NCBI GenBank assembly: GCA_913774665.1
Contig: CAJYHN010000013.1
Coordinates: 62,001-126,000, forward strand
Reading direction: 5' to 3'
DNA: 64,000 bases
Source: an uncultured Microbacterium sp.
Lineage (GTDB): Bacteria > Actinomycetota > Actinomycetes > Actinomycetales > Microbacteriaceae
Shown: piece by piece, positions 1 to 64,000 of the stretch
How the letters are laid out: every line of letters begins with the position of its first letter
How positions within the stretch are numbered: position 1 is the stretch's first letter
Position numbers and translations under genes: made by a program
The notes under the pieces: model-generated
Told to the model about the DNA's origin: nothing
Database searches by the model: none
The model's input: the letters and a program-made list of their open reading frames with translations, nothing else

Positions 1-2
1 CC

Positions 3-335
3 CGCGCCTTCCTCGACCACGGTGAGCCCGTTCAGGATGCCACGACCCAGCGCTACGTCTCGCTCGCCGAACGCGTGCCCGGGAACGACCTGCGCGCGCT
101 CGTCGCGATCGCCGAGGGCATGCGCCTCGGCGAGACCGACCCCGACCCCTCGACGCCCCCGCAGCAGCCCGTGCTCATCGCCACGGGCACGGACGACCCG
201 ATCCACGACCAGTCGCAGCATCTGGCGGGTCTCCTACCCCGCGGCGAGTTCGCCGACATCCCGGGGCGACACCACGTCAACGCCCCCGGTGCACGGGCGT
301 TCCGCGAGGCGGGAATGGAGTTCCTCGGCCGGTGA
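3..335 (+). CDS. Alpha/beta hydrolase, C-terminal part (cut by window edge)
   Basis: The reading frame is open from the first bases of the window and ends at 335, so only the last 110 or so residues are present. It reads through residues such as PVLIATGTDDPIHD, the usual strand-plus-acid segment of alpha/beta hydrolases, where the Asp of DDP would be the catalytic acid, and GRHHVNAP, which carries the catalytic His. The nucleophile Ser lies outside the window, so substrate cannot be judged. A GTG at 75 is available but the frame continues upstream without a stop, so the true start is before the window. The hydrolase reading rests on the last two triad motifs only. Confidence 0.75.
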   Translation, partial: RAFLDHGEPVQDATTQRYVSLAERVPGNDLRALVAIAEGMRLGETDPDPSTPPQQPVLIATGTDDPIHDQSQHLAGLLPRGEFADIPGRHHVNAPGARAFREAGMEFLGR

Positions 336-377
336 ATCGCGCCCGCCCCCTCCGGACGCTCCGCCGGAGCGGCCCGG

Positions 378-2390
378 TCAGCCGCAGTCGTAGACGATCG
401 TGGGGGCCGAGCTGTCGGCGGCGCAGTGCTGGGTGACCCAGGTGCGGATCTGCGATGAGGCGGTGGTCGTCGACGCGGCCGCCAGGGAGGTGCCCCCTCC
501 CCGTTGGTCTCCGCCGATGACGTAGCGCACCTGCCCGGAGTCGACCAGCGCGGTGAAAGCGTCGAGCGTCGGCACGTCGTCGGTGCCGTTGAAGCCGCCG
601 ATCGGCAGGAACGAGCCCCCGTCCGAGGCGAGGATCAGCTGCGCCGCCGACTGCGCCCCGAAGGTCGCCGCCAGGTACGTCGACCCCGTGCTGCGAGCCT
701 GCAGCCACGACACGAGGGCCCCGTCGTCCGCCTCGCCCGCGCCGAAACCGCCGCCGCCGAAGCCGGAGGGCGCCCCGCCGGCTGCCCCGCGCGCGCGTCC
801 CGACGACGATCCGCCCGGCGCGGCTCCGGTGCCGCGACCCGCACCCTGCCCCGCGCCCTGCCCGGATCCGGGCGCCGCTGGCCCGCCCGGCGCGGCGCCG
901 AATCCCTGGCTGCCGCGCCCTCCGGTTGGCATCCCGCCGGCGAAATCCGCTCCTCCGAACCCGCGACCGCCGAAGCCCGCCGATTCGGACGCCCCGCCGG
1001 CGACCGGGTTGATCGAACTGGGGTGGGCGATGGTCATGGCAGACCAGACGGCCGGGGTGAGGAGCAACCCGATCATCACCGCGACCGTCGTGATGGCGCG
1101 CCCGCGCAGCCGCGTCGGGAGCAGCACGATCGCGGCGATCGCCGCGACGCCCTGCGCGATCGAGACCGGCACACTGTACCCGCCCGTCGCCAGGCCGATC
1201 CCCAGGGCGGTCGACCCCGCGACGGCGACGACGGCGATCTGCGGCCAGACCCTGCCCGCCCGATGCGCCGCGGCGAGCGCCGTCCCCACGACCAGTGCCA
1301 GCGGGATCGCGAGGGCAGCGGTGTAGAACTGGTGCATTCCGGCGACGGTCGAGAACATCGCGGCGAAGGTCGCGAGCCACACCGTCAGCAGCACCGTGAG
1401 CGGGCGCGAGAACCGCAGCACCCACAGGACGATGATCCCGACGATCGCCGCGGGGATGAGCCACGCCACCTGGCCCGCGAGCTGAGCGTTGAACAGGCGC
1501 AGCACGCCCGGCTCGCCCGAGAAGGGTGGGGTGAACGACTCGTAGGCGGCGCTGTCGGCGGTGGCGGAGAAGCGACCGAGCCCGTTGTACCCGAACACCA
1601 TCTCCCACGGGTTGTTCGACAGCGTGCTGCCGATGTAGGGCCGATCTCCGGCGGGGATCATCGAGACGATCGCCACCCACCACAGGGATGCCACGAGGCT
1701 CACCGCCCCGGCCAGGGCGAGGTGACCGAGGCGTCGGGCCCACGACTGCCGCGTGAAGAGGTACGCCAGCGCCAGGGCCGGCCACACCGCCCAGGCCTCG
1801 AGCTCGTAGAACTGGAAGGACAGGCCGATCAGCGCTCCCGCGGTGACCAGCCACCCCAGGCTCCGCGCCTGCAGGGCGCGCACCGCCGCCCACGCGGTGA
1901 GGGCGAGGCCGAGGACGAAGAAGGTCTCGGGCTGATTCGAGCGGGCCACCGCGACGAGGATCGGCGTGACGGCCGCGACGCTGCCGGCGATGAGTCCGGC
2001 GCGCTCTCCGGCCAGGCGCCGGGCGGTGACGGCGGTGATGAGAGCCGCGGCGACAGCGGCGAGGGCGTTGGGCAGGATCACCGCCCAGGCGGAGTATCCG
2101 AAGGCCCGGACGAAGAGGGCCGGGATCCAGAACGAGCCCGGGATCTTGTCGAGGGTGACGGTGCCGGCCGGATCGACGGCGCCGAAGAAGAAGTTCGACC
2201 ACGAACGGCTCATCGACAGGGCGATTGACCCGTAGTAGTCGCTCGGCGCCCCCGCCCACACCTGCCACCCGGTGAGGACCAGCGCGCCGAACCCGATGGC
2301 GACGAGACCGACGGTCCATCCGCGGGGTGGTCGCAGGCCCGCCGTCACCGGGAGGGTCGGGGTGGGGACGGGAGGAGATGCAGCGGTCAC
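378..2390 (-). CDS. GT39-family membrane glycosyltransferase (ArnT/PMT-like), copy 1
   Basis: A 670-residue polytopic membrane protein. The first TM is at about residues 28-47, followed by the extracytoplasmic segment DYYGSIALSMSRSW and the motif VTLDKIPGSF typical of actinobacterial GT39 enzymes. About ten more hydrophobic segments follow to about residue 440. A Gly-rich stretch (about 440-540) then separates the membrane part from a soluble C-terminal domain that ends in a Cys-containing tail. The family transfers sugars from polyprenyl-phosphate donors to acceptors outside the membrane; the acceptor here is unknown. The GTG start at 2390 is preceded on the minus strand by TACGAT six bases upstream, so the mRNA may be leaderless. 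A paralogue lies at 8020-10002. Confidence 0.88.
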   Translation of the reverse strand: MTAASPPVPTPTLPVTAGLRPPRGWTVGLVAIGFGALVLTGWQVWAGAPSDYYGSIALSMSRSWSNFFFGAVDPAGTVTLDKIPGSFWIPALFVRAFGYSAWAVILPNALAAVAAALITAVTARRLAGERAGLIAGSVAAVTPILVAVARSNQPETFFVLGLALTAWAAVRALQARSLGWLVTAGALIGLSFQFYELEAWAVWPALALAYLFTRQSWARRLGHLALAGAVSLVASLWWVAIVSMIPAGDRPYIGSTLSNNPWEMVFGYNGLGRFSATADSAAYESFTPPFSGEPGVLRLFNAQLAGQVAWLIPAAIVGIIVLWVLRFSRPLTVLLTVWLATFAAMFSTVAGMHQFYTAALAIPLALVVGTALAAAHRAGRVWPQIAVVAVAGSTALGIGLATGGYSVPVSIAQGVAAIAAIVLLPTRLRGRAITTVAVMIGLLLTPAVWSAMTIAHPSSINPVAGGASESAGFGGRGFGGADFAGGMPTGGRGSQGFGAAPGGPAAPGSGQGAGQGAGRGTGAAPGGSSSGRARGAAGGAPSGFGGGGFGAGEADDGALVSWLQARSTGSTYLAATFGAQSAAQLILASDGGSFLPIGGFNGTDDVPTLDAFTALVDSGQVRYVIGGDQRGGGTSLAAASTTTASSQIRTWVTQHCAADSSAPTIVYDCG

Positions 2391-2396
2391 CGCCGA

Positions 2397-2402
2397 ATCG
2401 TA
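2397..2402 (-). promoter_or_regulatory. Leaderless-type -10 element of the first GT39 gene
   Basis: On the minus strand TACGAT ends six bases before the GTG start, matching the TANNNT -10 spacing seen for leaderless actinobacterial mRNAs. No Shine-Dalgarno sequence fits between it and the start. This is inferred from sequence only. Confidence 0.4.
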
Positions 2403-2425
2403 GGCTGCACTTCCCCCGCCGCAGC

Positions 2426-2440
2426 CATAGGGAACCTATG
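2426..2440. promoter_or_regulatory. Perfect inverted repeat CATAGG-gaa-CCTATG, possible operator
   Basis: Two 6-bp arms with a 3-bp spacer form a perfect palindrome about 24-38 bases upstream of the proposed -10 of the GT39 gene, where a -35 element or operator would sit. It lies in the 82-bp gap after the GH5 gene. No T-run follows, so a terminator is less likely. No regulator is assigned. Confidence 0.35.
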
Positions 2441-2472
2441 CCCCAGCGATGGATGCTGTCGCCGGTCGGGGA

Positions 2473-4155
2473 TCAGGATGCCGACGCGGTGAGCTTTGGA
2501 GCCGACGGTGCCCGTGTGGCGGCGGCCTGCAGCCCGACCCGCACCGTCTGTCCGGGAGCGAGGGTCGCCGCCCAGCCGGCTCCCGTGCACGTCACGCGCC
2601 CGGCCGCGACCGCGCAGCTCATGCCCCAGGCGTTCGACACCGCGGTGGTGCCGGCGGCGTCGAACGAGACCGACCAGTTCCTGACGGAACCCGTGGCCGT
2701 GACGGTGAGCTCGGCGACGTACCCCTCACCCCAGGTGCTCTGCGGGACCCAGGTCGCGGTGAGCTCGGCGGGAGCAACCGGGGCCGTCCCGGCGCCCGGC
2801 TTCGGCGTGGGTGCGGGACTCGTCGTCACCGGGGTCGAGGGCTTCGGCGACGGGGTCGAGGGCTTGGGCGACGGGGTTGCCGGGGTGGGCGACGCCGTCG
2901 GCGTGGGTGTCGGTGTGACGCTCGGCCGGGGCGTGCTCGTCGGGGCCGGGGTCGACGGAAGCGGAGCCGGCTGCGGAGCGGGCGCCGCGACCGGCGTCAG
3001 GATCGGCGCGAGCGCGGCCAGCTTGGCCTTCTGCGGAGTGCGCCAGTCGTCGGCGACGAGGCCACCGGTGTCTCCGCTGTTCGGGTTGAACGACCAGTAC
3101 GCGTAGCTCATCTTGGTCTTGGCCAGATACCCCACGAGGGCATCCAGCCAGGCCCGATCGCTTCCGGTCTCGAGCTTCGTACCGAACTCGCCGAGCAGCA
3201 CGGGCGCGATGTTCTTGCGCACGAGGTACCCCCAATTGGCATCCCACACCGCTTCGAGATTGGCGGGATACCCGGATGCCGAGAACCAGGGCTGCGCGTA
3301 GACACTGGCGGGGTAGTCGTGCGGCGAGTAGACCACGCGGTTCTTCACGGCGAGGGTCACGGGCGCGGCCCCGGCGTCCTTCAGACCACCGCCCCACCAG
3401 GTGCTCGAGCCGTCGTTCTGGCGCTCGACGCCTTCGACGATGATCAGCAGGCGGGGGTTGACCCCGAGCACGGCGTCGCCCGCGCGCGTGGCGGCCGCGC
3501 GCCAGTCGCGGGCGGGATCGCCGCAGTTCCAGCACGCGGCGCCGTGGGGTTCGTTGTGCAGATCGACGCCGATCACCGCGGACTCGTCCTTGTAGCGGGC
3601 GGCGAGCATCTTCCAGTCGTCGATCCAGCGTTGTTCGCTGTACTGACCCGTGTACCAGAGCTCGCTCTGCGCCGCCGAGTCGGGGCGGTGGCGATCGAGG
3701 ATGACCGACAGTCCGTGCGCCTTCGCGCGGGCGATCACCGCGTCCATCAGTTGCAGCGGGGTGAGCGACACCAATCCGGGATTGACCGCGCCGTTGATCG
3801 AGTTCGAGGCCTTCGCCGCGAGGCATTCGTTCGAGAAGGGCAACCGGATGGTGTTGAACCCCATACCCGCGATCGCGGAGAGGCCGTCGTCGAGCGCGAT
3901 CGACCACAGGCCGTGCGGGGCGCAGTTCGAGGTCTCCATCCCGAACCACGCCGTGGCCTTGATGGTGAAGGGAACTCCGGATGCCGTCACGATCGTCGAC
4001 CCCCGGGTCGACAGCCACCCGGGCAACGGGGTCGCCGCCGATGCGGCCGGGGCGGCGATGGCCCCCGCGGCGACGAGGGTCGCGCCCGCGACGAGCGCCG
4101 CCGCGCGTTGCAGCAGGCGACGCGTGGACGACCAGTTCGTGCGTTTCGCGGACAT
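2473..4155 (-). CDS. Secreted glycoside hydrolase family 5 (endoglucanase-like) with C-terminal CBM2-like module
   Basis: A 560-residue exported enzyme. A signal peptide covers about residues 1-40, with basic n-region SAKRTNW and cleavage near PAASA/ATPL. The GH5 domain follows (about 45-370), with NEP in DLHNEPHG as the acid/base Glu and the Glu of LLGEFGT as nucleophile. A Pro/Thr/Ser-rich linker of about 75 residues, with repeats of SPKPSTP, leads to a C-terminal beta-rich module with two Cys (SCAV and TCTG) that resembles CBM2. The family cleaves beta-1,4-glucans and related polymers outside the cell. The ATG at 4155 is chosen because GCGGGGGTG stands just upstream and it gives a normal signal peptide. 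In-frame starts at 4173 and 4191 are possible but fit worse. Confidence 0.88.
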   Translation of the reverse strand: MSAKRTNWSSTRRLLQRAAALVAGATLVAAGAIAAPAASAATPLPGWLSTRGSTIVTASGVPFTIKATAWFGMETSNCAPHGLWSIALDDGLSAIAGMGFNTIRLPFSNECLAAKASNSINGAVNPGLVSLTPLQLMDAVIARAKAHGLSVILDRHRPDSAAQSELWYTGQYSEQRWIDDWKMLAARYKDESAVIGVDLHNEPHGAACWNCGDPARDWRAAATRAGDAVLGVNPRLLIIVEGVERQNDGSSTWWGGGLKDAGAAPVTLAVKNRVVYSPHDYPASVYAQPWFSASGYPANLEAVWDANWGYLVRKNIAPVLLGEFGTKLETGSDRAWLDALVGYLAKTKMSYAYWSFNPNSGDTGGLVADDWRTPQKAKLAALAPILTPVAAPAPQPAPLPSTPAPTSTPRPSVTPTPTPTASPTPATPSPKPSTPSPKPSTPVTTSPAPTPKPGAGTAPVAPAELTATWVPQSTWGEGYVAELTVTATGSVRNWSVSFDAAGTTAVSNAWGMSCAVAAGRVTCTGAGWAATLAPGQTVRVGLQAAATRAPSAPKLTASAS

Positions 4156-4271
4156 CGGCACCCCCGCGGTCATCGTACTGGGGGCGGGCACCTCTCCAGG
4201 AACACCGACGCAGATACGACGGTTTCCGCGTCATTACAGTGTCGTAAATGTCGAGATCATCATTGATTTGG

Positions 4272-4281
4272 GCAATATTGC
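4272..4281. promoter_or_regulatory. Palindrome GCAATATTGC, candidate Lrp-type operator
   Basis: A perfect 10-bp palindrome sits 19 bases upstream of the Lrp-family start codon in an unusually AT-rich stretch between the divergent GH5 and regulator genes. Lrp/AsnC proteins often bind AT-centred palindromes and repress their own gene. Position and symmetry are seen; the regulator assignment is inferred. Confidence 0.45.
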
Positions 4282-4300
4282 GCTGATACCGTCGCCCATC

Positions 4301-4771
4301 ATGACTCCCGCGACCGAACGCAGTCCCGCTCTCGACGCCGTCTCGAAGGCCATCGTCGAGCAGCTGCAGGAGGATGGGCGCCGTCCCTACGCCGAGATCG
4401 GCAAAGCCGTCGGCCTCAGCGAGACGGCCACGCGTCAGCGCGTGCAGAAGCTGCAGGACGCCGGCGTCCTGCAGATCGTCGCCGTCACCGATCCCCTGCA
4501 GATGGGATTCGCGCGGCAGGCGATGATCGGCGTCCGCGTCTCGGGTGATTCCCGCGTCGTCGCCGCCGCGATGAGCGAGATCGAGGGCGTCATCTACGTC
4601 GTGTCGACCGCCGGCTCGTTCGACCTGCTCGTCGAGATCGTCTGCGAGAGCGACGACGACCTCATCGATGTGCTCAACGACCGCATCCGGTTGTTGCCCG
4701 ACGTCGTCTCGACCGAGACGTTCGTCTATCTCAAGCTCCACCGTCAGCTCTACAACTGGGGAACGCGATGA
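4301..4771 (+). CDS. Lrp/AsnC-family transcriptional regulator
   Basis: 156 residues with the standard two-domain layout. The N-terminal winged HTH runs over about residues 10-60 (RPYAEIGKAVGLSETATRQR, then VQKLQDAGV). A C-terminal RAM ligand-binding/oligomerisation domain follows (about 70-150), ending in ETFVYLKL. Its stop overlaps the start of the downstream aminotransferase by 4 bp (ATGA), so the two are probably cotranslated. By position it should control the aminotransferase and permease in response to an amino acid or amine, and may repress itself through the palindrome just upstream. The ATG at 4301 starts the HTH-preceding segment at family length; longer in-frame starts run into the divergent GH5 gene. 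Confidence 0.9.
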   Translation: MTPATERSPALDAVSKAIVEQLQEDGRRPYAEIGKAVGLSETATRQRVQKLQDAGVLQIVAVTDPLQMGFARQAMIGVRVSGDSRVVAAAMSEIEGVIYVVSTAGSFDLLVEIVCESDDDLIDVLNDRIRLLPDVVSTETFVYLKLHRQLYNWGTR

Positions 4772-6162
4772 CCCTCATCGACACCGACCACCACGCCGAC
4801 CTGCAGACCAAGGCCCGTGACCACCTCTGGATGCACTTCTCCCGCCAGTCGACGATGACCGACGGACCCGGGGTGCCGATCATCGTCAAGGGCGAGGGTC
4901 ATCACATCTGGGACGCTCGCGGCAAGAAGTACATCGACGGCCTGGCGGGCCTGTTCGTGGTCAACGCGGGCCACGGCCGTCGGCGCATCGCGCAGGCGGC
5001 GGCCAGGCAGGCCGAGGAGCTCGCATTCTTCCCCCTCTGGTCGTACGCCCACCCGGCCGCGATCGAGCTCGCGGAACGACTGGCGAACCTCGCGCCGGGC
5101 GACCTCAACCACGTCTTCTTCTCCACCGGCGGCGGCGAGGCCGTCGAGACCGCCTTCAAGCTGGCCAAGCAGTACTGGAAGACGCAGGGCAAGCCCACCA
5201 AGCACAAGGTCATCTCGCGCGCGATCGCCTACCACGGCACCACGCAGGGCGCCCTCGCCATCACCGGCCTGCCGGTGATGAAGCACATGTTCGAACCGGT
5301 CACCCCCGGCGGCTTCCGCGTGCCGAACACCAATTACTACCGCGCCGCCGAGTCCGGCTTCGGCGGGGGCACCCCCGAGGAGTTCGGCCTGTGGGCCGCC
5401 GACCGCATCGAGCAGATGATCCAGTTCGAGGGGCCCGAGACGGTCGCCGCGGTGTTCTTGGAGCCCGTGCAGAACGCCGGCGGATGCTTCCCCGCGCCGG
5501 CCGGCTACTTCCAGCGCGTGCGGGAGATCTGCGACAGGTACGACGTGCTGCTCGTGTCCGACGAGGTGATCTGCGCGTTCGGCCGCCTCGGCCACTACTT
5601 CGGGGCCTCGGCCTACGACTACCAGCCCGACATGATCACCTTCGCCAAGGCCGTGACCAGCGGCTACTCGCCCCTGGGCGGCACGATCATCAGCGATCGC
5701 ATCTACGAGCCCTTCGCCCACGGCGACGCGAGCTTCCCGCACGGCTACACCTTCGGCGGCCACCCGGTGTCGGCGGCGGTGGCGCTCGAGAACCTCGACG
5801 TGTTCGAAGAGGAGGGGCTGCTCGAGAACGTCCGGGCGAACTCCCCCGTCTTCCGCTCGACGCTCGAGCAGCTCCTCGACCTGCCGATCGTCGGCGATGT
5901 GCGCGGCGACGGGTACTTCTTCGGCATCGAGCTCGTCAAGGACAAGGCGACGAAGGAGACCTTCGACGACGACGAGTCCGAGCGCCTGCTGCGCGGGTTC
6001 CTGTCGAAGGCGCTGTTCGACGCGGGCCTGTACTGCCGCGCCGACGATCGGGGCGACCCGGTCATCCAGCTCGCTCCCCCGCTGACCCTCGGTCCCGCGG
6101 AGTTCACCGAGATCGAGCAGATCCTGCGCTCCGTCCTGACCGAGGCCTGGACCCGACTCTGA
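4768..6162 (+). CDS. PLP-dependent class III aminotransferase (putrescine/omega-amino acid type)
   Basis: 464 residues, the normal length for the omega-aminotransferase family. Visible hallmarks are the cofactor-phosphate region STGGGEAVETA, the PLP-ring Asp in LLVSDEVICAFGR, the Schiff-base Lys in ITFAKAVTSGYSPLGG, and YTFGGHPV near the dimer-contributed phosphate site. The enzyme moves an amino group from a terminal amine or omega-amino acid to pyruvate or 2-oxoglutarate in the cytoplasm. Close relatives annotated as putrescine-pyruvate aminotransferase (SpuC type) share this pattern, but substrate cannot be read from sequence alone. It overlaps the Lrp gene by 4 bp and is followed 168 bp later by an APC permease, so uptake plus deamination of one amine is likely. 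Confidence 0.9.
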   Translation: MTLIDTDHHADLQTKARDHLWMHFSRQSTMTDGPGVPIIVKGEGHHIWDARGKKYIDGLAGLFVVNAGHGRRRIAQAAARQAEELAFFPLWSYAHPAAIELAERLANLAPGDLNHVFFSTGGGEAVETAFKLAKQYWKTQGKPTKHKVISRAIAYHGTTQGALAITGLPVMKHMFEPVTPGGFRVPNTNYYRAAESGFGGGTPEEFGLWAADRIEQMIQFEGPETVAAVFLEPVQNAGGCFPAPAGYFQRVREICDRYDVLLVSDEVICAFGRLGHYFGASAYDYQPDMITFAKAVTSGYSPLGGTIISDRIYEPFAHGDASFPHGYTFGGHPVSAAVALENLDVFEEEGLLENVRANSPVFRSTLEQLLDLPIVGDVRGDGYFFGIELVKDKATKETFDDDESERLLRGFLSKALFDAGLYCRADDRGDPVIQLAPPLTLGPAEFTEIEQILRSVLTEAWTRL

Positions 6163-6330
6163 CCTCGGGGGGCCGGCGCGACCGATGCCGGCATCCCTCC
6201 CCCGCCCCGCGAGACCCGCTCGCCGGGCGGTCTCCACCCCGCTCCCACCCCTGAGCGGTGCTCCCGATGCTGTACCCGACACCATCCCGATCGCGCACCC
6301 GAGCGCGATCCGCGCCCTCCAGGAGGAGCC

Positions 6331-7755
6331 ACGAACGAGAACACCCGCGCCGCCGCCCCCACGGCGACCTCCGGCGCCACCCTCGCCCGCACCCTCGGCC
6401 TCTGGTCGATCGTCGGACTCGGCCTGGGCTACATGACCCCGACCGTCGTCTTCGACACGTTCGGTCTCGTTGCCGACAAGACGAACAACGTCGTCCCCGC
6501 CGCGTACGCCGTGGCCCTCGTCGTCCTCGTCTTCACCGCCGTCAGCTACGGCAAGATGGTCCGCGTCATCCCGAGCGCGGGCTCCGCGTACACCTACGCG
6601 CGAGAATCGATCCACCCCGGCGTCGGCTTCGTCGTCGGCTGGACCGCCCTGATCGACTACATGCTGCTGCCGATGGTCAACGCGCTCATCCTGCGCAGCT
6701 ACATGGAGGCGCTCTTCCCCGACGTCCCGGGCTGGATCTGGGTGGTCGTGTTCACCGCGGGCGTCACCGGCGTCATCTACCTCACGATGCGCGGCACCTC
6801 GAACGTCAACATGATCCTGCTGGTGTTCTCGATCCTCGTCATGACCGTGTTCGTCGTCATGGTCGTGGTGCAGCTGGTCGGCGGGGCGGGGGCCGGGACT
6901 CCGGTGTCGATCGCCCCCTTCGCCCACAGCGACGTGCAGTTCGGCGCGGTGCTGGCCGGAGCGACTGTGGTGTGCTTCTCGTTCATCGGCTTCGACGCGG
7001 TCTCGATGTATTCCGAGGAGGCCAAGAGCCCAAAGATCATGCCGCGCGCGATCCTGCTGACCCTGGTCGCCGGGGGCGTCATCTTCCTCGTCGCGGCCTA
7101 CGTCACCCAGCTGCGCTTCCCCGACTCGACGGCCTTCCCGCAGGAGGCGATCGAAGACAGCACCCTGCCCGAGATCGGCGTGCAGGTCGGCGGTCCGGTG
7201 CTGCAGGCCGTGCTCACCGCCGCCGGGTTCGCGGCCACGCTCGCGTCGTGGCTCGCCTCGCACGCGTCGGTCTCGCGCATGCTCATGGTGATGGGCCGCA
7301 ACAACGTGCTGCCACGCCGGATCTTCGGTTTCATCAACCCCCGGACCCACACCCCGACCTTCTCGATCGTCATCGTCGGCGCGGTGAGCCTGCTCGCGAT
7401 CGCGTTCACCCTCGAGCAGATCGCGGCCTACATCAACTACGGAGCCCTCGTGGCGTTCACCTTCGTGAACATCTCGGTGATCGCGTGGTTCGCGGTGCGT
7501 CAGGGGCGGCGCAAAACGCCGGCCGACATCCTCAGCTACATCGTCATGCCCGCGATCGGCATGCTGCTCACCGGCCTGCTGTGGGTCAACCTCGACATGC
7601 ACGCCCTCATCGGCGGTCTCATCTGGACCGGCATCGGCGTGGTCTACCTGCTGGTGCTCACCCGCGGGTTCCGTCGCCCGATCGCTTCGTTCGACGAGAA
7701 CGAGCCCGTGACCGGCTTCAACAAGACCGTGCCGGGGCCGCGTTCCGAGATCTGA
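6331..7755 (+). CDS. APC-family amino acid/polyamine permease with apparent ACG start
   Basis: 474 residues if read from ACG at 6331, with about 12 membrane segments. The first, TLGLWSIVGLGLGYMTPTVV, is a typical N-terminal helix of APC permeases of the putrescine-importer group. The first ordinary in-frame start is ATG at 6433, which falls inside this helix and would remove most of it. No ATG, GTG or TTG occurs upstream in frame. AGGAGG at 6321-6326 stands four bases before ACG at 6331, and the residues that follow (NENTRAAAPTATSG) look like a normal hydrophilic N-terminus. It follows the aminotransferase and ends at a strong hairpin. Likely substrate is the amine used by that enzyme; this is inferred from position. 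Confidence 0.85.
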   Translation, partial: TNENTRAAAPTATSGATLARTLGLWSIVGLGLGYMTPTVVFDTFGLVADKTNNVVPAAYAVALVVLVFTAVSYGKMVRVIPSAGSAYTYARESIHPGVGFVVGWTALIDYMLLPMVNALILRSYMEALFPDVPGWIWVVVFTAGVTGVIYLTMRGTSNVNMILLVFSILVMTVFVVMVVVQLVGGAGAGTPVSIAPFAHSDVQFGAVLAGATVVCFSFIGFDAVSMYSEEAKSPKIMPRAILLTLVAGGVIFLVAAYVTQLRFPDSTAFPQEAIEDSTLPEIGVQVGGPVLQAVLTAAGFAATLASWLASHASVSRMLMVMGRNNVLPRRIFGFINPRTHTPTFSIVIVGAVSLLAIAFTLEQIAAYINYGALVAFTFVNISVIAWFAVRQGRRKTPADILSYIVMPAIGMLLTGLLWVNLDMHALIGGLIWTGIGVVYLLVLTRGFRRPIASFDENEPVTGFNKTVPGPRSEI

Positions 7756-7768
7756 CCCGCCCCGCTCC

Positions 7769-7804
7769 GAGGCCGCGGCGTCCCCGTCCGGACGCCGCGG
7801 CCTC
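7769..7804 (+). terminator. Strong GC hairpin after the permease gene
   Basis: A perfect 15-bp stem (GAGGCCGCGGCGTCC with its complement) and a 6-base loop begin 13 bases after the permease stop codon. No T-run follows, as is common in actinobacterial terminators. Confidence 0.75.
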
Positions 7805-8019
7805 CCCTGTCCGACCGTCGCAAAAGCACGTTCCGGATGCCGCGACCCCGCGCCCCGCGGCATCCGCCATTCCGCCGCTCCCCGCATGGCCCACCCACCG
7901 CGCCCGGCCGCGCCACGGGGCCGCACCCGCCATCACCCCGCGCTCGCCGCGCGCAACGCACAGCGCTCTCATATCCGGCTGCTATCCGCCACCGTCCTGG
8001 CCGCGCGAGCCTGTGCATC

Positions 8020-10002
8020 GTGACCCCTGCTCCCGCTCTCGCGCGCTGGTGGCGCGAGCCGTGGTGGGCCCGCGTCTCGCTCGCGCTCATCGTGGGTGGA
8101 TTCGTGGTGCTCACCTGCTGGAACCTCTCCCGTGGCGGCGACTTCTCTTTCTACGAGGCCGCTGCTCGATCGATGTCGCAATCGTGGCGCGCTCTGTTCT
8201 TCGGGGCCTTCGATCCGGCCGCCACCGTCACCCTCGACAAGCTCAGCGGGTTCGCCGTTCCCCAGGCTCTCAGCATCCGCCTGTTCGGAATGTCGATCTC
8301 GGCCATCTCCCTTCCGCAGGTGGCCGAGGGCACGATCACGGTCCTGGCGTGCGCGGTCATCGGACTGCGGTGGGGCGGACGCGGCGCGGGCCTGGTCGCC
8401 GCCGCGGCCGCCGCGTCGACGCCGATCTTCGTGTCGATGTTCGCGCACCCGATGGAGGACGGCCTCCTGACGATGTCGCTCGCGGTCGCGGTGGTGTGGT
8501 GGCAGCGCGCGATGCTGACCTCGCGCTGGTGGTCGCTGCTGGTGGCGGCCCTGTTCGTCGGTCTCGGCTTCCAAGCGAAGATGATGGCGGCGTGGTTCGT
8601 ACTGCCGGCGCTGATCGTCGCCACCCTCTTCGCGATTCCGGACCGCCGTCGCGCCCTCGCCCGCGCCGGCGCGGTGACCGGGGTGTCGGTGGCGGTCTCC
8701 GTGGCCTGGATGACCGTTTTCGCCGCGATTCCTGCGGGCAGCCGCCCGTACGTGGACGGTTCGACCGACGACGACATCTTCGCCATGGTCTTCGGCTACA
8801 ACGGCCTGAACCGCCTCGCTCCCGGGGCCTATCCGGGGTCGGTCGGTTCTTCCGGCGGGCCCGGGGGCGTGGCCGCGACAGTGGCGAGCATCGTGCACGC
8901 CCTGTCGACGCCCGCGTCCTCGAGCTCGCACGGGAGCCTCCCCACGCTGTCCAAGCTCGTCGAACTCCCGCTGGTGACGCAGATCGGCTGGCTCTACCCC
9001 GCCGCTCTCGCCGGAATCGTCCTCGGGCTCTGGCGCTACGGTCGGCGCCGCGGTCGCCCGGCGTCGACCGCCCGCCGCCTGCGCTTCGCCCTCGTCGCGG
9101 CAGCGGCGGTGTGGCTCGTGACGGCGGCCGTCGTGCTCACGTTCACGCGCGTGCCGCACACCGCGTACGTCGCATCTCTGGGTGTGCCGATGGTGCTGCT
9201 GACGGCCATCGCCTGGCGTGAGGGCCTTCGCCTGCTGCGCGCGCGCCACCTCGTTCCGCGCCTCGTACTCCCCGCCGTCGTCATCGTGCAGGCGGCGTGG
9301 TGGGCTTGGCTCATCGCGCGGGCCCTGCTCCCGGCGGTGCTGCTGATCCCCGCGATCGTCATCGGAGCCGCCGGTCTGCTGATCGGGCTGGTCGCGGCGC
9401 TGCGCGGGCGGAGCGCCCCGCGCCCGGTGAGACGCGCTGCTCCCTTCGCCCTGGCCGTCGCCCTTCTGTGCCTCCCGGTCGCCACGAGCCTGCAGGTGCT
9501 CGACGCGGCCCGGGACGGCAGCGGAGGCGATGCCTACGTGGGCACGACGGCGGTCGGGGGCAACAGAGACGAGGTCTTCACGGTCTCGTCACCGGCCCCG
9601 TGGGGCGGTCACCCGTCACTCACGCCCGCGCTCGCGCAGCTGGTCGCCGAGGCCGGTCGCCACGGCGGCGGCGCCGACGGTACGCCCCTGTTCGTGACGG
9701 ACTCCTGGTCGATCTCGGCGCAGGTCATCGACGTAACCGGAGCGAGCGTGCTCACCGACGGCGGCTACAGCGGCCACGTCCCCGTGTTCACGGCCGACCA
9801 GCTCACCGCGATGGTGAAGGCCGGTCGGGTGCACCTGTTCGCGGTCGCCTCCGGCGCACCCGAGGGAGACCCGGTGCGAGAGGTCGCGACCGGTCCCGGC
9901 TGCAGCACCCTCACGACCGCGACGATCTCCCCCGCGAAAGAGGCGGCCGACGGTCGGCCCGCGTCGAAGGCGACGGATGTCACCCTGTACGAATGCCGGT
10001 GA
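8020..10002 (+). CDS. GT39-family membrane glycosyltransferase, copy 2
   Basis: 660 residues, polytopic. It parallels the first GT39 gene: initial TM (about 20-38), then FSFYEAAARSMSQSW, VTLDKLSGF, and in mid-protein the segment IPAGSRPYVDGS and VFGYNGLNRL, which match IPAGDRPYIGST and VFGYNGLGRF in copy 1. About ten further hydrophobic segments lead to a soluble C-terminal domain ending TLYECR. It lacks the long Gly-rich insert of copy 1 but has a Ser/Gly-rich loop near residues 270-310. The role is probably transfer of a sugar from a lipid-phosphate donor outside the membrane. GTG at 8020 gives a short cytoplasmic N-terminus before TM1; the longer frame upstream is low-complexity and lies partly over the terminator region. 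Confidence 0.87.
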   Translation: MTPAPALARWWREPWWARVSLALIVGGFVVLTCWNLSRGGDFSFYEAAARSMSQSWRALFFGAFDPAATVTLDKLSGFAVPQALSIRLFGMSISAISLPQVAEGTITVLACAVIGLRWGGRGAGLVAAAAAASTPIFVSMFAHPMEDGLLTMSLAVAVVWWQRAMLTSRWWSLLVAALFVGLGFQAKMMAAWFVLPALIVATLFAIPDRRRALARAGAVTGVSVAVSVAWMTVFAAIPAGSRPYVDGSTDDDIFAMVFGYNGLNRLAPGAYPGSVGSSGGPGGVAATVASIVHALSTPASSSSHGSLPTLSKLVELPLVTQIGWLYPAALAGIVLGLWRYGRRRGRPASTARRLRFALVAAAAVWLVTAAVVLTFTRVPHTAYVASLGVPMVLLTAIAWREGLRLLRARHLVPRLVLPAVVIVQAAWWAWLIARALLPAVLLIPAIVIGAAGLLIGLVAALRGRSAPRPVRRAAPFALAVALLCLPVATSLQVLDAARDGSGGDAYVGTTAVGGNRDEVFTVSSPAPWGGHPSLTPALAQLVAEAGRHGGGADGTPLFVTDSWSISAQVIDVTGASVLTDGGYSGHVPVFTADQLTAMVKAGRVHLFAVASGAPEGDPVREVATGPGCSTLTTATISPAKEAADGRPASKATDVTLYECR

Positions 10003-10014
10003 CCCGGCATCCGG

Positions 10015-11602
10015 TCAGGGGATGGACGCCGTGACCGTAGCCGTCGTGACCGATGCCCCCGACGGCATCCGCGCCGTCCCGAGATGCTCACCGTGTACGT
10101 GTCCCCGGGAAGGAGGTTGGTGAACACCGTGGAGGAGCGCGAGCCGGAGACGGTCACGGGGTAGGAGCGACCCGTCGTCGTATCGGTCACCGTGACGGTG
10201 AAGCCGGTGAAGGTGCCGATTCCGTTCGTCGTCCACGACAGCTCGGCGCCCGCGCTCACCGTGTTCGCGGTCAGCGCGGTGATCTTCGGCTCGGCGGGAT
10301 CACCGCGAGCAGGTCGGTCGTGTTGGCGGGCACGTTCGCCACGCGTCCACGCGCCCCGGTGTTGGCGAAGAACTGCGACACATCGGCGGACCGCCACGTC
10401 GGGTGCTCCTGCAGCAGGCGCGCGGCGAGGCCCGCGACGTGAGGGCTCGAGAGCGAGGTGCCGCTGGCGACGCCCGATCCCCCGTCCTTCGAGGTCGAGG
10501 TGATGCCGCCGCCCGGGGCGAGCACATCGACGCACGTTCCGCAATTGCTCATGTACAGGAAGCTGCCCGCAGGATCTGTCGCCCCGACCGCGATGACCTT
10601 CGGCGCCCGGGCGGGCGAGACGGTGCTCGCGTCCACCTGGTCGTTGCCCACCGCCGTCACGACCACGAACCCCTTGTCGATGAGGGCGCTCGAGGCGTTG
10701 TCGAGGCTGTCCCATTCCGGGGTGCCGAGGCTCAGGTTGACGACCGCCTTCTGGCCGGAGAAGTTGTCGGAGATCCATCCGAGAGCGGCCACGACGTCCC
10801 AGCCGTTCCTGTCCCCCTTACAGCCGAAGACGCGCACCGGAACGATGCGGGCCTGCTTGGCGACGCCGTAGGTGGAGCTGGCGACCACGCCCGACACCAT
10901 CGTTCCGTGGCCCCCGCAGTCGTTGGTGCCCTGGCCGTCACCGATGAAGTCCTTGCCCGCCGCCGCGTCCACGCGACCGCCGAAGTCGGGGTGCGCGGCC
11001 CACGCGCCCGTGTCGACCACGAAGACGGTCGTGCCGGCGCCGGTGGAGTCGTAGAGGTAGTGCTTGTCCTGCGCACCGGCGGTGTTATCGACCGCGTCGA
11101 GGCCCCACGAGCCCACGGGTGACTGATCCGCGGCGACCCGCACCATCGGGTTGGGCGTGATGTTCGCGTCGGGGATCGCTTCGCGAACGGCATCGGATGC
11201 CGCGGCCGGAACCGCCGCGTAGAACTCGCCGCCGAGGGTCACCTGACCGGCGGCCGTGACTCCGGGGATCGACAGCACCTGCTCGCGCTGGTCGAGGGGC
11301 ACCGTCAGGATGTCGTACGAGAGCTTGATGCGCTGGCGCTCTGCTTCGGTGGCATCCGCGGGAATCGGGAAGTCGTTGACGATCGCGGTCGACCCGGGCT
11401 GCGGCGTGCGCTCCGCCTACAGAATCGGTGTGGCCGTCGCCGCGACGGCAGGCGAGGGCGTCGTCTGAGCGGCCGCCGGGCCCTCGGCGGGCGGGGCGGC
11501 GCGCAGGATCGGGATGGCGACGCCCACGGCGATGGCGATCGCGATCGCGGTCAGCGCGAGAACCCGCCGGCCAGGTGCGGAAACGGGATGGCGGTGCGAC
11601 AA
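10015..11602 (-). pseudogene. Subtilisin-like (S8) secreted protease, broken by one stop and two frameshifts
   Basis: Aligned by eye with the intact neighbour at 11779-13407, this gene reads from TTG at 11602 (AGGAG six bases upstream) through a signal peptide (VLALTAIAIAIAVGVA) and propeptide, then the S8 domain with Asp in VVDTGA, His in GGHGTMVSG, Asn in VGNDQ and Ser in GTSLSSPH, all catalytic residues kept. A Fn3-like tail (SWTTNGIGTFTGF) follows. Three lesions split it: a TAG after ATPIL near 11417, a frameshift near 10290 after LLAVIP, and another near 10080 after TVSISG. Frames resume in good homology after each. The two frameshifts could be sequencing errors, but the stop needs a base change. 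The protein is probably not made as one chain. Confidence 0.8.
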
Positions 11603-11645
11603 GGGCTCTCCTTCGCGGCTGCCGGAGGGGGTGACGGTGCGGGGG

Positions 11646-11700
11646 TCAGGTCCCGGCGGCGGTCACGGGGTCGGTGGTGAACGCTGCTCCGGTCGACAAC
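11646..11700 (-). pseudogene. Remnant of a third S8 protease C-terminus
   Basis: On the minus strand this short frame ends with FTTDPVTAAGT and a stop, nearly the same as the intact protease's last residues VTTDPVTAAGP. Nothing upstream of about 11700 continues the homology clearly. It sits between the two protease genes and looks like a tail left by tandem duplication or recombination. The match is short, so this is a tentative call. Confidence 0.4.
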
Positions 11701-11778
11701 CGGGCGGCACCGGATGATGAGACCGGGGTCGGGACGAGGACGAGGAGCCGGGAGCGGGGCGGCGCGCGGGTCGTCGTC

Positions 11779-13407
11779 CTACGGACCGGCCGCGGTGACC
11801 GGATCCGTCGTCACCCGCGCGCCCGCGGCCGTCGTCGCCGAGCCGGTGATGCGAACGGTGTAGGCGTGGCCCGTGGTCACGTCGGTGAACAGCACCGACG
11901 AGCGCGTGCCCGAGACGGTAACGGGGAACGAGCGGCCGCTGGTGGTGTCGGTCACCTCGAGGGAGAACGCGGTGAAGGTCCCCACGCCGTTCGTCGTCCA
12001 GGTCGCCCGCATCCCGCCGGTGACCTGCGCGGTGGTCAGCGTCAGGACTTTGGGCACGGCGGGTGCGACCGGGATGGCAGCCACCAGATTGACCGTGCCG
12101 GAGGGGACGCCGGAGATCCGGCCGGTCGCGTCCGCCGACGTGAAGAACGACATGACGTCGGCACGTCGCCAGGCGGGATGCGCCTCGAGCAAGCGAGCGA
12201 TGAGACCGGAGACGTGCGGCGCCGCCATGGAGGTCCCGCTGGCGGTGAGGCTGCCGCCCCGATAGTTCAGCGACCGGATGTCCTGGCCGGGGGCGAGGAT
12301 GTCGACGCACGATCCCCAGTTGCTGAACGAGCTCCACACCGACCTGTTGTCGAACGCGCCGACCGAGATGGTGCTCGCCGCCGACGAGGGCGTGGTGTTG
12401 CAGGCGTCTTGACTCTCGTTGCCCGCGGCGCCGACGACGATGAACCCGCGGGAGTTCGCGAAGCTGATCATGGCGTTGACGTTGTTTGCCTTCGCGCTGC
12501 CGAGGCTCATGTTGATCACCATGCGATCGGCGTTCCGCCGCGTCGAGGTGATCCAGTTCAGCGCGTACCAGACGTCGTCGGTGGTCCCGCTACCGTCGCA
12601 CCCGAACACCCGGACGGGAATGATGTGCGCGTCTTTCGCGACCCCGTAGGTCGAACCGGCCACCGTCCCCGCGACGTGCGTCCCGTGCCCGTGGCAGTCC
12701 TCGGTGCCGACTCCGTCGTTGACGAAGTCCTTGCCCGCTTCGACGCGGCCGCCGAAATCCGCCATGTCCGACCTCACGCCGGTGTCGACGACGAAGACCT
12801 TCGCCCCGGCCCCGGTGGTGTCGTAGAGGTAGTGTCCGTCCTGGGCGGCGGCGGAATTGTCGACCGCGTCCAGGCCCCAGGAGGGCACGGGCGACTGGTC
12901 GCCCTCGGTGGTGACGACCTGGTTCGCCTCGACGACGGCATCCGGAATGCGGGCCTTCACGAGATCCACCTGCGCGTGCGCCACCGCCGCGGTCACGAAC
13001 CCGTCGCGGACGATCGGGGCGATGACCCGGGTGTCCGGAAGCGACGTGAGCACGTCTCTCTGCGCGACAGGAACGGTCACGAGGTCGTACGCGAGCTTGA
13101 TCTTCAGGCGCTCCTCGTCCGTGGCGTCGGCGGGGATGCCCAATCCCGTGGTCCATTCGTCGACGGCCGCGAGAGCGGCCTCGTCGTCCGCGCTGCGCGC
13201 TGCCGCGTCAGCGGACACCGTGGGGGTGGGCGAGCCGTCGGCGGCGACGGCCGACGGCGAGACGGGATCGGCGGGCGGCGCGGCGGCGACGACCACACCC
13301 CCGACGACGAGGAGAGCTCCGAGCACGGCGACGGATCCCATCCGCAGCGCGGTGCGCGGGGCGGTCCACTGCCCCGTCGGGGCGGGAACGAACGGGCGCC
13401 TCAGCAC
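11779..13407 (-). CDS. Secreted subtilisin-like serine protease (S8) with Fn3-like tail
   Basis: 542 residues. A hydrophobic segment near residues 22-45 (VAVLGALLVVGGVVVAA) serves as signal peptide or anchor. An Ala/Asp-rich linker and a propeptide (about 75-165) follow. The S8 domain has Asp in VVDTGV, His in GHGTHVAGT, oxyanion Asn in AAGNES and Ser in GTSMAAPH, so all catalytic residues are intact. After VNLVAAIP comes a beta-rich Fn3-like module (WTTNGVGTFTAF). The family degrades or processes exported proteins outside the cell. Its GTG start overlaps the stop of the upstream repeat protein by 7 bp, so expression is coupled and that protein may be a substrate or partner. A broken paralogue lies downstream. 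Confidence 0.9.
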   Translation of the reverse strand: MLRRPFVPAPTGQWTAPRTALRMGSVAVLGALLVVGGVVVAAAPPADPVSPSAVAADGSPTPTVSADAAARSADDEAALAAVDEWTTGLGIPADATDEERLKIKLAYDLVTVPVAQRDVLTSLPDTRVIAPIVRDGFVTAAVAHAQVDLVKARIPDAVVEANQVVTTEGDQSPVPSWGLDAVDNSAAAQDGHYLYDTTGAGAKVFVVDTGVRSDMADFGGRVEAGKDFVNDGVGTEDCHGHGTHVAGTVAGSTYGVAKDAHIIPVRVFGCDGSGTTDDVWYALNWITSTRRNADRMVINMSLGSAKANNVNAMISFANSRGFIVVGAAGNESQDACNTTPSSAASTISVGAFDNRSVWSSFSNWGSCVDILAPGQDIRSLNYRGGSLTASGTSMAAPHVSGLIARLLEAHPAWRRADVMSFFTSADATGRISGVPSGTVNLVAAIPVAPAVPKVLTLTTAQVTGGMRATWTTNGVGTFTAFSLEVTDTTSGRSFPVTVSGTRSSVLFTDVTTGHAYTVRITGSATTAAGARVTTDPVTAAGP

Positions 13408-14756
13408 GACGTCGAGACGAGCAGCGGGATCGAGACCTTGTTCGATCCCGACGAGACGGGCCCGGCGAGGCCGGTGTGCGCGATGGACGAGGCAACGGCC
13501 CCCGTGCCGTCCTGATAGACCGTGCCCGAGGAGAAGAACAGATCGGCGCCGAGCGGAGTGCTCCCGCTCGGAACCTGACGGGCCGCGCGCACCGAATTGC
13601 CCGAGACCATGAAGAGGGCCGCGTCTCCGCTGCCGCTGAGAGACACGGGGAGCAGCCTCTCACCGGCGTAATACGGGTTCGGGGTGAGCGAGCCGGTTGT
13701 CTTGATCCCGGATGCCACGGCGCCCGTCCCGTACGCGCTGGTGCCGTCCCAGCTGACCCGGTAGAGCGAGTTCGACGAGAGGAACAGGTCGTCGGCCACC
13801 GGCGTCGCCCCCGACGCCGGTCCCTTCGCGGATCCGTACTCGAAGGCGGTGCGCACGTCGTTGTCGGGAACGCGGAGGATGCGCGGCTCGCCGGTGACGG
13901 ACCGATAGGGCAGGTGCAACCGCGACGACGACCCGCTGCCGTCGTCGTGCGGAATCAACTGACCGGCCTCGGCCACGTCGGTCGCCACCGCGACACCGCC
14001 GCGATAGACGGTGTTGCCCGACAGGAACAGGTCGCCGGCGAGCGGTGTGGCCCCGGACGGTGTTCCCGAGGCGGCGGTGAGCGCGCCCGACGCGGTGTCG
14101 AACACCGACGCGGATGCATCGGTCAGCTGGACCGGGAGCAGGAACGACCCGCCCCCCGCGGACGATTCGACGAGTCTCCCGGCGGAGCGGATGCCCGTGG
14201 CGACCACTCCCGCCCCGGCACGGTAGAGGGAGGTGCCCGACAGGAAGAAGTCGCGCGTGAGCGGCGTGGACCCGACGGGGATCCCGCTGTCGGTCGCGAG
14301 TCCTCGCGGGGAGGTGAGGACCTGCGCGTCCGCGGAGCCGAGTCCCGCGGATGCGCCGGACGCGTCGGCGGACGATGCCGACAGGCTACCCGAGGTCCCC
14401 GCGGCGGGAACATGGATGGTGCCGCACGAGACGGAGCCGTCGTTTCCGGTGACCACCGTGGCCGAGGATCCGCCTCCGTCGAAGGTGAACCCTCCCGAGA
14501 GCGACAGCGCGACGTTCACTCCGCTCGCCGGCGCGCCGCCCGACGCGGCACGCACGGTCGCATCGGTGATGGTGCCGCACGCCGGACCCGTGAACGATGT
14601 CGAAGAGAACGACAGGGTCTTTCCTGATTGCGCGTACGCGGGAACGGCGGTGACGAGGGCGATCGCGGGGACGGACCACGCGGCGCCGTGGAGGATGGTT
14701 CGACGACCGATGACGGTGTGACGGGGCAGGTGCGGTCGATCGACGGGGTGTCGCAC
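13401..14756 (-). CDS. Exported protein with four imperfect repeats, Tat-like signal
   Basis: 451 residues from GTG at 14756, chosen because AGGAAGGA stands about seven bases upstream; an ATG at 14828 is in frame but lacks this and adds an unlikely basic tail. The N-terminus holds GRRTILHG then a hydrophobic stretch ending VPAYA/QSG, a Tat-style signal peptide. A Gly/Ser-rich Ig-like region (about 45-140) follows. The rest is four units of about 65-85 residues built on the pattern TPLxxDLFLSGxxxYRxG...VAxxIxxxGxL...LLPVxL. No enzyme motif is seen. Function unknown; it is probably a surface or secreted structural or binding protein, coupled by 7-bp overlap to the S8 protease. Confidence 0.75.
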   Translation of the reverse strand: MRHPVDRPHLPRHTVIGRRTILHGAAWSVPAIALVTAVPAYAQSGKTLSFSSTSFTGPACGTITDATVRAASGGAPASGVNVALSLSGGFTFDGGGSSATVVTGNDGSVSCGTIHVPAAGTSGSLSASSADASGASAGLGSADAQVLTSPRGLATDSGIPVGSTPLTRDFFLSGTSLYRAGAGVVATGIRSAGRLVESSAGGGSFLLPVQLTDASASVFDTASGALTAASGTPSGATPLAGDLFLSGNTVYRGGVAVATDVAEAGQLIPHDDGSGSSSRLHLPYRSVTGEPRILRVPDNDVRTAFEYGSAKGPASGATPVADDLFLSSNSLYRVSWDGTSAYGTGAVASGIKTTGSLTPNPYYAGERLLPVSLSGSGDAALFMVSGNSVRAARQVPSGSTPLGADLFFSSGTVYQDGTGAVASSIAHTGLAGPVSSGSNKVSIPLLVSTSC

Positions 14757-15016
14757 GGGTCGTCCTTCCTGACGAGGCAGAGGGGCGTCACGGCGGGCAT
14801 CCACGACGTGTCGGCGACGATTCCCCATGCCGCTCGCGGGCGCGTGCGGCAGGGCCCCGGGCCCGAGCGGGTGAAGGACGCGGGTTCGGACATCCGGAAA
14901 CCGTTCGGCGCGGGTCCATCACGGGTTCCGGCCGCGCCCGGAATCCTCGTCTTCGAGAGGCAGTCACCCGCCGGCTCACCCGTTCAGCGCCCGCATCGCT
15001 CGCCGCGTGCCCCCGG
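14757..15016. other. Non-coding gap between divergent exported-protein and jetA genes
   Basis: About 260 bp holding the Shine-Dalgarno sequence of the minus-strand repeat protein and, at its right end, the jetA promoter region. No further gene, repeat or RNA is evident. Confidence 0.4.
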
Positions 15017-15022
15017 TAGACT
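15017..15022 (+). promoter_or_regulatory. Leaderless-type -10 element (TAGACT) of jetA
   Basis: TAGACT ends seven bases before the GTG of jetA, the spacing expected for a leaderless transcript starting at or next to the start codon. No Shine-Dalgarno motif is present. Confidence 0.5.
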
Positions 15023-15029
15023 TCAGCCA

Positions 15030-16505
15030 GTGACCAGAACCCGAGCCGAAGCCGCGTACCTGCGCTCGGCGACCGCGTTCAAGAACCCCACCCTCGACCT
15101 GCTGCACGGGCGCTTCGCCCCGTTCGTCGTCGCGGTCCTGTCGATCGTGTTCACGCCCGACCGTCCCGCCGTCGCGGTCGCCGACGCCCACGTCGAGGTC
15201 GCCGAGGCGATCGACGAGCTGCGCGCAGCGGGCATCGACAGCGACGACGACCGCCGTATCCCCGCCGGCACCGCCCGCGAGATCTGCCGCGGGTGGGTGC
15301 GCGTGGGTTGGCTCGGCTTGCAGATCGAAGACGACGTCGAGGTCTACCGTCTCTCCGCCCACGCCGTCGGGGCTCTCGAGATCGCCGGTCGCGCCGGCGG
15401 CGGGCGGGCACGGGTATCGCGATCGCGCGTGCGGACCCTGCTCGACGCGGTCGAGCGCCTCGCCCGCGACGCCGAGAGCGACCCCGCGCGCCGCCGCGAA
15501 GCCCTGCTCGAAGAACGGGCGGCCCTCGACGCCGAGATCGCCGCGCTCGACGAGGGCGTCGTCGAGCCTCTCGACGACGAGCACCTGCTCGAAGAGGCCG
15601 AGAACGTCATCCACCTCGCGCGCGAGCTACCCGCCGACTTCTCGCGGGTGGCCGAGTCCATCGCCGCGATGCAGCGCGACGTCGTCGCGGAGCTGCGGCG
15701 CGACGTGCGCCCGACCGGCGAGGTGCTGCGCGAGTACCTCGAGCGCGGACGCCAGGTGATGCAGGCCACACCCGAGGGGCGCGCGTTCCAGGGAGCGCTG
15801 CGCCTGATCGGCGACCCCGAGAACATCGACGACCTCACCGACCAGCTGCACGCCGTGCTCACCCAGCCGTTCTCGCGCCTGATGACACCCGATCAGCGGG
15901 GCGAGCTCGACGCCATCGCCCGGCGCGTCGAGGCCGGCGTGCAGGAGGTTCTGACCGCCCAGCGGCGGGCCTCGCACGTCATCACCGCGCAGGTGCGCAC
16001 GCACGACCCGATCCGCGACCGGCAGGTCGACGACCTGCTTCGCGGCGTCATGGCGGGACTGCACCGGTGGAGCCAGACGCGCTCCCCCGGCCGCGTCGAG
16101 CCCGTGCGCACGCTGCCCCTCGCCGACATCGGGCACCTGCGCCGGTCCCTCAGCGACGTGCGTCCTGCGGGGGCGCCGGAGCCGTTGGCATCCGGAGACT
16201 CAGACGTCGAGTTCGTGGACGCCGACACGCGCGCGTGGGGCGGCCCGCACTACGCCGAGCTCGAGCAGTACGTCGCCTCGCTCGGCGGCAGCTTCGATCT
16301 CGCGACCGCGTTCGCCGGGGCGGATGCCGAGACCCGCCGCCCCGTCGACCTCGTGGGACTGCTCGAGATCGTGCACCGCGACGGCCTCGTCGAGCACGAC
16401 GACGTCTCGGTCGTCGAGGCCGTGCGCCCCGACGGCTCGACGCGCAGGTTCGCTTTCGGCGCCGTGAGCGCCCGCAGGATCACAGAAACGGATGCCGATG
16501 ACTGA
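15030..16505 (+). CDS. jetA: JetA/MksF-like kleisin subunit of Wadjet SMC complex (DUF3375)
   Basis: 491 residues matching the DUF3375 family by order and character. The N-terminal winged-helix region begins [19 protein letters not shown] and includes FAPFVVAVL. Long helical segments occupy the centre (about 110-320) and a C-terminal winged-helix follows, including [16 protein letters not shown]. In Wadjet (JetABCD) and MksBEFG complexes this kleisin-like subunit bridges the SMC heads. It overlaps jetB by about 14 bp and is followed by jetC, so the three form one operon. The start at GTG 15030 is supported by the -10 seven bases upstream. Known function of the family is recognition of small circular DNA for plasmid restriction, or chromosome organisation in nuclease-free versions. 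Confidence 0.88.
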
Positions 16506-17184
16506 GGCCGACGACGACACCCCCGCCTTCATCGCCCCGGTGGCGATGGAGAACGACCCCGACGCGCTCTTCGCCGGAGACCGCGGCACGCTCGACGCCG
16601 ACGTGCGGCGTGTGCTCGTGCGCATCCTGCAACGACGCTTCCTCGTCGCCGAGAACTCCCCCGCCGAGTGGAAGCTGCTGCTCGCGCACCAGCAGATGAT
16701 CGAGTCGCGCCTCAACGACCTGTTCGTGCGGCTCGTCGTCGACCACGCCCGCGGTGTCGCCTACAAGGAGCAGGTTCGCAGCGACGAGCTCGACGTGCCG
16801 ATCCTGCTGAAGGACGAGGCGTATTCGCGCGCCGAGACGCTCGTCCTCGTCTACCTGCGCACCGTATTCCAGCGCGAGACGACCGCGGGCACGGCATCCG
16901 CCCGTGTCGACGTCGAGGAGGTCGAGCAGACCGTGCTCACCTACTTCAGCGAGACCGACGGCACCCGCGCGAGCCAGCAGCGGGCGGTGCGCACCGCGAT
17001 CGCGCGCCTCGACCGCGAGGGCATCATCGAGGAGGAGTCCGAGGGGCGCTACCGCATCGGGCCGCTCATCGAGATCGTGCTGAGCGCCGAGGTGCTGCGC
17101 GATCTGCAGCGGTGGTTGGAGGAGCAGGTGACGGATGCCGCGGCATCCGCCCCCGCCGACACGCTCGAGGAGGAACTCGTATGA
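16492..17184 (+). CDS. jetB: JetB/MksE-like KITE subunit (DUF4194)
   Basis: 230 residues with the DUF4194 pattern: [34 protein letters not shown], and the winged-helix [20 protein letters not shown] that marks these KITE-type proteins. It binds the kleisin JetA and regulates the SMC motor JetC. ATG at 16492 and ATG at 16498 are both possible and differ by two residues. The last codons overlap the jetC start in ATGA at 17181, giving translational coupling. The operon position between DUF3375 and the SMC ATPase is the conserved one. Confidence 0.88.
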
Positions 17185-20100
17185 CCATGCTCGAGACGCT
17201 GTTCGGGCTGATCCCCGCCGCCTCGCGCGGTCAGCAGTGGGTCGCCGAAGACCTGCAGCTGATCAACTGGGGCGGATACGACGGCACGCACCGCGTGCGT
17301 TTCGCGCCGACCGCGACGCTGCTGTGCGGCGGCTCGGGGTCGGGCAAGTCGACGCTCATGGACGCGTACGTCGCGCTGATGATGCCGCACACCACCCCCT
17401 TCAACGGCGCCTCGAACGGTGCGGTCGTCGGGCGCCCGCGCGGGCAGGAGCAGCGCAACATCCTCTCGTACGGCCGCGGCAAGCTCGACGAGTCGCGCAC
17501 CGACGAGGGCACCAAGGTGCGGGTGCTGCGCGGCGACGGCGTCGACACGTGGACCGCGATCGGCATGACCTGGGCCGACCACGACGGTGCACGGTTCACC
17601 GCGGTGCGGGCCTGGTACTTCCCCGCCGCCGCCCGCACGCTCGACGACGCCGTCAAGGTGCGCGCGAGCGTGCACGGCGCGTTCGACCTGCGCCAGCTCG
17701 AGCGGGCGGCGCAGAGCCACCTCTCCGACTCCGCGGTACGGGCCACGGGCCTCGACACCCTCGCGACCGACCGCGAGTTCTCGGCGCGGCTGCACGCGGT
17801 TCTCGGCATCGGGGCGGCGGGAGCGGGGACGAAGGCGATGAGCTTGCTCGCGCGCATCCAGGCCGGTCAGCAGATCACCACCGTCGACGACCTGTACAAG
17901 CGCATGGTGCTCGAGGAGCCCGAGACGCTCGCGGTCGCCGACGCCGTCGTCACACACTTCGACGGCCTCGAATCGACGCGCACCCGCATGCTCGAAGCCC
18001 GCCAGCAGGTGCGGGCGCTGCAGCCCATCCGCGGGATGAAGACACGCATCGACGACGCGGCCGAGCGCCTGCGCCTCATCGACGCGCTCGGGCGCCTCGG
18101 CGACCCCGACTCGCGCGCCTCGCTCTGGCGCGCCCAGCGCCGGGTCGACCTGCTCGGCGCCGTCGAGGCAGAGCTGCGTGATCGTACACACGCCACCGAT
18201 GCGCTCGTGCGCGAACGCCAGGCCCTCGCCGACGCCGCCGAAGCGGAGCGCGAGGGGCTCGGCGATGTGCTGCGCGCGGCCGGCGGCGATCGACTCGACG
18301 CCGCCCAGCGCGAGCTGCGGAACCTCGAGCGGCGCCTTGCCGGCATGCAGCGCGACCGCGAGCGGTTCGAAGCGGCGCTCGCGGTGCTGTCGACCGAGGT
18401 GTCGTCCGAGAAGCAGTTCGCCGCGCTCGTCGAGGAGGCCCGGCAGACCCTGAGCGACGCGGATGCGAAAACCGCCGTGCGCGACGCGTTCGTCGCCGCG
18501 AGCAGCCGGCACACCGATCTGCGCCAGCAGCTGTCCGCCCTCGAAACAGAGCACCGGCGCACGCAGACCCGCGACGACAACATCCCCCCGCGCCTGCACG
18601 AGGCCCGTGAGGCGCTGGCCGAGGCCGCCGGGCTGACCGCCGCCGAGCTGCCGTTCGTCGCCGAGCTCGTCGACGTCCGCACCGAGTTCGAGCCCTGGCG
18701 CGGGGCGTTCACCCTCGCCCTGGGCGGATTCGCGACGACGCTGCTCGTGGATGCCGCACACCTGGCATCCTTCCGCTCCGCGATCGACGGCGTTCGACTG
18801 TCGGAGCGCCTGCGGTTCGAGGGCGTGTCGACCGACCTGCCCGAGCGCACCGGGCTCGACCCCGCGACGCTGCCGGGGCGCCTGGAGTACCGGCGCTCCC
18901 CCTTCACCGGGTGGCTGCAGGACCGGCTCGATCAGCAGTTCGCCTTCGTCTGCGTGGATGCCGTGGCCGAATTGTCGCGGCACCGCATGGCGCTGACGAT
19001 CTCGGGGCAGACGAGCCAGGGCGCGCGCGGTGCTCACGGCGGGTCGATCCGTCACAGCGTTCTCGGGTTCTCCTCCCGCGTGCGGCTGACAGAGCTCGGC
19101 GAGCAGATCGTCACGGTGCGCCGGGATCTGACCGCCGCCAAGGCCGCGGTCGACGAAGCCGCGGCCGCCCTCGACGCGTTCGACGAGCGGCGCGGCGCGT
19201 ACGAGAAGATCGCCGACCTGACTTGGGACCAGGTCGACGTGGCATCCGTCCAGCGCGAACTCGACCGCTGGAACGAGACGATCGTCGAGATCACCGCCGG
19301 AAACCCGCGGATCGCCGAACTGCAGGAACAGATCTCGGGCACCCGTGCCCGCGCCGCGCGTCTGCGGGAAGAGATCGGCGGGGCCAAGACCGAGCAGCAG
19401 GCGCTCGCGGCGCGGTGGGCGCAGATCACCGACGACGTGGATGCCGCGCACGTGCGTCTCGAACGCGCCGAGGACTCGGGTCTCACGCTCACCGACGACG
19501 AAGCGGGCTATCTGGACAGCCTCTTCGTGGCGCCCGGTTCGTCCGACGCCACGCCGTCACAGCAGCTCGCCCGATTCGACGCGGCCCTGGAGTCGGCGTC
19601 GAAGCGTCTGCTCGAGGAGCAGCGCGCGGCGCAGGAGACGTGGGCCGACCAGCGCGAGAGCCTCCGCCGCACGATGACCGCGTTCACCGACCGGTGGCCG
19701 AGCCCGAACCTGCTCGCCGACCCCGACGAGTCGCTCGGCGACTTCGAGCGGATCCTCGCCGACCTCGAGGCCAGCGGCCTGCACGAGCTCGAGGCGGAGT
19801 GGCGCGACTCACTGCTGCGCCTGTCGGGCAACGACCTCACGAGCCTCGACTCCGCTCTCACCCGGGCCCTGCGCGAGATCCGCGAGCGGATTGCGCCGAT
19901 CAACGACATCATGCGGGACCTTCCGTTCTACGACGACGAGCACCGGCTGCAGATCGTGCCGCGCGAGAGCCAGTCGGAGGTGCGCAAGCGCTTCCGCCGG
20001 GAGCTCCGCGACGTGCGAGCCGCGATCGACGCCGCCTCATCGGATGAGGAGCGCGAAGCCGTGTACGGGCGGATGGCGCGGCTCATCGGCCGCATCCGGC

Positions 20101-20534
20101 CGACCGCACCCGACTTCGCCGACCTCGTCGACGTGCGCAACCACGTGCGGGTCAGCGCCGAGCGCTTCCGCGCCGACACCGGCGAGCACGTCGCCCTCTA
20201 CGACCACATCGGCGAGAAGTCGGGAGGCGAGTCGCAGGAGCTCATCGCCTTCATCGTCGGCGCTGCGCTGAGGTATCAGCTCGGAGATGCCGGTGCGGAG
20301 CGGCCGCGATACGCGCCCGTCTTCCTCGACGAGGCGCTCATCAAAGCCGACGCGCACTTCACCAAGCGCGCGATCGGCGCGTGGCGCGGACTGGGCTTCC
20401 AGCTCGTCATCGGGGCGCCGAACGACAAGTACAGCGCGATCGAGCCGCACGTCGACGTCGAGTACGACATCCTCAAGGACACGCGCGGCCGATCGTGGGC
20501 GAAGGCGAAGGTGGCATTACCGGCCGGGAGCTGA
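17181..20534 (+). CDS. jetC: JetC/MksB-like SMC ATPase of Wadjet system
   Basis: 1117 residues, the size of JetC proteins. The Walker A motif is GGSGSGKST (about residue 50) after FAPTATLLC. Two long coiled-coil arms (about 270-480 and 640-900) flank a hinge region that contains [19 protein letters not shown]. The ABC signature [12 protein letters not shown] and Walker [13 protein letters not shown] lie near the C-terminus, so the ATPase appears intact. The complex extrudes DNA loops; with JetD it cleaves small plasmids. Here the gene ends at 20534 and the next 93 bp hold no recognisable jetD; an unrelated minus-strand ORF follows. Coding style matches its neighbours, so there is no sign of recent transfer. 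Confidence 0.92.
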
Positions 20535-20627
20535 GGTCGCGATGGCGGCGAGCCGGGCACAAGGTATCCGCCCCGTCCGGCTCCCCGCCGCGCCGCACGT
20601 CGAGGCGGGAGTACCGCGGGGCCGGTG

Positions 20628-20948
20628 TCACGCGGGCGTCAGGGCGGCGTGCTCCACGCGCGCGAGGTCGGGTTCCGCCACCGGGGTGAGGATGTCGACC
20701 AGGCGCGACGCCGCCAGGGCCGGCTCGCTCGCCACGCGCCTCGCGAGCGAGCGCACGGCCACCACGGGCGTCACCGACGCCACGGCCGTCTCGCCGAGCG
20801 CGCGGTTCACGGCACCCACGGCTTCCGCGAGCCCCTCGTCGTGACAGCGCGCATCTTCGGCTCCGATCCACGCGAGCAGCTCGCCAATGGTCCAATCGAG
20901 GGTCAGTGGACTGAGAACGAACGATTCGGCTGATTCACGACGGGTCAT
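20628..20948 (-). CDS. Small protein of unknown function divergent from MocR regulator
   Basis: 106 residues, predicted soluble and helical, beginning TRRESAESFVLSPLTLDW. No catalytic or binding motif is recognised. GC at third positions is high, as in real genes here, and the ATG at 20948 stands back to back with the GntR/MocR gene so that both probably share a control region of about 20 bp. It is converging on jetC, with 93 bp between. I do not recognise the family; by position it may be a target of the regulator. Confidence 0.6.
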   Translation of the reverse strand: MTRRESAESFVLSPLTLDWTIGELLAWIGAEDARCHDEGLAEAVGAVNRALGETAVASVTPVVAVRSLARRVASEPALAASRLVDILTPVAEPDLARVEHAALTPA

Positions 20949-20967
20949 GGCCCCAGAATCGGGGACT

Positions 20968-22410
20968 ATGACCCTCGTCGACAGAGCCACTTCCGCCCTG
21001 GTGGACCATCGGACGGCTGTCGTCTCGGCCGAAGCCCTCGCCGCGCGCCTCGGACGCTGGGCGACGACCGACGCGACCCTGTCCGCCAGTCTCGCCGACG
21101 GCATCGCCCGCCTCGTCCGCGAGGGAGAACTGCGCGGCGGGGACCGCCTGCCCTCGGAACGCACCCTCGCCGCCACCGTCGCCGTCTCGCGCGGCACGGT
21201 CGTCAGCGCCTACGCCCGGCTGTACGAGGACGGCATCCTCGACCGCCGACAAGGCAGCGGAACCCGAGTCGCGGGGGCGGCGCCGACCGCCGCGCGCTCG
21301 CGAGCCGGACGCGGCGAGGCCCTCTACGCGTCGCTCTCGTCGAACATCGACCTGCTGCGCGCGGTACCGGCGATCTCGCCGCGCGCGATCGAGATCGTGC
21401 ACCGCCACCGACCGGTGCTCGACGCCTCCACCGCCGAGGCCGACCCCGCGGGCCTGCCCGCCCTGCGCGCGCTCATCGCGCAGACCGTGACCGACGAAGG
21501 AACACCCACCACCCCCGCGCAGATCCTCGTCACACACGGCGGGCAGCAGGCGCTCAGCCTGCTCGTGGACGAGCTCGTCTCCCCCGGCGACACGGTCCTC
21601 ACCGAGAACGTCAGCTGGCCGGGACTCACCGATGCCGTGCGCCGGCGCGGCGGCCTGGTGCACGGCATCCGCCTGACCCCCGACGGGATCGACATCGGCG
21701 ACCTCGAAGCGGCGATCGTCGTGCGCCGGCCCGTGCTCATCGCCCTGAACCCGCACAACCACAATCCGACCGGCATCCAGACCCACCCGCTCGTCCGCCA
21801 GCGGATCGCCGACCTCGCCGCCGAGCACGGCATCACCGTCGTCGAAGACCGCGTGCTCGCGCACCTGTCGTTCGACGGCCTCACTCCCCCGTCGCTCGCG
21901 GCCCTGAGGCCGGACGCGCCGATCATCGCCGTCGAGTCCCTGTCGAAATGGGCGTGGGAGGGCCTACGCGTGGGGTGGGTGCGCGCCGACCCGGTGCTCG
22001 TGAGGCGGTTGCGCGGCCTCCGCCAGACCACCGACCTGTCGACGAGCGTTCCCGCGCAGCTGCTCGCGCTCGATCTGCTCGCCCACGCGCCCGCACTGCG
22101 ACGGGACGCGGTCGTGACGCACCGCGAGGCCGCTCTGGGCGCCGGCACCCTTCTGGCGTCGCACCTGCCCGACTGGGAGTGGCGGCCGCCGCGCGGAGGC
22201 CTCTGCATCTGGGCCCGGATGCCGGTGGGCTCGGCCGCGGCGTTCGCGCGGCACGCGGCGTCTTTCGGCGTCTCGGTCGCCGGGTCTGCCGCGTTCTCGT
22301 CCGATGTCGACACCGATGACCGCATTCGTGTGCCGATCACCTCGCCCCTGCTCGACGAGGGGCTCAGGCGACTCGCCGACGCGTGGGAGGGCTACCGGGA
22401 CTGCGCCTGA
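20968..22410 (+). CDS. MocR-type GntR regulator with aminotransferase domain
   Basis: 480 residues. The N-terminal GntR winged HTH (about 25-95) contains LPSERTLAATVAVSRGTVVSAYARL. A fold-type I aminotransferase domain (about 130-470) includes LVTHGGQQALSLL, NPHNHNPTG, and SLSKWAWEGLRVGW, where the Lys should bind PLP. Such regulators sense PLP or an amino compound and bind DNA next to their own gene. No pdxST or other usual target lies beside it; the divergent 106-aa gene is the only obvious one. ATG at 20968 has GGGG five bases upstream; ATG 20947 is also in frame and overlaps the divergent start. Confidence 0.88.
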   Translation: MTLVDRATSALVDHRTAVVSAEALAARLGRWATTDATLSASLADGIARLVREGELRGGDRLPSERTLAATVAVSRGTVVSAYARLYEDGILDRRQGSGTRVAGAAPTAARSRAGRGEALYASLSSNIDLLRAVPAISPRAIEIVHRHRPVLDASTAEADPAGLPALRALIAQTVTDEGTPTTPAQILVTHGGQQALSLLVDELVSPGDTVLTENVSWPGLTDAVRRRGGLVHGIRLTPDGIDIGDLEAAIVVRRPVLIALNPHNHNPTGIQTHPLVRQRIADLAAEHGITVVEDRVLAHLSFDGLTPPSLAALRPDAPIIAVESLSKWAWEGLRVGWVRADPVLVRRLRGLRQTTDLSTSVPAQLLALDLLAHAPALRRDAVVTHREAALGAGTLLASHLPDWEWRPPRGGLCIWARMPVGSAAAFARHAASFGVSVAGSAAFSSDVDTDDRIRVPITSPLLDEGLRRLADAWEGYRDCA

Positions 22411-22536
22411 AAACGACGTGCGCGTGGAGACCCTGGCCCGCCCACCCCGGCTCAGGGGGGGGAAGGACACCTGCGGGCGAAGGCGGAAGGCGCCGTCCGG
22501 CGTGCTCGCACGGCCATCGCGCGCCGTCAAGGCCCG

Positions 22537-22565
22537 TTCGACGGTGGACGATGCGGTCGTAGCGT
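22537..22565 (+). promoter_or_regulatory. Possible promoter of the DUF2795 gene
   Basis: TTCGAC and TAGCGT are separated by 17 bp and lie 55 bp upstream of the DUF2795 start, in an otherwise featureless 209-bp gap. Both hexamers are imperfect, so this is tentative. Confidence 0.3.
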
Positions 22566-22619
22566 GACCGCCCATCCGGCGAGCCGCCGGGTGTCAAGCC
22601 GCGTCACGGAAGGATCACC

Positions 22620-22814
22620 ATGTCGGAGAACCCCACCCCCATCGAGCTGCAGAAGTACCTCGGCGGAGTCGACTACCCCGCGACGAAAGACGACCTCGTA
22701 CGGATCGCCCGCGGAAACGGCGCCCCCGACGACCTCGTCTCCGCTCTCGAGGGCGCCGACGCGGACTCGTTCGACGGCCCCACCGCCGTCAGCCGCGCCC
22801 TCGCCGGCGACTGA
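22620..22814 (+). CDS. DUF2795 small protein
   Basis: 64 residues beginning SENPTPIELQKYLGGVDYPATKDDLVRIA, the recognisable DUF2795 pattern (a helical module, hydrophobic and Asp-rich, with alternating conserved Leu and Ala). GGAAGGA stands six bases before ATG 22620. The function of the family is not established. Its stop is two bases before the GTG of the GT2 gene, so the two are likely in one transcript. Confidence 0.8.
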   Translation: MSENPTPIELQKYLGGVDYPATKDDLVRIARGNGAPDDLVSALEGADADSFDGPTAVSRALAGD

Positions 22815-22816
22815 CG

Positions 22817-23671
22817 GTGCGCGACCGGCGCGGCTCGGGCGAGTGGGCCGCCGCCCGCCCGCGATCGCCCGCGCTCATCGACGTGCTGATCCCCACGGTG
22901 GGCCGCGTCGCCGAACTCGCCGTGACCCTCGCCGGCCTCGCCGCGCAGGACGCACCGTCGTTTCGCGTCGTGGTGAGCGATCAGTCGGACGAGGGTCTCA
23001 CGAACGCCCCCGCGGTCCAGGCCATGGCACGGGTGCTGCGCGCCCAGGGGCGCGAGGTGACGATGCTGCGCCACCTCCCGCGCCGCGGTCTCGCCGAGCA
23101 TCGACAGTTCCTGCTCGAGCACGCCACGGCCGACGCGCTGCTCTTCCTCGACGACGACGTCTGGCTCGAACCCGGCGCCTTGTCGTGCCTGCATGAGGCG
23201 CTGACGGAGCTCGCGTGCGGCTTCGTCGGCATGGCGGTGCAGGGCCTGTCGTACCTCGACGACGAACGCCCCGCAGAACGCACGGCGTTCGAGACCTGGG
23301 ACGGCCCCGTCTCGCCGGAACGCATCCGCCGCGGGACGCCGGCCTTCGACCGGTGGCCCTTGCACAACGCCGCCAACCTCGCGCACCTCGCGCGCGACGT
23401 GCCGCTCGGGCCTCGGGGGTGGCTCGCGTACAAGGTCGCGTGGATCGGTGCGTGCGTGCTCTACCGACGATCGGCCTTGACGGATGCCGGCGGGTTCGCG
23501 TTCTGGTCGGAGCTGCCGCCCGAGCACGCCGGCGAAGACGTCGCCGCGCAGTGGCGGGTCATGGAGCGCAGCGGTGGAGCCGGCATCCTGCCGAGCGGGG
23601 CGGTGCATCTCGAAGCGCCCACGACGATCGCCCGACGCGACATCGACGCGTTCGACGTCGTCGTGCGGTGA
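22817..23671 (+). CDS. Glycosyltransferase family 2
   Basis: 284 residues with a GT-A fold pattern: IDVLIPTVGR at the start of the first strand, VVVSDQSDEG, the donor-binding LFLDDDVWLEPG (DxD motif) near residue 112, and a later EDVAAQW near residue 243 where the catalytic-base Asp/Glu is expected. No TM segment, so it acts in the cytoplasm. The GTG at 22817 is two bases after the DUF2795 stop. It lies 1.8 kb upstream of the heptose/GT9 cluster and may contribute to the same glycan, but a sigma factor gene separates them. Confidence 0.82.
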   Translation: MRDRRGSGEWAAARPRSPALIDVLIPTVGRVAELAVTLAGLAAQDAPSFRVVVSDQSDEGLTNAPAVQAMARVLRAQGREVTMLRHLPRRGLAEHRQFLLEHATADALLFLDDDVWLEPGALSCLHEALTELACGFVGMAVQGLSYLDDERPAERTAFETWDGPVSPERIRRGTPAFDRWPLHNAANLAHLARDVPLGPRGWLAYKVAWIGACVLYRRSALTDAGGFAFWSELPPEHAGEDVAAQWRVMERSGGAGILPSGAVHLEAPTTIARRDIDAFDVVVR

Positions 23672-23761
23672 TCCGAACCCCGAGGTGCACATGGTGAGGC
23701 CCCACCCGCGCCGTTGACAACCCCCGCGACGCAGCTGCTTCTTCTCCCTGAGAATCCCGCC

Positions 23762-24490
23762 ATGATCGGATCCGCACCCGCGAACGAGAGCGCCGAGCGC
23801 CTCACGTTGGACAACCTCGCCCTCGCGAGGTCGGTGGCACGACGGTTCTTCTCGCGCTCGACGACGCGCGACGACGACCTCGTGCAGGTCGCCTACATCG
23901 GCTTGTGGAACGCCGCGCGTCGGTTCGACCCGGCGCGCGGGACGAGCTTCGCCGCCTTCGCCGTGCCGACCATCTCGGGCGAGATCAAGCGCCACCTGCG
24001 CGACCACGGGTGGTTCGTGCGTCCGCCGCGGACGGTGCAGGATCTGCGGGCGCGAATCGGCGAGGCCTCGCCCCGCCTGACCCAGAAACTCGGGCGGCGG
24101 CCCTCGGTCGCGGAACTGACGCTCGAGCTCGACTCGTGCGACGACCTGGTGCGCGAGGCGATCGACAGCCGTCACTCCCTCCGCCCCTCGTCGCTCGACA
24201 TGCCGGTGGGGACGGACGGCGAATCCACCCTGGCCGACGTGCTCTCCGACGATGGCGAGCAGCTCGAGCGCGTCGAGCTGGCGGCGGTGCTGAGCGCGGC
24301 CCAGAGCGTCCTCGCGCCGCGGGAGCGGCGCGTCATCCGGTTGCGGTTCTTCGAGGACCGTACGCAACAGGACATCGCCGACCAGCTGGGGGTGACGCAG
24401 ATGCAGGTCTCGCGCATCCTGACGAAGTCACTCGCCCTGCTGCGCGACAGCATCGCCCGCGGGCCGCGGTCGATGGCGGCCGCCGGCTGA
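23762..24490 (+). CDS. SigB/SigF-type alternative sigma factor
   Basis: 242 residues from ATG 23762. Region 2 carries LVQVAYIGLWNAARRFDP and FAAFAVPTISGEIKRHLRDHGW. Region 3 is short (LTQKLGRRPSVAEL) and region 4 ends EDRTQQDIADQLGVTQMQVSRI, a normal -35-binding HTH. This layout is that of general-stress or sporulation-type group 3 sigma factors. No anti-sigma gene lies beside it. A TTG at 23714 in frame would add 16 residues but is part of TTGACA and reads a hydrophobic tail, so the ATG is preferred. It probably controls a stress regulon elsewhere. Confidence 0.88.
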   Translation: MIGSAPANESAERLTLDNLALARSVARRFFSRSTTRDDDLVQVAYIGLWNAARRFDPARGTSFAAFAVPTISGEIKRHLRDHGWFVRPPRTVQDLRARIGEASPRLTQKLGRRPSVAELTLELDSCDDLVREAIDSRHSLRPSSLDMPVGTDGESTLADVLSDDGEQLERVELAAVLSAAQSVLAPRERRVIRLRFFEDRTQQDIADQLGVTQMQVSRILTKSLALLRDSIARGPRSMAAAG

Positions 24491-24580
24491 ACCCCGGCCG
24501 CCGCACCGGGGAGGCCCGGGTCCTGCCCCGGCCGAACGGGGTCCGGCGCCGCGGTTCCGGGCCGAGCCCCGTGGCTCCCG

Positions 24581-25552
24581 TCAGCCCGGGCCGGGCAGCA
24601 GGACGCGACGCGCCCCCGCGAGCACCTGATCGACGGTCACGGCCAGCAACGCCGGGTCGGGATCGTCCGCGAACGTCTCACCACGGCGTCGGGAGGCATC
24701 GGTCAGCACGAGGTGCGGCCCCGGCGGCGGCCCCCAGTTCTCGGGTGCCGCCGGACCGAACAGCACGACGGAGGGCCGCGCGTATGCGGACGCGAGGTGC
24801 GCCGCCCCCGTGTCGGCGGAAACGACGAGACGCGCGTCTTCGACGAGGGCGGCGAACTCGGCGAGGTCCAGCGCGCCCGCGAGCACCGCCTCGTCGCCGA
24901 AGCCGGCCGCACGCGCCACCGCCAGCGCGCGCGGGCGCTCGGCGACGCTGCCGGTGAACACGACGCGGTGACCTTCGTCGCGCAGCGACCGGGCGACGGC
25001 GGCGAAGCGATCGACGGGCCACCGGCGCGAGCCGTAGAACGCTCCGACGTGCAGCACGCTCGCCCCCTCGATCCCGGTGCGGCGCGGACTGGAGGCCAGT
25101 GCCACCTCGTCGGGGTCACCGGGCACGCCGAACGCCTCGACGAGGCGGACCCAGCGACGGCGCTCGAGCAGGTCCGGGATCCAGGGCGGCATCCGGGGGT
25201 CCGCCGGAGCGTCGCCGTCGATCTCGGGCACGCGGTGGGCGATCGTCTCGCGCGCGGCCAGCAGATCGACGAGACCGCGGCTCTCGGGACCGCTGCCGTG
25301 CAGGTTCACCGCGACGTCGACACGACCGGGCGCGACCGGCAGAGGCTCGTCGAGCCCGGGTGTGGGAAGCAGAGCGTCGACGACGTCGATGAGCTCGACG
25401 ATCGGCTCGAGCCATCCGGGGACGGCGAGCACGAGACGGTGATCAGCAAAGCCGCGGCGCAGCGCGCGGAGGGCGGGGACCGCGACCAGCAGGTCTCCCA
25501 GCTTCAGCGCGCGCAGGGCGAGCACCTCGGGTCGGTCGTCGGCCTCGGTCAT
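24581..25552 (-). CDS. Glycosyltransferase family 9 (heptosyltransferase-like), copy 1
   Basis: 323 residues. The N-terminal half begins VLALRALKLGDLLVAVPALRAL, the GT9 hallmark (D of LGDLL as the catalytic site in WaaC/WaaF). The C-terminal half has VVFTGSVAERP and LVVSADTGAAHLASAYARPSV, the donor-binding segment with its conserved DTG-H. GT9 enzymes move ADP-heptose or related sugars to glycan acceptors in the cytoplasm. It is transcribed away from the GmhB-like gene and starts 96 bp from it; a shared promoter region is likely. ATG 25552 is preferred over GTG 25561. Converges with the sigma factor gene. Confidence 0.87.
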   Translation of the reverse strand: MTEADDRPEVLALRALKLGDLLVAVPALRALRRGFADHRLVLAVPGWLEPIVELIDVVDALLPTPGLDEPLPVAPGRVDVAVNLHGSGPESRGLVDLLAARETIAHRVPEIDGDAPADPRMPPWIPDLLERRRWVRLVEAFGVPGDPDEVALASSPRRTGIEGASVLHVGAFYGSRRWPVDRFAAVARSLRDEGHRVVFTGSVAERPRALAVARAAGFGDEAVLAGALDLAEFAALVEDARLVVSADTGAAHLASAYARPSVVLFGPAAPENWGPPPGPHLVLTDASRRRGETFADDPDPALLAVTVDQVLAGARRVLLPGPG

Positions 25553-25647
25553 GGGATGCACGGCGCCAGCATCGCACTCCGGTCGCCGCCGCGCATCAGG
25601 ACGACGACGTGGTTTGAGCTGTGCCGGAAGTGGGCACGAGCAGGAGT

Positions 25648-26208
25648 ATGGCCGCTCCCTCCGGAATCCGCGCCGTGCTGTTCGACCGCGACGGCACGCT
25701 CGTGGTCGACGTGCCCTACAACGGCGACCCGGCGCGGGTGGAGCCCCTGCCGGGTGCGGTAGAGGCCGTACGCCGGGCGCGGGCGGCCGGGCTCCGTCTC
25801 GGCGTCGTGTCGAACCAGTCGGGCGTCGCCCGCGGCATCCTCACGACCGCCGACGTGGAGGCGGTCAACGCCCGCGTCGACGAGATCATCGGCCCCTTCG
25901 ACGTGTGGGCGTACTGCCCGCACGCCGACATCGACGCCTGCTCCTGCCGTAAGCCCGCGCCCGGTCTGGTGCAAGAGGCATGCAGAGCGCTGGGGGTGGC
26001 GCCCATCGACACGGTCGTCGTCGGCGACATCGGTTCCGACGTCGACGCCGCGCGCGCCGCCGGGGCCCACGGCATACTCGTCCCCACCCCCGCCACCCGC
26101 GCGGAGGAGGTGGCGGATGCCGATGTGGTCGCCGCCGACCTCGGCACCGCCGTCGGGATGATCCTCGGCATCCCCTCGCGCGGGGCGACGGAAGCGGTGT
26201 CGCGGTGA
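25648..26208 (+). CDS. gmhB: HAD-IIIA phosphatase, GmhB-like (heptose bisphosphate phosphatase)
   Basis: 186 residues. Motif I is AVLFDRDGTLVVD (nucleophile Asp and acid Asp), motif II VVSNQSG, then the Zn-loop CPHADIDACSCRKP typical of GmhB, and motif IV VVGDIGSDVDAA. GmhB removes the 7-phosphate... or 1,7-bisphosphate product at C7 during ADP-heptose synthesis; the Cys/His loop is the diagnostic feature. The start is uncertain: ATG 25648 gives the usual short N-terminus, GTG 25621 and 25630 are in frame. Its stop overlaps the next GT9 start by 4 bp (GTGA). Context with GmhA and HldE supports the assignment. Histidinol-phosphate phosphatases share this fold, so it is a strong but not unique match. 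Confidence 0.82.
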   Translation: MAAPSGIRAVLFDRDGTLVVDVPYNGDPARVEPLPGAVEAVRRARAAGLRLGVVSNQSGVARGILTTADVEAVNARVDEIIGPFDVWAYCPHADIDACSCRKPAPGLVQEACRALGVAPIDTVVVGDIGSDVDAARAAGAHGILVPTPATRAEEVADADVVAADLGTAVGMILGIPSRGATEAVSR

Positions 26209-27287
26209 ACCGCCGGTTGCTGGTGGCGCGGCTCGACAGCCTGGGCGACGTGCTGCTGTGCGGACCGGCCGTGCGCGCGATCGCCGCCGCGCCCGACGTC
26301 GACGAGGTGTGGATGCTCTGCAGCTCGATCGGCGCGGAGGCCGCCCGCGCCCTTCCCGCCGTCGACGAGGTGCGGGTGTGGGACAGTCCGTGGATCACCG
26401 TGACCGCTCCGCGAGCGACACGAGCTCATCTCGCCGCCCTCGACGCGATCGTGGCGGAGGCGGCCCCGGATGCCGCGGTCATCCTCACCTCGTTCCACCA
26501 GTCGCCGCTCCCTCTCGCGCTGGCGTTGCGCCTGGCCGGGGTGCCCCTCATCGCCGGGGCATCGGTCGACCACGCCGGGACGCTGCTCGACGTGCGCCTG
26601 AGGCCGGGCGAGGATCTCGTCGAGGACCAGCCGGAGCCCGCGCGCGCCCTCGCGATCGCCGCCGCCGCGGGGTTCGCGCTGCCGCCCGGTGACGACGGCC
26701 GCCTGCGGATGCGGGTCGACGCCCCCCTGCCGGCGGAGCTCGCGGCCCTCGGCACCTACGTCGTCGTGCACCCGGGAGCGGCCGCCCCGGCCCGCCGGTG
26801 GCCGACGACCGCGCACGCCGAGGTCGTTCGGATGCTGCATGCCGCGGGCGTCGCGGTCGTGGTGACCGGCGGGCCGGAGGAGCGCGAGCTCACCGCCCAC
26901 GTGTCGGGTGCCGGCCGTCATGGCCTCGACCGCGGGGGGCGGACCGGGCTCGCGGAGCTGGCGGCGACCCTCGCCGGAGCCGCCGTGGTCGTGGTCGGCA
27001 ATACCGGGCCCGCGCACGTCGCCGCTGCCGTGGGCACGCCCGTGGTGAGCCTGTTCTCCCCTGTCGTCCCCTCGGTGCGATGGGCGCCGTACGGGATCGA
27101 GCACGTGATGCTCGGCGATCAGGAGGCGCCCTGCCGCGACTCCCGCGCGCGCGAGTGTCCGGTACCCGGACACCCGTGCCTGGCATCCGTCGCCCCGGTC
27201 GACGTCGTCGACGCGGTGTTCGCCCTCGCCCCCGACCTCCGGGGGCGTGCGGCGACCGCGCCCGCCCGCGAGCAGGTGGGCGCATGA
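26205..27287 (+). CDS. Glycosyltransferase family 9 (heptosyltransferase-like), copy 2
   Basis: 360 residues. N-terminal motif [21 protein letters not shown] is canonical for GT9. The second half has [24 protein letters not shown] and [21 protein letters not shown], which bind the nucleotide-sugar. A C-terminal Cys cluster ([17 protein letters not shown]) near residues 310-330 is also found in Gram-negative heptosyltransferase relatives. Starts GTG 26205 in a 4-bp overlap with the phosphatase and overlaps the next gene by 4 bp. Likely adds a heptose or similar sugar to a cell-surface glycan. Confidence 0.88.
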
Positions 27288-28276
27288 GAGTGCTCCTCTG
27301 GCACGTGCACGGCGGGTACACCGACGCGTTCGTCCGCGGCCGGCACGAGTACCTCCTGCCCGTCGACGCGGCGCGCGACGCGTGGGGCGGCGGTCTGCTC
27401 GGCCGCGACTGGCCCGCGGCGCGCGAGGTCCCCGTCGAAGAACTGCACGACACCGACATCGACGTCGTCGTCCTGCAGCGCCCCGAAGAGATCGCGCTGG
27501 CGGAGCGATGGACCAGCCGCCGGCCTGGACGCGAGCTGCCGGCGATCTACCTCGAACACAACACCCCCAAAGCGCACCCCACCGACACGAGGCACCCGAT
27601 CGCCGACCGCGACGACATCGTGCTCGTGCACGTGACCCACTTCAATCGGCTGTTCTGGGACAACGGCCGCGCACCGACGCGGGTGGTCGAACACGGCGTG
27701 CCCGACCCCGGTGCGCTCTACACCGGCGAACTCGCCCGGGCGGCGGTCGTGGTGAACGAGCCCGCGCGCCGAGGCCGCATCACCGGCACCGACCTGCTCC
27801 CCCGCTTCGGCGCGGTGGCCCCGGTCGACGTGTTCGGAATGGGCGCCGAGCCCCTCGCCGCACTGCCGGGCGTGACGCCCGCGGGCGACCTCCGCCCGGA
27901 ACGGCTGCGGGTGGAGCTGGCGCGCCGCCGCCTCTACCTGCACCCGCTGCGGTGGACCTCGCTCGGGCTCGCCCTGCTGGAGGCGATGCACCTGGGGATG
28001 CCGGTGGTCGGGCTCGCGACGACCGAGGCGCCGCGCGCGGTCCCTCCCGAGGCCGGACTGTTCACGAACGACCTCGATGCGCTCGCACGCGAGATCCGCG
28101 CACTGATCCGCGACCCGGAGCTCGCCGCGGAACGGGGTCGACGCGCCCGCCGACACGTCCTCGAGCACTACGGCCTCGAGACGTTCCTGCACACCTGGGA
28201 TGCCGTGCTCGCCGACACCGTCGACGGCCGGCGGGTCTCGGCATCCCCCCACCTCGACGAGAGGAGCGCACGATGA
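27284..28276 (+). CDS. GT4-like glycosyltransferase
   Basis: 330 residues with a GT-B fold pattern. The N-terminal half has [17 protein letters not shown] and [11 protein letters not shown]; the C-terminal half has [28 protein letters not shown], which is the donor-binding E-x7-E-like segment of GT4 (E in LLEAMH). It is shorter than most GT4 enzymes, with a brief middle linker. No TM or signal peptide. It is in the 4-bp-overlap chain of the heptose operon. The sugar and acceptor cannot be told. Confidence 0.8.
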
Positions 28277-29517
28277 AGATCTCGATGGTCTCGGAACACG
28301 CCAGCCCCCTGGCGACGCTCGGCGGCGTGGACGCCGGCGGTCAGAACGTGCATGTCGCCGCGCTGTCGTCGGCGCTCGCGGCGCGCGGCCATGCCGTCAC
28401 CGTGTACACGCGCCGCGACGACCCCGGCCTCGACGAGCGGATGCCGCTGTGTCCCGGCGTCGAGGTGGTGCACGTGACCGCGGGGCCGGCCGCGGTTCTG
28501 TCGAAGGATGACCTGCTCCCCCACATGCCCGAGTTCGCCGACCGCCTGGCCGCGCACTGGCGTGCGGAGACGCCGGAGCTCGTGCACAGTCACTTCTGGA
28601 TGTCGGGGATCGCGGCCCTCGACGCGGCCCGTCGCCCGGACGGCGTCCAGGTGCCCGTCGCCCACACGTTCCACGCGCTCGGGGTCGTGAAGAAGCGGCA
28701 CCAGGGCGACGACGACACGAGTCCGCCGGAGCGCGAGGCCCTGGAGCCGGACGTGGGGCGGCGCGCCGACACGGTGGTGGCGACGTGCTCCGACGAGGCG
28801 TTCGAGCTCATCCGCCTCAGAATCCCCTCATCGCGCATCTCGGTCGTCCCGTGCGGGGTCGACACCGACCTGTTCCGGCCGGAGGGACCCTCGGCACGCC
28901 GCGCGCGCCGGCATCGCATCATGACCGTGGGACGCCTCGTTCCGCGAAAGGGTGTGGGAACGGTGATCACCGCGCTCGCGCGCCTCGCGCGCGACGATGT
29001 CGAACTGGTCGTCGTCGGCGGCTCTCGCGACGAAGAACGCGTGCACGAAGACCGCGACGTGCAGCGGCTCGCCGCGCTCGCCCGCGCCGAGGGCGTCGAG
29101 CACCTCGTCCGTTTCCGCGGCCAGGTGGCGCGATCGGAACTGCCCACCCTGCTGCGCTCGGCCGACCTCGTGGTCTGCGCCCCCTGGTACGAGCCGTTCG
29201 GCATCGTGCCACTGGAGGCGATGGCGACGGGCGTGCCCGTGGTCGCCACCGCCGTCGGCGGACTGATCGACTCGGTCGTGCACGGGGCCACCGGCCTGCA
29301 CGTCCCCCGTCGGGACGCGGATGCCATCGCCCGCGCGGTCGCGACACTGCTCGACGACCCCGCCGGCCGCGCCGAGCTGGGCCGCGCCGGCGCCGACCGG
29401 GTGCGCAGCCGCTACACGTGGGACCGGGTCGCCGCCGACACGGAGCGCGCGTACCGGCGGATGCTGTCGCGGCGCCGCCTCGAGCCCCGCTCCGCACACG
29501 GGGCGGTGACCCGATGA
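28273..29517 (+). CDS. GT4 glycosyltransferase (MshA/sucrose-synthase-like)
   Basis: 414 residues, GT-B fold. The N-terminal loop [19 protein letters not shown] is the pattern of MshA-like and sucrose-phosphate-synthase-like GT4 enzymes. [19 protein letters not shown] (donor loop with Arg and Lys), and [19 protein letters not shown] (E-x7-E) follow in order. Starts at ATG 28273 within the 4-bp overlap. It is probably cytoplasmic and adds a hexose to the same glycan as the GT9 enzymes. MshA itself would sit with mycothiol genes, which are not here. Confidence 0.87.
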
Positions 29518-30137
29518 GCACCATCTCGCCCCCGCGTCGCGGCATCGCCGGCGTGCTGCACGCCCACGTCGACTCCCACACCGAGACGGTCGACGCGCTG
29601 CGCGAGCGGCTGCCGACGCTCGTACGATGGGGACAGGAGCTCGCCGACCGGCTGATGGCGGGCCACCGTCTGCTCGTCGCCGGCAACGGAGGGTCGGCGG
29701 CAGAGGCCCAGCACCTCACCGCCGAGATCGTCGGCCGGTTCGACGGCGAACGTCGGCCGTTCTCGGCACTGTCGCTGCACGCCGAATCATCGAGCGTGAC
29801 GGCGATCGGCAACGACTACGGCTTCGCCGAGGTGTTCGCGCGCCAGGTGCGGGCGCACGGCCGGTCGGGCGACGTGCTGCTGCTGTTCTCGACCAGCGGG
29901 CGGAGCGAGAACCTCGTGCAAGCAGCCGACGCGGCAACGGATCTCGGGATGCGGGCGTGGGCCCTGGCCGGCGGCGGCCCGTCGCCGCTGTCGCAGCGGT
30001 GCGACGAGCACATCGCCCTGCCCGGCACCCCGGCGGCCGTCCAGGAGGCGCACCTGCTGGCCCTGCACCTGCTGTGCCGCGTCTTCGACGCTCGGGTGCG
30101 CGGCGCCGACGCCACCGGGAAGGGGACGCGGTCGTGA
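29514..30137 (+). CDS. gmhA: Phosphoheptose isomerase GmhA (SIS domain)
   Basis: 207 residues. The SIS fold shows [20 protein letters not shown] at about residues 58-77, the diagnostic GmhA loop, followed by [17 protein letters not shown] and [13 protein letters not shown] with the conserved His of the active site. GmhA converts sedoheptulose 7-phosphate to D-glycero-D-manno-heptose 7-phosphate, the first step of ADP-heptose synthesis. It lies between the GT4 and HldE-like genes with 4-bp overlaps at both ends. Length and motifs are standard. Confidence 0.92.
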
Positions 30138-31525
30138 AGATCACCGTGGTCGGAGACGTGCTGCTCGACGCCGACATCGGCGGCCACGCCGACCGACTGA
30201 GTCCCGACGCCCCCGTCCCCGTGGTCTCGATCGAGGCCACCGAGCAACGGCCCGGCGGCGCGGGTCTGGTGGCGGCCCTCCTGGCGCACGACGGTGCGGA
30301 GACGAAGCTGGTGACGGCGCTCGCCGACGATGCGCACGCCGCGCAGCTACGTCGCCTGCTCGCCGCGATCGATGAGGCATCGGCGGGATCGCTCCGCGTC
30401 GTGGCAGGCCTCTCGCCGTCGCCCACCCCGGTGAAGACCCGGGTACACGCCGGAGCGCACGCGGTCGTGCGAATCGACGAGGCCTGCGACCTGCCGGGTC
30501 CACCCCCGGTCACCGCCGCGATGCTGACCGCGCTGGACGACGCCGACGCCGTGGTGGTCGCGGACTACGGCCGCGGTCTCGCAGCCGATCCGGTCATGCG
30601 GGCCGCGCTCCGCCGTACGGCGGACCGTGTGCCCGTCGTGTGGGATCCGCACCCGCGCGGCGCCGACCCCGTCCCCGGGGTGACCGTGGCCACCCCGAAC
30701 CTCGCCGAGGCGCGGACCGCCTCCGGGGTCTCGGCGACCGGATTGACCGGGGCCGGCGATGCCGCCGACATCCTGGTCGATCGCTGGCGCAGCCGCAGCG
30801 TCGTCGTCACCCTGGGAGAGCGCGGCGCACTGTTGAGAAGACGCGGGTCCACGGATGCCGTGCCGCACGTCGTCCCTGCGGCACCCGTCGCGTCCGCAGA
30901 TCCCTGCGGGGCCGGCGACCGGCTCGCGGCGTCGCTCGCGGTCGCTCTCGCCGACGGCGCATCCCTGCCCGCTGCCCTGCAGGCAGCGGTGGCCGCCGCC
31001 GGCCGCTTCCTCGCGTCGGGCGGGGTGCGGGCGCTCACGGCATCCCCGCCCGTCTCCTCGATGTCCACCGGTGGCGACGCGGAGGCCGTCGCGCGGGCGG
31101 TGCGGGCGCGGGGCGGCACCGTCGTCGCGACCGGCGGGTGCTTCGACCTCCTGCACGCGGGACACGCCCGCACCCTCGCCGCCGCGCGGGCTCTCGGCGA
31201 CTGCCTCGTCGTGTGCCTCAACAGCGATGACTCGGTGCGCCGTCTGAAGGGGCCCGAGCGCCCCATCATGACGCAGGACGACCGCCGCGACCTGCTTCTC
31301 GCCCTGGAATGCGTCGACGCGGTCGCGATCTTCGACGAGAGCACTCCCGAAGCGGTGCTGCGCCGACTGACCCCCGCCGTGTGGGTCAAGGGCGGCGACT
31401 ACGTCGCCGCCGACCTGCCCGAGACCGCCGTCATCGCCGAGTGGGGCGGTCGAACGGTCACCGTCCCCTTCCACCCGGGCCGTTCCACGACCGCCCTCGC
31501 CGGCGCCCTCGCCCGCGTCGGTTGA
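30134..31525 (+). CDS. hldE: HldE-like bifunctional heptose-7-P kinase/heptose-1-P nucleotidyltransferase, variant copy
   Basis: 463 residues, two domains. The PfkB-type kinase (about 1-310) starts VVGDVLLDADI and contains the anion-hole motif DPCGAGDRLAASL (catalytic Asp). The usual GGAANTA substrate motif reads PGGAGLVAALL, so the Asn is missing. The nucleotidyltransferase (about 325-463) has GCFDLLHAGHARTL, the HxGH active site, RRLKGPERPI and WVKGGDYVAADL. Together they phosphorylate heptose 7-phosphate at C1 and then attach ADP. It is the last of the tightly overlapping chain. A second, more canonical copy lies at 33421-34899. The two may use different sugars. Confidence 0.87.
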   Translation: MKITVVGDVLLDADIGGHADRLSPDAPVPVVSIEATEQRPGGAGLVAALLAHDGAETKLVTALADDAHAAQLRRLLAAIDEASAGSLRVVAGLSPSPTPVKTRVHAGAHAVVRIDEACDLPGPPPVTAAMLTALDDADAVVVADYGRGLAADPVMRAALRRTADRVPVVWDPHPRGADPVPGVTVATPNLAEARTASGVSATGLTGAGDAADILVDRWRSRSVVVTLGERGALLRRRGSTDAVPHVVPAAPVASADPCGAGDRLAASLAVALADGASLPAALQAAVAAAGRFLASGGVRALTASPPVSSMSTGGDAEAVARAVRARGGTVVATGGCFDLLHAGHARTLAAARALGDCLVVCLNSDDSVRRLKGPERPIMTQDDRRDLLLALECVDAVAIFDESTPEAVLRRLTPAVWVKGGDYVAADLPETAVIAEWGGRTVTVPFHPGRSTTALAGALARVG

Positions 31526-31564
31526 GGCGCGGCATCCCTTCCCCATCCTCGAAAAGGAGCTCGC

Positions 31565-32263
31565 ATGTCCGCTGATCGACCCCTCGGAACCGTCCTCATC
31601 ACCGGCGGCGCGTCCGGCCTCGGTGCAGCCGTCGCCGCGGCCGTCCGCGACGGCGGGGGCACCGCCGTCGTGCTCGACCTCGACGTCAGCGCGGTAGACG
31701 CACCGGACGCCTACGCCTGCGACGTGGCCGACACGCGCGCGACCGAGCAACTCGTGGCCGAGCTCGCCCAGACCTACGGCGGGCTCGACTCCGTGGTCAC
31801 CGCGGCGGGGATCGACCGACCGGCGCCCCTCGACGGCATCGACGGTGCCGCGTGGGAGCGCATCGTCGCGGTCAACCTGCTGGGCACGGCCGCGGTCGTG
31901 CGCGCGGCCCTGCCCGCCCTCACCGACCGTCACGGCCGGGCGGTGCTCGTCGCCTCGTCGCTGGCGATCCGTGCGCTCGGCGATGCGACCGCCTACACCG
32001 CCTCGAAGTTCGGGGTGAAGGGCTTCGCCCGGTCTCTCGCGGCCGAGACGAAGGGCCGCATCGGGGTCACCACCGTGTTCCCGGCCGGAATGCGTACGCG
32101 CTTCTTCGAGGGGCGCGACGAGCAGTACAAGCCCGGCCCCGACGCGAACCTGATCGACCCGCGCGAGGTGGCGGACGCCATCGTCTTCGCCCTGCGCCAG
32201 AAGCCCGGCGTCGAGATCCGCGAGCTCGTCATTTGCCCCGAAGACGAGCCGTCGTGGCCATGA
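31565..32263 (+). CDS. Classical short-chain dehydrogenase/reductase (SDR)
   Basis: 232 residues. The cofactor site TGGASGLGAA and the active-site Tyr/Lys in YTASKFGVKGFARSL with preceding Ser in VASSLAIR are all present. This is a classical SDR, too short and with the wrong motifs for the extended-SDR epimerase HldD, which would be expected to turn D,D- into L,D-heptose. AAAAGGAGC-type spacing upstream (AAAGGAG, six bases before ATG 31565) is a strong ribosome site. It follows hldE by 39 bp, so it probably modifies a sugar or nucleotide sugar of this cluster. Its 3' end overlaps the convergent GT9 gene by 35 bp. Confidence 0.87.
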   Translation: MSADRPLGTVLITGGASGLGAAVAAAVRDGGGTAVVLDLDVSAVDAPDAYACDVADTRATEQLVAELAQTYGGLDSVVTAAGIDRPAPLDGIDGAAWERIVAVNLLGTAAVVRAALPALTDRHGRAVLVASSLAIRALGDATAYTASKFGVKGFARSLAAETKGRIGVTTVFPAGMRTRFFEGRDEQYKPGPDANLIDPREVADAIVFALRQKPGVEIRELVICPEDEPSWP

Positions 32264-33359
32264 GCGAGGCGAGGGCGGCCGCGTCCTCGTAGACGGCATC
32301 CACCTCCACGTCCGTCACGAACGAGTCGTCGTGCGCGCACCGCTCGGCGGTCCAGCCGACCTGGGTGACATCGCGGCCGCACACCGGGCACCGGGTGGTC
32401 CACGACAGGTGCACCCGGTGCAGCGCCCGGGTCAGCGGTCCGCCGTTGATGAGGTTCCCCACCCAGTACACCGCGACGGTGGGTGCGCCCACCGCCTGCG
32501 CGAGGTGGCGGGGACCACTGTCGTTGCCGACGAAGACTTCGGCCACCGACAGGACGCCCGCCAGCTCCGGCAGCGTCAGCCGCCCGGCGACCGAAGCCAC
32601 GGCGCCGCCCGCTCGGCGCCCGGCCTCCGCGGCGACGCCATTCGCGATCGCGGCGTCGGCCCCGTCGCCCACGACGATCACCCGCATGCCGTCGGCCGCG
32701 AGCCGCACCGCGAGCTCGACGAAACGTTCGGCGGGCCACCGGCGACGCGGGTCGGTCGCCCCGGGGTGCAGCACCGCGAGCCCGTCGCGGCAGTCTCCGA
32801 TCACCTCGAGCCCGGCCAGGCGTTCCCGGGGTGAGACCGTGACGTGCGGCTCCTCGGGACCCGCGATCGCGCCGGCGAGGGCGGCGATCTCGCGCCAGCG
32901 CACCATCTCGTGCTGGTAATAGACGTAGGGCAGATTGCGCTCGAGCGGAGCCGCATCGGGCATCCGTGCGCCCACGGTGTGCCGGGCCTGCACGCCCAGC
33001 AGGAACGGGTTCGAGTAACGGCCCCCGCCGTGCATCTGGCAGGCCAGATCGAAGCGTTCCGAACTCATGCGCTGCAGGAAGCGCCCGACGGCCGGGGCGT
33101 CGTCGGCCTCGTCGGGGCCGTGCACCCCGCGCGCCGGGGGGAGCGTCTCCACACGCGCGACGGGACCGGGTCGCCCGTCGAGCAGGGCTGCGGCGAGGGG
33201 CGTACCCAGCAGGACGATCTCGGCCTCGGGATACGCCCACGACAACGCGTCGATCGCGGGTAGCGCGAAGAGCAGATCGCCCAGACCGCCCCCGCGCAGC
33301 ACCGCGATCTTGAGCACGTCGGCGAAGGGCCCGTCATCGCTCCGCAGGATCGCCTCCAC
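32229..33359 (-). CDS. Glycosyltransferase family 9 (heptosyltransferase-like), copy 3
   Basis: 376 residues. N-terminal motif KIAVLRGGGLGDLLFALPAI is canonical. The second half has VLHPGATDPRRRWP, VIVVGDGAD and VFVGNDSGPRHLAQAVGAPTV, the nucleotide-sugar site. A C-terminal CPVCGR near residue 330 with nearby Cys recalls a zinc knuckle, not usual in this family. GTG 33359 follows GGGAGGA by six bases. It is divergent from the second hldE gene (62 bp between starts) and convergent with the SDR gene with a 35-bp overlap. Confidence 0.87.
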   Translation of the reverse strand: MEAILRSDDGPFADVLKIAVLRGGGLGDLLFALPAIDALSWAYPEAEIVLLGTPLAAALLDGRPGPVARVETLPPARGVHGPDEADDAPAVGRFLQRMSSERFDLACQMHGGGRYSNPFLLGVQARHTVGARMPDAAPLERNLPYVYYQHEMVRWREIAALAGAIAGPEEPHVTVSPRERLAGLEVIGDCRDGLAVLHPGATDPRRRWPAERFVELAVRLAADGMRVIVVGDGADAAIANGVAAEAGRRAGGAVASVAGRLTLPELAGVLSVAEVFVGNDSGPRHLAQAVGAPTVAVYWVGNLINGGPLTRALHRVHLSWTTRCPVCGRDVTQVGWTAERCAHDDSFVTDVEVDAVYEDAAALASLMATTARLRGK

Positions 33360-33420
33360 GTGCCGTCCTCCCCTCACGAGCACCCGTTCCCCCCGCGCGG
33401 GCGGTTCAAACCTTCTCCGC

Positions 33421-34899
33421 ATGACCGACGCCCCCGAGGGGTACCGGACGACCATGACCGACGACATCCTCGACGCGTTGCGTCGACGCCCGCCGCGCGT
33501 CACCGTCGTGGGCGACGTGATCCTCGACCGGTGGGTCCGCGGCACCGTGCGACGGGTCAGTCGCGAAGCCCCCGTGCCGGTGGTCGACGCGCGCACGGTC
33601 GAGACGTCCGCGGGAGGCGCGGCGAATACCGCGGTCAATCTCGCCGGTCTCGGAGCACGGGTCGAGCTCGTCTCGGTGGTGGGTCGGGATGCCGAAGGCG
33701 CCGAACTCGTCCGCCTGCTCGAGACGCACGGCGTCGGCGTGAGCGGGGTGGTGAGGACAGCGGACGGTGTCACCGCGACGAAGACGCGCGTCGTCGGTGA
33801 GGATCAGGTGCTCGTGCGGGTCGACCGCGCGCCGACCGCCGCTCCCCCGGGCGCCCACGACGCGGCTCTCGCCGCCATCGCCGACGTCGACGCGCTGCTG
33901 GTGTGCGATTACGGCGGGGGTCTCTTCGACGACGCGTCCGCCGAACGGATGTCGCTCCTGAACGCGCGTCCCGGGCTCGTTCTCGTCGATGCGCACGACG
34001 TCGCGCGCTGGGCGATGCTCCGGCCCGACGTCGTCACGCCCAACGCCCTCGAGGCGGAGCGACTGCTCGGTGAGCTGCTGACACCTCCCCGTCGGGATGC
34101 CGTCGCCTCGGCCGCGGCGCGCATCCTGAGCGCTGCGGGTTCCGCGACGGCGGTGGTGACGCTCGACGCCGAGGGGACGGTCGTGCTCGAAGGCGGACGG
34201 GCGACCGGTCGGACGCGCGCCGTTCCGGCGGCGGAGCAGCACGCCTCGGGCGCGGGCGACACCTTCGCGGCCGCGCTCGCGCTGGCGCTGTGCGTCGGGG
34301 TCTCGCTCCCCGACGCCGCCGCGTTCGCGCAGCGTGCCGCCGACGTCGTGGTCGGTCGTCCCGGGACGGCCGTGTGCACGACCGCCGATCTCGAGGTCGG
34401 TCCCAGCCTGCTCGACCACGCCGAGCTCGCCCGCCGCGTCGACGAGGAACGGGCACGCGGTCGCCGGATCGTCTTCGCGAACGGGTGCTTCGATCTCATC
34501 CACCGGGGCCACACGTCACACCTGCACCAGGCGAAGGCCTGTGGCGACGTTCTCGTCGTGGCCCTGAACGACGACGCATCGGTCCGGCGTCTGAAAGGCG
34601 AGGGTCGTCCGGTGAACCCCCTAGCCGAACGCGCCGCCGTGCTGCACGAACTCGGCTGCGTCGACTTCGTCACCGCGTTCGACGAGGATTCGCCGGTCAG
34701 CCTGATCGAGCGGCTCCGCCCTGAGATCTACACGAAGGGCGGCGACTACACCGCCGAGATGGTGCCCGAGGCCGACGCGGTCCGCCGCTACGGCGGAGAG
34801 GTGCGCATCCTCGACTACCTCCCGCACCGCTCGACGACCGCGACGATGGCGCGGATCATCGCGGGACGAGCCCCGGGCGGAGGAGCCACCGCGACGTGA
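33421..34899 (+). CDS. hldE: HldE-like bifunctional heptose kinase/nucleotidyltransferase, canonical copy
   Basis: 492 residues. The kinase half (about 20-330) begins VTVVGDVILDRWVRG and has the canonical SAGGAANTAVNLAGLG substrate motif and ASGAGDTFAAALALAL with the catalytic Asp. The transferase half (about 350-492) has FANGCFDLIHRGHTSHL (HxGH), RRLKGEGRPVN and IYTKGGDYTAEMV. Both match RfaE/HldE of ADP-heptose synthesis. ATG 33421 and ATG 33454 are both in frame; neither has a strong ribosome site. With gmhA and gmhB this completes the route to ADP-D-glycero-D-manno-heptose. Confidence 0.9.
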   Translation: MTDAPEGYRTTMTDDILDALRRRPPRVTVVGDVILDRWVRGTVRRVSREAPVPVVDARTVETSAGGAANTAVNLAGLGARVELVSVVGRDAEGAELVRLLETHGVGVSGVVRTADGVTATKTRVVGEDQVLVRVDRAPTAAPPGAHDAALAAIADVDALLVCDYGGGLFDDASAERMSLLNARPGLVLVDAHDVARWAMLRPDVVTPNALEAERLLGELLTPPRRDAVASAAARILSAAGSATAVVTLDAEGTVVLEGGRATGRTRAVPAAEQHASGAGDTFAAALALALCVGVSLPDAAAFAQRAADVVVGRPGTAVCTTADLEVGPSLLDHAELARRVDEERARGRRIVFANGCFDLIHRGHTSHLHQAKACGDVLVVALNDDASVRRLKGEGRPVNPLAERAAVLHELGCVDFVTAFDEDSPVSLIERLRPEIYTKGGDYTAEMVPEADAVRRYGGEVRILDYLPHRSTTATMARIIAGRAPGGGATAT

Positions 34900-35008
34900 G
34901 ACCCGCCTCGCCCGCACGCGTCGTCTCGCGCGGGGAGTACCGGAGCCTTCGGGAATTCTCCGCCCGCTCTCTACGCTGTGTCCAGGGGCACGACGAAGGG
35001 CGGCAGGC

Positions 35009-36781
35009 ATGCAGGGACTCGAGATCACGGTTCTGCTGGGGCTCGCGATGCTCGTGGGCACCGTCCTGGCTCCCCGGCTGCGCGTCGCGACGCCGCTGGT
35101 GCTGCTCGTCATCGGCCTCGCGCTCGGATTCATCCCCGAGCTGCGACAGATCGAACTGCCGCCCGAGACGGTGCTGCTGCTGTTCCTCCCCGTCATGCTG
35201 TTCCGCGAGGCGTGGACGACGTCGCTGCGGTCGGTGCGCCGCTCGCTGCGCTACATCATCCCGATGAGCACGCTGCTCGTCGTGGCATCCGCCTTCGCCG
35301 TCGCCGGCGTCGCCACCTGGATGGGCGTGCCGTGGGAGGCCGCTCTCGTCCTGGGCGCTGCGGTCGCCCCGCCCGACGCCACGGCCGTCGCCGCGCTCGG
35401 GCGCCTGCTGCCCGCCAAGACCTTCATGAAGCTCAAGGCGGAGAGCCTCACGAACGACGGCACCGCCCTCGTGCTCTACGCGATCGCCGTCGCGCTGCTC
35501 CTCGGCGATCAGATCACCCCGCTGCAGATCACCGGGATGGTGCTGCTGTCGTATCTCGGCGGCGCCGCAGCGGGTATCGCGGTGGCCGCCGCTGCGTTCT
35601 TCGCCCTGCGCCGCATGCAGTCGACACTGACGATCAACCTCACGATGGTGTTGGTGCCGTTCGTGTCGTTCCTCATCGCCGAGCTCATCGACGCCTCGGG
35701 CGTGCTCGCCGTCGTGTTCGCGGGCCTCATCATGGCGTGGGTGTCGCCGCGCATCACGACGGCGATGTCGAGAAGAGCGGCGGATGCCACCTGGCCCTTC
35801 GGCGTCTACCTCCTCAACGGTGCCCTCTTCGTGCTCATCGGGCTCGAGGTGCAGCTCGTGCTGCACGAGATCTCGGGGTCGGAGATCGGCATCCTGCTGC
35901 TGGTCACTGTGGCCGCGTGGATCGCCCTGTTCCTCGTGCGCTACCTGTTCCAGTGGATGTTCTCGCCGTTCGCGCGGCCCGCCGCCGGATCATCGCGGTC
36001 GCTCCGGCACCGATCACGCATCGTCAGCACCGTCGCCGGGTTCCGCGGAGCCGTGTCGCTCGCGATCGCCCTGTCGGTGCCGGTCACCGCGGCCGACGGT
36101 TCTCTCGTCGCCGGTCGCGACGCGATCGTCTTCGTCACGGCGGGTGTCATCGTGCTGACCCTGCTGGTGCAGGGACCGTTGCTGCCCGCGGTGATCCGGT
36201 GGGCGAAGCTGCCGAGCGACGACGCCGCGATCGAAGAGTACGAACTCGCGGAACGGGCGATCTCGGGGGCCGCGCTTTCCGTCCTCGACGACCTGGCCGC
36301 CGAGCACGGCATCAGCGACCGGGTGCGCGACCGCGCGCGGCGCGAGGGCTACGAACGGCTCGAGCTCGCCAACGCCCGGGCGGTGGCACGGCAGCGCGCG
36401 ATCGAGGAGCGCGACCTCTCCGAGCTCGACGCCTCGTTCGACGACGCCTCGTCGACCGGCCCCGTCCCCCCGGACGGACCCGACCTCGACCAGCGCAGCA
36501 CCGAACGCGCGCCGCAGGTCACGGACGACGACGGCACCGCCTTAACCGGCCCCCTCCAGATGATCGCGGTCAGTGACGACATCGACGTCACGCAGCGCTC
36601 TCCGCTGCTGCGGCACAAAGAGGCGCAGCGACTGCGTCTCGCCGTGCTCGAACGCAAGCGCGAGGTGCTGCTGCGCTTGCGTCGCGAGGGCACGATCGAC
36701 GACCTCGTCGCGCGGAAGATCCTCGCGGGCCTCGACCTCGAAGAGATCCGCGCACGCGGTATCGAGAAGGCGAGCGACTAA
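35009..36781 (+). CDS. Na+/H+ antiporter, CPA1 (NhaP) family
   Basis: 590 residues with about 12 membrane segments to about residue 400. The ion-site segment AVAPPDATAVAALGRLLP (motif with Asp) and the helix with LTNDGTALVLYAIAV (ND motif) are present, and later GFRGAVSLAIALSVP with Arg is conserved. A charged cytoplasmic tail of about 170 residues (ending EEIRARGIEKASD) follows and is probably regulatory. The exchange of Na+ or K+ for H+ controls pH and sodium. AAGGGCGG stands about six bases before ATG 35009. Single gene, no operon partner. Confidence 0.9.
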   Translation: MQGLEITVLLGLAMLVGTVLAPRLRVATPLVLLVIGLALGFIPELRQIELPPETVLLLFLPVMLFREAWTTSLRSVRRSLRYIIPMSTLLVVASAFAVAGVATWMGVPWEAALVLGAAVAPPDATAVAALGRLLPAKTFMKLKAESLTNDGTALVLYAIAVALLLGDQITPLQITGMVLLSYLGGAAAGIAVAAAAFFALRRMQSTLTINLTMVLVPFVSFLIAELIDASGVLAVVFAGLIMAWVSPRITTAMSRRAADATWPFGVYLLNGALFVLIGLEVQLVLHEISGSEIGILLLVTVAAWIALFLVRYLFQWMFSPFARPAAGSSRSLRHRSRIVSTVAGFRGAVSLAIALSVPVTAADGSLVAGRDAIVFVTAGVIVLTLLVQGPLLPAVIRWAKLPSDDAAIEEYELAERAISGAALSVLDDLAAEHGISDRVRDRARREGYERLELANARAVARQRAIEERDLSELDASFDDASSTGPVPPDGPDLDQRSTERAPQVTDDDGTALTGPLQMIAVSDDIDVTQRSPLLRHKEAQRLRLAVLERKREVLLRLRREGTIDDLVARKILAGLDLEEIRARGIEKASD

Positions 36782-36919
36782 CGGGGCGATCCGCGTCCCT
36801 CCCCGCCACCCGGCGGCATCCGCCCGCCTTTCTCCCGCCGCCCGGCGGGGACACGCACCGAGAGCCGCGCCGCATGATCGAAGCGGACGCGACGAGGCGT
36901 CCCCGACGAAGGAGTCCCC

Positions 36920-37894
36920 GTGACCGTTTCCGGCATTCTGCCCCGCCCGCCCTTCGACCCCGAACTCGCTCCCATGCTCGAGGTGATCGGCCAGATGATC
37001 CCGCCCACGCTGACGGCCGAGATGCTGCCCGCCTTGCGCACCGGGGCGATACCGGGCATGCCGACCATCGCCGAGATCCTCGAGTCCGCGCAGCTCCAGT
37101 CGCGCGACGTCACGATCCCGGGATTCGAAGGGGCCGACATCGTCGTCTCGGTCATCGAGGCGAAGGGGCGCACCGGCACCGGCCCCGGCATCTTCCACAC
37201 GCACGGCGGGGGAATGATCATGGGAGACCGGTTCGGGGGCGTCGCGGGCTTCGCGGAGTGGATCCACCGGTACAACGCCGTGCTCGTCAGCGTCGAGTAT
37301 CGCCTCGCCCCCGAATTCCCCGACCCGCATCCCGTCGAGGACTGCTACGCGGGGCTCGTGTGGACGGCCGAGAACGCCGAAGGGCTCGGCATCGAGAGCG
37401 AGCGTCTGATGATCGCCGGTGGCAGCGCCGGCGGGGGCCTCGCCGCGGGCGTTGCTCTTCTCGCCCGCGACCGACGAGGACCCCACCTCATCGGGCAGAT
37501 GCTGATGTACCCGATGCTCGACGACCGCGACGCGACCGTGTCGACGCGTCAGATCGACGGTGTCGGCGTGTGGGACCGCGGGAGCAATCTGCTGGGCTGG
37601 GGCTCGCTGCTCGGTGATCGCCGGTCCACCGACGACGTGTCGATCTACGCCGCACCCGCGCGAGCCACCGACCTCTCCAACCTGCCCCCGGCGTTCATCG
37701 ACTGCGGCAGCGCCGAGGTCTTCCGCGACGAGGACGTCGCCTACGCCTCGGCGATCTGGGCGGCCGGCGGTCAGGCCGAGCTGCACGTCTGGCCCGGAGC
37801 GTTCCACGCCTCGGAGTCGCTCGCGCCTCAAGCCGCCCTGTCGCACGACGCCGTCGACGCGCGCGATCGCTGGATCCGCCGCCTGCTCGGCTGA
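36920..37894 (+). CDS. HSL-type (family IV) esterase, alpha/beta hydrolase
   Basis: 324 residues. The oxyanion-hole motif HTHGGGMIMGD (HGGG) lies near residue 93, the nucleophile elbow GGSAGGGLAAG near residue 170, the acid Asp/Glu in SAEVFRDED near residue 265, and His in GAFHASE near residue 295. All four support a hormone-sensitive-lipase-type esterase acting on small esters. GGAG stands six bases before GTG 36920. The regulator-like gene 37933 follows by 38 bp and may be cotranscribed. Confidence 0.88.
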   Translation: MTVSGILPRPPFDPELAPMLEVIGQMIPPTLTAEMLPALRTGAIPGMPTIAEILESAQLQSRDVTIPGFEGADIVVSVIEAKGRTGTGPGIFHTHGGGMIMGDRFGGVAGFAEWIHRYNAVLVSVEYRLAPEFPDPHPVEDCYAGLVWTAENAEGLGIESERLMIAGGSAGGGLAAGVALLARDRRGPHLIGQMLMYPMLDDRDATVSTRQIDGVGVWDRGSNLLGWGSLLGDRRSTDDVSIYAAPARATDLSNLPPAFIDCGSAEVFRDEDVAYASAIWAAGGQAELHVWPGAFHASESLAPQAALSHDAVDARDRWIRRLLG

Positions 37895-37932
37895 GCCGCG
37901 GTCCTATGCTGGGCGCGACGGAGGAGTGACCC

Positions 37933-38880
37933 ATGCAGGAGCTCGCGGGACGATTGAAGGTGCTCGACCCCGCCGCGAGCGAGTCGGTGAAGATCATCGG
38001 ATACTTCGACTCGCTCGTGGCCGGGGGCGCGGGAGTCGAGTCGGTCGTGCGAGCCGCGGCGATCCTGAGCGGCGTCCCCGCGGGCGCGCGGGTGCGCGGC
38101 CGGCTCATCGGCGTCGACGCCGACGGCGCGCGCACCGCACCTCGTGAGCCCGAGGGAGCGGATGCCGCCGACGCGCCGCGCCTGTGGCTCGAGCGTCAGG
38201 AGGGCGATGGTGTCAACGACGCCATGATCGTCGACCGCGCGCAGGTGGCCCTCTCGATCATCGTCGCGCGCGCCGACCCGACGATGAGCGCGGTCGAACG
38301 CGTGATCGACGCCACGACCTCGCGGGTGGATCGCGAGGCCGCCGCCCACCGCCTGCGCCTGAGCGGAGCGGTGCGCGTGGTGGCGGCTCCGCCCACCTCG
38401 CATCACGTGCTCACGGCATCCACCGTCCTGGCGACGCACGAGGGAGCGGTGTGGATCGGCCTCGGCGACGTCGTGCCCCCGGACGGGCCCGTCGGAACGA
38501 GCGTCGCGAGCGACCTCGACGATCTCCCACGCGCCTGCGCCGACGCCCGTCTCGCGCTGCGCCTCGCCGACGACCGACACCGCGTGATGGATGCCGCCGA
38601 CCTCGGCGTGCTGATCGTGCTGGCGCGGTCGTTCGAGGCGTCGGCGCCGCGGCATCCCGATGTCGAGGCTCTCGACGCTCTCGACGCCCGTGCCCTCGAG
38701 GCCCTCGACGTGGTCATCGACAGCGAGAGCATCCGGGCGGCGGCGACGCGGCTGTCGATGCACCACAGCAGCCTGCAGTCGCGCCACGAGACGTGGACGC
38801 GTCAGCTCGGATACGACCCGCTGAGCCCCCGCGGGCGTGCCCGGTTCCTCGCCGCACGGATGCTGCAGCGGCTGGGCTGA
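37933..38880 (+). CDS. PucR/CdaR-like transcriptional regulator
   Basis: 315 residues. The C-terminal 60 residues hold the PucR-type HTH: DSESIRAAATRLSMHHSSLQSR followed by YDPLSPRGRARFLAARMLQ. The preceding region is alpha/beta with no clear ligand motif. Regulators of this kind control purine, sugar-diacid or related catabolism. GGAGG-like bases stand before ATG 37933. It is probably in one transcript with the HSL esterase, so the esterase is a plausible target. Confidence 0.75.
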   Translation: MQELAGRLKVLDPAASESVKIIGYFDSLVAGGAGVESVVRAAAILSGVPAGARVRGRLIGVDADGARTAPREPEGADAADAPRLWLERQEGDGVNDAMIVDRAQVALSIIVARADPTMSAVERVIDATTSRVDREAAAHRLRLSGAVRVVAAPPTSHHVLTASTVLATHEGAVWIGLGDVVPPDGPVGTSVASDLDDLPRACADARLALRLADDRHRVMDAADLGVLIVLARSFEASAPRHPDVEALDALDARALEALDVVIDSESIRAAATRLSMHHSSLQSRHETWTRQLGYDPLSPRGRARFLAARMLQRLG

Positions 38881-39094
38881 CGCGCCGCAGGATCCACGCG
38901 AGACGCGCGGGCCCGACGGCAACGGCTCTCGATCGCACGGCGCCCGGCGGGCCGAGCGCGCGAGGTCCGCGACTGACTTTCGGGGCGCTGCGCGTCCCGG
39001 CGATCCGTGAAATCACGTCATCGGGAGCGGAAGCATTCCGGCGAATCGATCGACGACGGATAATGAGAGTTCCCGGACGCAAGGACGCTCCCTC
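38881..39094. other. Intergenic gap, no gene seen
   Basis: This 214-bp gap separates the PucR-like and LuxR-family regulators. It contains a comparatively AT-rich stretch near 39000-39070 (around ATAATGAGAG) that probably holds the promoter of the downstream gene. Nothing else was recognised. Confidence 0.35.
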
Positions 39095-41329
39095 GTGATC
39101 AAAGAGCCCCGCAGCGAGTTCGTGGGCCGCCGCCGCGAACTCGACGATCTCTCCGACGTGCTCTCGCGCAGCCGACTCGTGACCCTGACCGGGGTCGGCG
39201 GGGTCGGCAAGACGCGCCTCGCGGTCCGGGTGGCGAACGCACACGCACGACGCGCCTCGACCGCCGTGTTCTTCGTCGGGCTCGACGGCGTCGCCGACCC
39301 GCGCCGCGTGATCGCCGCGATCACACAGTCCCTGCCCTTGGGCGATCTCTCGGCCCGCGATCCGCTCGAGTTCATCGTTGACGCGCTCCAGGACGACCCG
39401 GTGCTGCTCGTCCTCGACAACTGCGAGCACGTCATCGATGCGGTCGCCTCCGTCGTCGACGAGATGCTCGACGCTCTGCCCCAGCTCACGGTTCTCGCGA
39501 CGAGCCGCCGCCGCCTCGACGTCGACGGCGAACAGGTGTTCGCCGTGCCCCCGCTGGGGACGGATGCCGTGGGTGAGGAGCCGGCCGAAGCCGTGGCGCT
39601 CCTGCTGGCCCGGGCGCGGGCCTCCGACGCCGGCTTCTCGCTCTCTCCCGCCGAGATCGCGACCGCCGCGGAACTCTGCCGCTCGCTCGACGGACTCCCC
39701 CTGGCGATCGAGTTGGCAGCCGGCAGGCTCCGCACCCTGACCGTGACAGAGCTCGCCCGCCGCCTGTCGCAGCGGTTCACGCTGCTGCGGGCGGGAGCGC
39801 GTGCCCCCGTCTCGCGCCAGCGGACTCTGCGAGCGGTGGTCGACTGGAGCTACGAGCTGTGCACACCGACCGAGCAGTCGCTGTGGGCCTCGCTCAGCGT
39901 CTTCTCGGGCCCCTTCGATCTCCCGGCGGCCGTGGCCGTGTGGGGCGGAGGCGAGGCGGAAACGGTCGACACCCTCGATCAGCTGATCGACCAGTCCCTC
40001 GTCGAGGCCGACCGAGAGTCGGGGCGATTCCATCTGCTCGAGACCATCCGCGGCTACGGTCGCGATCGGGCGGAGGAGTCGGGCGAGCATCCCCGCCTCG
40101 TCCGCGCTCACCTGGAGTACTACCGCAGCCTCGCTCGCCTGGCCCGCACCCACTGGTACGGACCCGCGCAGCGCACGATCCTCGCGGGGCAGCGCGCCGA
40201 CCGCGCCGAATTGGATGCGGCCCTCCGCACCGCCGCGACCCTCGACGCCGACACCGCTCTCGAGCTGTTCTCCGATCTGCGGTACCACTGGGCGGTCGGC
40301 GGCTTCCTCTCGGAAGGCCGTCGCTGGTCCCGCCGGCTTCTCGCCCTGTCCGGCGCGGCGCCCGCCGCCCGCACGCCGGCCCTGCTGGTGGCATCCTGGA
40401 TCGGCGTTCTGCAGGGAGCGCTCGACGAAGCACTCGACCACCTGGACGAAGCGCGGTCGCTACTGCCCCGACTCTCGCCGCTCGAGCGGGACCGGTGCGA
40501 GATCGAACTGCGACGCTGGAGCGGCACGCGCGCCCTGTTCGCCGGAGAAGGGGACCTCGCGCGCGACGAGCTCAGCCGTTCCATCCGGCTGGCCCACGCG
40601 AGCGGGCACCCCGAAGAGGCGCTGCTGGCGCAGTTCCAGCTGACGGTGGCGATGGTCCAGGACGACCTGCCCCATACGATCGGCCCGGCGCTCGAGGCCC
40701 GGATGTACGCCACGTCGATCGGCGAGCGGTGGCTGCGCTCGCTGTCGCTGTGGGCCGCGGGGCTCGCCCTCTACGCCGACGGCGACCTCGACGAGGCCGA
40801 GCGGCACGCTCGAGACGCCTTCACGTGGGAGGAGGGCATCGACGACCCGGTGAGCGACTGTCTCGTGCTCGAGCTGCTCAGCTGGATCGACGCCGCGCGC
40901 TCCCCCACCGAACGCACGGCGGTGCTGCTCGGCGCCGCGCGGGCCTGGTGGCGGCGCATCGACTCGGGGATCGCGGTCCACGGGCCGCAGATGCTCGCCC
41001 ATCACGACCGCTGCGTCGCGATCGTACGCCGGCGACTCGGCGAAGAGGCGTTCCAACGGCTATCGGCGATCGGTGAGCGCCTGTCGCCCGCCGAGGCCAC
41101 GGCCTTCGCGGGCGCGCCCGGACGCCCCGCGGCGGGGCTGAGCGCTCGAGAGAGCGAGGTGGCCGCCGGCATCCACGAGGGGCTCAGCAATCGCGAGATC
41201 GCCGAGCGCCTGGTGCTGTCGGTGCGCACGATCGACACGCACGTGCAGCGCATCTTCGCAAAGCTCGAGTTCACCTCGCGCGCGCAGGTCGCGGCCTGGT
41301 ACCGATCGACGCTCGAGAGTGTTCGGTAA
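39095..41329 (+). CDS. Large LuxR-family ATPase regulator (LAL/NB-ARC type)
   Basis: 744 residues. The Walker A motif GVGGVGKTRLA is near residue 33, Walker B LLVLDNCEH near residue 105, and the sensor segment LATSRRRL follows. LPLAIELAAGRL (NB-ARC GLPLA-like) is near residue 205. A helical repeat region of about 350 residues (TPR-like) leads to a C-terminal LuxR HTH (about 680-740) with LSARESEVAAGIHEGLSNREIAERLVLSVRTIDTH. Proteins of this type integrate a ligand signal with ATP. GTG 39095 has AAGGAC upstream. It probably controls the hydrolase/dehydrogenase operon that follows 81 bp later. Confidence 0.88.
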   Translation: MIKEPRSEFVGRRRELDDLSDVLSRSRLVTLTGVGGVGKTRLAVRVANAHARRASTAVFFVGLDGVADPRRVIAAITQSLPLGDLSARDPLEFIVDALQDDPVLLVLDNCEHVIDAVASVVDEMLDALPQLTVLATSRRRLDVDGEQVFAVPPLGTDAVGEEPAEAVALLLARARASDAGFSLSPAEIATAAELCRSLDGLPLAIELAAGRLRTLTVTELARRLSQRFTLLRAGARAPVSRQRTLRAVVDWSYELCTPTEQSLWASLSVFSGPFDLPAAVAVWGGGEAETVDTLDQLIDQSLVEADRESGRFHLLETIRGYGRDRAEESGEHPRLVRAHLEYYRSLARLARTHWYGPAQRTILAGQRADRAELDAALRTAATLDADTALELFSDLRYHWAVGGFLSEGRRWSRRLLALSGAAPAARTPALLVASWIGVLQGALDEALDHLDEARSLLPRLSPLERDRCEIELRRWSGTRALFAGEGDLARDELSRSIRLAHASGHPEEALLAQFQLTVAMVQDDLPHTIGPALEARMYATSIGERWLRSLSLWAAGLALYADGDLDEAERHARDAFTWEEGIDDPVSDCLVLELLSWIDAARSPTERTAVLLGAARAWWRRIDSGIAVHGPQMLAHHDRCVAIVRRRLGEEAFQRLSAIGERLSPAEATAFAGAPGRPAAGLSARESEVAAGIHEGLSNREIAERLVLSVRTIDTHVQRIFAKLEFTSRAQVAAWYRSTLESVR

Positions 41330-41410
41330 TCCTACGGATACCGCTTCGGGGTCGGGCGTTCGACACTGAGCCCGGCGACGCCGAGGTCGCCCCGTCCCAG
41401 GAGAGTCCGC

Positions 41411-42127
41411 ATGACCCCTTCCCCTCCCCGTCTCCTTCTCGTCCACGGCGCGTGGGCCGGCCCGTGGGTGTTCGACCGGCTGGGCGCCGAGCTGCGCGCG
41501 CGGGGCTTCTCCGTCGACACCGTGGCCCTGCCGACGATCGGTAGCACGGTCGACATGTACGCCGATGCCGCGGCGATCACCGAGAAGCTCGACGCCGCCG
41601 ACGGCCCCGTGACGCTGATCGCCCACTCCTACGGCGGGATCCCCGCGACCCAGGCCGGTGACCACCCGGCGGTCGAGCGTCTCGTGTACATCGCCGCGTT
41701 CGCCCTCGACGAGGGCGAGACTCTCCAGCAGGCGGTGGGCGGCGGCATCCCGGAGTTCTGGGGGATCGCCGACGGCATGGTCTCGATGGGTCGCTCCCGC
41801 GAGGAGCGCATCGCCATGGTCGCCGCCGACCTGCCGGCCGGGATGCCCCCGGAGCTCGCGGCAGAGATCGCCGACGCCTTTCGCCCGCAGTCGCTCGGCG
41901 CGTTCACCTCGCCCGTGACCCGCGTCGCGTGGAAGGCGAAGCCGACGACCTACGTGCTCACCCAGAGCGACGAGCTGGTGCCTCCCGCATTCCAGGAGCA
42001 CCTCGTCTCGCGTTCCGGTGCCGACGTGGTGCGCGTCGACACCGGGCACACCCCGTTCGAGGACGATCCGGCGTGGTTCGCCGGGGTCCTCGCTGACGCT
42101 CTCGCCGCGACGGAGGTGGCGAAGTGA
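41411..42127 (+). CDS. Alpha/beta hydrolase (esterase-like)
   Basis: 238 residues, one domain. LLVHGAWAGPWVFDRL holds the oxyanion hole, IAHSYGGIPATQAG the nucleophile Ser (about residue 77), QSDELVPP an acid, and DTGHTPFED the His. This matches the salicylate/methyl-ester esterase-like group (MES type) in Actinobacteria. The stop overlaps the aldehyde dehydrogenase start by 4 bp. Together the three genes could open an ester and oxidise the released alcohol and aldehyde, but this is inferred from order. Confidence 0.86.
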   Translation: MTPSPPRLLLVHGAWAGPWVFDRLGAELRARGFSVDTVALPTIGSTVDMYADAAAITEKLDAADGPVTLIAHSYGGIPATQAGDHPAVERLVYIAAFALDEGETLQQAVGGGIPEFWGIADGMVSMGRSREERIAMVAADLPAGMPPELAAEIADAFRPQSLGAFTSPVTRVAWKAKPTTYVLTQSDELVPPAFQEHLVSRSGADVVRVDTGHTPFEDDPAWFAGVLADALAATEVAK

Positions 42128-43587
42128 GCGTCGCGACGCTGACCGCCGGTCGCCTGTTCATCGGCGGGAAGTGGATGGATGCCGCGGACGGCGGCCGCAT
42201 GGACGTCATCGCCCCCTCCACCGGCGAGAAGATCACCGACGTGGCTCGCGCGGGCATCGCCGACGTCGACGCCGCGGTGGCCGCCGCCCGTCGGGCGTTC
42301 GACGAGGGCCCCTGGCCGCGCTTGTCGAGCCGCGAGCGTGCCCGCATCCTGCAGCGCGCCTATGCATCGATGCGCGAGAGCGCCGAAGAACTCGCGCAGC
42401 TCGAGAGCCTCGATGTCGGCAAACCCATCACCTTCGCGCGGGTCGTCGATGTGAACAACGCCGCCGAGCTGTACGAGTACTACGCCGCCCTCGGCCACCG
42501 CCTCGACGGAGAGGTCCGCGAGATCACGGCCGCGGCCCACGCGTACATCCGTCCCGAGCCGCTGGGCGTGGTCGCGGCGATCACGCCGTTCAACTTCCCC
42601 CTCATCCTGTCGAGCACGAAGATCGCTCCCGCTCTAGCGGCGGGCAACACCGTCGTGCACAAGCCCGCGAGCGACACCCCCTTGAGCGCGCTGCTGATGG
42701 CCGAGATCCTGCGCGACGCCGGAGTGCCCGAGGGCGTCTTCAACGTCGTCACGGGCCCCGGCTCGACCCTCGGCGATCACCTCGTGGGACACCCCGACGT
42801 CGACAAGGTCGCCTTCACCGGGTCGACCGAGATCGGTGCGCACGCGGCGGGTCTCGCCGGCCGCAACCTCACCCCCTTCACCGCGGAGCTTGGCGGCAAC
42901 GCGGCCAACATTCTCTTCGCGGATGCCGACCTGGATCGCGCCATCCACACGGTGATCTCCGCATTCGTGTTCAACGCCGGCCAGTTCTGCATGGCCGGTC
43001 CCCGACTGCTCGTCGAGCGCCCGCTGTACGAGGTGGTCCTCGGCATCCTGAAGGACGTCGTCCCCCAGGTGCCGTTCGGCGACATCGCGGATCCTGCGAC
43101 GGTGATCGGCCCGCTCGCGAGCCGCACGCAGCTCGACAAGGTCTCGGCGCTGGTCGAGCGGGCACGGGCCGCCGGGGCGCGGATCGTGACCGGTGGCCAC
43201 GCCGTCGATCACGGAGGGGGGTTCTTCTACGCTCCCACCGTGATCGCCGACGTGGCCCCCGACGCCGAGGTCGTCGTGGACGAGGTCTTCGGGCCGGTGC
43301 TCACCGTGCAACCGTTCGACACCGAAGACGAGGCCATCGCCCTCGCCAACGGCACGCCCTTCGGCCTGGCCAGCGGTATTCAGACCGCTGATCTCGCGCG
43401 GGCCCACCGCGTCGCCGCACGCCTGCGGGCGGGCATCACCTGGATCAACGGGTGGGCGGTGCTCGATCCCTCGGTACCGTTCGGCGGGGTCAAGGCGTCG
43501 GGCTGGGGACGAGAGGGCGGGCCCGAGGCGCTGCAGTCGTACCAGAAGGCCCACTCGATCGTCTTCGATCTGGGCGGTGCCGCGTGA
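42124..43587 (+). CDS. NAD(P)-dependent aldehyde dehydrogenase
   Basis: 487 residues. ITPFNFPLILSSTKIAPAL and FTGSTEIG bind the cofactor; the general base is E255 in AELGGN and the nucleophile is C289 in NAGQFCMAG. FGPVLTVQPF and the C-terminal GWGREGGPEALQSY are family hallmarks. It oxidises an aldehyde to the acid in the cytoplasm. The 4-bp overlaps with both neighbours (GTGA) show a tight operon with the alcohol dehydrogenase. Aldehyde substrate unknown; an aryl aldehyde is likely from the partner enzyme. Confidence 0.92.
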   Translation: MSVATLTAGRLFIGGKWMDAADGGRMDVIAPSTGEKITDVARAGIADVDAAVAAARRAFDEGPWPRLSSRERARILQRAYASMRESAEELAQLESLDVGKPITFARVVDVNNAAELYEYYAALGHRLDGEVREITAAAHAYIRPEPLGVVAAITPFNFPLILSSTKIAPALAAGNTVVHKPASDTPLSALLMAEILRDAGVPEGVFNVVTGPGSTLGDHLVGHPDVDKVAFTGSTEIGAHAAGLAGRNLTPFTAELGGNAANILFADADLDRAIHTVISAFVFNAGQFCMAGPRLLVERPLYEVVLGILKDVVPQVPFGDIADPATVIGPLASRTQLDKVSALVERARAAGARIVTGGHAVDHGGGFFYAPTVIADVAPDAEVVVDEVFGPVLTVQPFDTEDEAIALANGTPFGLASGIQTADLARAHRVAARLRAGITWINGWAVLDPSVPFGGVKASGWGREGGPEALQSYQKAHSIVFDLGGAA

Positions 43588-44684
43588 TCGCGGGGCGCGC
43601 GGCGGTCGTCGAGGCCGATGGCCGGATCGTCGTGTCCGACGTCGAATACGCCGACCCGGGTCCGGGCGAGGTGCTCGTGCGCCTGACCGCGACCGGTCTG
43701 TGCCACACCGATCTCGGGGTGCTGGCCGGCGGCATCCCGTTTCCGACGCCGGGGATCATCGGTCACGAGGGTGCCGGGCGGGTCGAGAAGGTCGGCGCGA
43801 ACGTCAGCGGGATCAGCCCCGGGGATGCCGTGCTCCTGAGCTTCACCTCGTGCGGCGCGTGCGCGGCCTGTGCGTCCGTCCATCCCGCCTACTGCGAGAC
43901 CTGGTTGCCGCGCAATCTGCTCGGTGGGCTGAGGGCCGACGGCTCGGGCGGGATCAGCCGCGACGGGGAGCCGGTGGCCGGCCACTTCTTCGGTCAGTCG
44001 TCCTTCGGCACGCACGCGATCGCCGACGAGCGCTCCGTCGTGCGCGTGGCCGGCGACGCCGATCTAACCGTCCTCGCGCCCCTCGGCTGCGGAGTGCTGA
44101 CCGGCTTCGGTTCGATGTGGAACGTGCTCGATCCGGGGCCGACCGACATCGTCGCGGTCTACGGCGCCGGGGCGGTGGGGCTGTCGGCCGTCATCGCGGC
44201 CTCGCTGCGCGAACCGGTGCAGCTGATCGCGGTGGATCGGGTGGCGAGCCGTCTCGACCTGGCGCTCGAGCTCGGAGCGACGGCCGTCGTCGACGCCTCG
44301 ACCGAGGACGTCGGCGCGCGCCTCGCCGAGCTGACCGGGGGCCGTGGTGTGTCGCTGAGTTTCGACACCACCGGACACCCGGGCGTCGCCCGGACGGCGC
44401 TCGATGCCGCGGCGGTGCGTGGAACGGTCCTCGTGTGCGGGGCACCGCCGCCCGGAACCGAGATCGGCGTCGACATCCAGGGCATCTTGACCGGCAAGAT
44501 CCTCCGCGGCGTCACGATGGGCGACGCCGACCCGCGCGAGCTCGTTCCGCAGCTCGTCGCCCTGCACGCCCAGGGGCGGCTGCCGCTCGAAAAGCTCGAG
44601 AAGCGTTACACGTTGGACGACATCGAAAGCGCGGTCGCCGACATGCACGCCGGCACCACGGTGAAGCCGGTGATCATGCACTGA
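43584..44684 (+). CDS. Zinc-dependent alcohol dehydrogenase (aryl-alcohol type, MDR)
   Basis: 366 residues. Catalytic zinc ligands are seen in GLCHTDLG and GHEGAG, and structural zinc in the four-Cys loop SCGACAACASVHPAYC. The cofactor site GAGAVGLSAV precedes VDRVASRLDLALELGA. The pattern resembles benzyl or aryl-alcohol dehydrogenases (XylB group). It oxidises an alcohol to an aldehyde that the preceding gene's product can convert to the acid. GTG 43584 overlaps the aldehyde dehydrogenase stop by 4 bp. It ends the operon. Confidence 0.9.
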   Translation: MIAGRAAVVEADGRIVVSDVEYADPGPGEVLVRLTATGLCHTDLGVLAGGIPFPTPGIIGHEGAGRVEKVGANVSGISPGDAVLLSFTSCGACAACASVHPAYCETWLPRNLLGGLRADGSGGISRDGEPVAGHFFGQSSFGTHAIADERSVVRVAGDADLTVLAPLGCGVLTGFGSMWNVLDPGPTDIVAVYGAGAVGLSAVIAASLREPVQLIAVDRVASRLDLALELGATAVVDASTEDVGARLAELTGGRGVSLSFDTTGHPGVARTALDAAAVRGTVLVCGAPPPGTEIGVDIQGILTGKILRGVTMGDADPRELVPQLVALHAQGRLPLEKLEKRYTLDDIESAVADMHAGTTVKPVIMH

Positions 44685-44741
44685 GCGCGGGTCACTCCGC
44701 AGGCGACCTCGCAGAACGGGCTGAGAACTTTCCGGGGTCGG

Positions 44742-45356
44742 TCACGCGACAGGATCGTTCAGCGCTTCTTCCACGCGTCGAAGCGCCGCCTCGCCTCCCT
44801 GCGTCAGAAGGTTCCGCTCCTCGGGGTGGTCTCGGAAGAAGCGCAGCACCACGGCGACATCATTCGGGTCCGCTCCGAGGTACGGCATGGAGGCGAGGAT
44901 CGGAGGCGAGCCGTTCGCGTCCGTGATCGACAGCTTCGCGGAGGGAGCGGCGACGACAGCGATGTCCGCGATGTCCTCCCACATCAGGTGGGCGTCTCCC
45001 GCACCGCGGATGCCGTGGATGCCCAGCTCCGTCAGTTCGAGCCCCGCGGGCAGCCGAGCCGACCAGAGCATGCGTCCAAGCGTCACCAGGCCGATCACCG
45101 CGATGACGCTCGTACCGACGACGATCGACCGCGACGCGCTTCCGGCCAGACCGTTGACGAGCCCGTAGACCATCGCCGCGGCCGGAGCGAGAGTGGACAC
45201 GGCAGCCGCCACCATCCAGCCGCCGCGCGACGCGCGCGGTTTGAACCAGAGCGACGGCGAGGAGGTGTCGATCAGGAGCCGACGTTCCTTGATGTATCGC
45301 AGCTGCATGGCCGCCCCGGTCACGGCCACGGCGACAGAGAATGCGATAGCCGCCAT
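44742..45356 (-). CDS. Membrane protein of unknown function with PH-like C-terminal region
   Basis: 204 residues. TM segments are near residues 2-18, 46-67 and 80-98. After LGIHGIRGAGDAHLMWEDIADIAVV comes a beta-rich part that resembles bacterial PH-like domains fused to membrane helices. No enzyme motif. It is transcribed towards the alcohol dehydrogenase and away from the iron operon. Function unknown. Confidence 0.65.
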   Translation of the reverse strand: MAAIAFSVAVAVTGAAMQLRYIKERRLLIDTSSPSLWFKPRASRGGWMVAAAVSTLAPAAAMVYGLVNGLAGSASRSIVVGTSVIAVIGLVTLGRMLWSARLPAGLELTELGIHGIRGAGDAHLMWEDIADIAVVAAPSAKLSITDANGSPPILASMPYLGADPNDVAVVLRFFRDHPEERNLLTQGGEAALRRVEEALNDPVA

Positions 45357-45440
45357 CGGGTCGATCCTGTCAAACGCTCTCGATCGGTGCGCGGGCCCGT
45401 GTGGGGAACCCGCCCGACGGTGCGAGCCAGAGCTATCTAG

Positions 45441-45459
45441 TAAGGTAACCCTTACCTAA
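45441..45459. promoter_or_regulatory. IdeR/DtxR-type iron box
   Basis: The 19-bp TAAGGTAACCCTTACCTAA is a near palindrome that closely matches the DtxR/IdeR consensus TTAGGTTAGGCTAACCTAA. It lies 41 bp upstream of the binding-protein start. Iron-loaded repressor here would shut off the whole siderophore operon. Confidence 0.88.
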
Positions 45460-45499
45460 CTCATAGTCACGGTATCCGCTTTCGAAAGGACATCTCGCC

Positions 45500-46423
45500 A
45501 TGCCCTCACGCCCCTTCTCCGGCCTCGCCCTCGCCGCTTTCGCCGGACTCGCGCTCGTGCTGTCCGGGTGCGCCGGTGGCGCGGCATCCACCTCCGATTC
45601 GACAGACACCGCGACGCACGAGGTCGCGCACGCCCGTGGCACCACCACGGTGAGCGATGCTCCCCAGCGCGTGGTCACGCTCGAGCCACTCGAGCTCGAC
45701 ACCGCGGTCGCGGCCGGCATCACCCCGGTCGGCGCCGCCGTCGCCAACATGGTCACGGGCGTGCCGAGCTACCTCGGGGTCGAGGGCGTCACGCCGGTCG
45801 GCACCGTCAGCGAGCCCGACCTCGAGGCGATCGCGTCGCTCCAGCCCGACCTGATCCTCGGAACCGAATCCCGGCACTCGGCCCTCTACGACCAGCTCAG
45901 CGCGATCGCTCCGACGGTGTTCATCGCCACGCAGGCCGATCCCTGGCGCGACAACGCGGCCCTCATCGGCGAGGCTCTCGGCCGCGAGGGCGAGGTGAAG
46001 AAGGCGGTGGATGCCGTCGACACCCGCTGCGGCGAGATCGCGGCCGCGCACAAGCTCGCGGGCAAGACCGCCGAGATGATCCGCCCGCGCGACGAGACGA
46101 CGCTGAGCCTCTACGGTCCGGTCTCGTTCGCCGGGAGCCTGCTCGAATGCGTCGGCTACACGATCCCCGACCACGCATGGAAAGACGGACTGCAGGCCGA
46201 CATCTCGCCCGAGAACATCGCCAGCGCCACCGCCGACGCTGTCTTCGTCACCACCACCGACGTCGCCGACCGCTCGACGATTCCGGCCGCGATCGCGCAG
46301 AACACGGCGGCGTTCCCCGTCGTGACGCTCGTCGACACGAGCACCTGGGTCGCGGGAGTCGGGCCCAAGGGCGCGCAGTCGGTGCTCGACGACATCGAAA
46401 CCTTCCTCGCCTCCGCGAAATGA
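45500..46423 (+). CDS. Iron-siderophore ABC transporter substrate-binding lipoprotein
   Basis: 307 residues. The lipoprotein signal ends in LVLSGCAGG, with lipid-modified Cys. Class III periplasmic-binding fold follows: RVVTLEPLELDTAVAAGI, LQPDLILGTESRH, then IAPTVFI and the long middle helix. FecB/FepB-type receptors bind ferric siderophores outside the membrane and give them to the permease. AAAGGA stands nine bases before ATG 45500 and an IdeR box lies just upstream. Its stop overlaps the first permease by 4 bp. Confidence 0.93.
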   Translation: MPSRPFSGLALAAFAGLALVLSGCAGGAASTSDSTDTATHEVAHARGTTTVSDAPQRVVTLEPLELDTAVAAGITPVGAAVANMVTGVPSYLGVEGVTPVGTVSEPDLEAIASLQPDLILGTESRHSALYDQLSAIAPTVFIATQADPWRDNAALIGEALGREGEVKKAVDAVDTRCGEIAAAHKLAGKTAEMIRPRDETTLSLYGPVSFAGSLLECVGYTIPDHAWKDGLQADISPENIASATADAVFVTTTDVADRSTIPAAIAQNTAAFPVVTLVDTSTWVAGVGPKGAQSVLDDIETFLASAK

Positions 46424-47460
46424 CGTCCGCGCACGTGCGGGCGGCGGCCGCCGCCCGGCCCGCGCGCATCGGCAGGACCGCCGCCGGAACCCTCGTCCTG
46501 GCGGTGGTCCTCGCCTTCGCGATCGCTCTGTCGCTCATGATGGGCGCGAACCCCCTCCCCTGGTCGGCGGTCTGGGCCTCGCTCACGGGAGCCGGCACGC
46601 CCGACACCGATTTCGTCGTGCAGGGACTCCGCATCCCCCGCACGATCGCCGGGCTCGTCGCCGGCGCCGCCCTCGGGGTGGCGGGCGCGCTCATGCAGTC
46701 GTTCTCGCGCAATCCGCTCGCCGACCCGGGCATCCTGGGCGTCAACGCGGGGGCCGCATTCGCCGTCGCTCTCACGGTCGCGGTCTTCGGCATCCAGAAC
46801 TCCTTCCTGCTGGTGTGGCCCGCGTTCCTGGGGGCGCTCGTCGTGACCGTCGCGGTGGCGGTCGTCGGCTCGGCGGGGCGCGGGCGAGCCGACCCCGTCC
46901 GCCTCGTGCTCGCGGGGGTCGCCGTGGGAGCCGTGCTCTCGGGTGTCACCTCGGGGATGATGCTCAGCGATCCCGACGCGTTCGACACCATGCGCGGGTG
47001 GAACGCCGGATCACTGCTCGGCCGCGGACTCGACGTCATCGTGCCAGTGGTGCCGTTCGTCGTGATCGGACTCCTCGTGGCATTCGCCCTCGGCCGTCCT
47101 CTCAACGCTCTGGCGCTGGGCGACGATCTCGCCCGGTCACAGGGCACGCGCGTCGGGGCCGTGCGGGTGGCATCCATCGCCTCGGTGACCGTGCTCGCGG
47201 GGGCCGCGACCGCCCTCGTCGGTCCTCTCTCGTTCGTCGGGCTGATGGTGCCGCACGTCGTGCGGTGGATCGTCGGGCCCGATCAGCGCCTCATCCTGCC
47301 CCTCAGCGCCCTCGCCGCACCGATCGTCGTCCTGCTGGCCGACGTGCTCGGCCGCGTGATCATCGCCCCGGCCGAGGTGCCGGCCGGGATCGTGACCGCG
47401 TTCGTCGGCGCTCCCGTCCTCATCGCTCTCGCGCGCAGACGAAGGGCCCGCGCACTGTGA
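46420..47460 (+). CDS. FecCD-type iron-siderophore permease 1
   Basis: 346 residues with about ten TM helices. FVVQGLRIPRTIAGLVAGAALGVAGALMQ and SFSRNPLADPGILGVNAGAA are the hallmark helix-loop segments of FecCD permeases, and GPLSFVGLMVPHVVRW is the ATPase-contact motif. It forms half of the transmembrane channel with the following gene. 4-bp overlaps on both sides. Confidence 0.93.
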   Translation: MTSAHVRAAAAARPARIGRTAAGTLVLAVVLAFAIALSLMMGANPLPWSAVWASLTGAGTPDTDFVVQGLRIPRTIAGLVAGAALGVAGALMQSFSRNPLADPGILGVNAGAAFAVALTVAVFGIQNSFLLVWPAFLGALVVTVAVAVVGSAGRGRADPVRLVLAGVAVGAVLSGVTSGMMLSDPDAFDTMRGWNAGSLLGRGLDVIVPVVPFVVIGLLVAFALGRPLNALALGDDLARSQGTRVGAVRVASIASVTVLAGAATALVGPLSFVGLMVPHVVRWIVGPDQRLILPLSALAAPIVVLLADVLGRVIIAPAEVPAGIVTAFVGAPVLIALARRRRARAL

Positions 47461-48482
47461 CCGCCGTCCTGAGCCCGCCGCGTCTCGCGGGTGTCCGTCT
47501 GCGTCCCCGAAGCGTCGTGGTGGGGACCGCCACCGTCGCCGCCATCCTGACCCTCGCGGTGTTCTCGCTCGGGTGGGGCACCTACCCGGTGGCTCCGGAT
47601 GCCGTGATCCGCGCGCTCCTCGGAAGCGGCACGGCCCTCGACACCACCGTCGTCGTCGGGTGGCGACTGCCCCGCGTGCTCGCCGCCGTGACCCTCGGGG
47701 CGCTCCTCGCGATCGCGGGGGCACTGTTCCAGACGGTCACCCGCAATCCGCTCGCGAGCCCCGACATCCTGGGGCTGTCCAACGGCGCCTTCACGGGCAT
47801 GCTGGTCACGCTCGTGCTCGTGTCGTCGTCGTGGCCCGCGCGGGCGGCGGGGGCGTTGGTCGGGTGCCTCGCGGCATCCCTCCTCATCTGGCTGCTCGCG
47901 TACCGCGGGGGCGTTCAGGGCTTCCGGCTCATCGTGGTCGGCATCGGCGTCTCGGCCATGCTCGCCTCACTCAACACGTGGATGCTGCTGCAGGTCGAAC
48001 TCGAGACCGCCATGTTCGCCTCGGCGTGGGGGCACGGCTCGCTCAACGGCGTGACCGGCGACGCGCTCGGCGGGGTGCTGCTGTGCGCGCTGCCCGTCGC
48101 TCTCGCGGCATTCGCCCTCGTCCCGTCGCTGCGTCAGCTCGAGCTCGGCGACGATCTCGCGACCGCCACCGGTGTGCGCCCGCACCTCGTGCGCAGCCTC
48201 GCCCTGCTGATCGGGGTGGTGCTCGTCGCCGCGGCCACCGCGATCGCCGGCCCCATCGCTTTCGTGGCGCTCGCGGCCCCGCAGATCGCGCGGCGCCTCG
48301 CGCGCTCGCCGTCGCTGTCGCTCACGCTCTCGGGGATGGTCGGGGGGCTGCTGCTCTTGGCATCCGATGCCGTCGCCCAGCACGTGCTTCCGGTCACCCT
48401 TCCCGTCGGCGTCGTCACCGTCTCGGTGGGCGGCGCATACCTCATCGTCATGATCGTCTCGGAGATCCGCCGCCGTGCCTGA
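47457..48482 (+). CDS. FecCD-type iron-siderophore permease 2
   Basis: 341 residues, about ten TM helices. VVVGWRLPRVLAAVTLGALLAIAGALFQ, TVTRNPLASPDILGLSNGA and GPIAFVALAAPQIARRL correspond to the first permease. It pairs with it in the membrane. GTG 47457 overlaps the first permease's stop by 4 bp, and its own 3' end overlaps the reductase gene by 8 bp. The expected ATP-binding subunit does not follow. Confidence 0.93.
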   Translation: MTAVLSPPRLAGVRLRPRSVVVGTATVAAILTLAVFSLGWGTYPVAPDAVIRALLGSGTALDTTVVVGWRLPRVLAAVTLGALLAIAGALFQTVTRNPLASPDILGLSNGAFTGMLVTLVLVSSSWPARAAGALVGCLAASLLIWLLAYRGGVQGFRLIVVGIGVSAMLASLNTWMLLQVELETAMFASAWGHGSLNGVTGDALGGVLLCALPVALAAFALVPSLRQLELGDDLATATGVRPHLVRSLALLIGVVLVAAATAIAGPIAFVALAAPQIARRLARSPSLSLTLSGMVGGLLLLASDAVAQHVLPVTLPVGVVTVSVGGAYLIVMIVSEIRRRA

Positions 48483-49302
48483 CCCCACCGCCCCCCTCGC
48501 TCGCCCGTGGGAGTACAGCGCCTTCGCCGTCGAGGTCAGCGTGCGCGAGATGCTGTCGCCGAACTTCCTGCGCCTCACGTTCGCGGGCGAGGCGCTGCGT
48601 CACTTCGCCCCGTGGGGCGTGGATCAGCGCATCAAGCTGGTGCTGCCCCTTCCGGGCGGAGGCCTCGCGGACTTCGGCCTGCGGGACGAGCCGACACCGC
48701 ACCCGTCCGACTGGTACACGCGCTGGAAGGCACTGCCGGTCGAGGAGCGCAACGTTCTGCGCACGTACACCCCCGCGGCGATCCGCCCCGATGCCGGCGA
48801 GGTCGACGTGGACTTCTACCTGCACACGCCCGACGGCCCTGCCTCGCGGTGGGCGCGCGCCGCGCGCGTCGGCGAGTCGATCGTGCTCACCGGGCCCGAC
48901 GCGCGGAACGGGTGGACGGGATACGGCATCCACTGGCAACCGCCCGCGCTCGGCAGGTTCCTGCTCGTCGCCGACGAGACCGCGATCCCCGCGGTCCGCA
49001 ACATCGCGGCAGCCCTCCCGCCCCAGGCCCGTGGCATCGCGATCGTCGAGATCGGCGACGCCGCAGACGACATCACCGTCGCCCGACTCGGCGACGCCGT
49101 CGACGTGCGCGTGGTCGCCCGTGGCGAGACGGAACCGGCCGTCCGCGCCTGGGGTTCCGCCGAAGCCGATTACGCCTGGCTCGCCGGGGAGTCCGGCGTC
49201 GTGGCCGCGTCGCGCCGCGTGCTCGTTGGAGAGCTCGGGATGCCACGCGAGCGCGTGTCGTTCATGGGGTACTGGCGCGCGGGCGGGGCGCTCGTCGACT
49301 GA
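48475..49302 (+). CDS. Siderophore-interacting protein (ferric-siderophore reductase)
   Basis: 275 residues. The FAD-binding region has FLRLTFAGEALRHF and NVLRTYTPAAIRP (RTYTPR-like); the NAD(P)H-binding half has FLLVADETAIPAVRNIAAALP, the hallmark of the SIP family. The C-terminus MGYWRAGGA is conserved. The enzyme reduces iron in the siderophore once inside the cell, releasing Fe2+. It overlaps the permease by 8 bp and ends the operon, where an ABC ATPase would be expected. Confidence 0.92.
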   Translation: MPDPTAPLARPWEYSAFAVEVSVREMLSPNFLRLTFAGEALRHFAPWGVDQRIKLVLPLPGGGLADFGLRDEPTPHPSDWYTRWKALPVEERNVLRTYTPAAIRPDAGEVDVDFYLHTPDGPASRWARAARVGESIVLTGPDARNGWTGYGIHWQPPALGRFLLVADETAIPAVRNIAAALPPQARGIAIVEIGDAADDITVARLGDAVDVRVVARGETEPAVRAWGSAEADYAWLAGESGVVAASRRVLVGELGMPRERVSFMGYWRAGGALVD

Positions 49303-49319
49303 GCCGGCCCCGGAACGGA

Positions 49320-49337
49320 GATGAGACGATTCTCATC
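49320..49337. promoter_or_regulatory. Perfect inverted repeat GATGAGA-CGAT-TCTCATC, possible operator
   Basis: Perfect 7-bp arms and a 4-bp centre lie 17 bp after the reductase stop and about 100 bp before the toxin operon. The shape is like sites bound by Fur-family regulators, but no consensus match was verified. A terminator is possible, though the stem is AT/GC-mixed and no T-run follows. Confidence 0.4.
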
Positions 49338-49439
49338 CTGTTCAGCCGATTTCCGACCTACCCTCGTCTGTGGATAAGTGACGATTGCCGCGCGCTGTGG
49401 AGGAACGTCCACTGCGCGAGGCCCGGGTGGGGGCACAGC

Positions 49440-49835
49440 GTGTACGGATCACCGGAGGAAACGCTCGCGCGGATCGAAGAAGACACGCGTCGCGCGCAGG
49501 AACGCGGCGAGAAGCTGCCGGTCCTGCAAGCCGCGATCGGAGAGGTCCGAGCGAAGGCGGTGGCGCGTACCCGCGACATCTCCGTCGAGGTGGACGCGGC
49601 GGGGGTCATCCGCGACCTCGACATCGCCGACGCCGCGCTCGAGCGCGGAGGCCGCCGCGTCAGCGCCGAGGTGATGGACCTGATCGCGAAGGCCACGAAG
49701 GACGCCCGCATCCGCACCCTCGAAGTGACCACCCAGATCATGGGCGAATCGGACCCCATCGTCGGCGTCGTGGCCGCGGAGCTCATTCCCGAACCGGAGG
49801 ACGATGGAGTGACGCGCAGAGGAGGCCTGCGATGA
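49440..49835 (+). CDS. YbaB/EbfC-like protein of type VII toxin operon
   Basis: 131 residues. It begins with a long acidic-basic helix (SPEETLARIEEDTRRAQERG) followed by a beta-rich middle with SVEVDAAGVIRDLDIADAAL, the pattern of YbaB/EbfC-like proteins found next to WXG100-type genes in Actinobacteria. Such proteins are often present in ESX/T7SS effector loci; their role is not settled. GTG 49440 is chosen with GGTGGGGG upstream and because the frame above it is not coding-like. It overlaps the next gene by 4 bp (ATGA). Confidence 0.7.
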   Translation: MYGSPEETLARIEEDTRRAQERGEKLPVLQAAIGEVRAKAVARTRDISVEVDAAGVIRDLDIADAALERGGRRVSAEVMDLIAKATKDARIRTLEVTTQIMGESDPIVGVVAAELIPEPEDDGVTRRGGLR

Positions 49836-50149
49836 CCCCGCAGATCCGGATGGATGCCGACGTCATGCTGCAGCACGCATCGCGCGTGCAGCAGCTCGCT
49901 TCGGACGCCGCCGAAGCGGCATCCGCCGTGAAGAGCGTGAATCTGGGCGGCGGAGCGTTCGGTGTGATGTGCGCCTGGATCATCCCACCCGTCGGGCTCG
50001 TCTCGAGCGCGGTCTCGCAGCACATCAACGGCGCCGAGGGCGTCCTCGAGCGCACCGGCCAGGAGTTGCGGGGTGTCGTCGCCGACTTCGACGCCTACGA
50101 AGAGGCCGTGGTCCAGGCGACCAGGAGTCTCGAGGGAGGCCTCGGATGA
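49832..50149 (+). CDS. WXG100-like/ESX-associated small partner protein
   Basis: 105 residues, mostly helical, with pattern MDADVMLQHASRVQQLASDAAEAA and a second helix ending ATRSLEGGLG. A hydrophobic Gly/Ala-rich linker (GGGAFGVMCAWIIPPVG) joins the helices where WXG motifs often sit; the WxG tripeptide itself is not seen. It most resembles the ESX-1-associated type VII target proteins (DUF2580 group). It probably pairs with the toxin for export. 4-bp overlaps with both neighbours. Confidence 0.68.
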   Translation: MTPQIRMDADVMLQHASRVQQLASDAAEAASAVKSVNLGGGAFGVMCAWIIPPVGLVSSAVSQHINGAEGVLERTGQELRGVVADFDAYEEAVVQATRSLEGGLG

Positions 50150-51441
50150 GCACGTCTCTCGTCGCGGCGCCCGTCGATACGACCTCGGCGTTCTCGGGCG
50201 CCTTCATCGTCACCGATGGACAGGCCCTGGCAGACGCCATCCGAAGCGGAAACTGGGTCGAAGGAGGGATCGCGGGATTCTCGGCCGCGATGGACACCGT
50301 CGCCGCCGTGATGGACCCCATCGGCACGCTGATCGCCAACGGCCTGGGGTGGCTGCTCGACCACATCGAGCCGCTCAAGGGGTGGCTGAACGATCTGACC
50401 GGAAACGCGGCCGAAGTGCAGGCATTCGCCGCGACCTGGAGCAACGTGGGCGCCCGGATGAGCGAGCTCGGCGTCACCGCGCAGAACCGGCTCGCTGACC
50501 TCGACGGACTGTCGGGTGAGACCATCACCGCGTACACGGCGCACGTGCAGGGGCTGTCGCAGCACCTGAGGACGTCGGGCCAGTGGGCGGGGGCGATCTC
50601 GACGGGACTGTCGATGGCGTCCTCTCTCGTGCAGATGACCCACGATCTCGTGCGAGACGCCATCAGTCAGATCGTCGGCATGGCGATCTCGGCCGCCATC
50701 ACCGCGGTCGCGACGGTCGGCCTCGCGACACCCGTGATCGCCGCGCAGGTCGGTTCGCGGGTCTCTGCGCTTGTGCCGCGCATCAGCAAGACCATCACCA
50801 CCGTCGTCAACGCCTTCACGAAGCTGCGCGGGCTCGTCGACGAGCTGAGTGGCATGGCGGGCAAGGCGCTGCAGTTCCTGACGAAGTGGGCCGGCGGCAA
50901 CAAGGGCTCCAGCACGGTACACGCCGCGGAAACTGCAGCCGAGAGCCTCGTGCGCCATCCGACTCAGTTGAACGTCGACTTCACGTACAACCCGAAGCAC
51001 AGTCGCCCCGAGTGGGATCGTCAGATCACCAACGCTCAGGACGTCTTGGACAACACGACGTTCGAGACATGGCTGCAGCGAAGGGATGAGTTCACCGGGG
51101 ACCGCTCGAGTGCTCTAAAGGCCGAACAGGCCGCGGTGCGAGAAGCGGCGTTGATCGACAAAATCGACGAGCTTCAGGATCAAGGGCGAACAGCCTCGCA
51201 GGCGAAGCAAGAAGCAGCCGAGTGGCTGGAAACGCAGCACGCAATTCACCGCCTCGATTCAGTCGCCGGAGGTGACCCTCTCGACTTCGACGGCGTGGGG
51301 GACGCCGCAGTCAACTCCTCCGTGGGTTCACAGTGGCGAACGCGTGTGCCCGTCCTAGAATCGGAGATCCGCGAACTCGCGAGCGGGATGACCCCCCAGC
51401 AGCTGCGCAACACGCTACTCAACGTGAAACTTAGAGGATAA
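50146..51441 (+). CDS. Type VII-exported polymorphic toxin with Ntox15 (HxxD) nuclease domain
   Basis: 431 residues. The N-terminal 275 are helical with hydrophobic segments (IVGMAISAAITAVATVGLA) and act as the T7SS-type delivery part. The C-terminal domain begins at about residue 279 with FTYNPKHSRPEWDRQI, then FETWLQRRDEFTG, and has the catalytic HxxD motif HRLD at residues 368-371 followed by VAGGD and GDAAVNSSVGSQW. This series is the Ntox15/Tde pattern, whose members are DNases used against competitors. GC drops in the last third, suggesting the toxin domain was acquired. Immunity gene follows by 6 bp. Confidence 0.85.
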   Translation: MSTSLVAAPVDTTSAFSGAFIVTDGQALADAIRSGNWVEGGIAGFSAAMDTVAAVMDPIGTLIANGLGWLLDHIEPLKGWLNDLTGNAAEVQAFAATWSNVGARMSELGVTAQNRLADLDGLSGETITAYTAHVQGLSQHLRTSGQWAGAISTGLSMASSLVQMTHDLVRDAISQIVGMAISAAITAVATVGLATPVIAAQVGSRVSALVPRISKTITTVVNAFTKLRGLVDELSGMAGKALQFLTKWAGGNKGSSTVHAAETAAESLVRHPTQLNVDFTYNPKHSRPEWDRQITNAQDVLDNTTFETWLQRRDEFTGDRSSALKAEQAAVREAALIDKIDELQDQGRTASQAKQEAAEWLETQHAIHRLDSVAGGDPLDFDGVGDAAVNSSVGSQWRTRVPVLESEIRELASGMTPQQLRNTLLNVKLRG

Positions 51442-51447
51442 CAAGCG

Positions 51448-52014
51448 ATGCCTATATCCCCCTTCGAAGATTTCGTGCATTTCTCTGAAATGCCCGCCAG
51501 TTCCCTCGCAACGTTCTCACCCCTCGTCGAGCCCGCCGTCGTAGAACTCTGGCGTGTGCATGGTATCGGTTGCACGCCAGATGGCTTCCTGAAGTTGATC
51601 GACCCCGACCACTACTTGACCATGATCGGAGAATTTCTCCCGCGACCCGACATGATCCCCGTTCTCGCAACAGGGATGGGGGACGTAGTCGTCGCATACT
51701 CGGGAAAATACCGCGTTCTCCAATACCGGTACGCTCGGGCAACCGGCGGAGTCGGATCCAGTCTCGCTCGCATCGGACGTCGAGCAGCAGATCGTGAATA
51801 CCTCGAAGAGTTCCTCGACGCGAAGCCTTACTTCGAAGCCGTGAACACATACGGTCCGCTCAATTCTCCTGATGACATCGACTACATCTTCGGATACAAA
51901 CTCCCTCTTCCTGCCGGAGGACCGGAGGGCGTCGATCACCTCACACGCTCTCGGATATTCGAGCACATCGCATTGACAATCCAGCTGTCTGGTCCGATTC
52001 CCTTCGCGGGCTGA
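51448..52014 (+). CDS. Ntox15 immunity protein (GAD-like and DUF1851)
   Basis: 188 residues. The first half (about 20-75) has VELWRVHGIGCTPDGFLKLIDPDHY, a GAD-like domain; the second half ends KLPLPAGGPEGVDHLTRSRIFEHIAL and corresponds to DUF1851. This same pair of domains protects Tde-type DNase producers (Tdi proteins). It lies six bases after the toxin stop and has much lower GC than the rest of the window. It should neutralise the HxxD nuclease in the cytoplasm. Start ATG 51448. Confidence 0.83.
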   Translation: MPISPFEDFVHFSEMPASSLATFSPLVEPAVVELWRVHGIGCTPDGFLKLIDPDHYLTMIGEFLPRPDMIPVLATGMGDVVVAYSGKYRVLQYRYARATGGVGSSLARIGRRAADREYLEEFLDAKPYFEAVNTYGPLNSPDDIDYIFGYKLPLPAGGPEGVDHLTRSRIFEHIALTIQLSGPIPFAG

Positions 52015-52147
52015 TCAAGACCATCACGAACAGCAGCAGGACGCTGACGAGGTGCTGGAATGCGCGAGAACGAGTACTCACTAATGCTCATTGCCCAGCA
52101 GACAAACACCACCTTGGCGATCATCCAGATGCTGCGAATGGAGAAAC

Positions 52148-52512
52148 ATGTCAGCGAGCGTTCCTGAATTCACCGTCTCGGGGATATCGTGGTGGCTGAG
52201 GCGGGAAACTACCGAATACTACAATTCCGGCATGCCCGAATTTCGGGGATGAGCTCGAGTATCCGCCATCTCGGACTCAAGATCACCAGTGCCGACTGGC
52301 GTCAGGAGATCTACGACTCCGCTCCATACGACGAAGCGGCGTCCACATACGGGCCACTGACGGCGCGCGCAGACTTCGACGACATCTACGCGTACGGGCT
52401 CCCCTTACCCGCAGGCGGCGTGGAAAGCGCTCAGTCTGTCACCCGCGCCCGGATCTTCGAGCACATCGCCCTCACCACACAGCTCGCCGGTCCGATCCCT
52501 TTCGCTGGCTGA
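52148..52512 (+). pseudogene. Truncated second copy of the immunity gene
   Basis: From about 52180 the frame (GTG start 52189) reads VVAEAGNYRILQFRHARISG through LPLPAGGVESAQSVTRARIFEHIALTTQLAGPIPFAG, about 107 residues matching the last part of the upstream immunity protein. The GAD-like first domain is missing; matching residues before 52180 lie in another frame (from ATG 52148), so a frameshift or rearrangement is likely. A 35-aa frame at 52060-52167 lies in the gap before it and has no known relative. The copy may still be made from GTG 52189 as a DUF1851-only protein. Confidence 0.6.
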
Positions 52513-52560
52513 GGTCATGAAGAAGATCTCGTCAGCTGGCGCGAGCGAAAGGGGGACGAC

Positions 52561-53022
52561 ATGCCTCACTACGCGTCATTCATCCGGGTGAAAGCCATGC
52601 TCGTCATCCCCCACCCGGATACCCCCTCCCATCTCGTGAGCGCCCACGCCCCGACCCTCGAGAACCCGCGGGGCTTCCATCGCCTGATCGGTGGCAGCGT
52701 CGAGTTCGGCGAAACGCATCGCGAGGCGATCGTCCGCGAGGTGGAGGAGGAGCTCGGTGCGCGCACCACGGATCTGACCTACCTCGACACGGTCGAGAGC
52801 CTCTTCCGCTACGACGGCGAGAGGGGTCACGAGATCGTCGCGCTCTATTCCGGTGGACTCGATCCCTCGCCCGGAGAGCACGGCGGCAGCCTCACCGAGT
52901 CCGACGGCTCCGTGGTGCCGGTGGTCTGGCGACCGATCGATGCCGAGACCGATGCCGTTCCCCTCTACCCCGCGGCCGCGGAGCGTCTGGTTCGATCCGT
53001 CCTCACCCGCAACGCGCGGTGA
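52561..53022 (+). CDS. Nudix hydrolase
   Basis: 153 residues. The Nudix box GGSVEFGETHREAIVREVEEELG at about residues 42-64 is complete, with the REVEEELG metal-binding Glu residues. The fold opens YASFIRVKAMLVI. The family removes nucleoside diphosphate-linked groups; substrate unknown. ATG 52561 follows GGGGGAC. It lies after the toxin module, converging on a barstar-like gene, and GC returns to normal here. Confidence 0.9.
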   Translation: MPHYASFIRVKAMLVIPHPDTPSHLVSAHAPTLENPRGFHRLIGGSVEFGETHREAIVREVEEELGARTTDLTYLDTVESLFRYDGERGHEIVALYSGGLDPSPGEHGGSLTESDGSVVPVVWRPIDAETDAVPLYPAAAERLVRSVLTRNAR

Positions 53023-53051
53023 GCCTCACCCTGCGGCCCCCGTGCGCCGAC

Positions 53052-53447
53052 TCAATCGAGCACGAGCTCGATGTTCCCGTGATCCCGGAACACCCGCACC
53101 ACCAGCTCGAAGTACGTCTCTCCCACGCCCGCCTCGAGCGCGTCGAGGGCGCGTTGAGCGGTGGCCACGGAATACACCTGCGGCCGAGCGAGCTTCGCGC
53201 GGTAGTACTCGCGGGTGGTCTCCACCCCCAACGCTTCTCGAGCGACGTCCGAGCGTTCCCACACCACGCGCACCGGCTCCGCCCCGTCGAGCACCCCGAA
53301 CCCGCCGTACAGCAGGTCGTCGAGGGCATCCAGGCTCTCCCCGAGCGTCCAGTCCTCGTCGGGCATGAACACGCGATTCAATTCGACGTACAACGACGGG
53401 ATGCCGTGGACCGCCGCACCGTCGATCTCGATGGTGCGCCGGGTCAT
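53052..53447 (-). CDS. Barstar-family protein (RNase inhibitor-like)
   Basis: 131 residues. The pattern GIPSLYVELNRVFMPDEDW, then LDALDDLLYGG and VRVVWERSDVAREAL, is that of barstar proteins, which block barnase-type RNases by binding the active site. No barnase-like gene lies nearby, so it is an orphan. Its start overlaps the stop of the upstream AraC gene by 4 bp, so the two are cotranslated. It could be an immunity gene kept against toxins of others. Confidence 0.8.
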   Translation of the reverse strand: MTRRTIEIDGAAVHGIPSLYVELNRVFMPDEDWTLGESLDALDDLLYGGFGVLDGAEPVRVVWERSDVAREALGVETTREYYRAKLARPQVYSVATAQRALDALEAGVGETYFELVVRVFRDHGNIELVLD

Positions 53448-54235
53448 GGCATCCCTCGTCCGGAGCCGGCGAAGACCGCCGGAGTGACGCCCAACACCCG
53501 GCGGAAGTGACGCGTGAGGTGGGCTTGATCGTGAAAGCCCGTGCGGGCGGCGACCTCGGCGGGCCGGCCGCCGTCGACGAGCATGCGGCGCGCGGCGTCG
53601 ACCCGACGCGTCACGAGGTAACGGTGCGGGGCGATGCCGTAGGTCTGCGAGAACACGCGCACCAGGTGGCTGGGGTGCGCGTGCAGTTCACGGGCGGCGT
53701 CGGCGAGGGTGAACGACTCCCCCCACCGGTCGTCGAGGAACGAGCGCAATCGCCTCGCCAATGGCACATCGGCGAACACCGCCGCCTCCGACCCCGCGTG
53801 CGACAGCACGGCCTCGCGAACGGCGATCAGCCAGTGCTCGGCGGCGAGTTCGTCTCCGGGATGCCGGAGCGCCGCGTGGATCCTTTGTGCTGCGGCCACC
53901 GCCGAATCGCGGGCGAGGGTCGGCCGTCGCGCGATGCGCGCCGCCGTCGCTTCGGACAACCAGTCGCCTGACAGGTACAGCACGCGCTTGCGGTACCCCT
54001 CACCCGCGCGCGCCGGACGCCCGTCGTGCGGGATGCCCGGCGGCAGGAGTGTGACCGCCGCGGGCACCGCCTGATGCGCCGCGCCGTCGAGACCGTACGA
54101 CACGGCCCCGCGGTCGACGAGCATGACGGCCCAGTCGTCGTGCGTGTGCACGGGATAGGCATGATCGAGATCGGCGTGGTACGTCTCGCGCAGGAACGGC
54201 ACCTCGGGATGCCAAGCCCGTACGCGATCGACCAT
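53444..54235 (-). CDS. AraC-family transcriptional regulator
   Basis: 263 residues. An N-terminal cupin (about 10-130) holds YPVHTHDDWAVMLVDRG. The C-terminal double HTH (about 165-260) has FTLADAARELHAHPSHLVRVFSQTYGIAPHRYL and VAARTGFHDQAHLTRHFRRVLG. This layout is typical of AraC regulators that sense a small molecule. It is divergent from the DUF2000 gene with 49 bp between starts, which is the likely target. It also leads the barstar gene in the same operon. ATG 54235. Confidence 0.92.
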   Translation of the reverse strand: MVDRVRAWHPEVPFLRETYHADLDHAYPVHTHDDWAVMLVDRGAVSYGLDGAAHQAVPAAVTLLPPGIPHDGRPARAGEGYRKRVLYLSGDWLSEATAARIARRPTLARDSAVAAAQRIHAALRHPGDELAAEHWLIAVREAVLSHAGSEAAVFADVPLARRLRSFLDDRWGESFTLADAARELHAHPSHLVRVFSQTYGIAPHRYLVTRRVDAARRMLVDGGRPAEVAARTGFHDQAHLTRHFRRVLGVTPAVFAGSGRGMP

Positions 54236-54284
54236 GCAAGAAACGTACAAGACGCCTCCGACACCGCGGCCCGAAGCTGGATCC

Positions 54285-54719
54285 ATGACCGATGTGATTG
54301 ACGCACCCCGTTTCGACACGAAGGTGGTCGTGGTGCTCGCAGCCGACCTCGCCGCGTGGCAGGAACTCAACATGACGGCGTTCCTGATGTCGGGTATCGC
54401 CACCAGCTCGGGTGACCTCGTCGGGGAGCCCTACCGCGACGCCGACGGCACGACCTACCTGCCGATGCTCCGCCAGCCGGTCATCGTGCTCACAGCCGTC
54501 GGCGACGCCCTTGCCCGAGCACGGGCCAAGGCCGCCGCACGCGACGACGTCGCCCTGGCGATCTACACCCGCGAGCTCTTCGGGACGTCGCACGACGCCG
54601 CCAACCGCGCCGCGGTCGCCGCCGTGACGGCATCCGATCTCGATCTGGTCGGCATCGCCGTGCGCGGTCCGCGCAACGTCGTCGACCGGGTGGTCAAGGG
54701 GGCGACGTTCCACGCGTGA
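54285..54719 (+). CDS. DUF2000-family protein
   Basis: 144 residues. The pattern KVVVVLAADLAAWQELNMTAFLMSGIA and YLPMLRQPVIVL is that of DUF2000, a small alpha/beta protein of unknown biochemical activity. It is divergent from the AraC gene and probably controlled by it. A hairpin stands 11 bp after its stop. Confidence 0.85.
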   Translation: MTDVIDAPRFDTKVVVVLAADLAAWQELNMTAFLMSGIATSSGDLVGEPYRDADGTTYLPMLRQPVIVLTAVGDALARARAKAAARDDVALAIYTRELFGTSHDAANRAAVAAVTASDLDLVGIAVRGPRNVVDRVVKGATFHA

Positions 54720-54730
54720 GGGGACGACGA

Positions 54731-54759
54731 AGGGCCGGACGCCCACGGCATCCGGCCCT
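54731..54759. terminator. Bidirectional hairpin between DUF2000 and the 35-aa gene
   Basis: AGGGCCGGA and its exact complement TCCGGCCCT enclose an 11-base loop. It follows the DUF2000 stop by 11 bp and lies 34 bp beyond the stop of the convergent 35-aa ORF, so it can end both transcripts. Confidence 0.75.
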
Positions 54760-54792
54760 CTCGTACGAACCCCGCTCGGAGGTTTCGGACGA

Positions 54793-54900
54793 CTAGTTGC
54801 CGCCGTTGATCACCGACAGGTACGAGCCGAAGGGGCGCGCGGTGTCGAGATCGGCGAAGTCGTCGGCAAGGCCCTCGTGAGGCATGTTCTCGTTCTGCAT
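54793..54900 (-). CDS. 35-aa small protein, unknown
   Basis: From ATG 54900 the frame reads 35 residues: an acidic first half (QNENMPHEGLADDFADLD) then RPFGSYLSVINGGN. 33 of 36 codons end in G or C, which is a strong coding signal for so short a frame. It lies between a bidirectional hairpin and a 69-aa gene on the same strand. No good Shine-Dalgarno sequence is seen, so it may be leaderless. The acidic leader-like half and short Gly/Asn-rich tail recall a peptide precursor, but no maturation enzyme is near. Confidence 0.45.
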   Translation of the reverse strand: MQNENMPHEGLADDFADLDTARPFGSYLSVINGGN

Positions 54901-54963
54901 GAACCAAGTGTCCGCGAGCGGCCGTCGCCGCGGAGGGTGGTTGACAACGGCCTAATATCTCGC

Positions 54964-55173
54964 CTAGCTAACTACTCTTCCCTCTAGAGATTGGATGCGC
55001 TGCTCGAGGAAGGCGATGTAATCGGCCATGTACGCGAGCTTCGCCTCGAGACGGTCGAGCCGCGGGCTGATGTGGCCCTGGTTGTAGTGCAACGGGGTTT
55101 TGAGGGGGACGTCCGCGTCGATCTTCGCGAGCACGGTGCGCAGCGGGTTCGAGCCATCGGCGGTATTCGTCAT
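54964..55173 (-). CDS. 69-aa coiled-coil protein, unknown
   Basis: 69 residues. The second half (SPRLDRLEAKLAYMADYIAFLEQRIQ) shows a clear heptad pattern of a coiled coil. No enzyme or signal motif. ATG 55173 is close behind ynfA on the same strand. It lies just upstream of the 35-aa ORF on the same strand. Confidence 0.55.
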   Translation of the reverse strand: MTNTADGSNPLRTVLAKIDADVPLKTPLHYNQGHISPRLDRLEAKLAYMADYIAFLEQRIQSLEGRVVS

Positions 55174-55192
55174 GACGCCAGCGTAGGCGCGC

Positions 55193-55552
55193 TCAGGCGT
55201 TCGGCGCGTGATCCGTCCCGGCCAGCACCGGTGCGAGCATGATGATCGCCGCGCCCACGAGGGCCACCGCGGACCCGACGTAGTCCCATACGGTCGGTCG
55301 GAACCCGTCGACGACGATCCCCCACGCCAACGAACCCGCGATGAAGACTCCGCCGTAGGCCGCGAGCACGCGCCCGAAGCTCGCCTCAGGCTGCAGAGCC
55401 GCGACGAACCCGTAGGCGCCGAGGGCCACGATGCCCAGAAGCGCCAGCCACCACCCGCGGTTCTCGCGGACGGCCTGCCACACGAGCCACGCCCCGCCGA
55501 TCTCGGCGATCGCGGCCACGGCGAACAGGATCACGATGCGCGTGGTGGTCAT
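55193..55552 (-). CDS. ynfA: YnfA family (UPF0060) membrane protein
   Basis: 119 residues with four TM helices: [56 protein letters not shown] and [16 protein letters not shown]. This exact layout is UPF0060/YnfA, a small multidrug-exporter-like protein whose exact role is unsettled. ATG 55552. Confidence 0.92.
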
Positions 55553-55690
55553 GCCGCCATTATCGACCGCGCCATCCGAGCGGCCCCACCGTGACCGAGC
55601 GGGTTACGCCCCAAAACCGGCAGATGACGGGTGCGGAACATTTGAGGGGACTGCGCTTCGCGGCCGCTACGGTTCCCTCAGGAGGTACCC

Positions 55691-55903
55691 ATGACTCGAC
55701 CTCGCACGGTGACCCACATCTACACCCTGGCGGGCGGCTGGCAGAAGGCGCACCGCGGGCCCCTCACGGCGGACCTCGCCGAGGATCTGCGCCGCTCCGG
55801 CGTGACCATGGTTCGCGCGCGAAGAGGGCTCTTCGACAGCCGCGAGATCTCGCTACGCGACTATCCGCCACGTCGGACGGAAGCACCGGTCCTCCCCGGC
55901 TGA
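55691..55903 (+). CDS. 70-aa protein of unknown function
   Basis: 70 residues starting TRPRTVTHIYTLAGGWQKAHRG. CAGGAGG stands six bases before ATG 55691, a strong ribosome site. The sequence is basic with an Arg-rich middle (VRARRGLFDSRE). No known family recognised. Confidence 0.6.
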   Translation: MTRPRTVTHIYTLAGGWQKAHRGPLTADLAEDLRRSGVTMVRARRGLFDSREISLRDYPPRRTEAPVLPG

Positions 55904-56011
55904 CAATCGGCGGCGAGCGGCGCGAAGACGGCGGACCGCCGAGGCGTCCCTCCCGGCTTCGGAATGCGTCACGCCCGACCCCGACGGGTGGCCGCGCGCA
56001 GGGACACCCGG

Positions 56012-56692
56012 TCAGTGGCTTTCGCTGCGCACGAGCGGTTGCTCCCCGTCGAATTTCGCTCGAGCGATGGAGTCCGCCTCCCAGGAACCTCCCTCGAATC
56101 GACACTGCGAGAACGTCGCCGCACCGAAATCCGACATAGTGACGACCGTGCGCACGAACCGACAGTCGATGAACGTCGCCTGCCGCCACTCCTGCCCCGT
56201 GAATCGGGCCCCTTCGAAATCGCACCCACGAAACACCACGCCGCGACCGCCGCTCGTCGTGGTCGCCCGCAGGCTGCCCTCGAAATGCGCACCCGTGAAG
56301 GTGCAGCGGTCGAACACGGCTCTGTCCATGAGGACGTGGCGGATCTTCGTCTCGACGAACAACGTGTCGACCACGTGCGCCCGCAGCAGGGTGGCGCGCT
56401 CGAATGTCGACCGCGTGAAGTCGCAAGCCGAGATGGTGGCGTCGGTGAACGTGCTCCCGAGACGCGCGAAACGGAGGTCGACGCGTTCGAGATGGGCACC
56501 CTGCATCCACGCGCTCCACAATTCAGGAGCCGCGGTACTGTTCAGCACGACGCCGGCGAGATCCGTGCCACGCAGCTCCACGGGGGTCGATGTGTCCAGG
56601 AGCGTGTCGAGGAGGACCTGGCGATCGCTCCGGTAGCTCTCCCGTTTCCAGCGCTGGCGGAGTTCACCGATCTCTTTCGCTGTGATCGCCAT
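56012..56692 (-). CDS. Pentapeptide-repeat protein
   Basis: 226 residues. From about residue 40 the sequence runs in A(D/N)Lxx-like steps: DLAGVVL, HLERVDLRFARL, CDFTRSTFERATLL, AVFDRCTFTGAHFEG, CDFEGARFTG, SQCRFEGGSW. These form a right-handed quadrilateral beta helix. Such proteins may mimic DNA and bind gyrase, or act as scaffolds; no specific function is shown here. ATG 56692. Confidence 0.85.
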   Translation of the reverse strand: MAITAKEIGELRQRWKRESYRSDRQVLLDTLLDTSTPVELRGTDLAGVVLNSTAAPELWSAWMQGAHLERVDLRFARLGSTFTDATISACDFTRSTFERATLLRAHVVDTLFVETKIRHVLMDRAVFDRCTFTGAHFEGSLRATTTSGGRGVVFRGCDFEGARFTGQEWRQATFIDCRFVRTVVTMSDFGAATFSQCRFEGGSWEADSIARAKFDGEQPLVRSESH

Positions 56693-56807
56693 CCTCCGAT
56701 CCTACGAGCGGCCGCTCCGGAGAGAACGGACCCTCACCTCGGGGTGCGCGAGGTCCTGCATCCCGTGTCTCGAATCGGCGAAGACCGCGGGAGTGAGGTG
56801 AGAACCG

Positions 56808-57470
56808 TCAGTGGCCGGGGCGGAGCAGACCGCTCTCGTACGCGGCGATCACGAGCTGCGCGCGGTCGTGTGCACCGAGCTTCACCATGGTGTTCTTGAC
56901 GTGTGACTTCGCCGTGTGCGGCGAGATGAACAGCTCCCCGGCGATCTCGTCGTTCGAGCGTCCGCGGGCCACGAGCAGCAGCACCTCGCGCTCGCGATCG
57001 GTCAGCGCCCCGAGAGACGGGGGCGCGCCCACCTGTGTGGGCGCCGCACGCACCCAGGTCTCGATCAGCGCGCGCGTCGCCGTCGGCGACAGAAGCGCCC
57101 CGCCCTCGTGGACCGCGAGCACGGCGCGGACGATGTCGTCGGGCTCGGCGCCCTTACCGATGAACCCACTGGCTCCGGCGCGCAGAGCCGAGACGACGTA
57201 TTCGTCCTCCTCGAAGGTCGTCAGGATGAGCACTCGGGTCTCCGCGAGCGCGGGGTCGGCGCAGATCACCGCCGTGGCGTCGATGCCGTCCATCCGCGGC
57301 ATCCGGATGTCGCACACCACCACATCGGGGCGGAGGCGCCGGGCGAGCGCGACCGCCGCCTCGCCGTCGGCCGCCTCGCCCACGACCGTGATCCCCTCGG
57401 CCGCGTCCAGCAGGTCGCGGACGGCGGAGCGGATGAGCGACTGGTCGTCGACGACGATCACGGTGGTCAC
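56808..57470 (-). CDS. NarL/LuxR-family response regulator
   Basis: 220 residues. The receiver has VIVVDDQSLIRSAV with DD, phospho-Asp in VVCDIRMPRMDG (about residue 54), T in ILTTFEE and Lys in GFIGKGA. The LuxR HTH (about 155-215) has LTDREREVLLLVARGRSNDEIAGELF. GTG 57470 overlaps the kinase stop by 4 bp, so the pair is one operon. It probably controls the divergent ABC exporter. Confidence 0.93.
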   Translation of the reverse strand: MTTVIVVDDQSLIRSAVRDLLDAAEGITVVGEAADGEAAVALARRLRPDVVVCDIRMPRMDGIDATAVICADPALAETRVLILTTFEEDEYVVSALRAGASGFIGKGAEPDDIVRAVLAVHEGGALLSPTATRALIETWVRAAPTQVGAPPSLGALTDREREVLLLVARGRSNDEIAGELFISPHTAKSHVKNTMVKLGAHDRAQLVIAAYESGLLRPGH

Positions 57471-58675
57471 GGGGCGGTCTCCGATCGAGCGGGGGCAGGG
57501 AGGGGAAGATGCGCCGCCAACCGGAAGCCGCCGGGAGCGAGACCGGCGTCGAGCACGCCGCGCACGGCGTCGACGCGCTCGCGCAGGCCGAGGAGCCCGA
57601 AACCCGACGCCGGCGGCGCTTCGACGGGGTCGGGCACGCGATCCAGGGGATTCGTCACCACGACTTCGAAGGCGTCCCCGTCACGACGCATCAGCACGTG
57701 CGCGCGGCGGGTGGTGCCGTGCTTCACGGCGTTCGTGAGTCCCTCCTGCACCACACGGTAGGCCACGATGCCGATCCCGATCGGGATGCCGGAGGCCTCG
57801 GTATCCGTTCCGATCTCGTCGCGCACGACGACGTCCCACCCCGCGACCCGCACCGACTCGATCAGCTCGGGAACACGCGCCAGACCGGGTTGCTCCCGCG
57901 CCGCGGCCTCGTCGGGGGCGCGGAGCACGCTGAGCATCGCCCCGATCTCACCGAGCACGTCGCGCGAAGTCGTGCGGATGATGCCGAGCGCCTCGTGTGC
58001 TTTCTCGGGCCGCGTCTCGAGTGCCGACGACGCCACCCCCGCGTTCAGGCTGATCACCGAGATCCGGTGGGCGACGGCGTCGTGCAGGTCGCGCGCGATG
58101 CGCAGGCGCTCCTCGGTGACGCGGCGCCGGGCCTCGGACTCGCGGGTCTCTTCGGCCCTTCGAGCCCGCTCCTCCACCGCTTGGACGTACGCGCGCCGCG
58201 ACCGCGATGCGTCGCCGACGGCGCCCGCGAGCGCCAGGGCGAGCGCCACCTGCAGAAAACGCGTGTCCATACCCGTCACGACCATGATGACGAGGCTCGC
58301 GGCCGTGACCACCGCCACGGCCACGAGCGCAGCCGGAACCGAGGTGCGCCGCGTCGTCCGCTGAGCGAGGGCGTACATCGTGACGATCAGCGCGAGGGTC
58401 GCTCCCGGGGAGAGGGTCCCCAGGCTCAGTGCGCCGAGGTACAGGGCGACGCACGCGGCGAGCGCCAGACGAGGGCGGAAGCGACGCACCGGCAACACCA
58501 GGGCGGGCAGCAGGACGAGCACGAGAGCGAGCGGATTCGCGGGTCGCATCTCTTCGACGGGGATCGGCGCGAACGCGGGCCCGATGATGAGCAGCGCGAA
58601 GCCGAGGTCGACCAGCCAGGGGTGCGCGGTCCGAAGCACCCGCGGCGCGGACATCGTGGTCTCGGGGGCGCTCAC
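57467..58675 (-). CDS. Sensor histidine kinase (HisKA_3)
   Basis: 402 residues. Five or so TM helices in the first 150 residues (no large sensor domain). The phospho-acceptor His is in RIARDLHDAVAHRISVI (about residue 205), and the ATP-binding region has VVQEGLTNAVKHGT and GFGLLGLRERVDAVRG. This is the DesK/LiaS-like intramembrane sensor kinase type, which often senses envelope stress or peptides. GTG 58675. It is divergent from the ABC exporter with 132 bp between, which contains CCCCCGTGGGGG-type palindromes. Confidence 0.92.
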   Translation of the reverse strand: MSAPETTMSAPRVLRTAHPWLVDLGFALLIIGPAFAPIPVEEMRPANPLALVLVLLPALVLPVRRFRPRLALAACVALYLGALSLGTLSPGATLALIVTMYALAQRTTRRTSVPAALVAVAVVTAASLVIMVVTGMDTRFLQVALALALAGAVGDASRSRRAYVQAVEERARRAEETRESEARRRVTEERLRIARDLHDAVAHRISVISLNAGVASSALETRPEKAHEALGIIRTTSRDVLGEIGAMLSVLRAPDEAAAREQPGLARVPELIESVRVAGWDVVVRDEIGTDTEASGIPIGIGIVAYRVVQEGLTNAVKHGTTRRAHVLMRRDGDAFEVVVTNPLDRVPDPVEAPPASGFGLLGLRERVDAVRGVLDAGLAPGGFRLAAHLPLPAPARSETAP

Positions 58676-58807
58676 CGGTCCAGTCTGTCGTCTCGACAGG
58701 CCCCGGTCGATCGCCCCGGAGGGTCATTCGCGAATACCCCCGTGGGGGGAGTCGTCCTCCCCGGCGGTGGGACGCGGCATCCGGAGTCCGAACGCGAGGG
58801 TGGGGTC

Positions 58808-59515
58808 ATGGCATCCGATCCCGCTCCCCCACTCCTCTCGGTCACCGACCTGCACAAGTCGTACGGTCGCGGCTCCGCCCGCTTCGACGCCCTGCGCGGG
58901 GTGACCCTCGACATCCACCGCGGCGAGAGCATCGCCATCCTCGGCAAGAGCGGCTCGGGCAAGTCGACGCTCATGCACCTGCTGGCTCTGATGGACGCGC
59001 CCACGCGCGGCACCGTGCTTCTGGACGGAGTGGATGCCACGACCCTGCGCGGACGCCGGCTCAACCGCACGCGCAACAAGACGTTCGGTTTCGTGTTCCA
59101 GCAGTTCTTCCTCACCCCGACCGCCTCGGTGTTCGACAACGTCGTCCTGCCGCTGAAGATCGCCGGCGTGGGGCGTGGCGAGCGCAAGCGCCGGGGGCTG
59201 GCTGCCCTGGCCGAGCTCGACATGGGCGACAAGGCCCGCAACAAGGCCACGGCCCTCTCGGGTGGGCAGAAGCAGCGCGCCGTGATCGCGCGCGCCCTGG
59301 TGAACGACCCGCAGGTGATCTTCGCCGACGAACCGACCGGAAACCTGGATTCGGCCACCGGAGCGGTGGTCGAGGACATCCTCTTCCGCCTCAACCGCGA
59401 GCACGGCATCACCCTCATCATCGTCACGCACGACGAAGACCTCGCGGCCCGGTGCGACCGCCGCGTGCAGATCCGCGACGGACTCATCGTCGCTGAGGAA
59501 CGGAGCGCGGCATGA
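58808..59515 (+). CDS. MacB-like ABC transporter ATP-binding protein
   Basis: 235 residues. Walker A GKSGSGKST, signature LSGGQKQR, Walker B VIFADEPTGNLDS and the switch His in VTHDED are all present, as in MacB/LolD-type ATPases. GGGTGGGG stands about six bases before ATG 58808. The stop overlaps the permease by 4 bp. It energises the FtsX-like permease, perhaps exporting peptides or removing lipids in response to the divergent sensor kinase. Confidence 0.93.
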   Translation: MASDPAPPLLSVTDLHKSYGRGSARFDALRGVTLDIHRGESIAILGKSGSGKSTLMHLLALMDAPTRGTVLLDGVDATTLRGRRLNRTRNKTFGFVFQQFFLTPTASVFDNVVLPLKIAGVGRGERKRRGLAALAELDMGDKARNKATALSGGQKQRAVIARALVNDPQVIFADEPTGNLDSATGAVVEDILFRLNREHGITLIIVTHDEDLAARCDRRVQIRDGLIVAEERSAA

Positions 59516-60804
59516 AGACCCTCGATCTGGTGAGCACCGCCGTCGCCAACACGTTCCGCTCGAAGACCCGCACGATCCTCACGGTGCTGGCGATCTTCGT
59601 CGGCGCGTTCACCCTGACCATCACCAATGGGCTCGGCACCGGCATCAACGCCTTCATCGACAGCACCGTCAGCGCGATGGGCGCCTCAGACGCGCTGACC
59701 GTGACCAAGACGAGCACGGATGCGGCGGCATCCACCGCTCCCCGGAAATACGATCCGGATGCCATCTCGTCGGGGCGTCAGGCGGGCCCTCCCGGAACGA
59801 CGAGCGAGGTGACCGCGCTCACCGACCAGGACATCACGACGCTCGCTGCGGTGCCCGGCATCGCGCGGGTCGTACCGGTGAAGTCCGTGACGATCGACTA
59901 CGTGCAGGCGCCGGGCGGCGATCCGTACGTCGCCCGGGCCGGGAGCCTCGTGGCGGGGCAGACGCCGCAGATGGGCGCGGGGGTGGCGCCCGACGACGGT
60001 TCGCAGGCGCTGCAGGTCGCTCTCCCCGACGCGTTGGTCGAGCCGATGGGCTTCGCCGACGCCGCCGCCGCCGTGGGCGCCACCGTGACCATCGCGGTCA
60101 CCGATCCGATCCGCACCCAGCACACGGTCGAGGCGACCGTGACCGGGGTGACCGAGGAGGCTTTCGGCAGCACCACGACGCTGACGACGAACGCCGCGCT
60201 CGAGAACGCCCTGTCGGCCGCGCAGAACACCGGCGTCCCCGCCGACCAACTCGACCGGTACGCCTCGGCGAGCGCGACGATGGCAGCGGGCGCGAACGTG
60301 ACCGATGTGAAGGCCGCGCTCACCGACGCCGGCTACACGGGGACGACGGTCGCTGATCAGTTGGGCACGTTCGAAGCGGTGATCAACGGGATCGTGCGGG
60401 TGTTGAACGCCTTCGCGATCATCGCTCTGCTGGCCGCGAGCTTCGGCATCGTCAACACCCTGCTCATGTCGGTGCAGGAGCGCACCCGTGAGATCGGCCT
60501 GATGAAGGCGATGGGGATGGGCAGCGGGCGCGTGTTCTCGCTGTTCAGCCTCGAGGCGATCTTCATCGGCCTGCTGGGCAGCGCGCTCGGCGCGGTCGTG
60601 GCGATCGGGGTGGGGACGGCGGTCAGCGCCCAACTCGCGACCAGTCTGTTCAGCGACCTGCCCGGACTGCAGCTCATCGCCTTCGATCCGGTGTCGATCG
60701 TCGTGACGACGCTCGCGGTGATGGGGATCGCGTTCCTCGCCGGAACCCTGCCCGCGGCCCGCGCCGCTCGCGCCGACCCGGTCGAGTCACTGCGGTACGA
60801 GTGA
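59512..60804 (+). CDS. MacB/FtsX-like ABC transporter permease
   Basis: 430 residues. One TM near residue 20 (ILTVLAIFVGAFTLTITNG), a large extracellular domain (about 50-290), then three TM helices with FGIVNTLLMSVQERTREIGLMKAMGM and FLAGTLPAARAARADPVESLRYE at the C-terminus, the FtsX hallmark. It makes the membrane part of the MacB-like exporter. A hairpin follows the stop. Confidence 0.93.
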   Translation: MKTLDLVSTAVANTFRSKTRTILTVLAIFVGAFTLTITNGLGTGINAFIDSTVSAMGASDALTVTKTSTDAAASTAPRKYDPDAISSGRQAGPPGTTSEVTALTDQDITTLAAVPGIARVVPVKSVTIDYVQAPGGDPYVARAGSLVAGQTPQMGAGVAPDDGSQALQVALPDALVEPMGFADAAAAVGATVTIAVTDPIRTQHTVEATVTGVTEEAFGSTTTLTTNAALENALSAAQNTGVPADQLDRYASASATMAAGANVTDVKAALTDAGYTGTTVADQLGTFEAVINGIVRVLNAFAIIALLAASFGIVNTLLMSVQERTREIGLMKAMGMGSGRVFSLFSLEAIFIGLLGSALGAVVAIGVGTAVSAQLATSLFSDLPGLQLIAFDPVSIVVTTLAVMGIAFLAGTLPAARAARADPVESLRYE

Positions 60805-60810
60805 GACGGG

Positions 60811-60844
60811 GGCCGGTGCCCGGGCACGCCCCGACGCACCGGCC
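60811..60844 (+). terminator. Hairpin after the ABC permease gene
   Basis: GGCCGGTGC and its exact complement GCACCGGCC enclose a 16-base loop, beginning seven bases after the permease stop. No T-run. Confidence 0.65.
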
Positions 60845-60899
60845 TCCGACGCGTCGACCGGCGTAGCGTGGGTTCGGTCACTCGACGCCGAGGGGGAAC

Positions 60900-62567
60900 A
60901 TGGACGCCGACGTCATCATCATCGGAGCGGGACTCGCGGGTCTCGTCGCGAGCGCCGAACTGGCCCGCGCGGGGAAGAGCGTGATCATCGTCGAGCAGGA
61001 GAACGCCGCCAACCTCGGGGGGCAGGCGTTCTGGTCGTTCGGCGGGATCTTCCTCGTCGACTCCCCCATGCAGCGCCGCCTCGGGGTGAAGGACTCCCTC
61101 GACCTCGCCTGGCAGGACTGGCAGGGCTCCGCCGGATGGGACCGTCTCGACGGCCCGCACCCCGAGGACGAGTGGGCGCAGAAGTGGGGTCGCGCGTACG
61201 TCGAGTTCGCCGCCGGCGAGAAGCGGTCCTGGCTGCAGCAGCAGGGCGTGAAGTTCACTCCGGTGGTCGGGTGGGCGGAGCGCGGGTCGTTCACCGCCGG
61301 CGGCCACGGCAACTCCGTCCCCCGCTTTCACGTGCCGTGGGGAACGGGCACGGGCATCTCGGAACCCTTCGCCGATCGGGCGAGAGAAGCGGATGCCGTG
61401 GACCTCCGCTTCCGCCATCGCGTCGACGGGCTGGTGTTCACCGACGGCGCCGTCACCGGGGTGCGCGGCGCGATCCTCGCCCCCGACGACGCACCCCGCG
61501 GGGTGTCGTCGTCACGCGAGGTGGTCGACGCCTTCGAGCTGTCGGCGCAGGCGGTCGTCATCGCCTCGGGCGGGATCGGCGGCGACCACGAGCGCGTGCG
61601 CCGCTGGTGGCCCGAGCGCCTCGGCACTCCCCCGCGCACGATGGTGACCGGCGTCCCCGCTCATGTCGACGGACGCATGCTCGACATCGCGGCCGATCAG
61701 GGCGTGCGCCTGGTCAACCGCGATCGCATGTGGCACTACACCGAGGGGCTGCAGAACTGGAACCCCGTGTGGCCGGGTCACGGCATCCGGATCCTCCCCG
61801 GTCCCTCCTCGATGTGGCTCGATGCGCGCGGCCGTCGACTGCCCGCGCCCGGGCTGCCCGGATACGACACCCTCGGCACCCTGAAACTGCTGCGCACGAC
61901 CCCCGACCTCGTCGATCACGACTACTCGTGGTTCGTGCTCGACCAGACGATCGTCAAGAAGGAGTTCGCCCTCTCGGGCTCGGAGCAGAACCCCGACATC
62001 ACCAACCGCGATCTGGCCCTGCTGCTTCGCACGCGACTCGGACGCGCCGCTCCCGGCCCGGTCGAGGATTTCAAAGAGCACGGGGCGGACTTCGTCGTCG
62101 CCGACACGCTCACCGAACTCGTGCGCGGAATGAACGCCCTCACCGGCGACGACCTCATCGACGAGGAGTCGCTGCGAGAGCAGATCGTGGCGCGCGACCG
62201 CGAGGTCGTGAACCCGTACTCGAAAGACGCGCAGACCATCGGCATCCAGAACAGCCGCCGCTTCCGCGGAGACCGCCTGTTCCGCACGGTCCCCGCCCAT
62301 GCGATCCTCGATCCCCGCCACGGCCCGCTCATCGCCGTCCGGCTCTGGATCGTCACGCGCAAGACCCTCGGCGGAATCCAGACCGACCTCGACGGCCGTG
62401 CCCTGAACGCAGACGGGATGCCGATCCCCGGCCTCTACGCGGCGGGCGAGGCCGCGGGGTTCGGCGGGGGCGGAGCCCACGGGTACAACGCCCTCGAGGG
62501 GACCTTCCTCGGCGGGTGCCTGTTCACCGGGCGGACGGTGGGGAGGGCGCTGGCGGGGGCGGTGTGA
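60900..62567 (+). CDS. FAD-dependent dehydrogenase (fumarate reductase/KstD-like)
   Basis: 555 residues. The dinucleotide-binding motif IIIGAGLAGLVASAEL is at the N-terminus, then VEQENAANLGGQAFWS, VVIASGGIGGD in the middle and LYAAGEAAGFGGGGAHG near the C-terminus, where the second FAD-contact motif lies. This is the FAD_binding_2 type of flavocytochrome c or ketosteroid dehydrogenase; substrate unknown. ATG 60900 after AGGGGGAAC is well placed. A hairpin between it and the convergent desaturase ends both. Confidence 0.9.
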   Translation: MDADVIIIGAGLAGLVASAELARAGKSVIIVEQENAANLGGQAFWSFGGIFLVDSPMQRRLGVKDSLDLAWQDWQGSAGWDRLDGPHPEDEWAQKWGRAYVEFAAGEKRSWLQQQGVKFTPVVGWAERGSFTAGGHGNSVPRFHVPWGTGTGISEPFADRAREADAVDLRFRHRVDGLVFTDGAVTGVRGAILAPDDAPRGVSSSREVVDAFELSAQAVVIASGGIGGDHERVRRWWPERLGTPPRTMVTGVPAHVDGRMLDIAADQGVRLVNRDRMWHYTEGLQNWNPVWPGHGIRILPGPSSMWLDARGRRLPAPGLPGYDTLGTLKLLRTTPDLVDHDYSWFVLDQTIVKKEFALSGSEQNPDITNRDLALLLRTRLGRAAPGPVEDFKEHGADFVVADTLTELVRGMNALTGDDLIDEESLREQIVARDREVVNPYSKDAQTIGIQNSRRFRGDRLFRTVPAHAILDPRHGPLIAVRLWIVTRKTLGGIQTDLDGRALNADGMPIPGLYAAGEAAGFGGGGAHGYNALEGTFLGGCLFTGRTVGRALAGAV

Positions 62568-62586
62568 GCGGGACCACGTGATACCG

Positions 62587-62621
62587 GCAGAGGGGCCCCG
62601 CGCGATGCGGAGCCCCTCTGC
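62587..62621. terminator. Bidirectional hairpin between dehydrogenase and desaturase
   Basis: GCAGAGGGGC and GCCCCTCTGC form a 10-bp stem with an inner CCGC/GCGG pair. The hairpin stands 20 bp after the dehydrogenase stop and nine bases after the convergent desaturase stop. Confidence 0.8.
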
Positions 62622-62629
62622 GGTGAGCG

Positions 62630-63736
62630 TCAGGCGCGTGCGGCCGCCGAGGTCATCGGGCACTCGAACGGGTCGCGGGCGGCGAGCCCCACCCGGTTCA
62701 GGTAGCGGATCACGATGCCGTACGACTCGAACAACGTGGTCTCGACGTAGGGGACGTTCAGCGTCTGGCTGTGCTCCTTGACGATCGCACGCGCCTTGCT
62801 GAGGTGCGGGCGCGGCATGTTCGGGAACAGGTGGTGCTCGATCTGGTAGTTCAGGCCACCCATGAGCCAGGTGGCCCACCAGCCACCGGCGATGTTGCGC
62901 GAGGTGCGCACCTGCTTGCTGAAGAAGTCGAGCTTCGCGTCGGGGGCGATCACGGCCATGCCCTTGTGGTTCGGGGCGAACGAGGCGCCCATGTAGACAC
63001 CGAACACGGCGAGCTGCACGCCGACGAAGGCGAAGGCCATGCCGAGGGGCAGGAACACGAAAACCGGAGCGACGAACACGGCGAAGCGCAGGGCGATGAG
63101 GCCGAGCTCCGTCCAACGACCCTTGACCGGCTCCTTCGAGAAGAGGTGGCGCAGACCGATGACGTGCAGGTTCGCACCCTCGAGGGTCAGCAGGGGGAAG
63201 AACGCCCAGCCCTGGCGCTGGGTGATCCAGCGCTGGATGCCACGGGCCTTGGCCGCGTCGACGTCGAGGAACGAGATCGTGTCGATCTCGATGTCGGGGT
63301 CCTTGCCGACGCGGTTCGGGTTGGCGTGGTGGCGCGTGTGCTTGGAGGTCCACCACGACAGGCTCATGCCGACGACACCGGCCGCGAGCCACAGCGCGAG
63401 GCGGTCGTTGGCCTTGCCCGAGGCGAAGATCTGCTTGTGCGCGGCCTCGTGGGCGAGGAACGCCACCTGGGTGAACAGGATGCCGAGAGCCGCGGCGATG
63501 AGCAGCTGGAACCAGCTGTCGCCGAGCAGGACGAAGCCGGTGATCGCACCGCCGAAGCCGAGCGCGAGGACGACACCGACCATCGCGTAGAACCGACGGG
63601 CGCGAACGAGCAGGCCCGTTTCGCGGACGACCTGCGACAACTCGGTGTAGGCCTTGGCCATGGGCGGGAACTCCGTCGTTCCCTTATAGGTCTGGCGGAT
63701 CGGTCCCATCCGGGACTCGATGACGGGTGCAGCCAT
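62630..63736 (-). CDS. Membrane fatty acid desaturase
   Basis: 368 residues. The three His boxes HEAAH (about residue 95), HTRHH (about 133) and QIEHH (about 299) bind the di-iron site. TM helices are near residues 50-70, 75-95 and 200-245. The enzyme introduces a double bond into membrane acyl chains, often in the cold. ATG 63736 with GAGGAGC upstream. It converges with the FAD-dependent dehydrogenase. Confidence 0.93.
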   Translation of the reverse strand: MAAPVIESRMGPIRQTYKGTTEFPPMAKAYTELSQVVRETGLLVRARRFYAMVGVVLALGFGGAITGFVLLGDSWFQLLIAAALGILFTQVAFLAHEAAHKQIFASGKANDRLALWLAAGVVGMSLSWWTSKHTRHHANPNRVGKDPDIEIDTISFLDVDAAKARGIQRWITQRQGWAFFPLLTLEGANLHVIGLRHLFSKEPVKGRWTELGLIALRFAVFVAPVFVFLPLGMAFAFVGVQLAVFGVYMGASFAPNHKGMAVIAPDAKLDFFSKQVRTSRNIAGGWWATWLMGGLNYQIEHHLFPNMPRPHLSKARAIVKEHSQTLNVPYVETTLFESYGIVIRYLNRVGLAARDPFECPMTSAAARA

Positions 63737-63931
63737 TGCGTGCTCCTCGGGTGGGGGTGACCGTATGGCCTGAAGCCGAAGGCGGATGCCGAGGACTTGG
63801 TCGCGACGCTACGCGGAGCGTATGCACGAGGACGCATACCTCGCGGTGCTGATCGCCGTGATCACGCGGGTTGCGGCTGAGAGCGCGGGTGATTGCCCAG
63901 GCGATTGCCAGGCTGGGGGCGCGCGGATCGG
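63737..63931. other. Intergenic gap upstream of desaturase, no gene seen
   Basis: This 195-bp stretch lies between the desaturase start and the end of the next minus-strand gene. It contains a comparatively AT-rich part near 63820-63860 that may hold the desaturase promoter. No repeat or RNA was recognised. Confidence 0.35.
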
Positions 63932-64000
63932 TCAGCCGAGCAGCGCGTGGACCCGCTGACGGAGGGCCGCCGTCGCCTCTTCGCGCGACCGCCCGGCGCC
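63932..64000 (-). CDS. C-terminal end of an unidentified minus-strand gene
   Basis: The last 22 codons before a TGA at 63932-63934 are open to the window edge and read SREEATAALRQRVHALLG at the end. Third positions are nearly all G or C, as in real genes here. The start and most of the protein lie beyond the window, so the product cannot be named. Confidence 0.5.
   Translation of the reverse strand, partial: GAGRSREEATAALRQRVHALLG

Follow-up and report, generated by a model that had tools for sequence, protein, structure and literature searches.

A probable cwg-type heptosyl-glycan cluster with general-stress sigma control in an uncultured Microbacterium

Judged from sequence, the closest known system to the locus described here is the cwg ("cell wall glycan") operon of Streptomyces coelicolor. 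According to the accessible portion of one account, this operon has counted as a sigma-E target since 2002, is described only as a predicted maker of cell wall glycan, and is induced by vancomycin in a manner that is partly sigma-E dependent (PMC6767563). Excerpts of two further papers record activation of its first gene by added salt (PMC13011467) and list cwgH as a putative phosphoheptose isomerase (PMC5839063). Beyond that listing, the parts of the non-subscription literature available to us contained no text joining the cwg operon to ADP-heptose. Part of a study of Frankia under salt reports the induction of one 'heptosyltransferase' gene (PMC5563000), which could not be tied to the present cluster. 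An exact 29-base match to the published cwg promoter was found in 1 of 295 genomes (locus L205), and the operon there consists of 12 genes starting 147 bp downstream of the match. Seven of the 12 match genes in the 64,000-nucleotide Microbacterium stretch analysed here (the window) at 44–59% identity, six of them in the same order.

Ten cluster genes were called from codon use at positions 24581–34899 of the window, and the product of each matches a Pfam family of the type expected, scoring over the gathering threshold (Table 1). The cluster is wider than this interval, as in relatives the GT2 and DUF2795 genes belong to it too; GT2 is a conserved neighbour of HldEb, with 58–72% identity in actinobacterial relatives and 51% in a Bacteroidota MAG. 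Four overlaps of 4 bp occur, at GmhB/GT9b, GT4x/GT4y, GT4y/GmhA and GmhA/HldEa, and GT9b and GT4x are separated by a 2-bp gap.

Table 1. Genes and promoter motifs of the cluster, in window coordinates
Feature	Position	Strand	Evidence and remarks
DUF2795 small protein, module B	22620..22814	+	Pfam DUF2795 8.7e-20; after HldEb-GT2 in relatives L013, L017, L018, L022
GT2 glycosyltransferase, module B	22817..23671	+	Pfam PF00535 1.7e-12; directly after HldEb in relatives
SigB/SigF/SigG-type sigma factor adjoining cluster	23762..24490	+	TIGR02980 228.7 bits, slightly below cut-off 234.35
GT9a, heptosyltransferase-family, module A	24581..25552	-	PF01075 3.8e-23; matches cwg gene 10, 44% to L205 copy
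SigB/SigF-type promoter motif GTTT-N16-GGGNA upstream of gmhB	25612..25636	+	Motif search
GmhB, putative heptose bisphosphate phosphatase, module A	25648..26208	+	PRK08942 4.6e-34 (below cut-off); PDB 4pnh 1.5e-22, CPH..C.CRKP loop aligned
GT9b, heptosyltransferase-family, module A	26205..27287	+	PF01075 1.7e-24; GT9 structures 3tov, WaaC, WaaF
GT4x, marker glycosyltransferase for module A	27290..28276	+	Pfam match
GT4y, MshA-like GT4, not MshA itself	28273..29517	+	MshA model 247.6 vs 462.5 bits
GmhA, putative sedoheptulose-7-phosphate isomerase	29514..30137	+	PRK13936 1.5e-48 (below cut-off); PDB 1tk9 6.2e-39
HldEa (CwgI clade)	30134..31525	+	Kinase Leu45 opposite HldA Asn of GGAxN motif; adenylyltransferase motifs intact
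SDR oxidoreductase, module A	31565..32263	+	PF00106 1.8e-33; not found in cwg locus L205
GT9c, heptosyltransferase-family, module B	32229..33359	-	PF01075 3.2e-27; invariant CxxC-N13-CxH
SigB/SigF-type promoter motif upstream of GT9c	33387..33411	-	Motif search
HldEb, canonical heptose kinase/adenylyltransferase (predicted), module B	33421..34899	+	PRK11316 1.3e-100; TIGR02199 187 bits, above cut-off 181.5

A sequence-only reading had placed GmhA, a GmhB-like phosphatase, two HldE and three GT9 genes in the ten-gene interval, and gene calls, Pfam and NCBIfam ranking confirm them. The top NCBIfam models are those of the heptose pathway for GmhA, GmhB and both HldEs and those of LPS heptosyltransferases for the three GT9 proteins, all of which belong to the GT9 fold family (PF01075). 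The nearest solved structures by sequence are phosphoheptose isomerases for GmhA, GmhB for GmhB, the heptose-7-phosphate kinase HldA and an HldC-type nucleotidyltransferase for HldE, and GT9 proteins including WaaF and WaaC for GT9b and GT9c; GmhA, HldE (kinase and adenylyltransferase) and GmhB are all present with their active-site motifs. The comparison with curated families which that reading had proposed bears it out in ranking but not in score, as the only heptose-specific NCBIfam cut-off reached is that of TIGR02199, by HldEb. GmhA (PRK13936, 165 against 276 bits), GmhB (PRK08942, 117.5 against 178), the two HldEs (PRK11316, 275 and 337 against 521) and HldEa with TIGR02199 (176.5) all fall below, and no GT9 reaches the WaaC, WaaF or WaaQ equivalog cut-offs. 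Because all but one of the heptose-specific cut-offs are missed, pathway membership holds at family level. A TibC-like role in protein heptosylation was considered for GT9c and rejected, since the profile search returned WaaF at 4.8e-23 and TibC at only E = 0.25.

An actinobacterial ADP-heptose route served by GT9 glycosyltransferases is supported, and the cluster should make ADP-heptose, an activated sugar of seven carbons, and then build it into a sugar molecule, probably during stress. From the family assignments we infer activities in which GmhA would convert sedoheptulose 7-phosphate to D-glycero-D-manno-heptose 7-phosphate, the kinase domain of HldE would form the 1,7-bisphosphate, GmhB would take off the 7-phosphate and the adenylyltransferase domain of HldE would yield ADP-D,D-heptose. 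The heptose would be transferred by the GT9 enzymes, and an oligosaccharide or glycoconjugate would be completed in the cytoplasm by the GT4 and GT2 enzymes. No HldD 6-epimerase scores above the cut-off in the whole genome (best match 79.7 against 274.6 bits), and the suggestion that the D,D form is kept is accordingly plausible.

The window cluster is a cwg-type module A, GmhB-GT9b-GT4x-GT4y-GmhA-HldEa-SDR-GT9a, joined to a separately inherited module B, GT9c-HldEb-GT2-DUF2795, to which ALDH is added in relatives. The cluster has two HldEs because module B brought its own. The HldE tree separates a clade of 36 HldEa rows from one of 19 HldEb rows, both with support of 100/100, and the copy of the same genome labelled C14 lies in another group; the genome's third HldE, accompanied by GmhA, GmhB and GT9, belongs to a polysaccharide-like locus apart from the cluster. 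A recent tandem duplication was rejected on these separate, fully supported clades and on the occurrence of the modules apart from one another. The idea that one HldE is dead was rejected on motifs: the GAGD aspartate is kept in 36/36 HldEa and 19/19 HldEb rows, and the fixed residues of GCFDxxHxGH in all rows of both. Conservation across the Microbacteriaceae, which had been raised as a check, extends to part of the family, full-length HldEb relatives being present in 11 of 60 genomes (own included) and a second HldE in 10 of those 11. Cluster relatives are also spread over numerous families of actinobacteria and occur in Burkholderiaceae and a Bacteroidota MAG. Elsewhere in the window's own genome the best ALDH match is 34% identical, and CarbT has no match there, the identical query giving 64–79% in other loci.

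Both modules are probably transcribed, in this family, from promoters of the SigB/SigF type, as suggested by the pattern GTTT-N15-17-GGGNA, which we take to be the SigB/SigF consensus and which lies upstream of gmhB and of GT9c in the window. Across loci it precedes gmhB or GT9c in 15 of 24 cases and all other genes in 3 of 326, although the former count is not an independent test because the motif was first seen in the same loci with a looser pattern. In 20 other genomes it precedes 30 of 204 genes that neighbour module-A clusters, against 4 of 744 genes from two control regions per genome, and where at least 60 bp of intergenic DNA is available, 24 of 130 against 4 of 425; in all these counts related genomes are not independent. 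The motif is rare in the genes around the family clusters (1/189 'other' genes), and with 1 of 91 genes in five Streptomyces-type cwg loci it is not general there; for the S. coelicolor operon, sigma-E is the factor described (PMC6767563), which tells against general-stress control. In 6 of the 10 family genomes that hold both modules (own included), such a sigma gene is no more than three genes away from the cluster, and none was found in the fetched stretch of the other four; the neighbouring sigma factor is perhaps the one acting on these promoters. A BLAST comparison with stress-marker proteins gave a weak result (5/20 loci versus 1/20 controls, p = 0.09). It is from motifs and neighbouring genes that we infer promoter use, the acting sigma factor and a role in stress. 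A sigma-E pattern that recovers the cwg promoter itself matched upstream of GT2 (strict) and GT9c (loose), in both instances inside neighbouring genes, and had no match in the intergenic DNA before any operon-first gene of the window cluster.

Gene content, orthology, gene order, the two HldE clades and the motif enrichment were observed directly, and the locus as a whole probably serves a heptosyl glycan of the cwg type and is subject to general-stress sigma control. The sequence-only reading had favoured a heptose-containing surface polymer or glycoprotein glycan; for the S-layer type this was not borne out. No flippase, polymerase, LCP ligase, oligosaccharyltransferase or S-layer gene was found by Pfam among the cluster and neighbours scanned (29 of the 56 called window proteins), and the cluster itself yielded no gene for export or anchoring, so that the data lend no support to an S-layer or wall-polymer system complete in itself. 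Envelope glycan loci commonly hold GT4, GT2 and GT9 sets, as here, and a cell-wall or S-layer/glycoprotein glycan containing heptose, the kind of product that the cwg name implies, could be exported and anchored by genes elsewhere. Such a product, with which the response of cwg to vancomycin, partly through sigma-E (PMC6767563), and to salt (PMC13011467) in the excerpts cited would agree, is possible but on balance doubtful: besides the missing export genes, the genome has its separate HldE/GmhA/GmhB/GT9 locus beside polysaccharide-type genes, and Gram-negative Burkholderiaceae have this set of glycosyltransferases too, some records showing genes for manganese catalase, Hsp20 and ferritin-like proteins next to it. 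Absence of membrane helices was discarded as an argument, as a crude 19-residue hydropathy scan gave cluster maxima of up to 1.85, above the usual guide value of 1.6. The neighbouring exchanger reaches 2.52, far above those maxima.

A new point is that Leu or Met replaces an Asn of HldA throughout the HldEa/CwgI clade. Aligned to HldA of known structure, the Asn position of GGAxN is Leu in 35 and Met in 1 of the 36 HldEa rows, against Asn in 26, Ser in 1 and a gap in 1 of 28 other HldE rows (one protein twice). An alignment to ribokinase does not set its Asn opposite Leu45 of HldEa; that to HldA does. HldEa is moreover reduced to its kinase domain in two loci (L024 and L029), both of which also carry HldEb. 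The kinase might then have changed its substrate, with module A activating a sugar other than D-glycero-D-manno-heptose 7-phosphate and HldEb making the standard one. We consider this unlikely, as the losses of the adenylyltransferase domain are just two and the role of the Asn in HldA-type kinases is one that we presume. HldEa probably still handles a heptose phosphate, because GmhA and GmhB accompany it in most loci and it is the only HldE of the cluster in stretches with module A alone.

Septacidin and hygromycin B contain heptoses, and decoration of a small molecule would fit the lack of export genes, the SDR and the ALDH and carbamoyltransferase of relatives, but no PKS, NRPS or aminocyclitol core gene was found by Pfam in the 29 of 56 window proteins, and the spread over many actinobacterial families, Burkholderiaceae and a Bacteroidota MAG also makes a secondary-metabolite heptoside very improbable.

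If the cwg operon and its widespread relatives are read as an ADP-heptose pathway, there is a defined sugar to seek, and the promoter data point to when, namely under general stress. ALPK1 is an innate sensor for ADP-heptose in animals, so that a Gram-positive source of the molecule would matter to immunology too. A bolder extension is that the product of cwg-type loci is a heptosyl glycoconjugate induced by stress, in many cases carbamoylated and neither LPS nor wall polymer, common to actinobacteria, Burkholderiaceae and some Bacteroidota, with the CwgI/HldEa substrate changed and some actinobacteria having two different ADP-activated sugars; as a whole this is decidedly speculative and would more probably fail than hold.

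Three known systems frame the cluster. With the Gram-negative LPS pathway (GmhA-HldE-GmhB) it shares all three enzyme types with aligned motifs, but its genome is without an HldD over the cut-off, its GT9 proteins score below the LPS heptosyltransferase cut-offs, and its two HldEs are divergent, the kinase motif being altered in one of them. The Burkholderiaceae GT9-GT4-carbamoyltransferase loci (for example in Burkholderia multivorans and Paraburkholderia) share homologues of GT4x, GT4y and GT9 in 10 of 10 cases and a GmhB-like HAD in 9, and differ in having CarbT and EpiS homologues (9/10), and all six records with EpiS in their gene table label it UDP-glucuronic acid decarboxylase. GmhA and HldE are present in none of the 10 (29–31 kb fetched), whereas of the 37 actinobacterial loci located by GT4x and fetched, 34 hold HldE; the absence from Burkholderiaceae loci, also a new point, is as expected if the donor is ADP-heptose from LPS synthesis. 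From the cwg operon the window cluster differs in lacking EpiS, CarbT, GT2s1 and the two last GT2 genes of the full 12-gene set, in its extra SDR and module B, and in carrying a SigB/SigF-type motif without a sigma-E-like match in an intergenic operon promoter. Nevertheless, the order GmhB, GT9b, GT4x, GT4y, GmhA, HldEa is identical in the two, and GT9a is present in both.

Gene calling and Pfam searches establish as real, and where the sequence-only reading had placed them, all ten genes that it had taken for an ADP-heptose pathway with three GT9 (heptosyltransferase-family) enzymes; the G+C content of the window is 71%. Their assignment to heptose families holds in part. The top NCBIfam models are heptose-pathway or heptosyltransferase models for all seven genes concerned, but the only heptose-specific one to exceed its cut-off is TIGR02199, in HldEb, one of two HldE-type kinase/adenylyltransferases. 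The solved relatives of the cluster proteins are phosphoheptose isomerases, the heptose-7-phosphate kinase HldA, GmhB and members of GT9, WaaF and WaaC among them. The cysteine/histidine pattern of the glycosyltransferase GT9c (see the table) is possibly a metal site; it resembles the iron finger of TibC, itself only a marginal match to GT9c.

Positions of features in the window and in one compared locus
Feature	Positions	Observation
Heptose cluster, window	24581–34899	Ten genes
GT9c, window	32229–33359	CxxC-N13-CxH invariant across all 10 proteins aligned, which range from actinobacteria to a Bacteroidota MAG
HldEb, window	33421–34899	End branch 0.8 in the HldE tree, against 0.38–0.58 for family neighbours; from the one two-module family cluster without ALDH in the fetched stretch
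HldEa matches, Arthrobacter plasmid (L108)	15094–16531	In separate pieces, frame seemingly broken; adjoining HldEb looks whole
Wadjet-type defence genes, window	15030–20534	JetA, JetB and JetC consecutive; JetD not found among ten proteins scanned
Iron-siderophore uptake operon, window	45500–49302	Binding protein, two FecCD permeases, siderophore-interacting protein

The cluster falls into two parts when gene order is compared among relatives and among named contigs of Cellulomonas, Amycolatopsis, Actinoalloteichus and a Nocardia MAG: module A, GmhB–GT9b–GT4x–GT4y–GmhA–HldEa–SDR–GT9a, and module B, GT9c–(ALDH)–HldEb–GT2–DUF2795. Genes of module B occur without module A in four stretches of about 20 kb (L016, L028, L031 and L033; that of L025 in this comparison spans only 3.3 kb), and 23 of the 29 stretches from the phylum sample, each of at most 20 kb and some ended by contig edges, carry module A but no HldEb. 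In a maximum-likelihood tree of 64 HldE rows, the bootstrap of which had not fully settled, HldEa (36 rows) and HldEb (19 rows) form distinct clades with support of 100/100. Because the clades are separate and the modules are found apart, we conclude that the pair represents two inherited modules, and a recent duplication is ruled out as its origin.

Conservation across the family is evident but patchy: a full-length HldEb relative is present in 11 of 60 same-family genomes, the window's own included, accompanied in 10 of the 11 by a second HldE (in one of the 10, the kinase part only). A contig named Microbacteriaceae (L026) carries the same cluster, so that the organism probably belongs to this family. 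Module B of the window is rearranged, with ALDH missing between GT9c and HldEb and with GT2 and DUF2795 upstream of a sigma gene; each of the other nine family genomes with both modules has an ALDH in its stretch.

The GGAxN motif, the Asn of which we take, by ribokinase, to be a sugar contact, reads GGAxL (35) or GGAxM (1) in all 36 HldEa rows, including the copy from cwg ("cell wall glycan"), the closest known system. Leu45 of HldEa aligns opposite the Asn of HldA, and the 28 other HldE rows, one protein being counted twice, have Asn in 26, Ser in one and a gap in one. The adenylyltransferase domain of HldEa is lost in L024 and L029, both two-module loci, and in none of the module-A-only loci whose contig covers HldEa. 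Since L024 and L029 keep the kinase domain, this domain may, judging from sequence, have a role that HldEb does not replace.

A GT4x search of 72,556 plasmid records gave 14 matches, 10 from Burkholderiaceae, and all 14 loci were compared. GT4x, GT4y and GT9 are present in all 10 Burkholderiaceae loci, and CarbT (a carbamoyltransferase), EpiS (another cwg-locus gene), GT2s1 and GmhB in nine; neither GmhA nor HldE was found in any of them within the 29–31 kb at the locus. HldE is present in 34 of the 37 loci from actinobacteria to which GT4x led. Of these 37, the phylum sample supplied 29, plasmid records four, and the 34 matches in the cwg-promoter genus another four; eleven loci found through HldEb and one through the cwg promoter are not counted. 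The three exceptions are L142 (a partial match) and L165, both contigs under 5 kb, and a Clavibacter plasmid with an isolated GT4x. Bacteria that make LPS heptose already supply ADP-heptose, so the lack of GmhA and HldE in the Burkholderiaceae loci fits ADP-heptose as the putative donor.

The genome encodes three HldE-type proteins in total. The third, on a different contig (C14, L012), is accompanied by a separate GmhA, GmhB and GT9 and surrounded by polysaccharide-type genes, and this set is probably a surface polysaccharide locus. By eye, its neighbours look like acyltransferase, GtrA-like, GT2 and DegT-like genes.

The sigma gene adjoining the window cluster is of the SigB/SigF/SigG type, scoring 228.7 bits against a cut-off of 234.35. 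The motif GTTT-N15-17-GGGNA, presumably the SigB/SigF-type promoter consensus, precedes gmhB or GT9c in 15 of 24 cases, versus 3 of 326 other genes (window, family loci, L026, L108 and L139), having first been spotted through a looser pattern in these same loci. Four overlapping matches in the window, where chance would give 1.04, resolve into three distinct sites, of which two are the predicted promoters of gmhB and GT9c. Fixed beforehand, the motif marks 30 of 204 neighbours of module-A clusters, cluster genes excluded, versus 1 of 366 and 3 of 378 genes in two control regions per genome, in the 20 of 29 phylum-sample genomes whose contigs had room for controls. When only genes with an intergenic space of 60 bp or more are counted, the figures are 24 of 130 and 4 of 425, and at least one site occurs in 12 of 20 neighbourhoods versus 1 and 3 of 20 control regions. 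Ten of the 30 motif-bearing neighbours, searched with Pfam, comprise CsbD twice (once under cut-off), DUF2267, ChaB, topoisomerase IB, hemerythrin, a sigma factor, a zinc dehydrogenase, an epimerase-type protein and one without a Pfam family. Three results point against such control: a stress-marker BLAST test was weak, the motif is rare at cluster neighbours in the window's own family (1 of 189 genes), and it is scarce in five Streptomyces-type cwg loci (1 of 91 genes), which agrees with sigma-E control there. A sigma-E pattern that recovers the cwg promoter was found in no intergenic stretch preceding an operon-first gene of the window cluster.

The best account, and in our judgement a fairly probable one, is of a two-module, cwg-type heptosyl-glycan cluster with SigB/SigF-type control, for which we infer the enzyme steps, promoter use, acting sigma factor and stress role. 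Its probability is set slightly lower than at first, since an argument from membrane helices depended on a crude scan. The surface polymer or S-layer glycan proposed by the sequence-only reading is disfavoured as a self-contained system because no export, polymerisation or anchoring genes were found among the window proteins scanned with Pfam; a less probable form of the proposal is an envelope product with its export genes elsewhere.

Two published accounts (PMC5839063, PMC6767563) describe SCO6179–SCO6190 of Streptomyces coelicolor as the sigma-E-controlled cwg operon, which encodes a bifunctional synthase/transferase and a protein put down as a putative phosphoheptose isomerase. Across 295 genomes of one genus, the published promoter is matched exactly once and, with one or two mismatches, a further five times. 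At the one near match fetched of these five (L206, one mismatch), the operon is reduced to GT2s1- and GT4y-like genes, seemingly in decay. A full or nearly full relative of GT4x is encoded by 30 of the 296 genomes in the phylum sample, the window's own included, and matches at E up to 1e-20, a few partial, occur in 34 of 101 genomes of the cwg-promoter genus; none was found in one same-genus and two same-family genomes from that phylum sample, so the distribution of the cluster is patchy. Downstream of the exact match (L205), at 147 bp, the published distance, start 12 consecutive genes, EpiS, CarbT, GT2s1, GmhB, GT9b, GT4x, GT4y, GmhA, HldEa, GT9a, GT2s2 and GT2s3, in agreement with the 12 published cwg locus tags and annotations. 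Seven of these 12 have orthologues in the window, at 44–59% identity.
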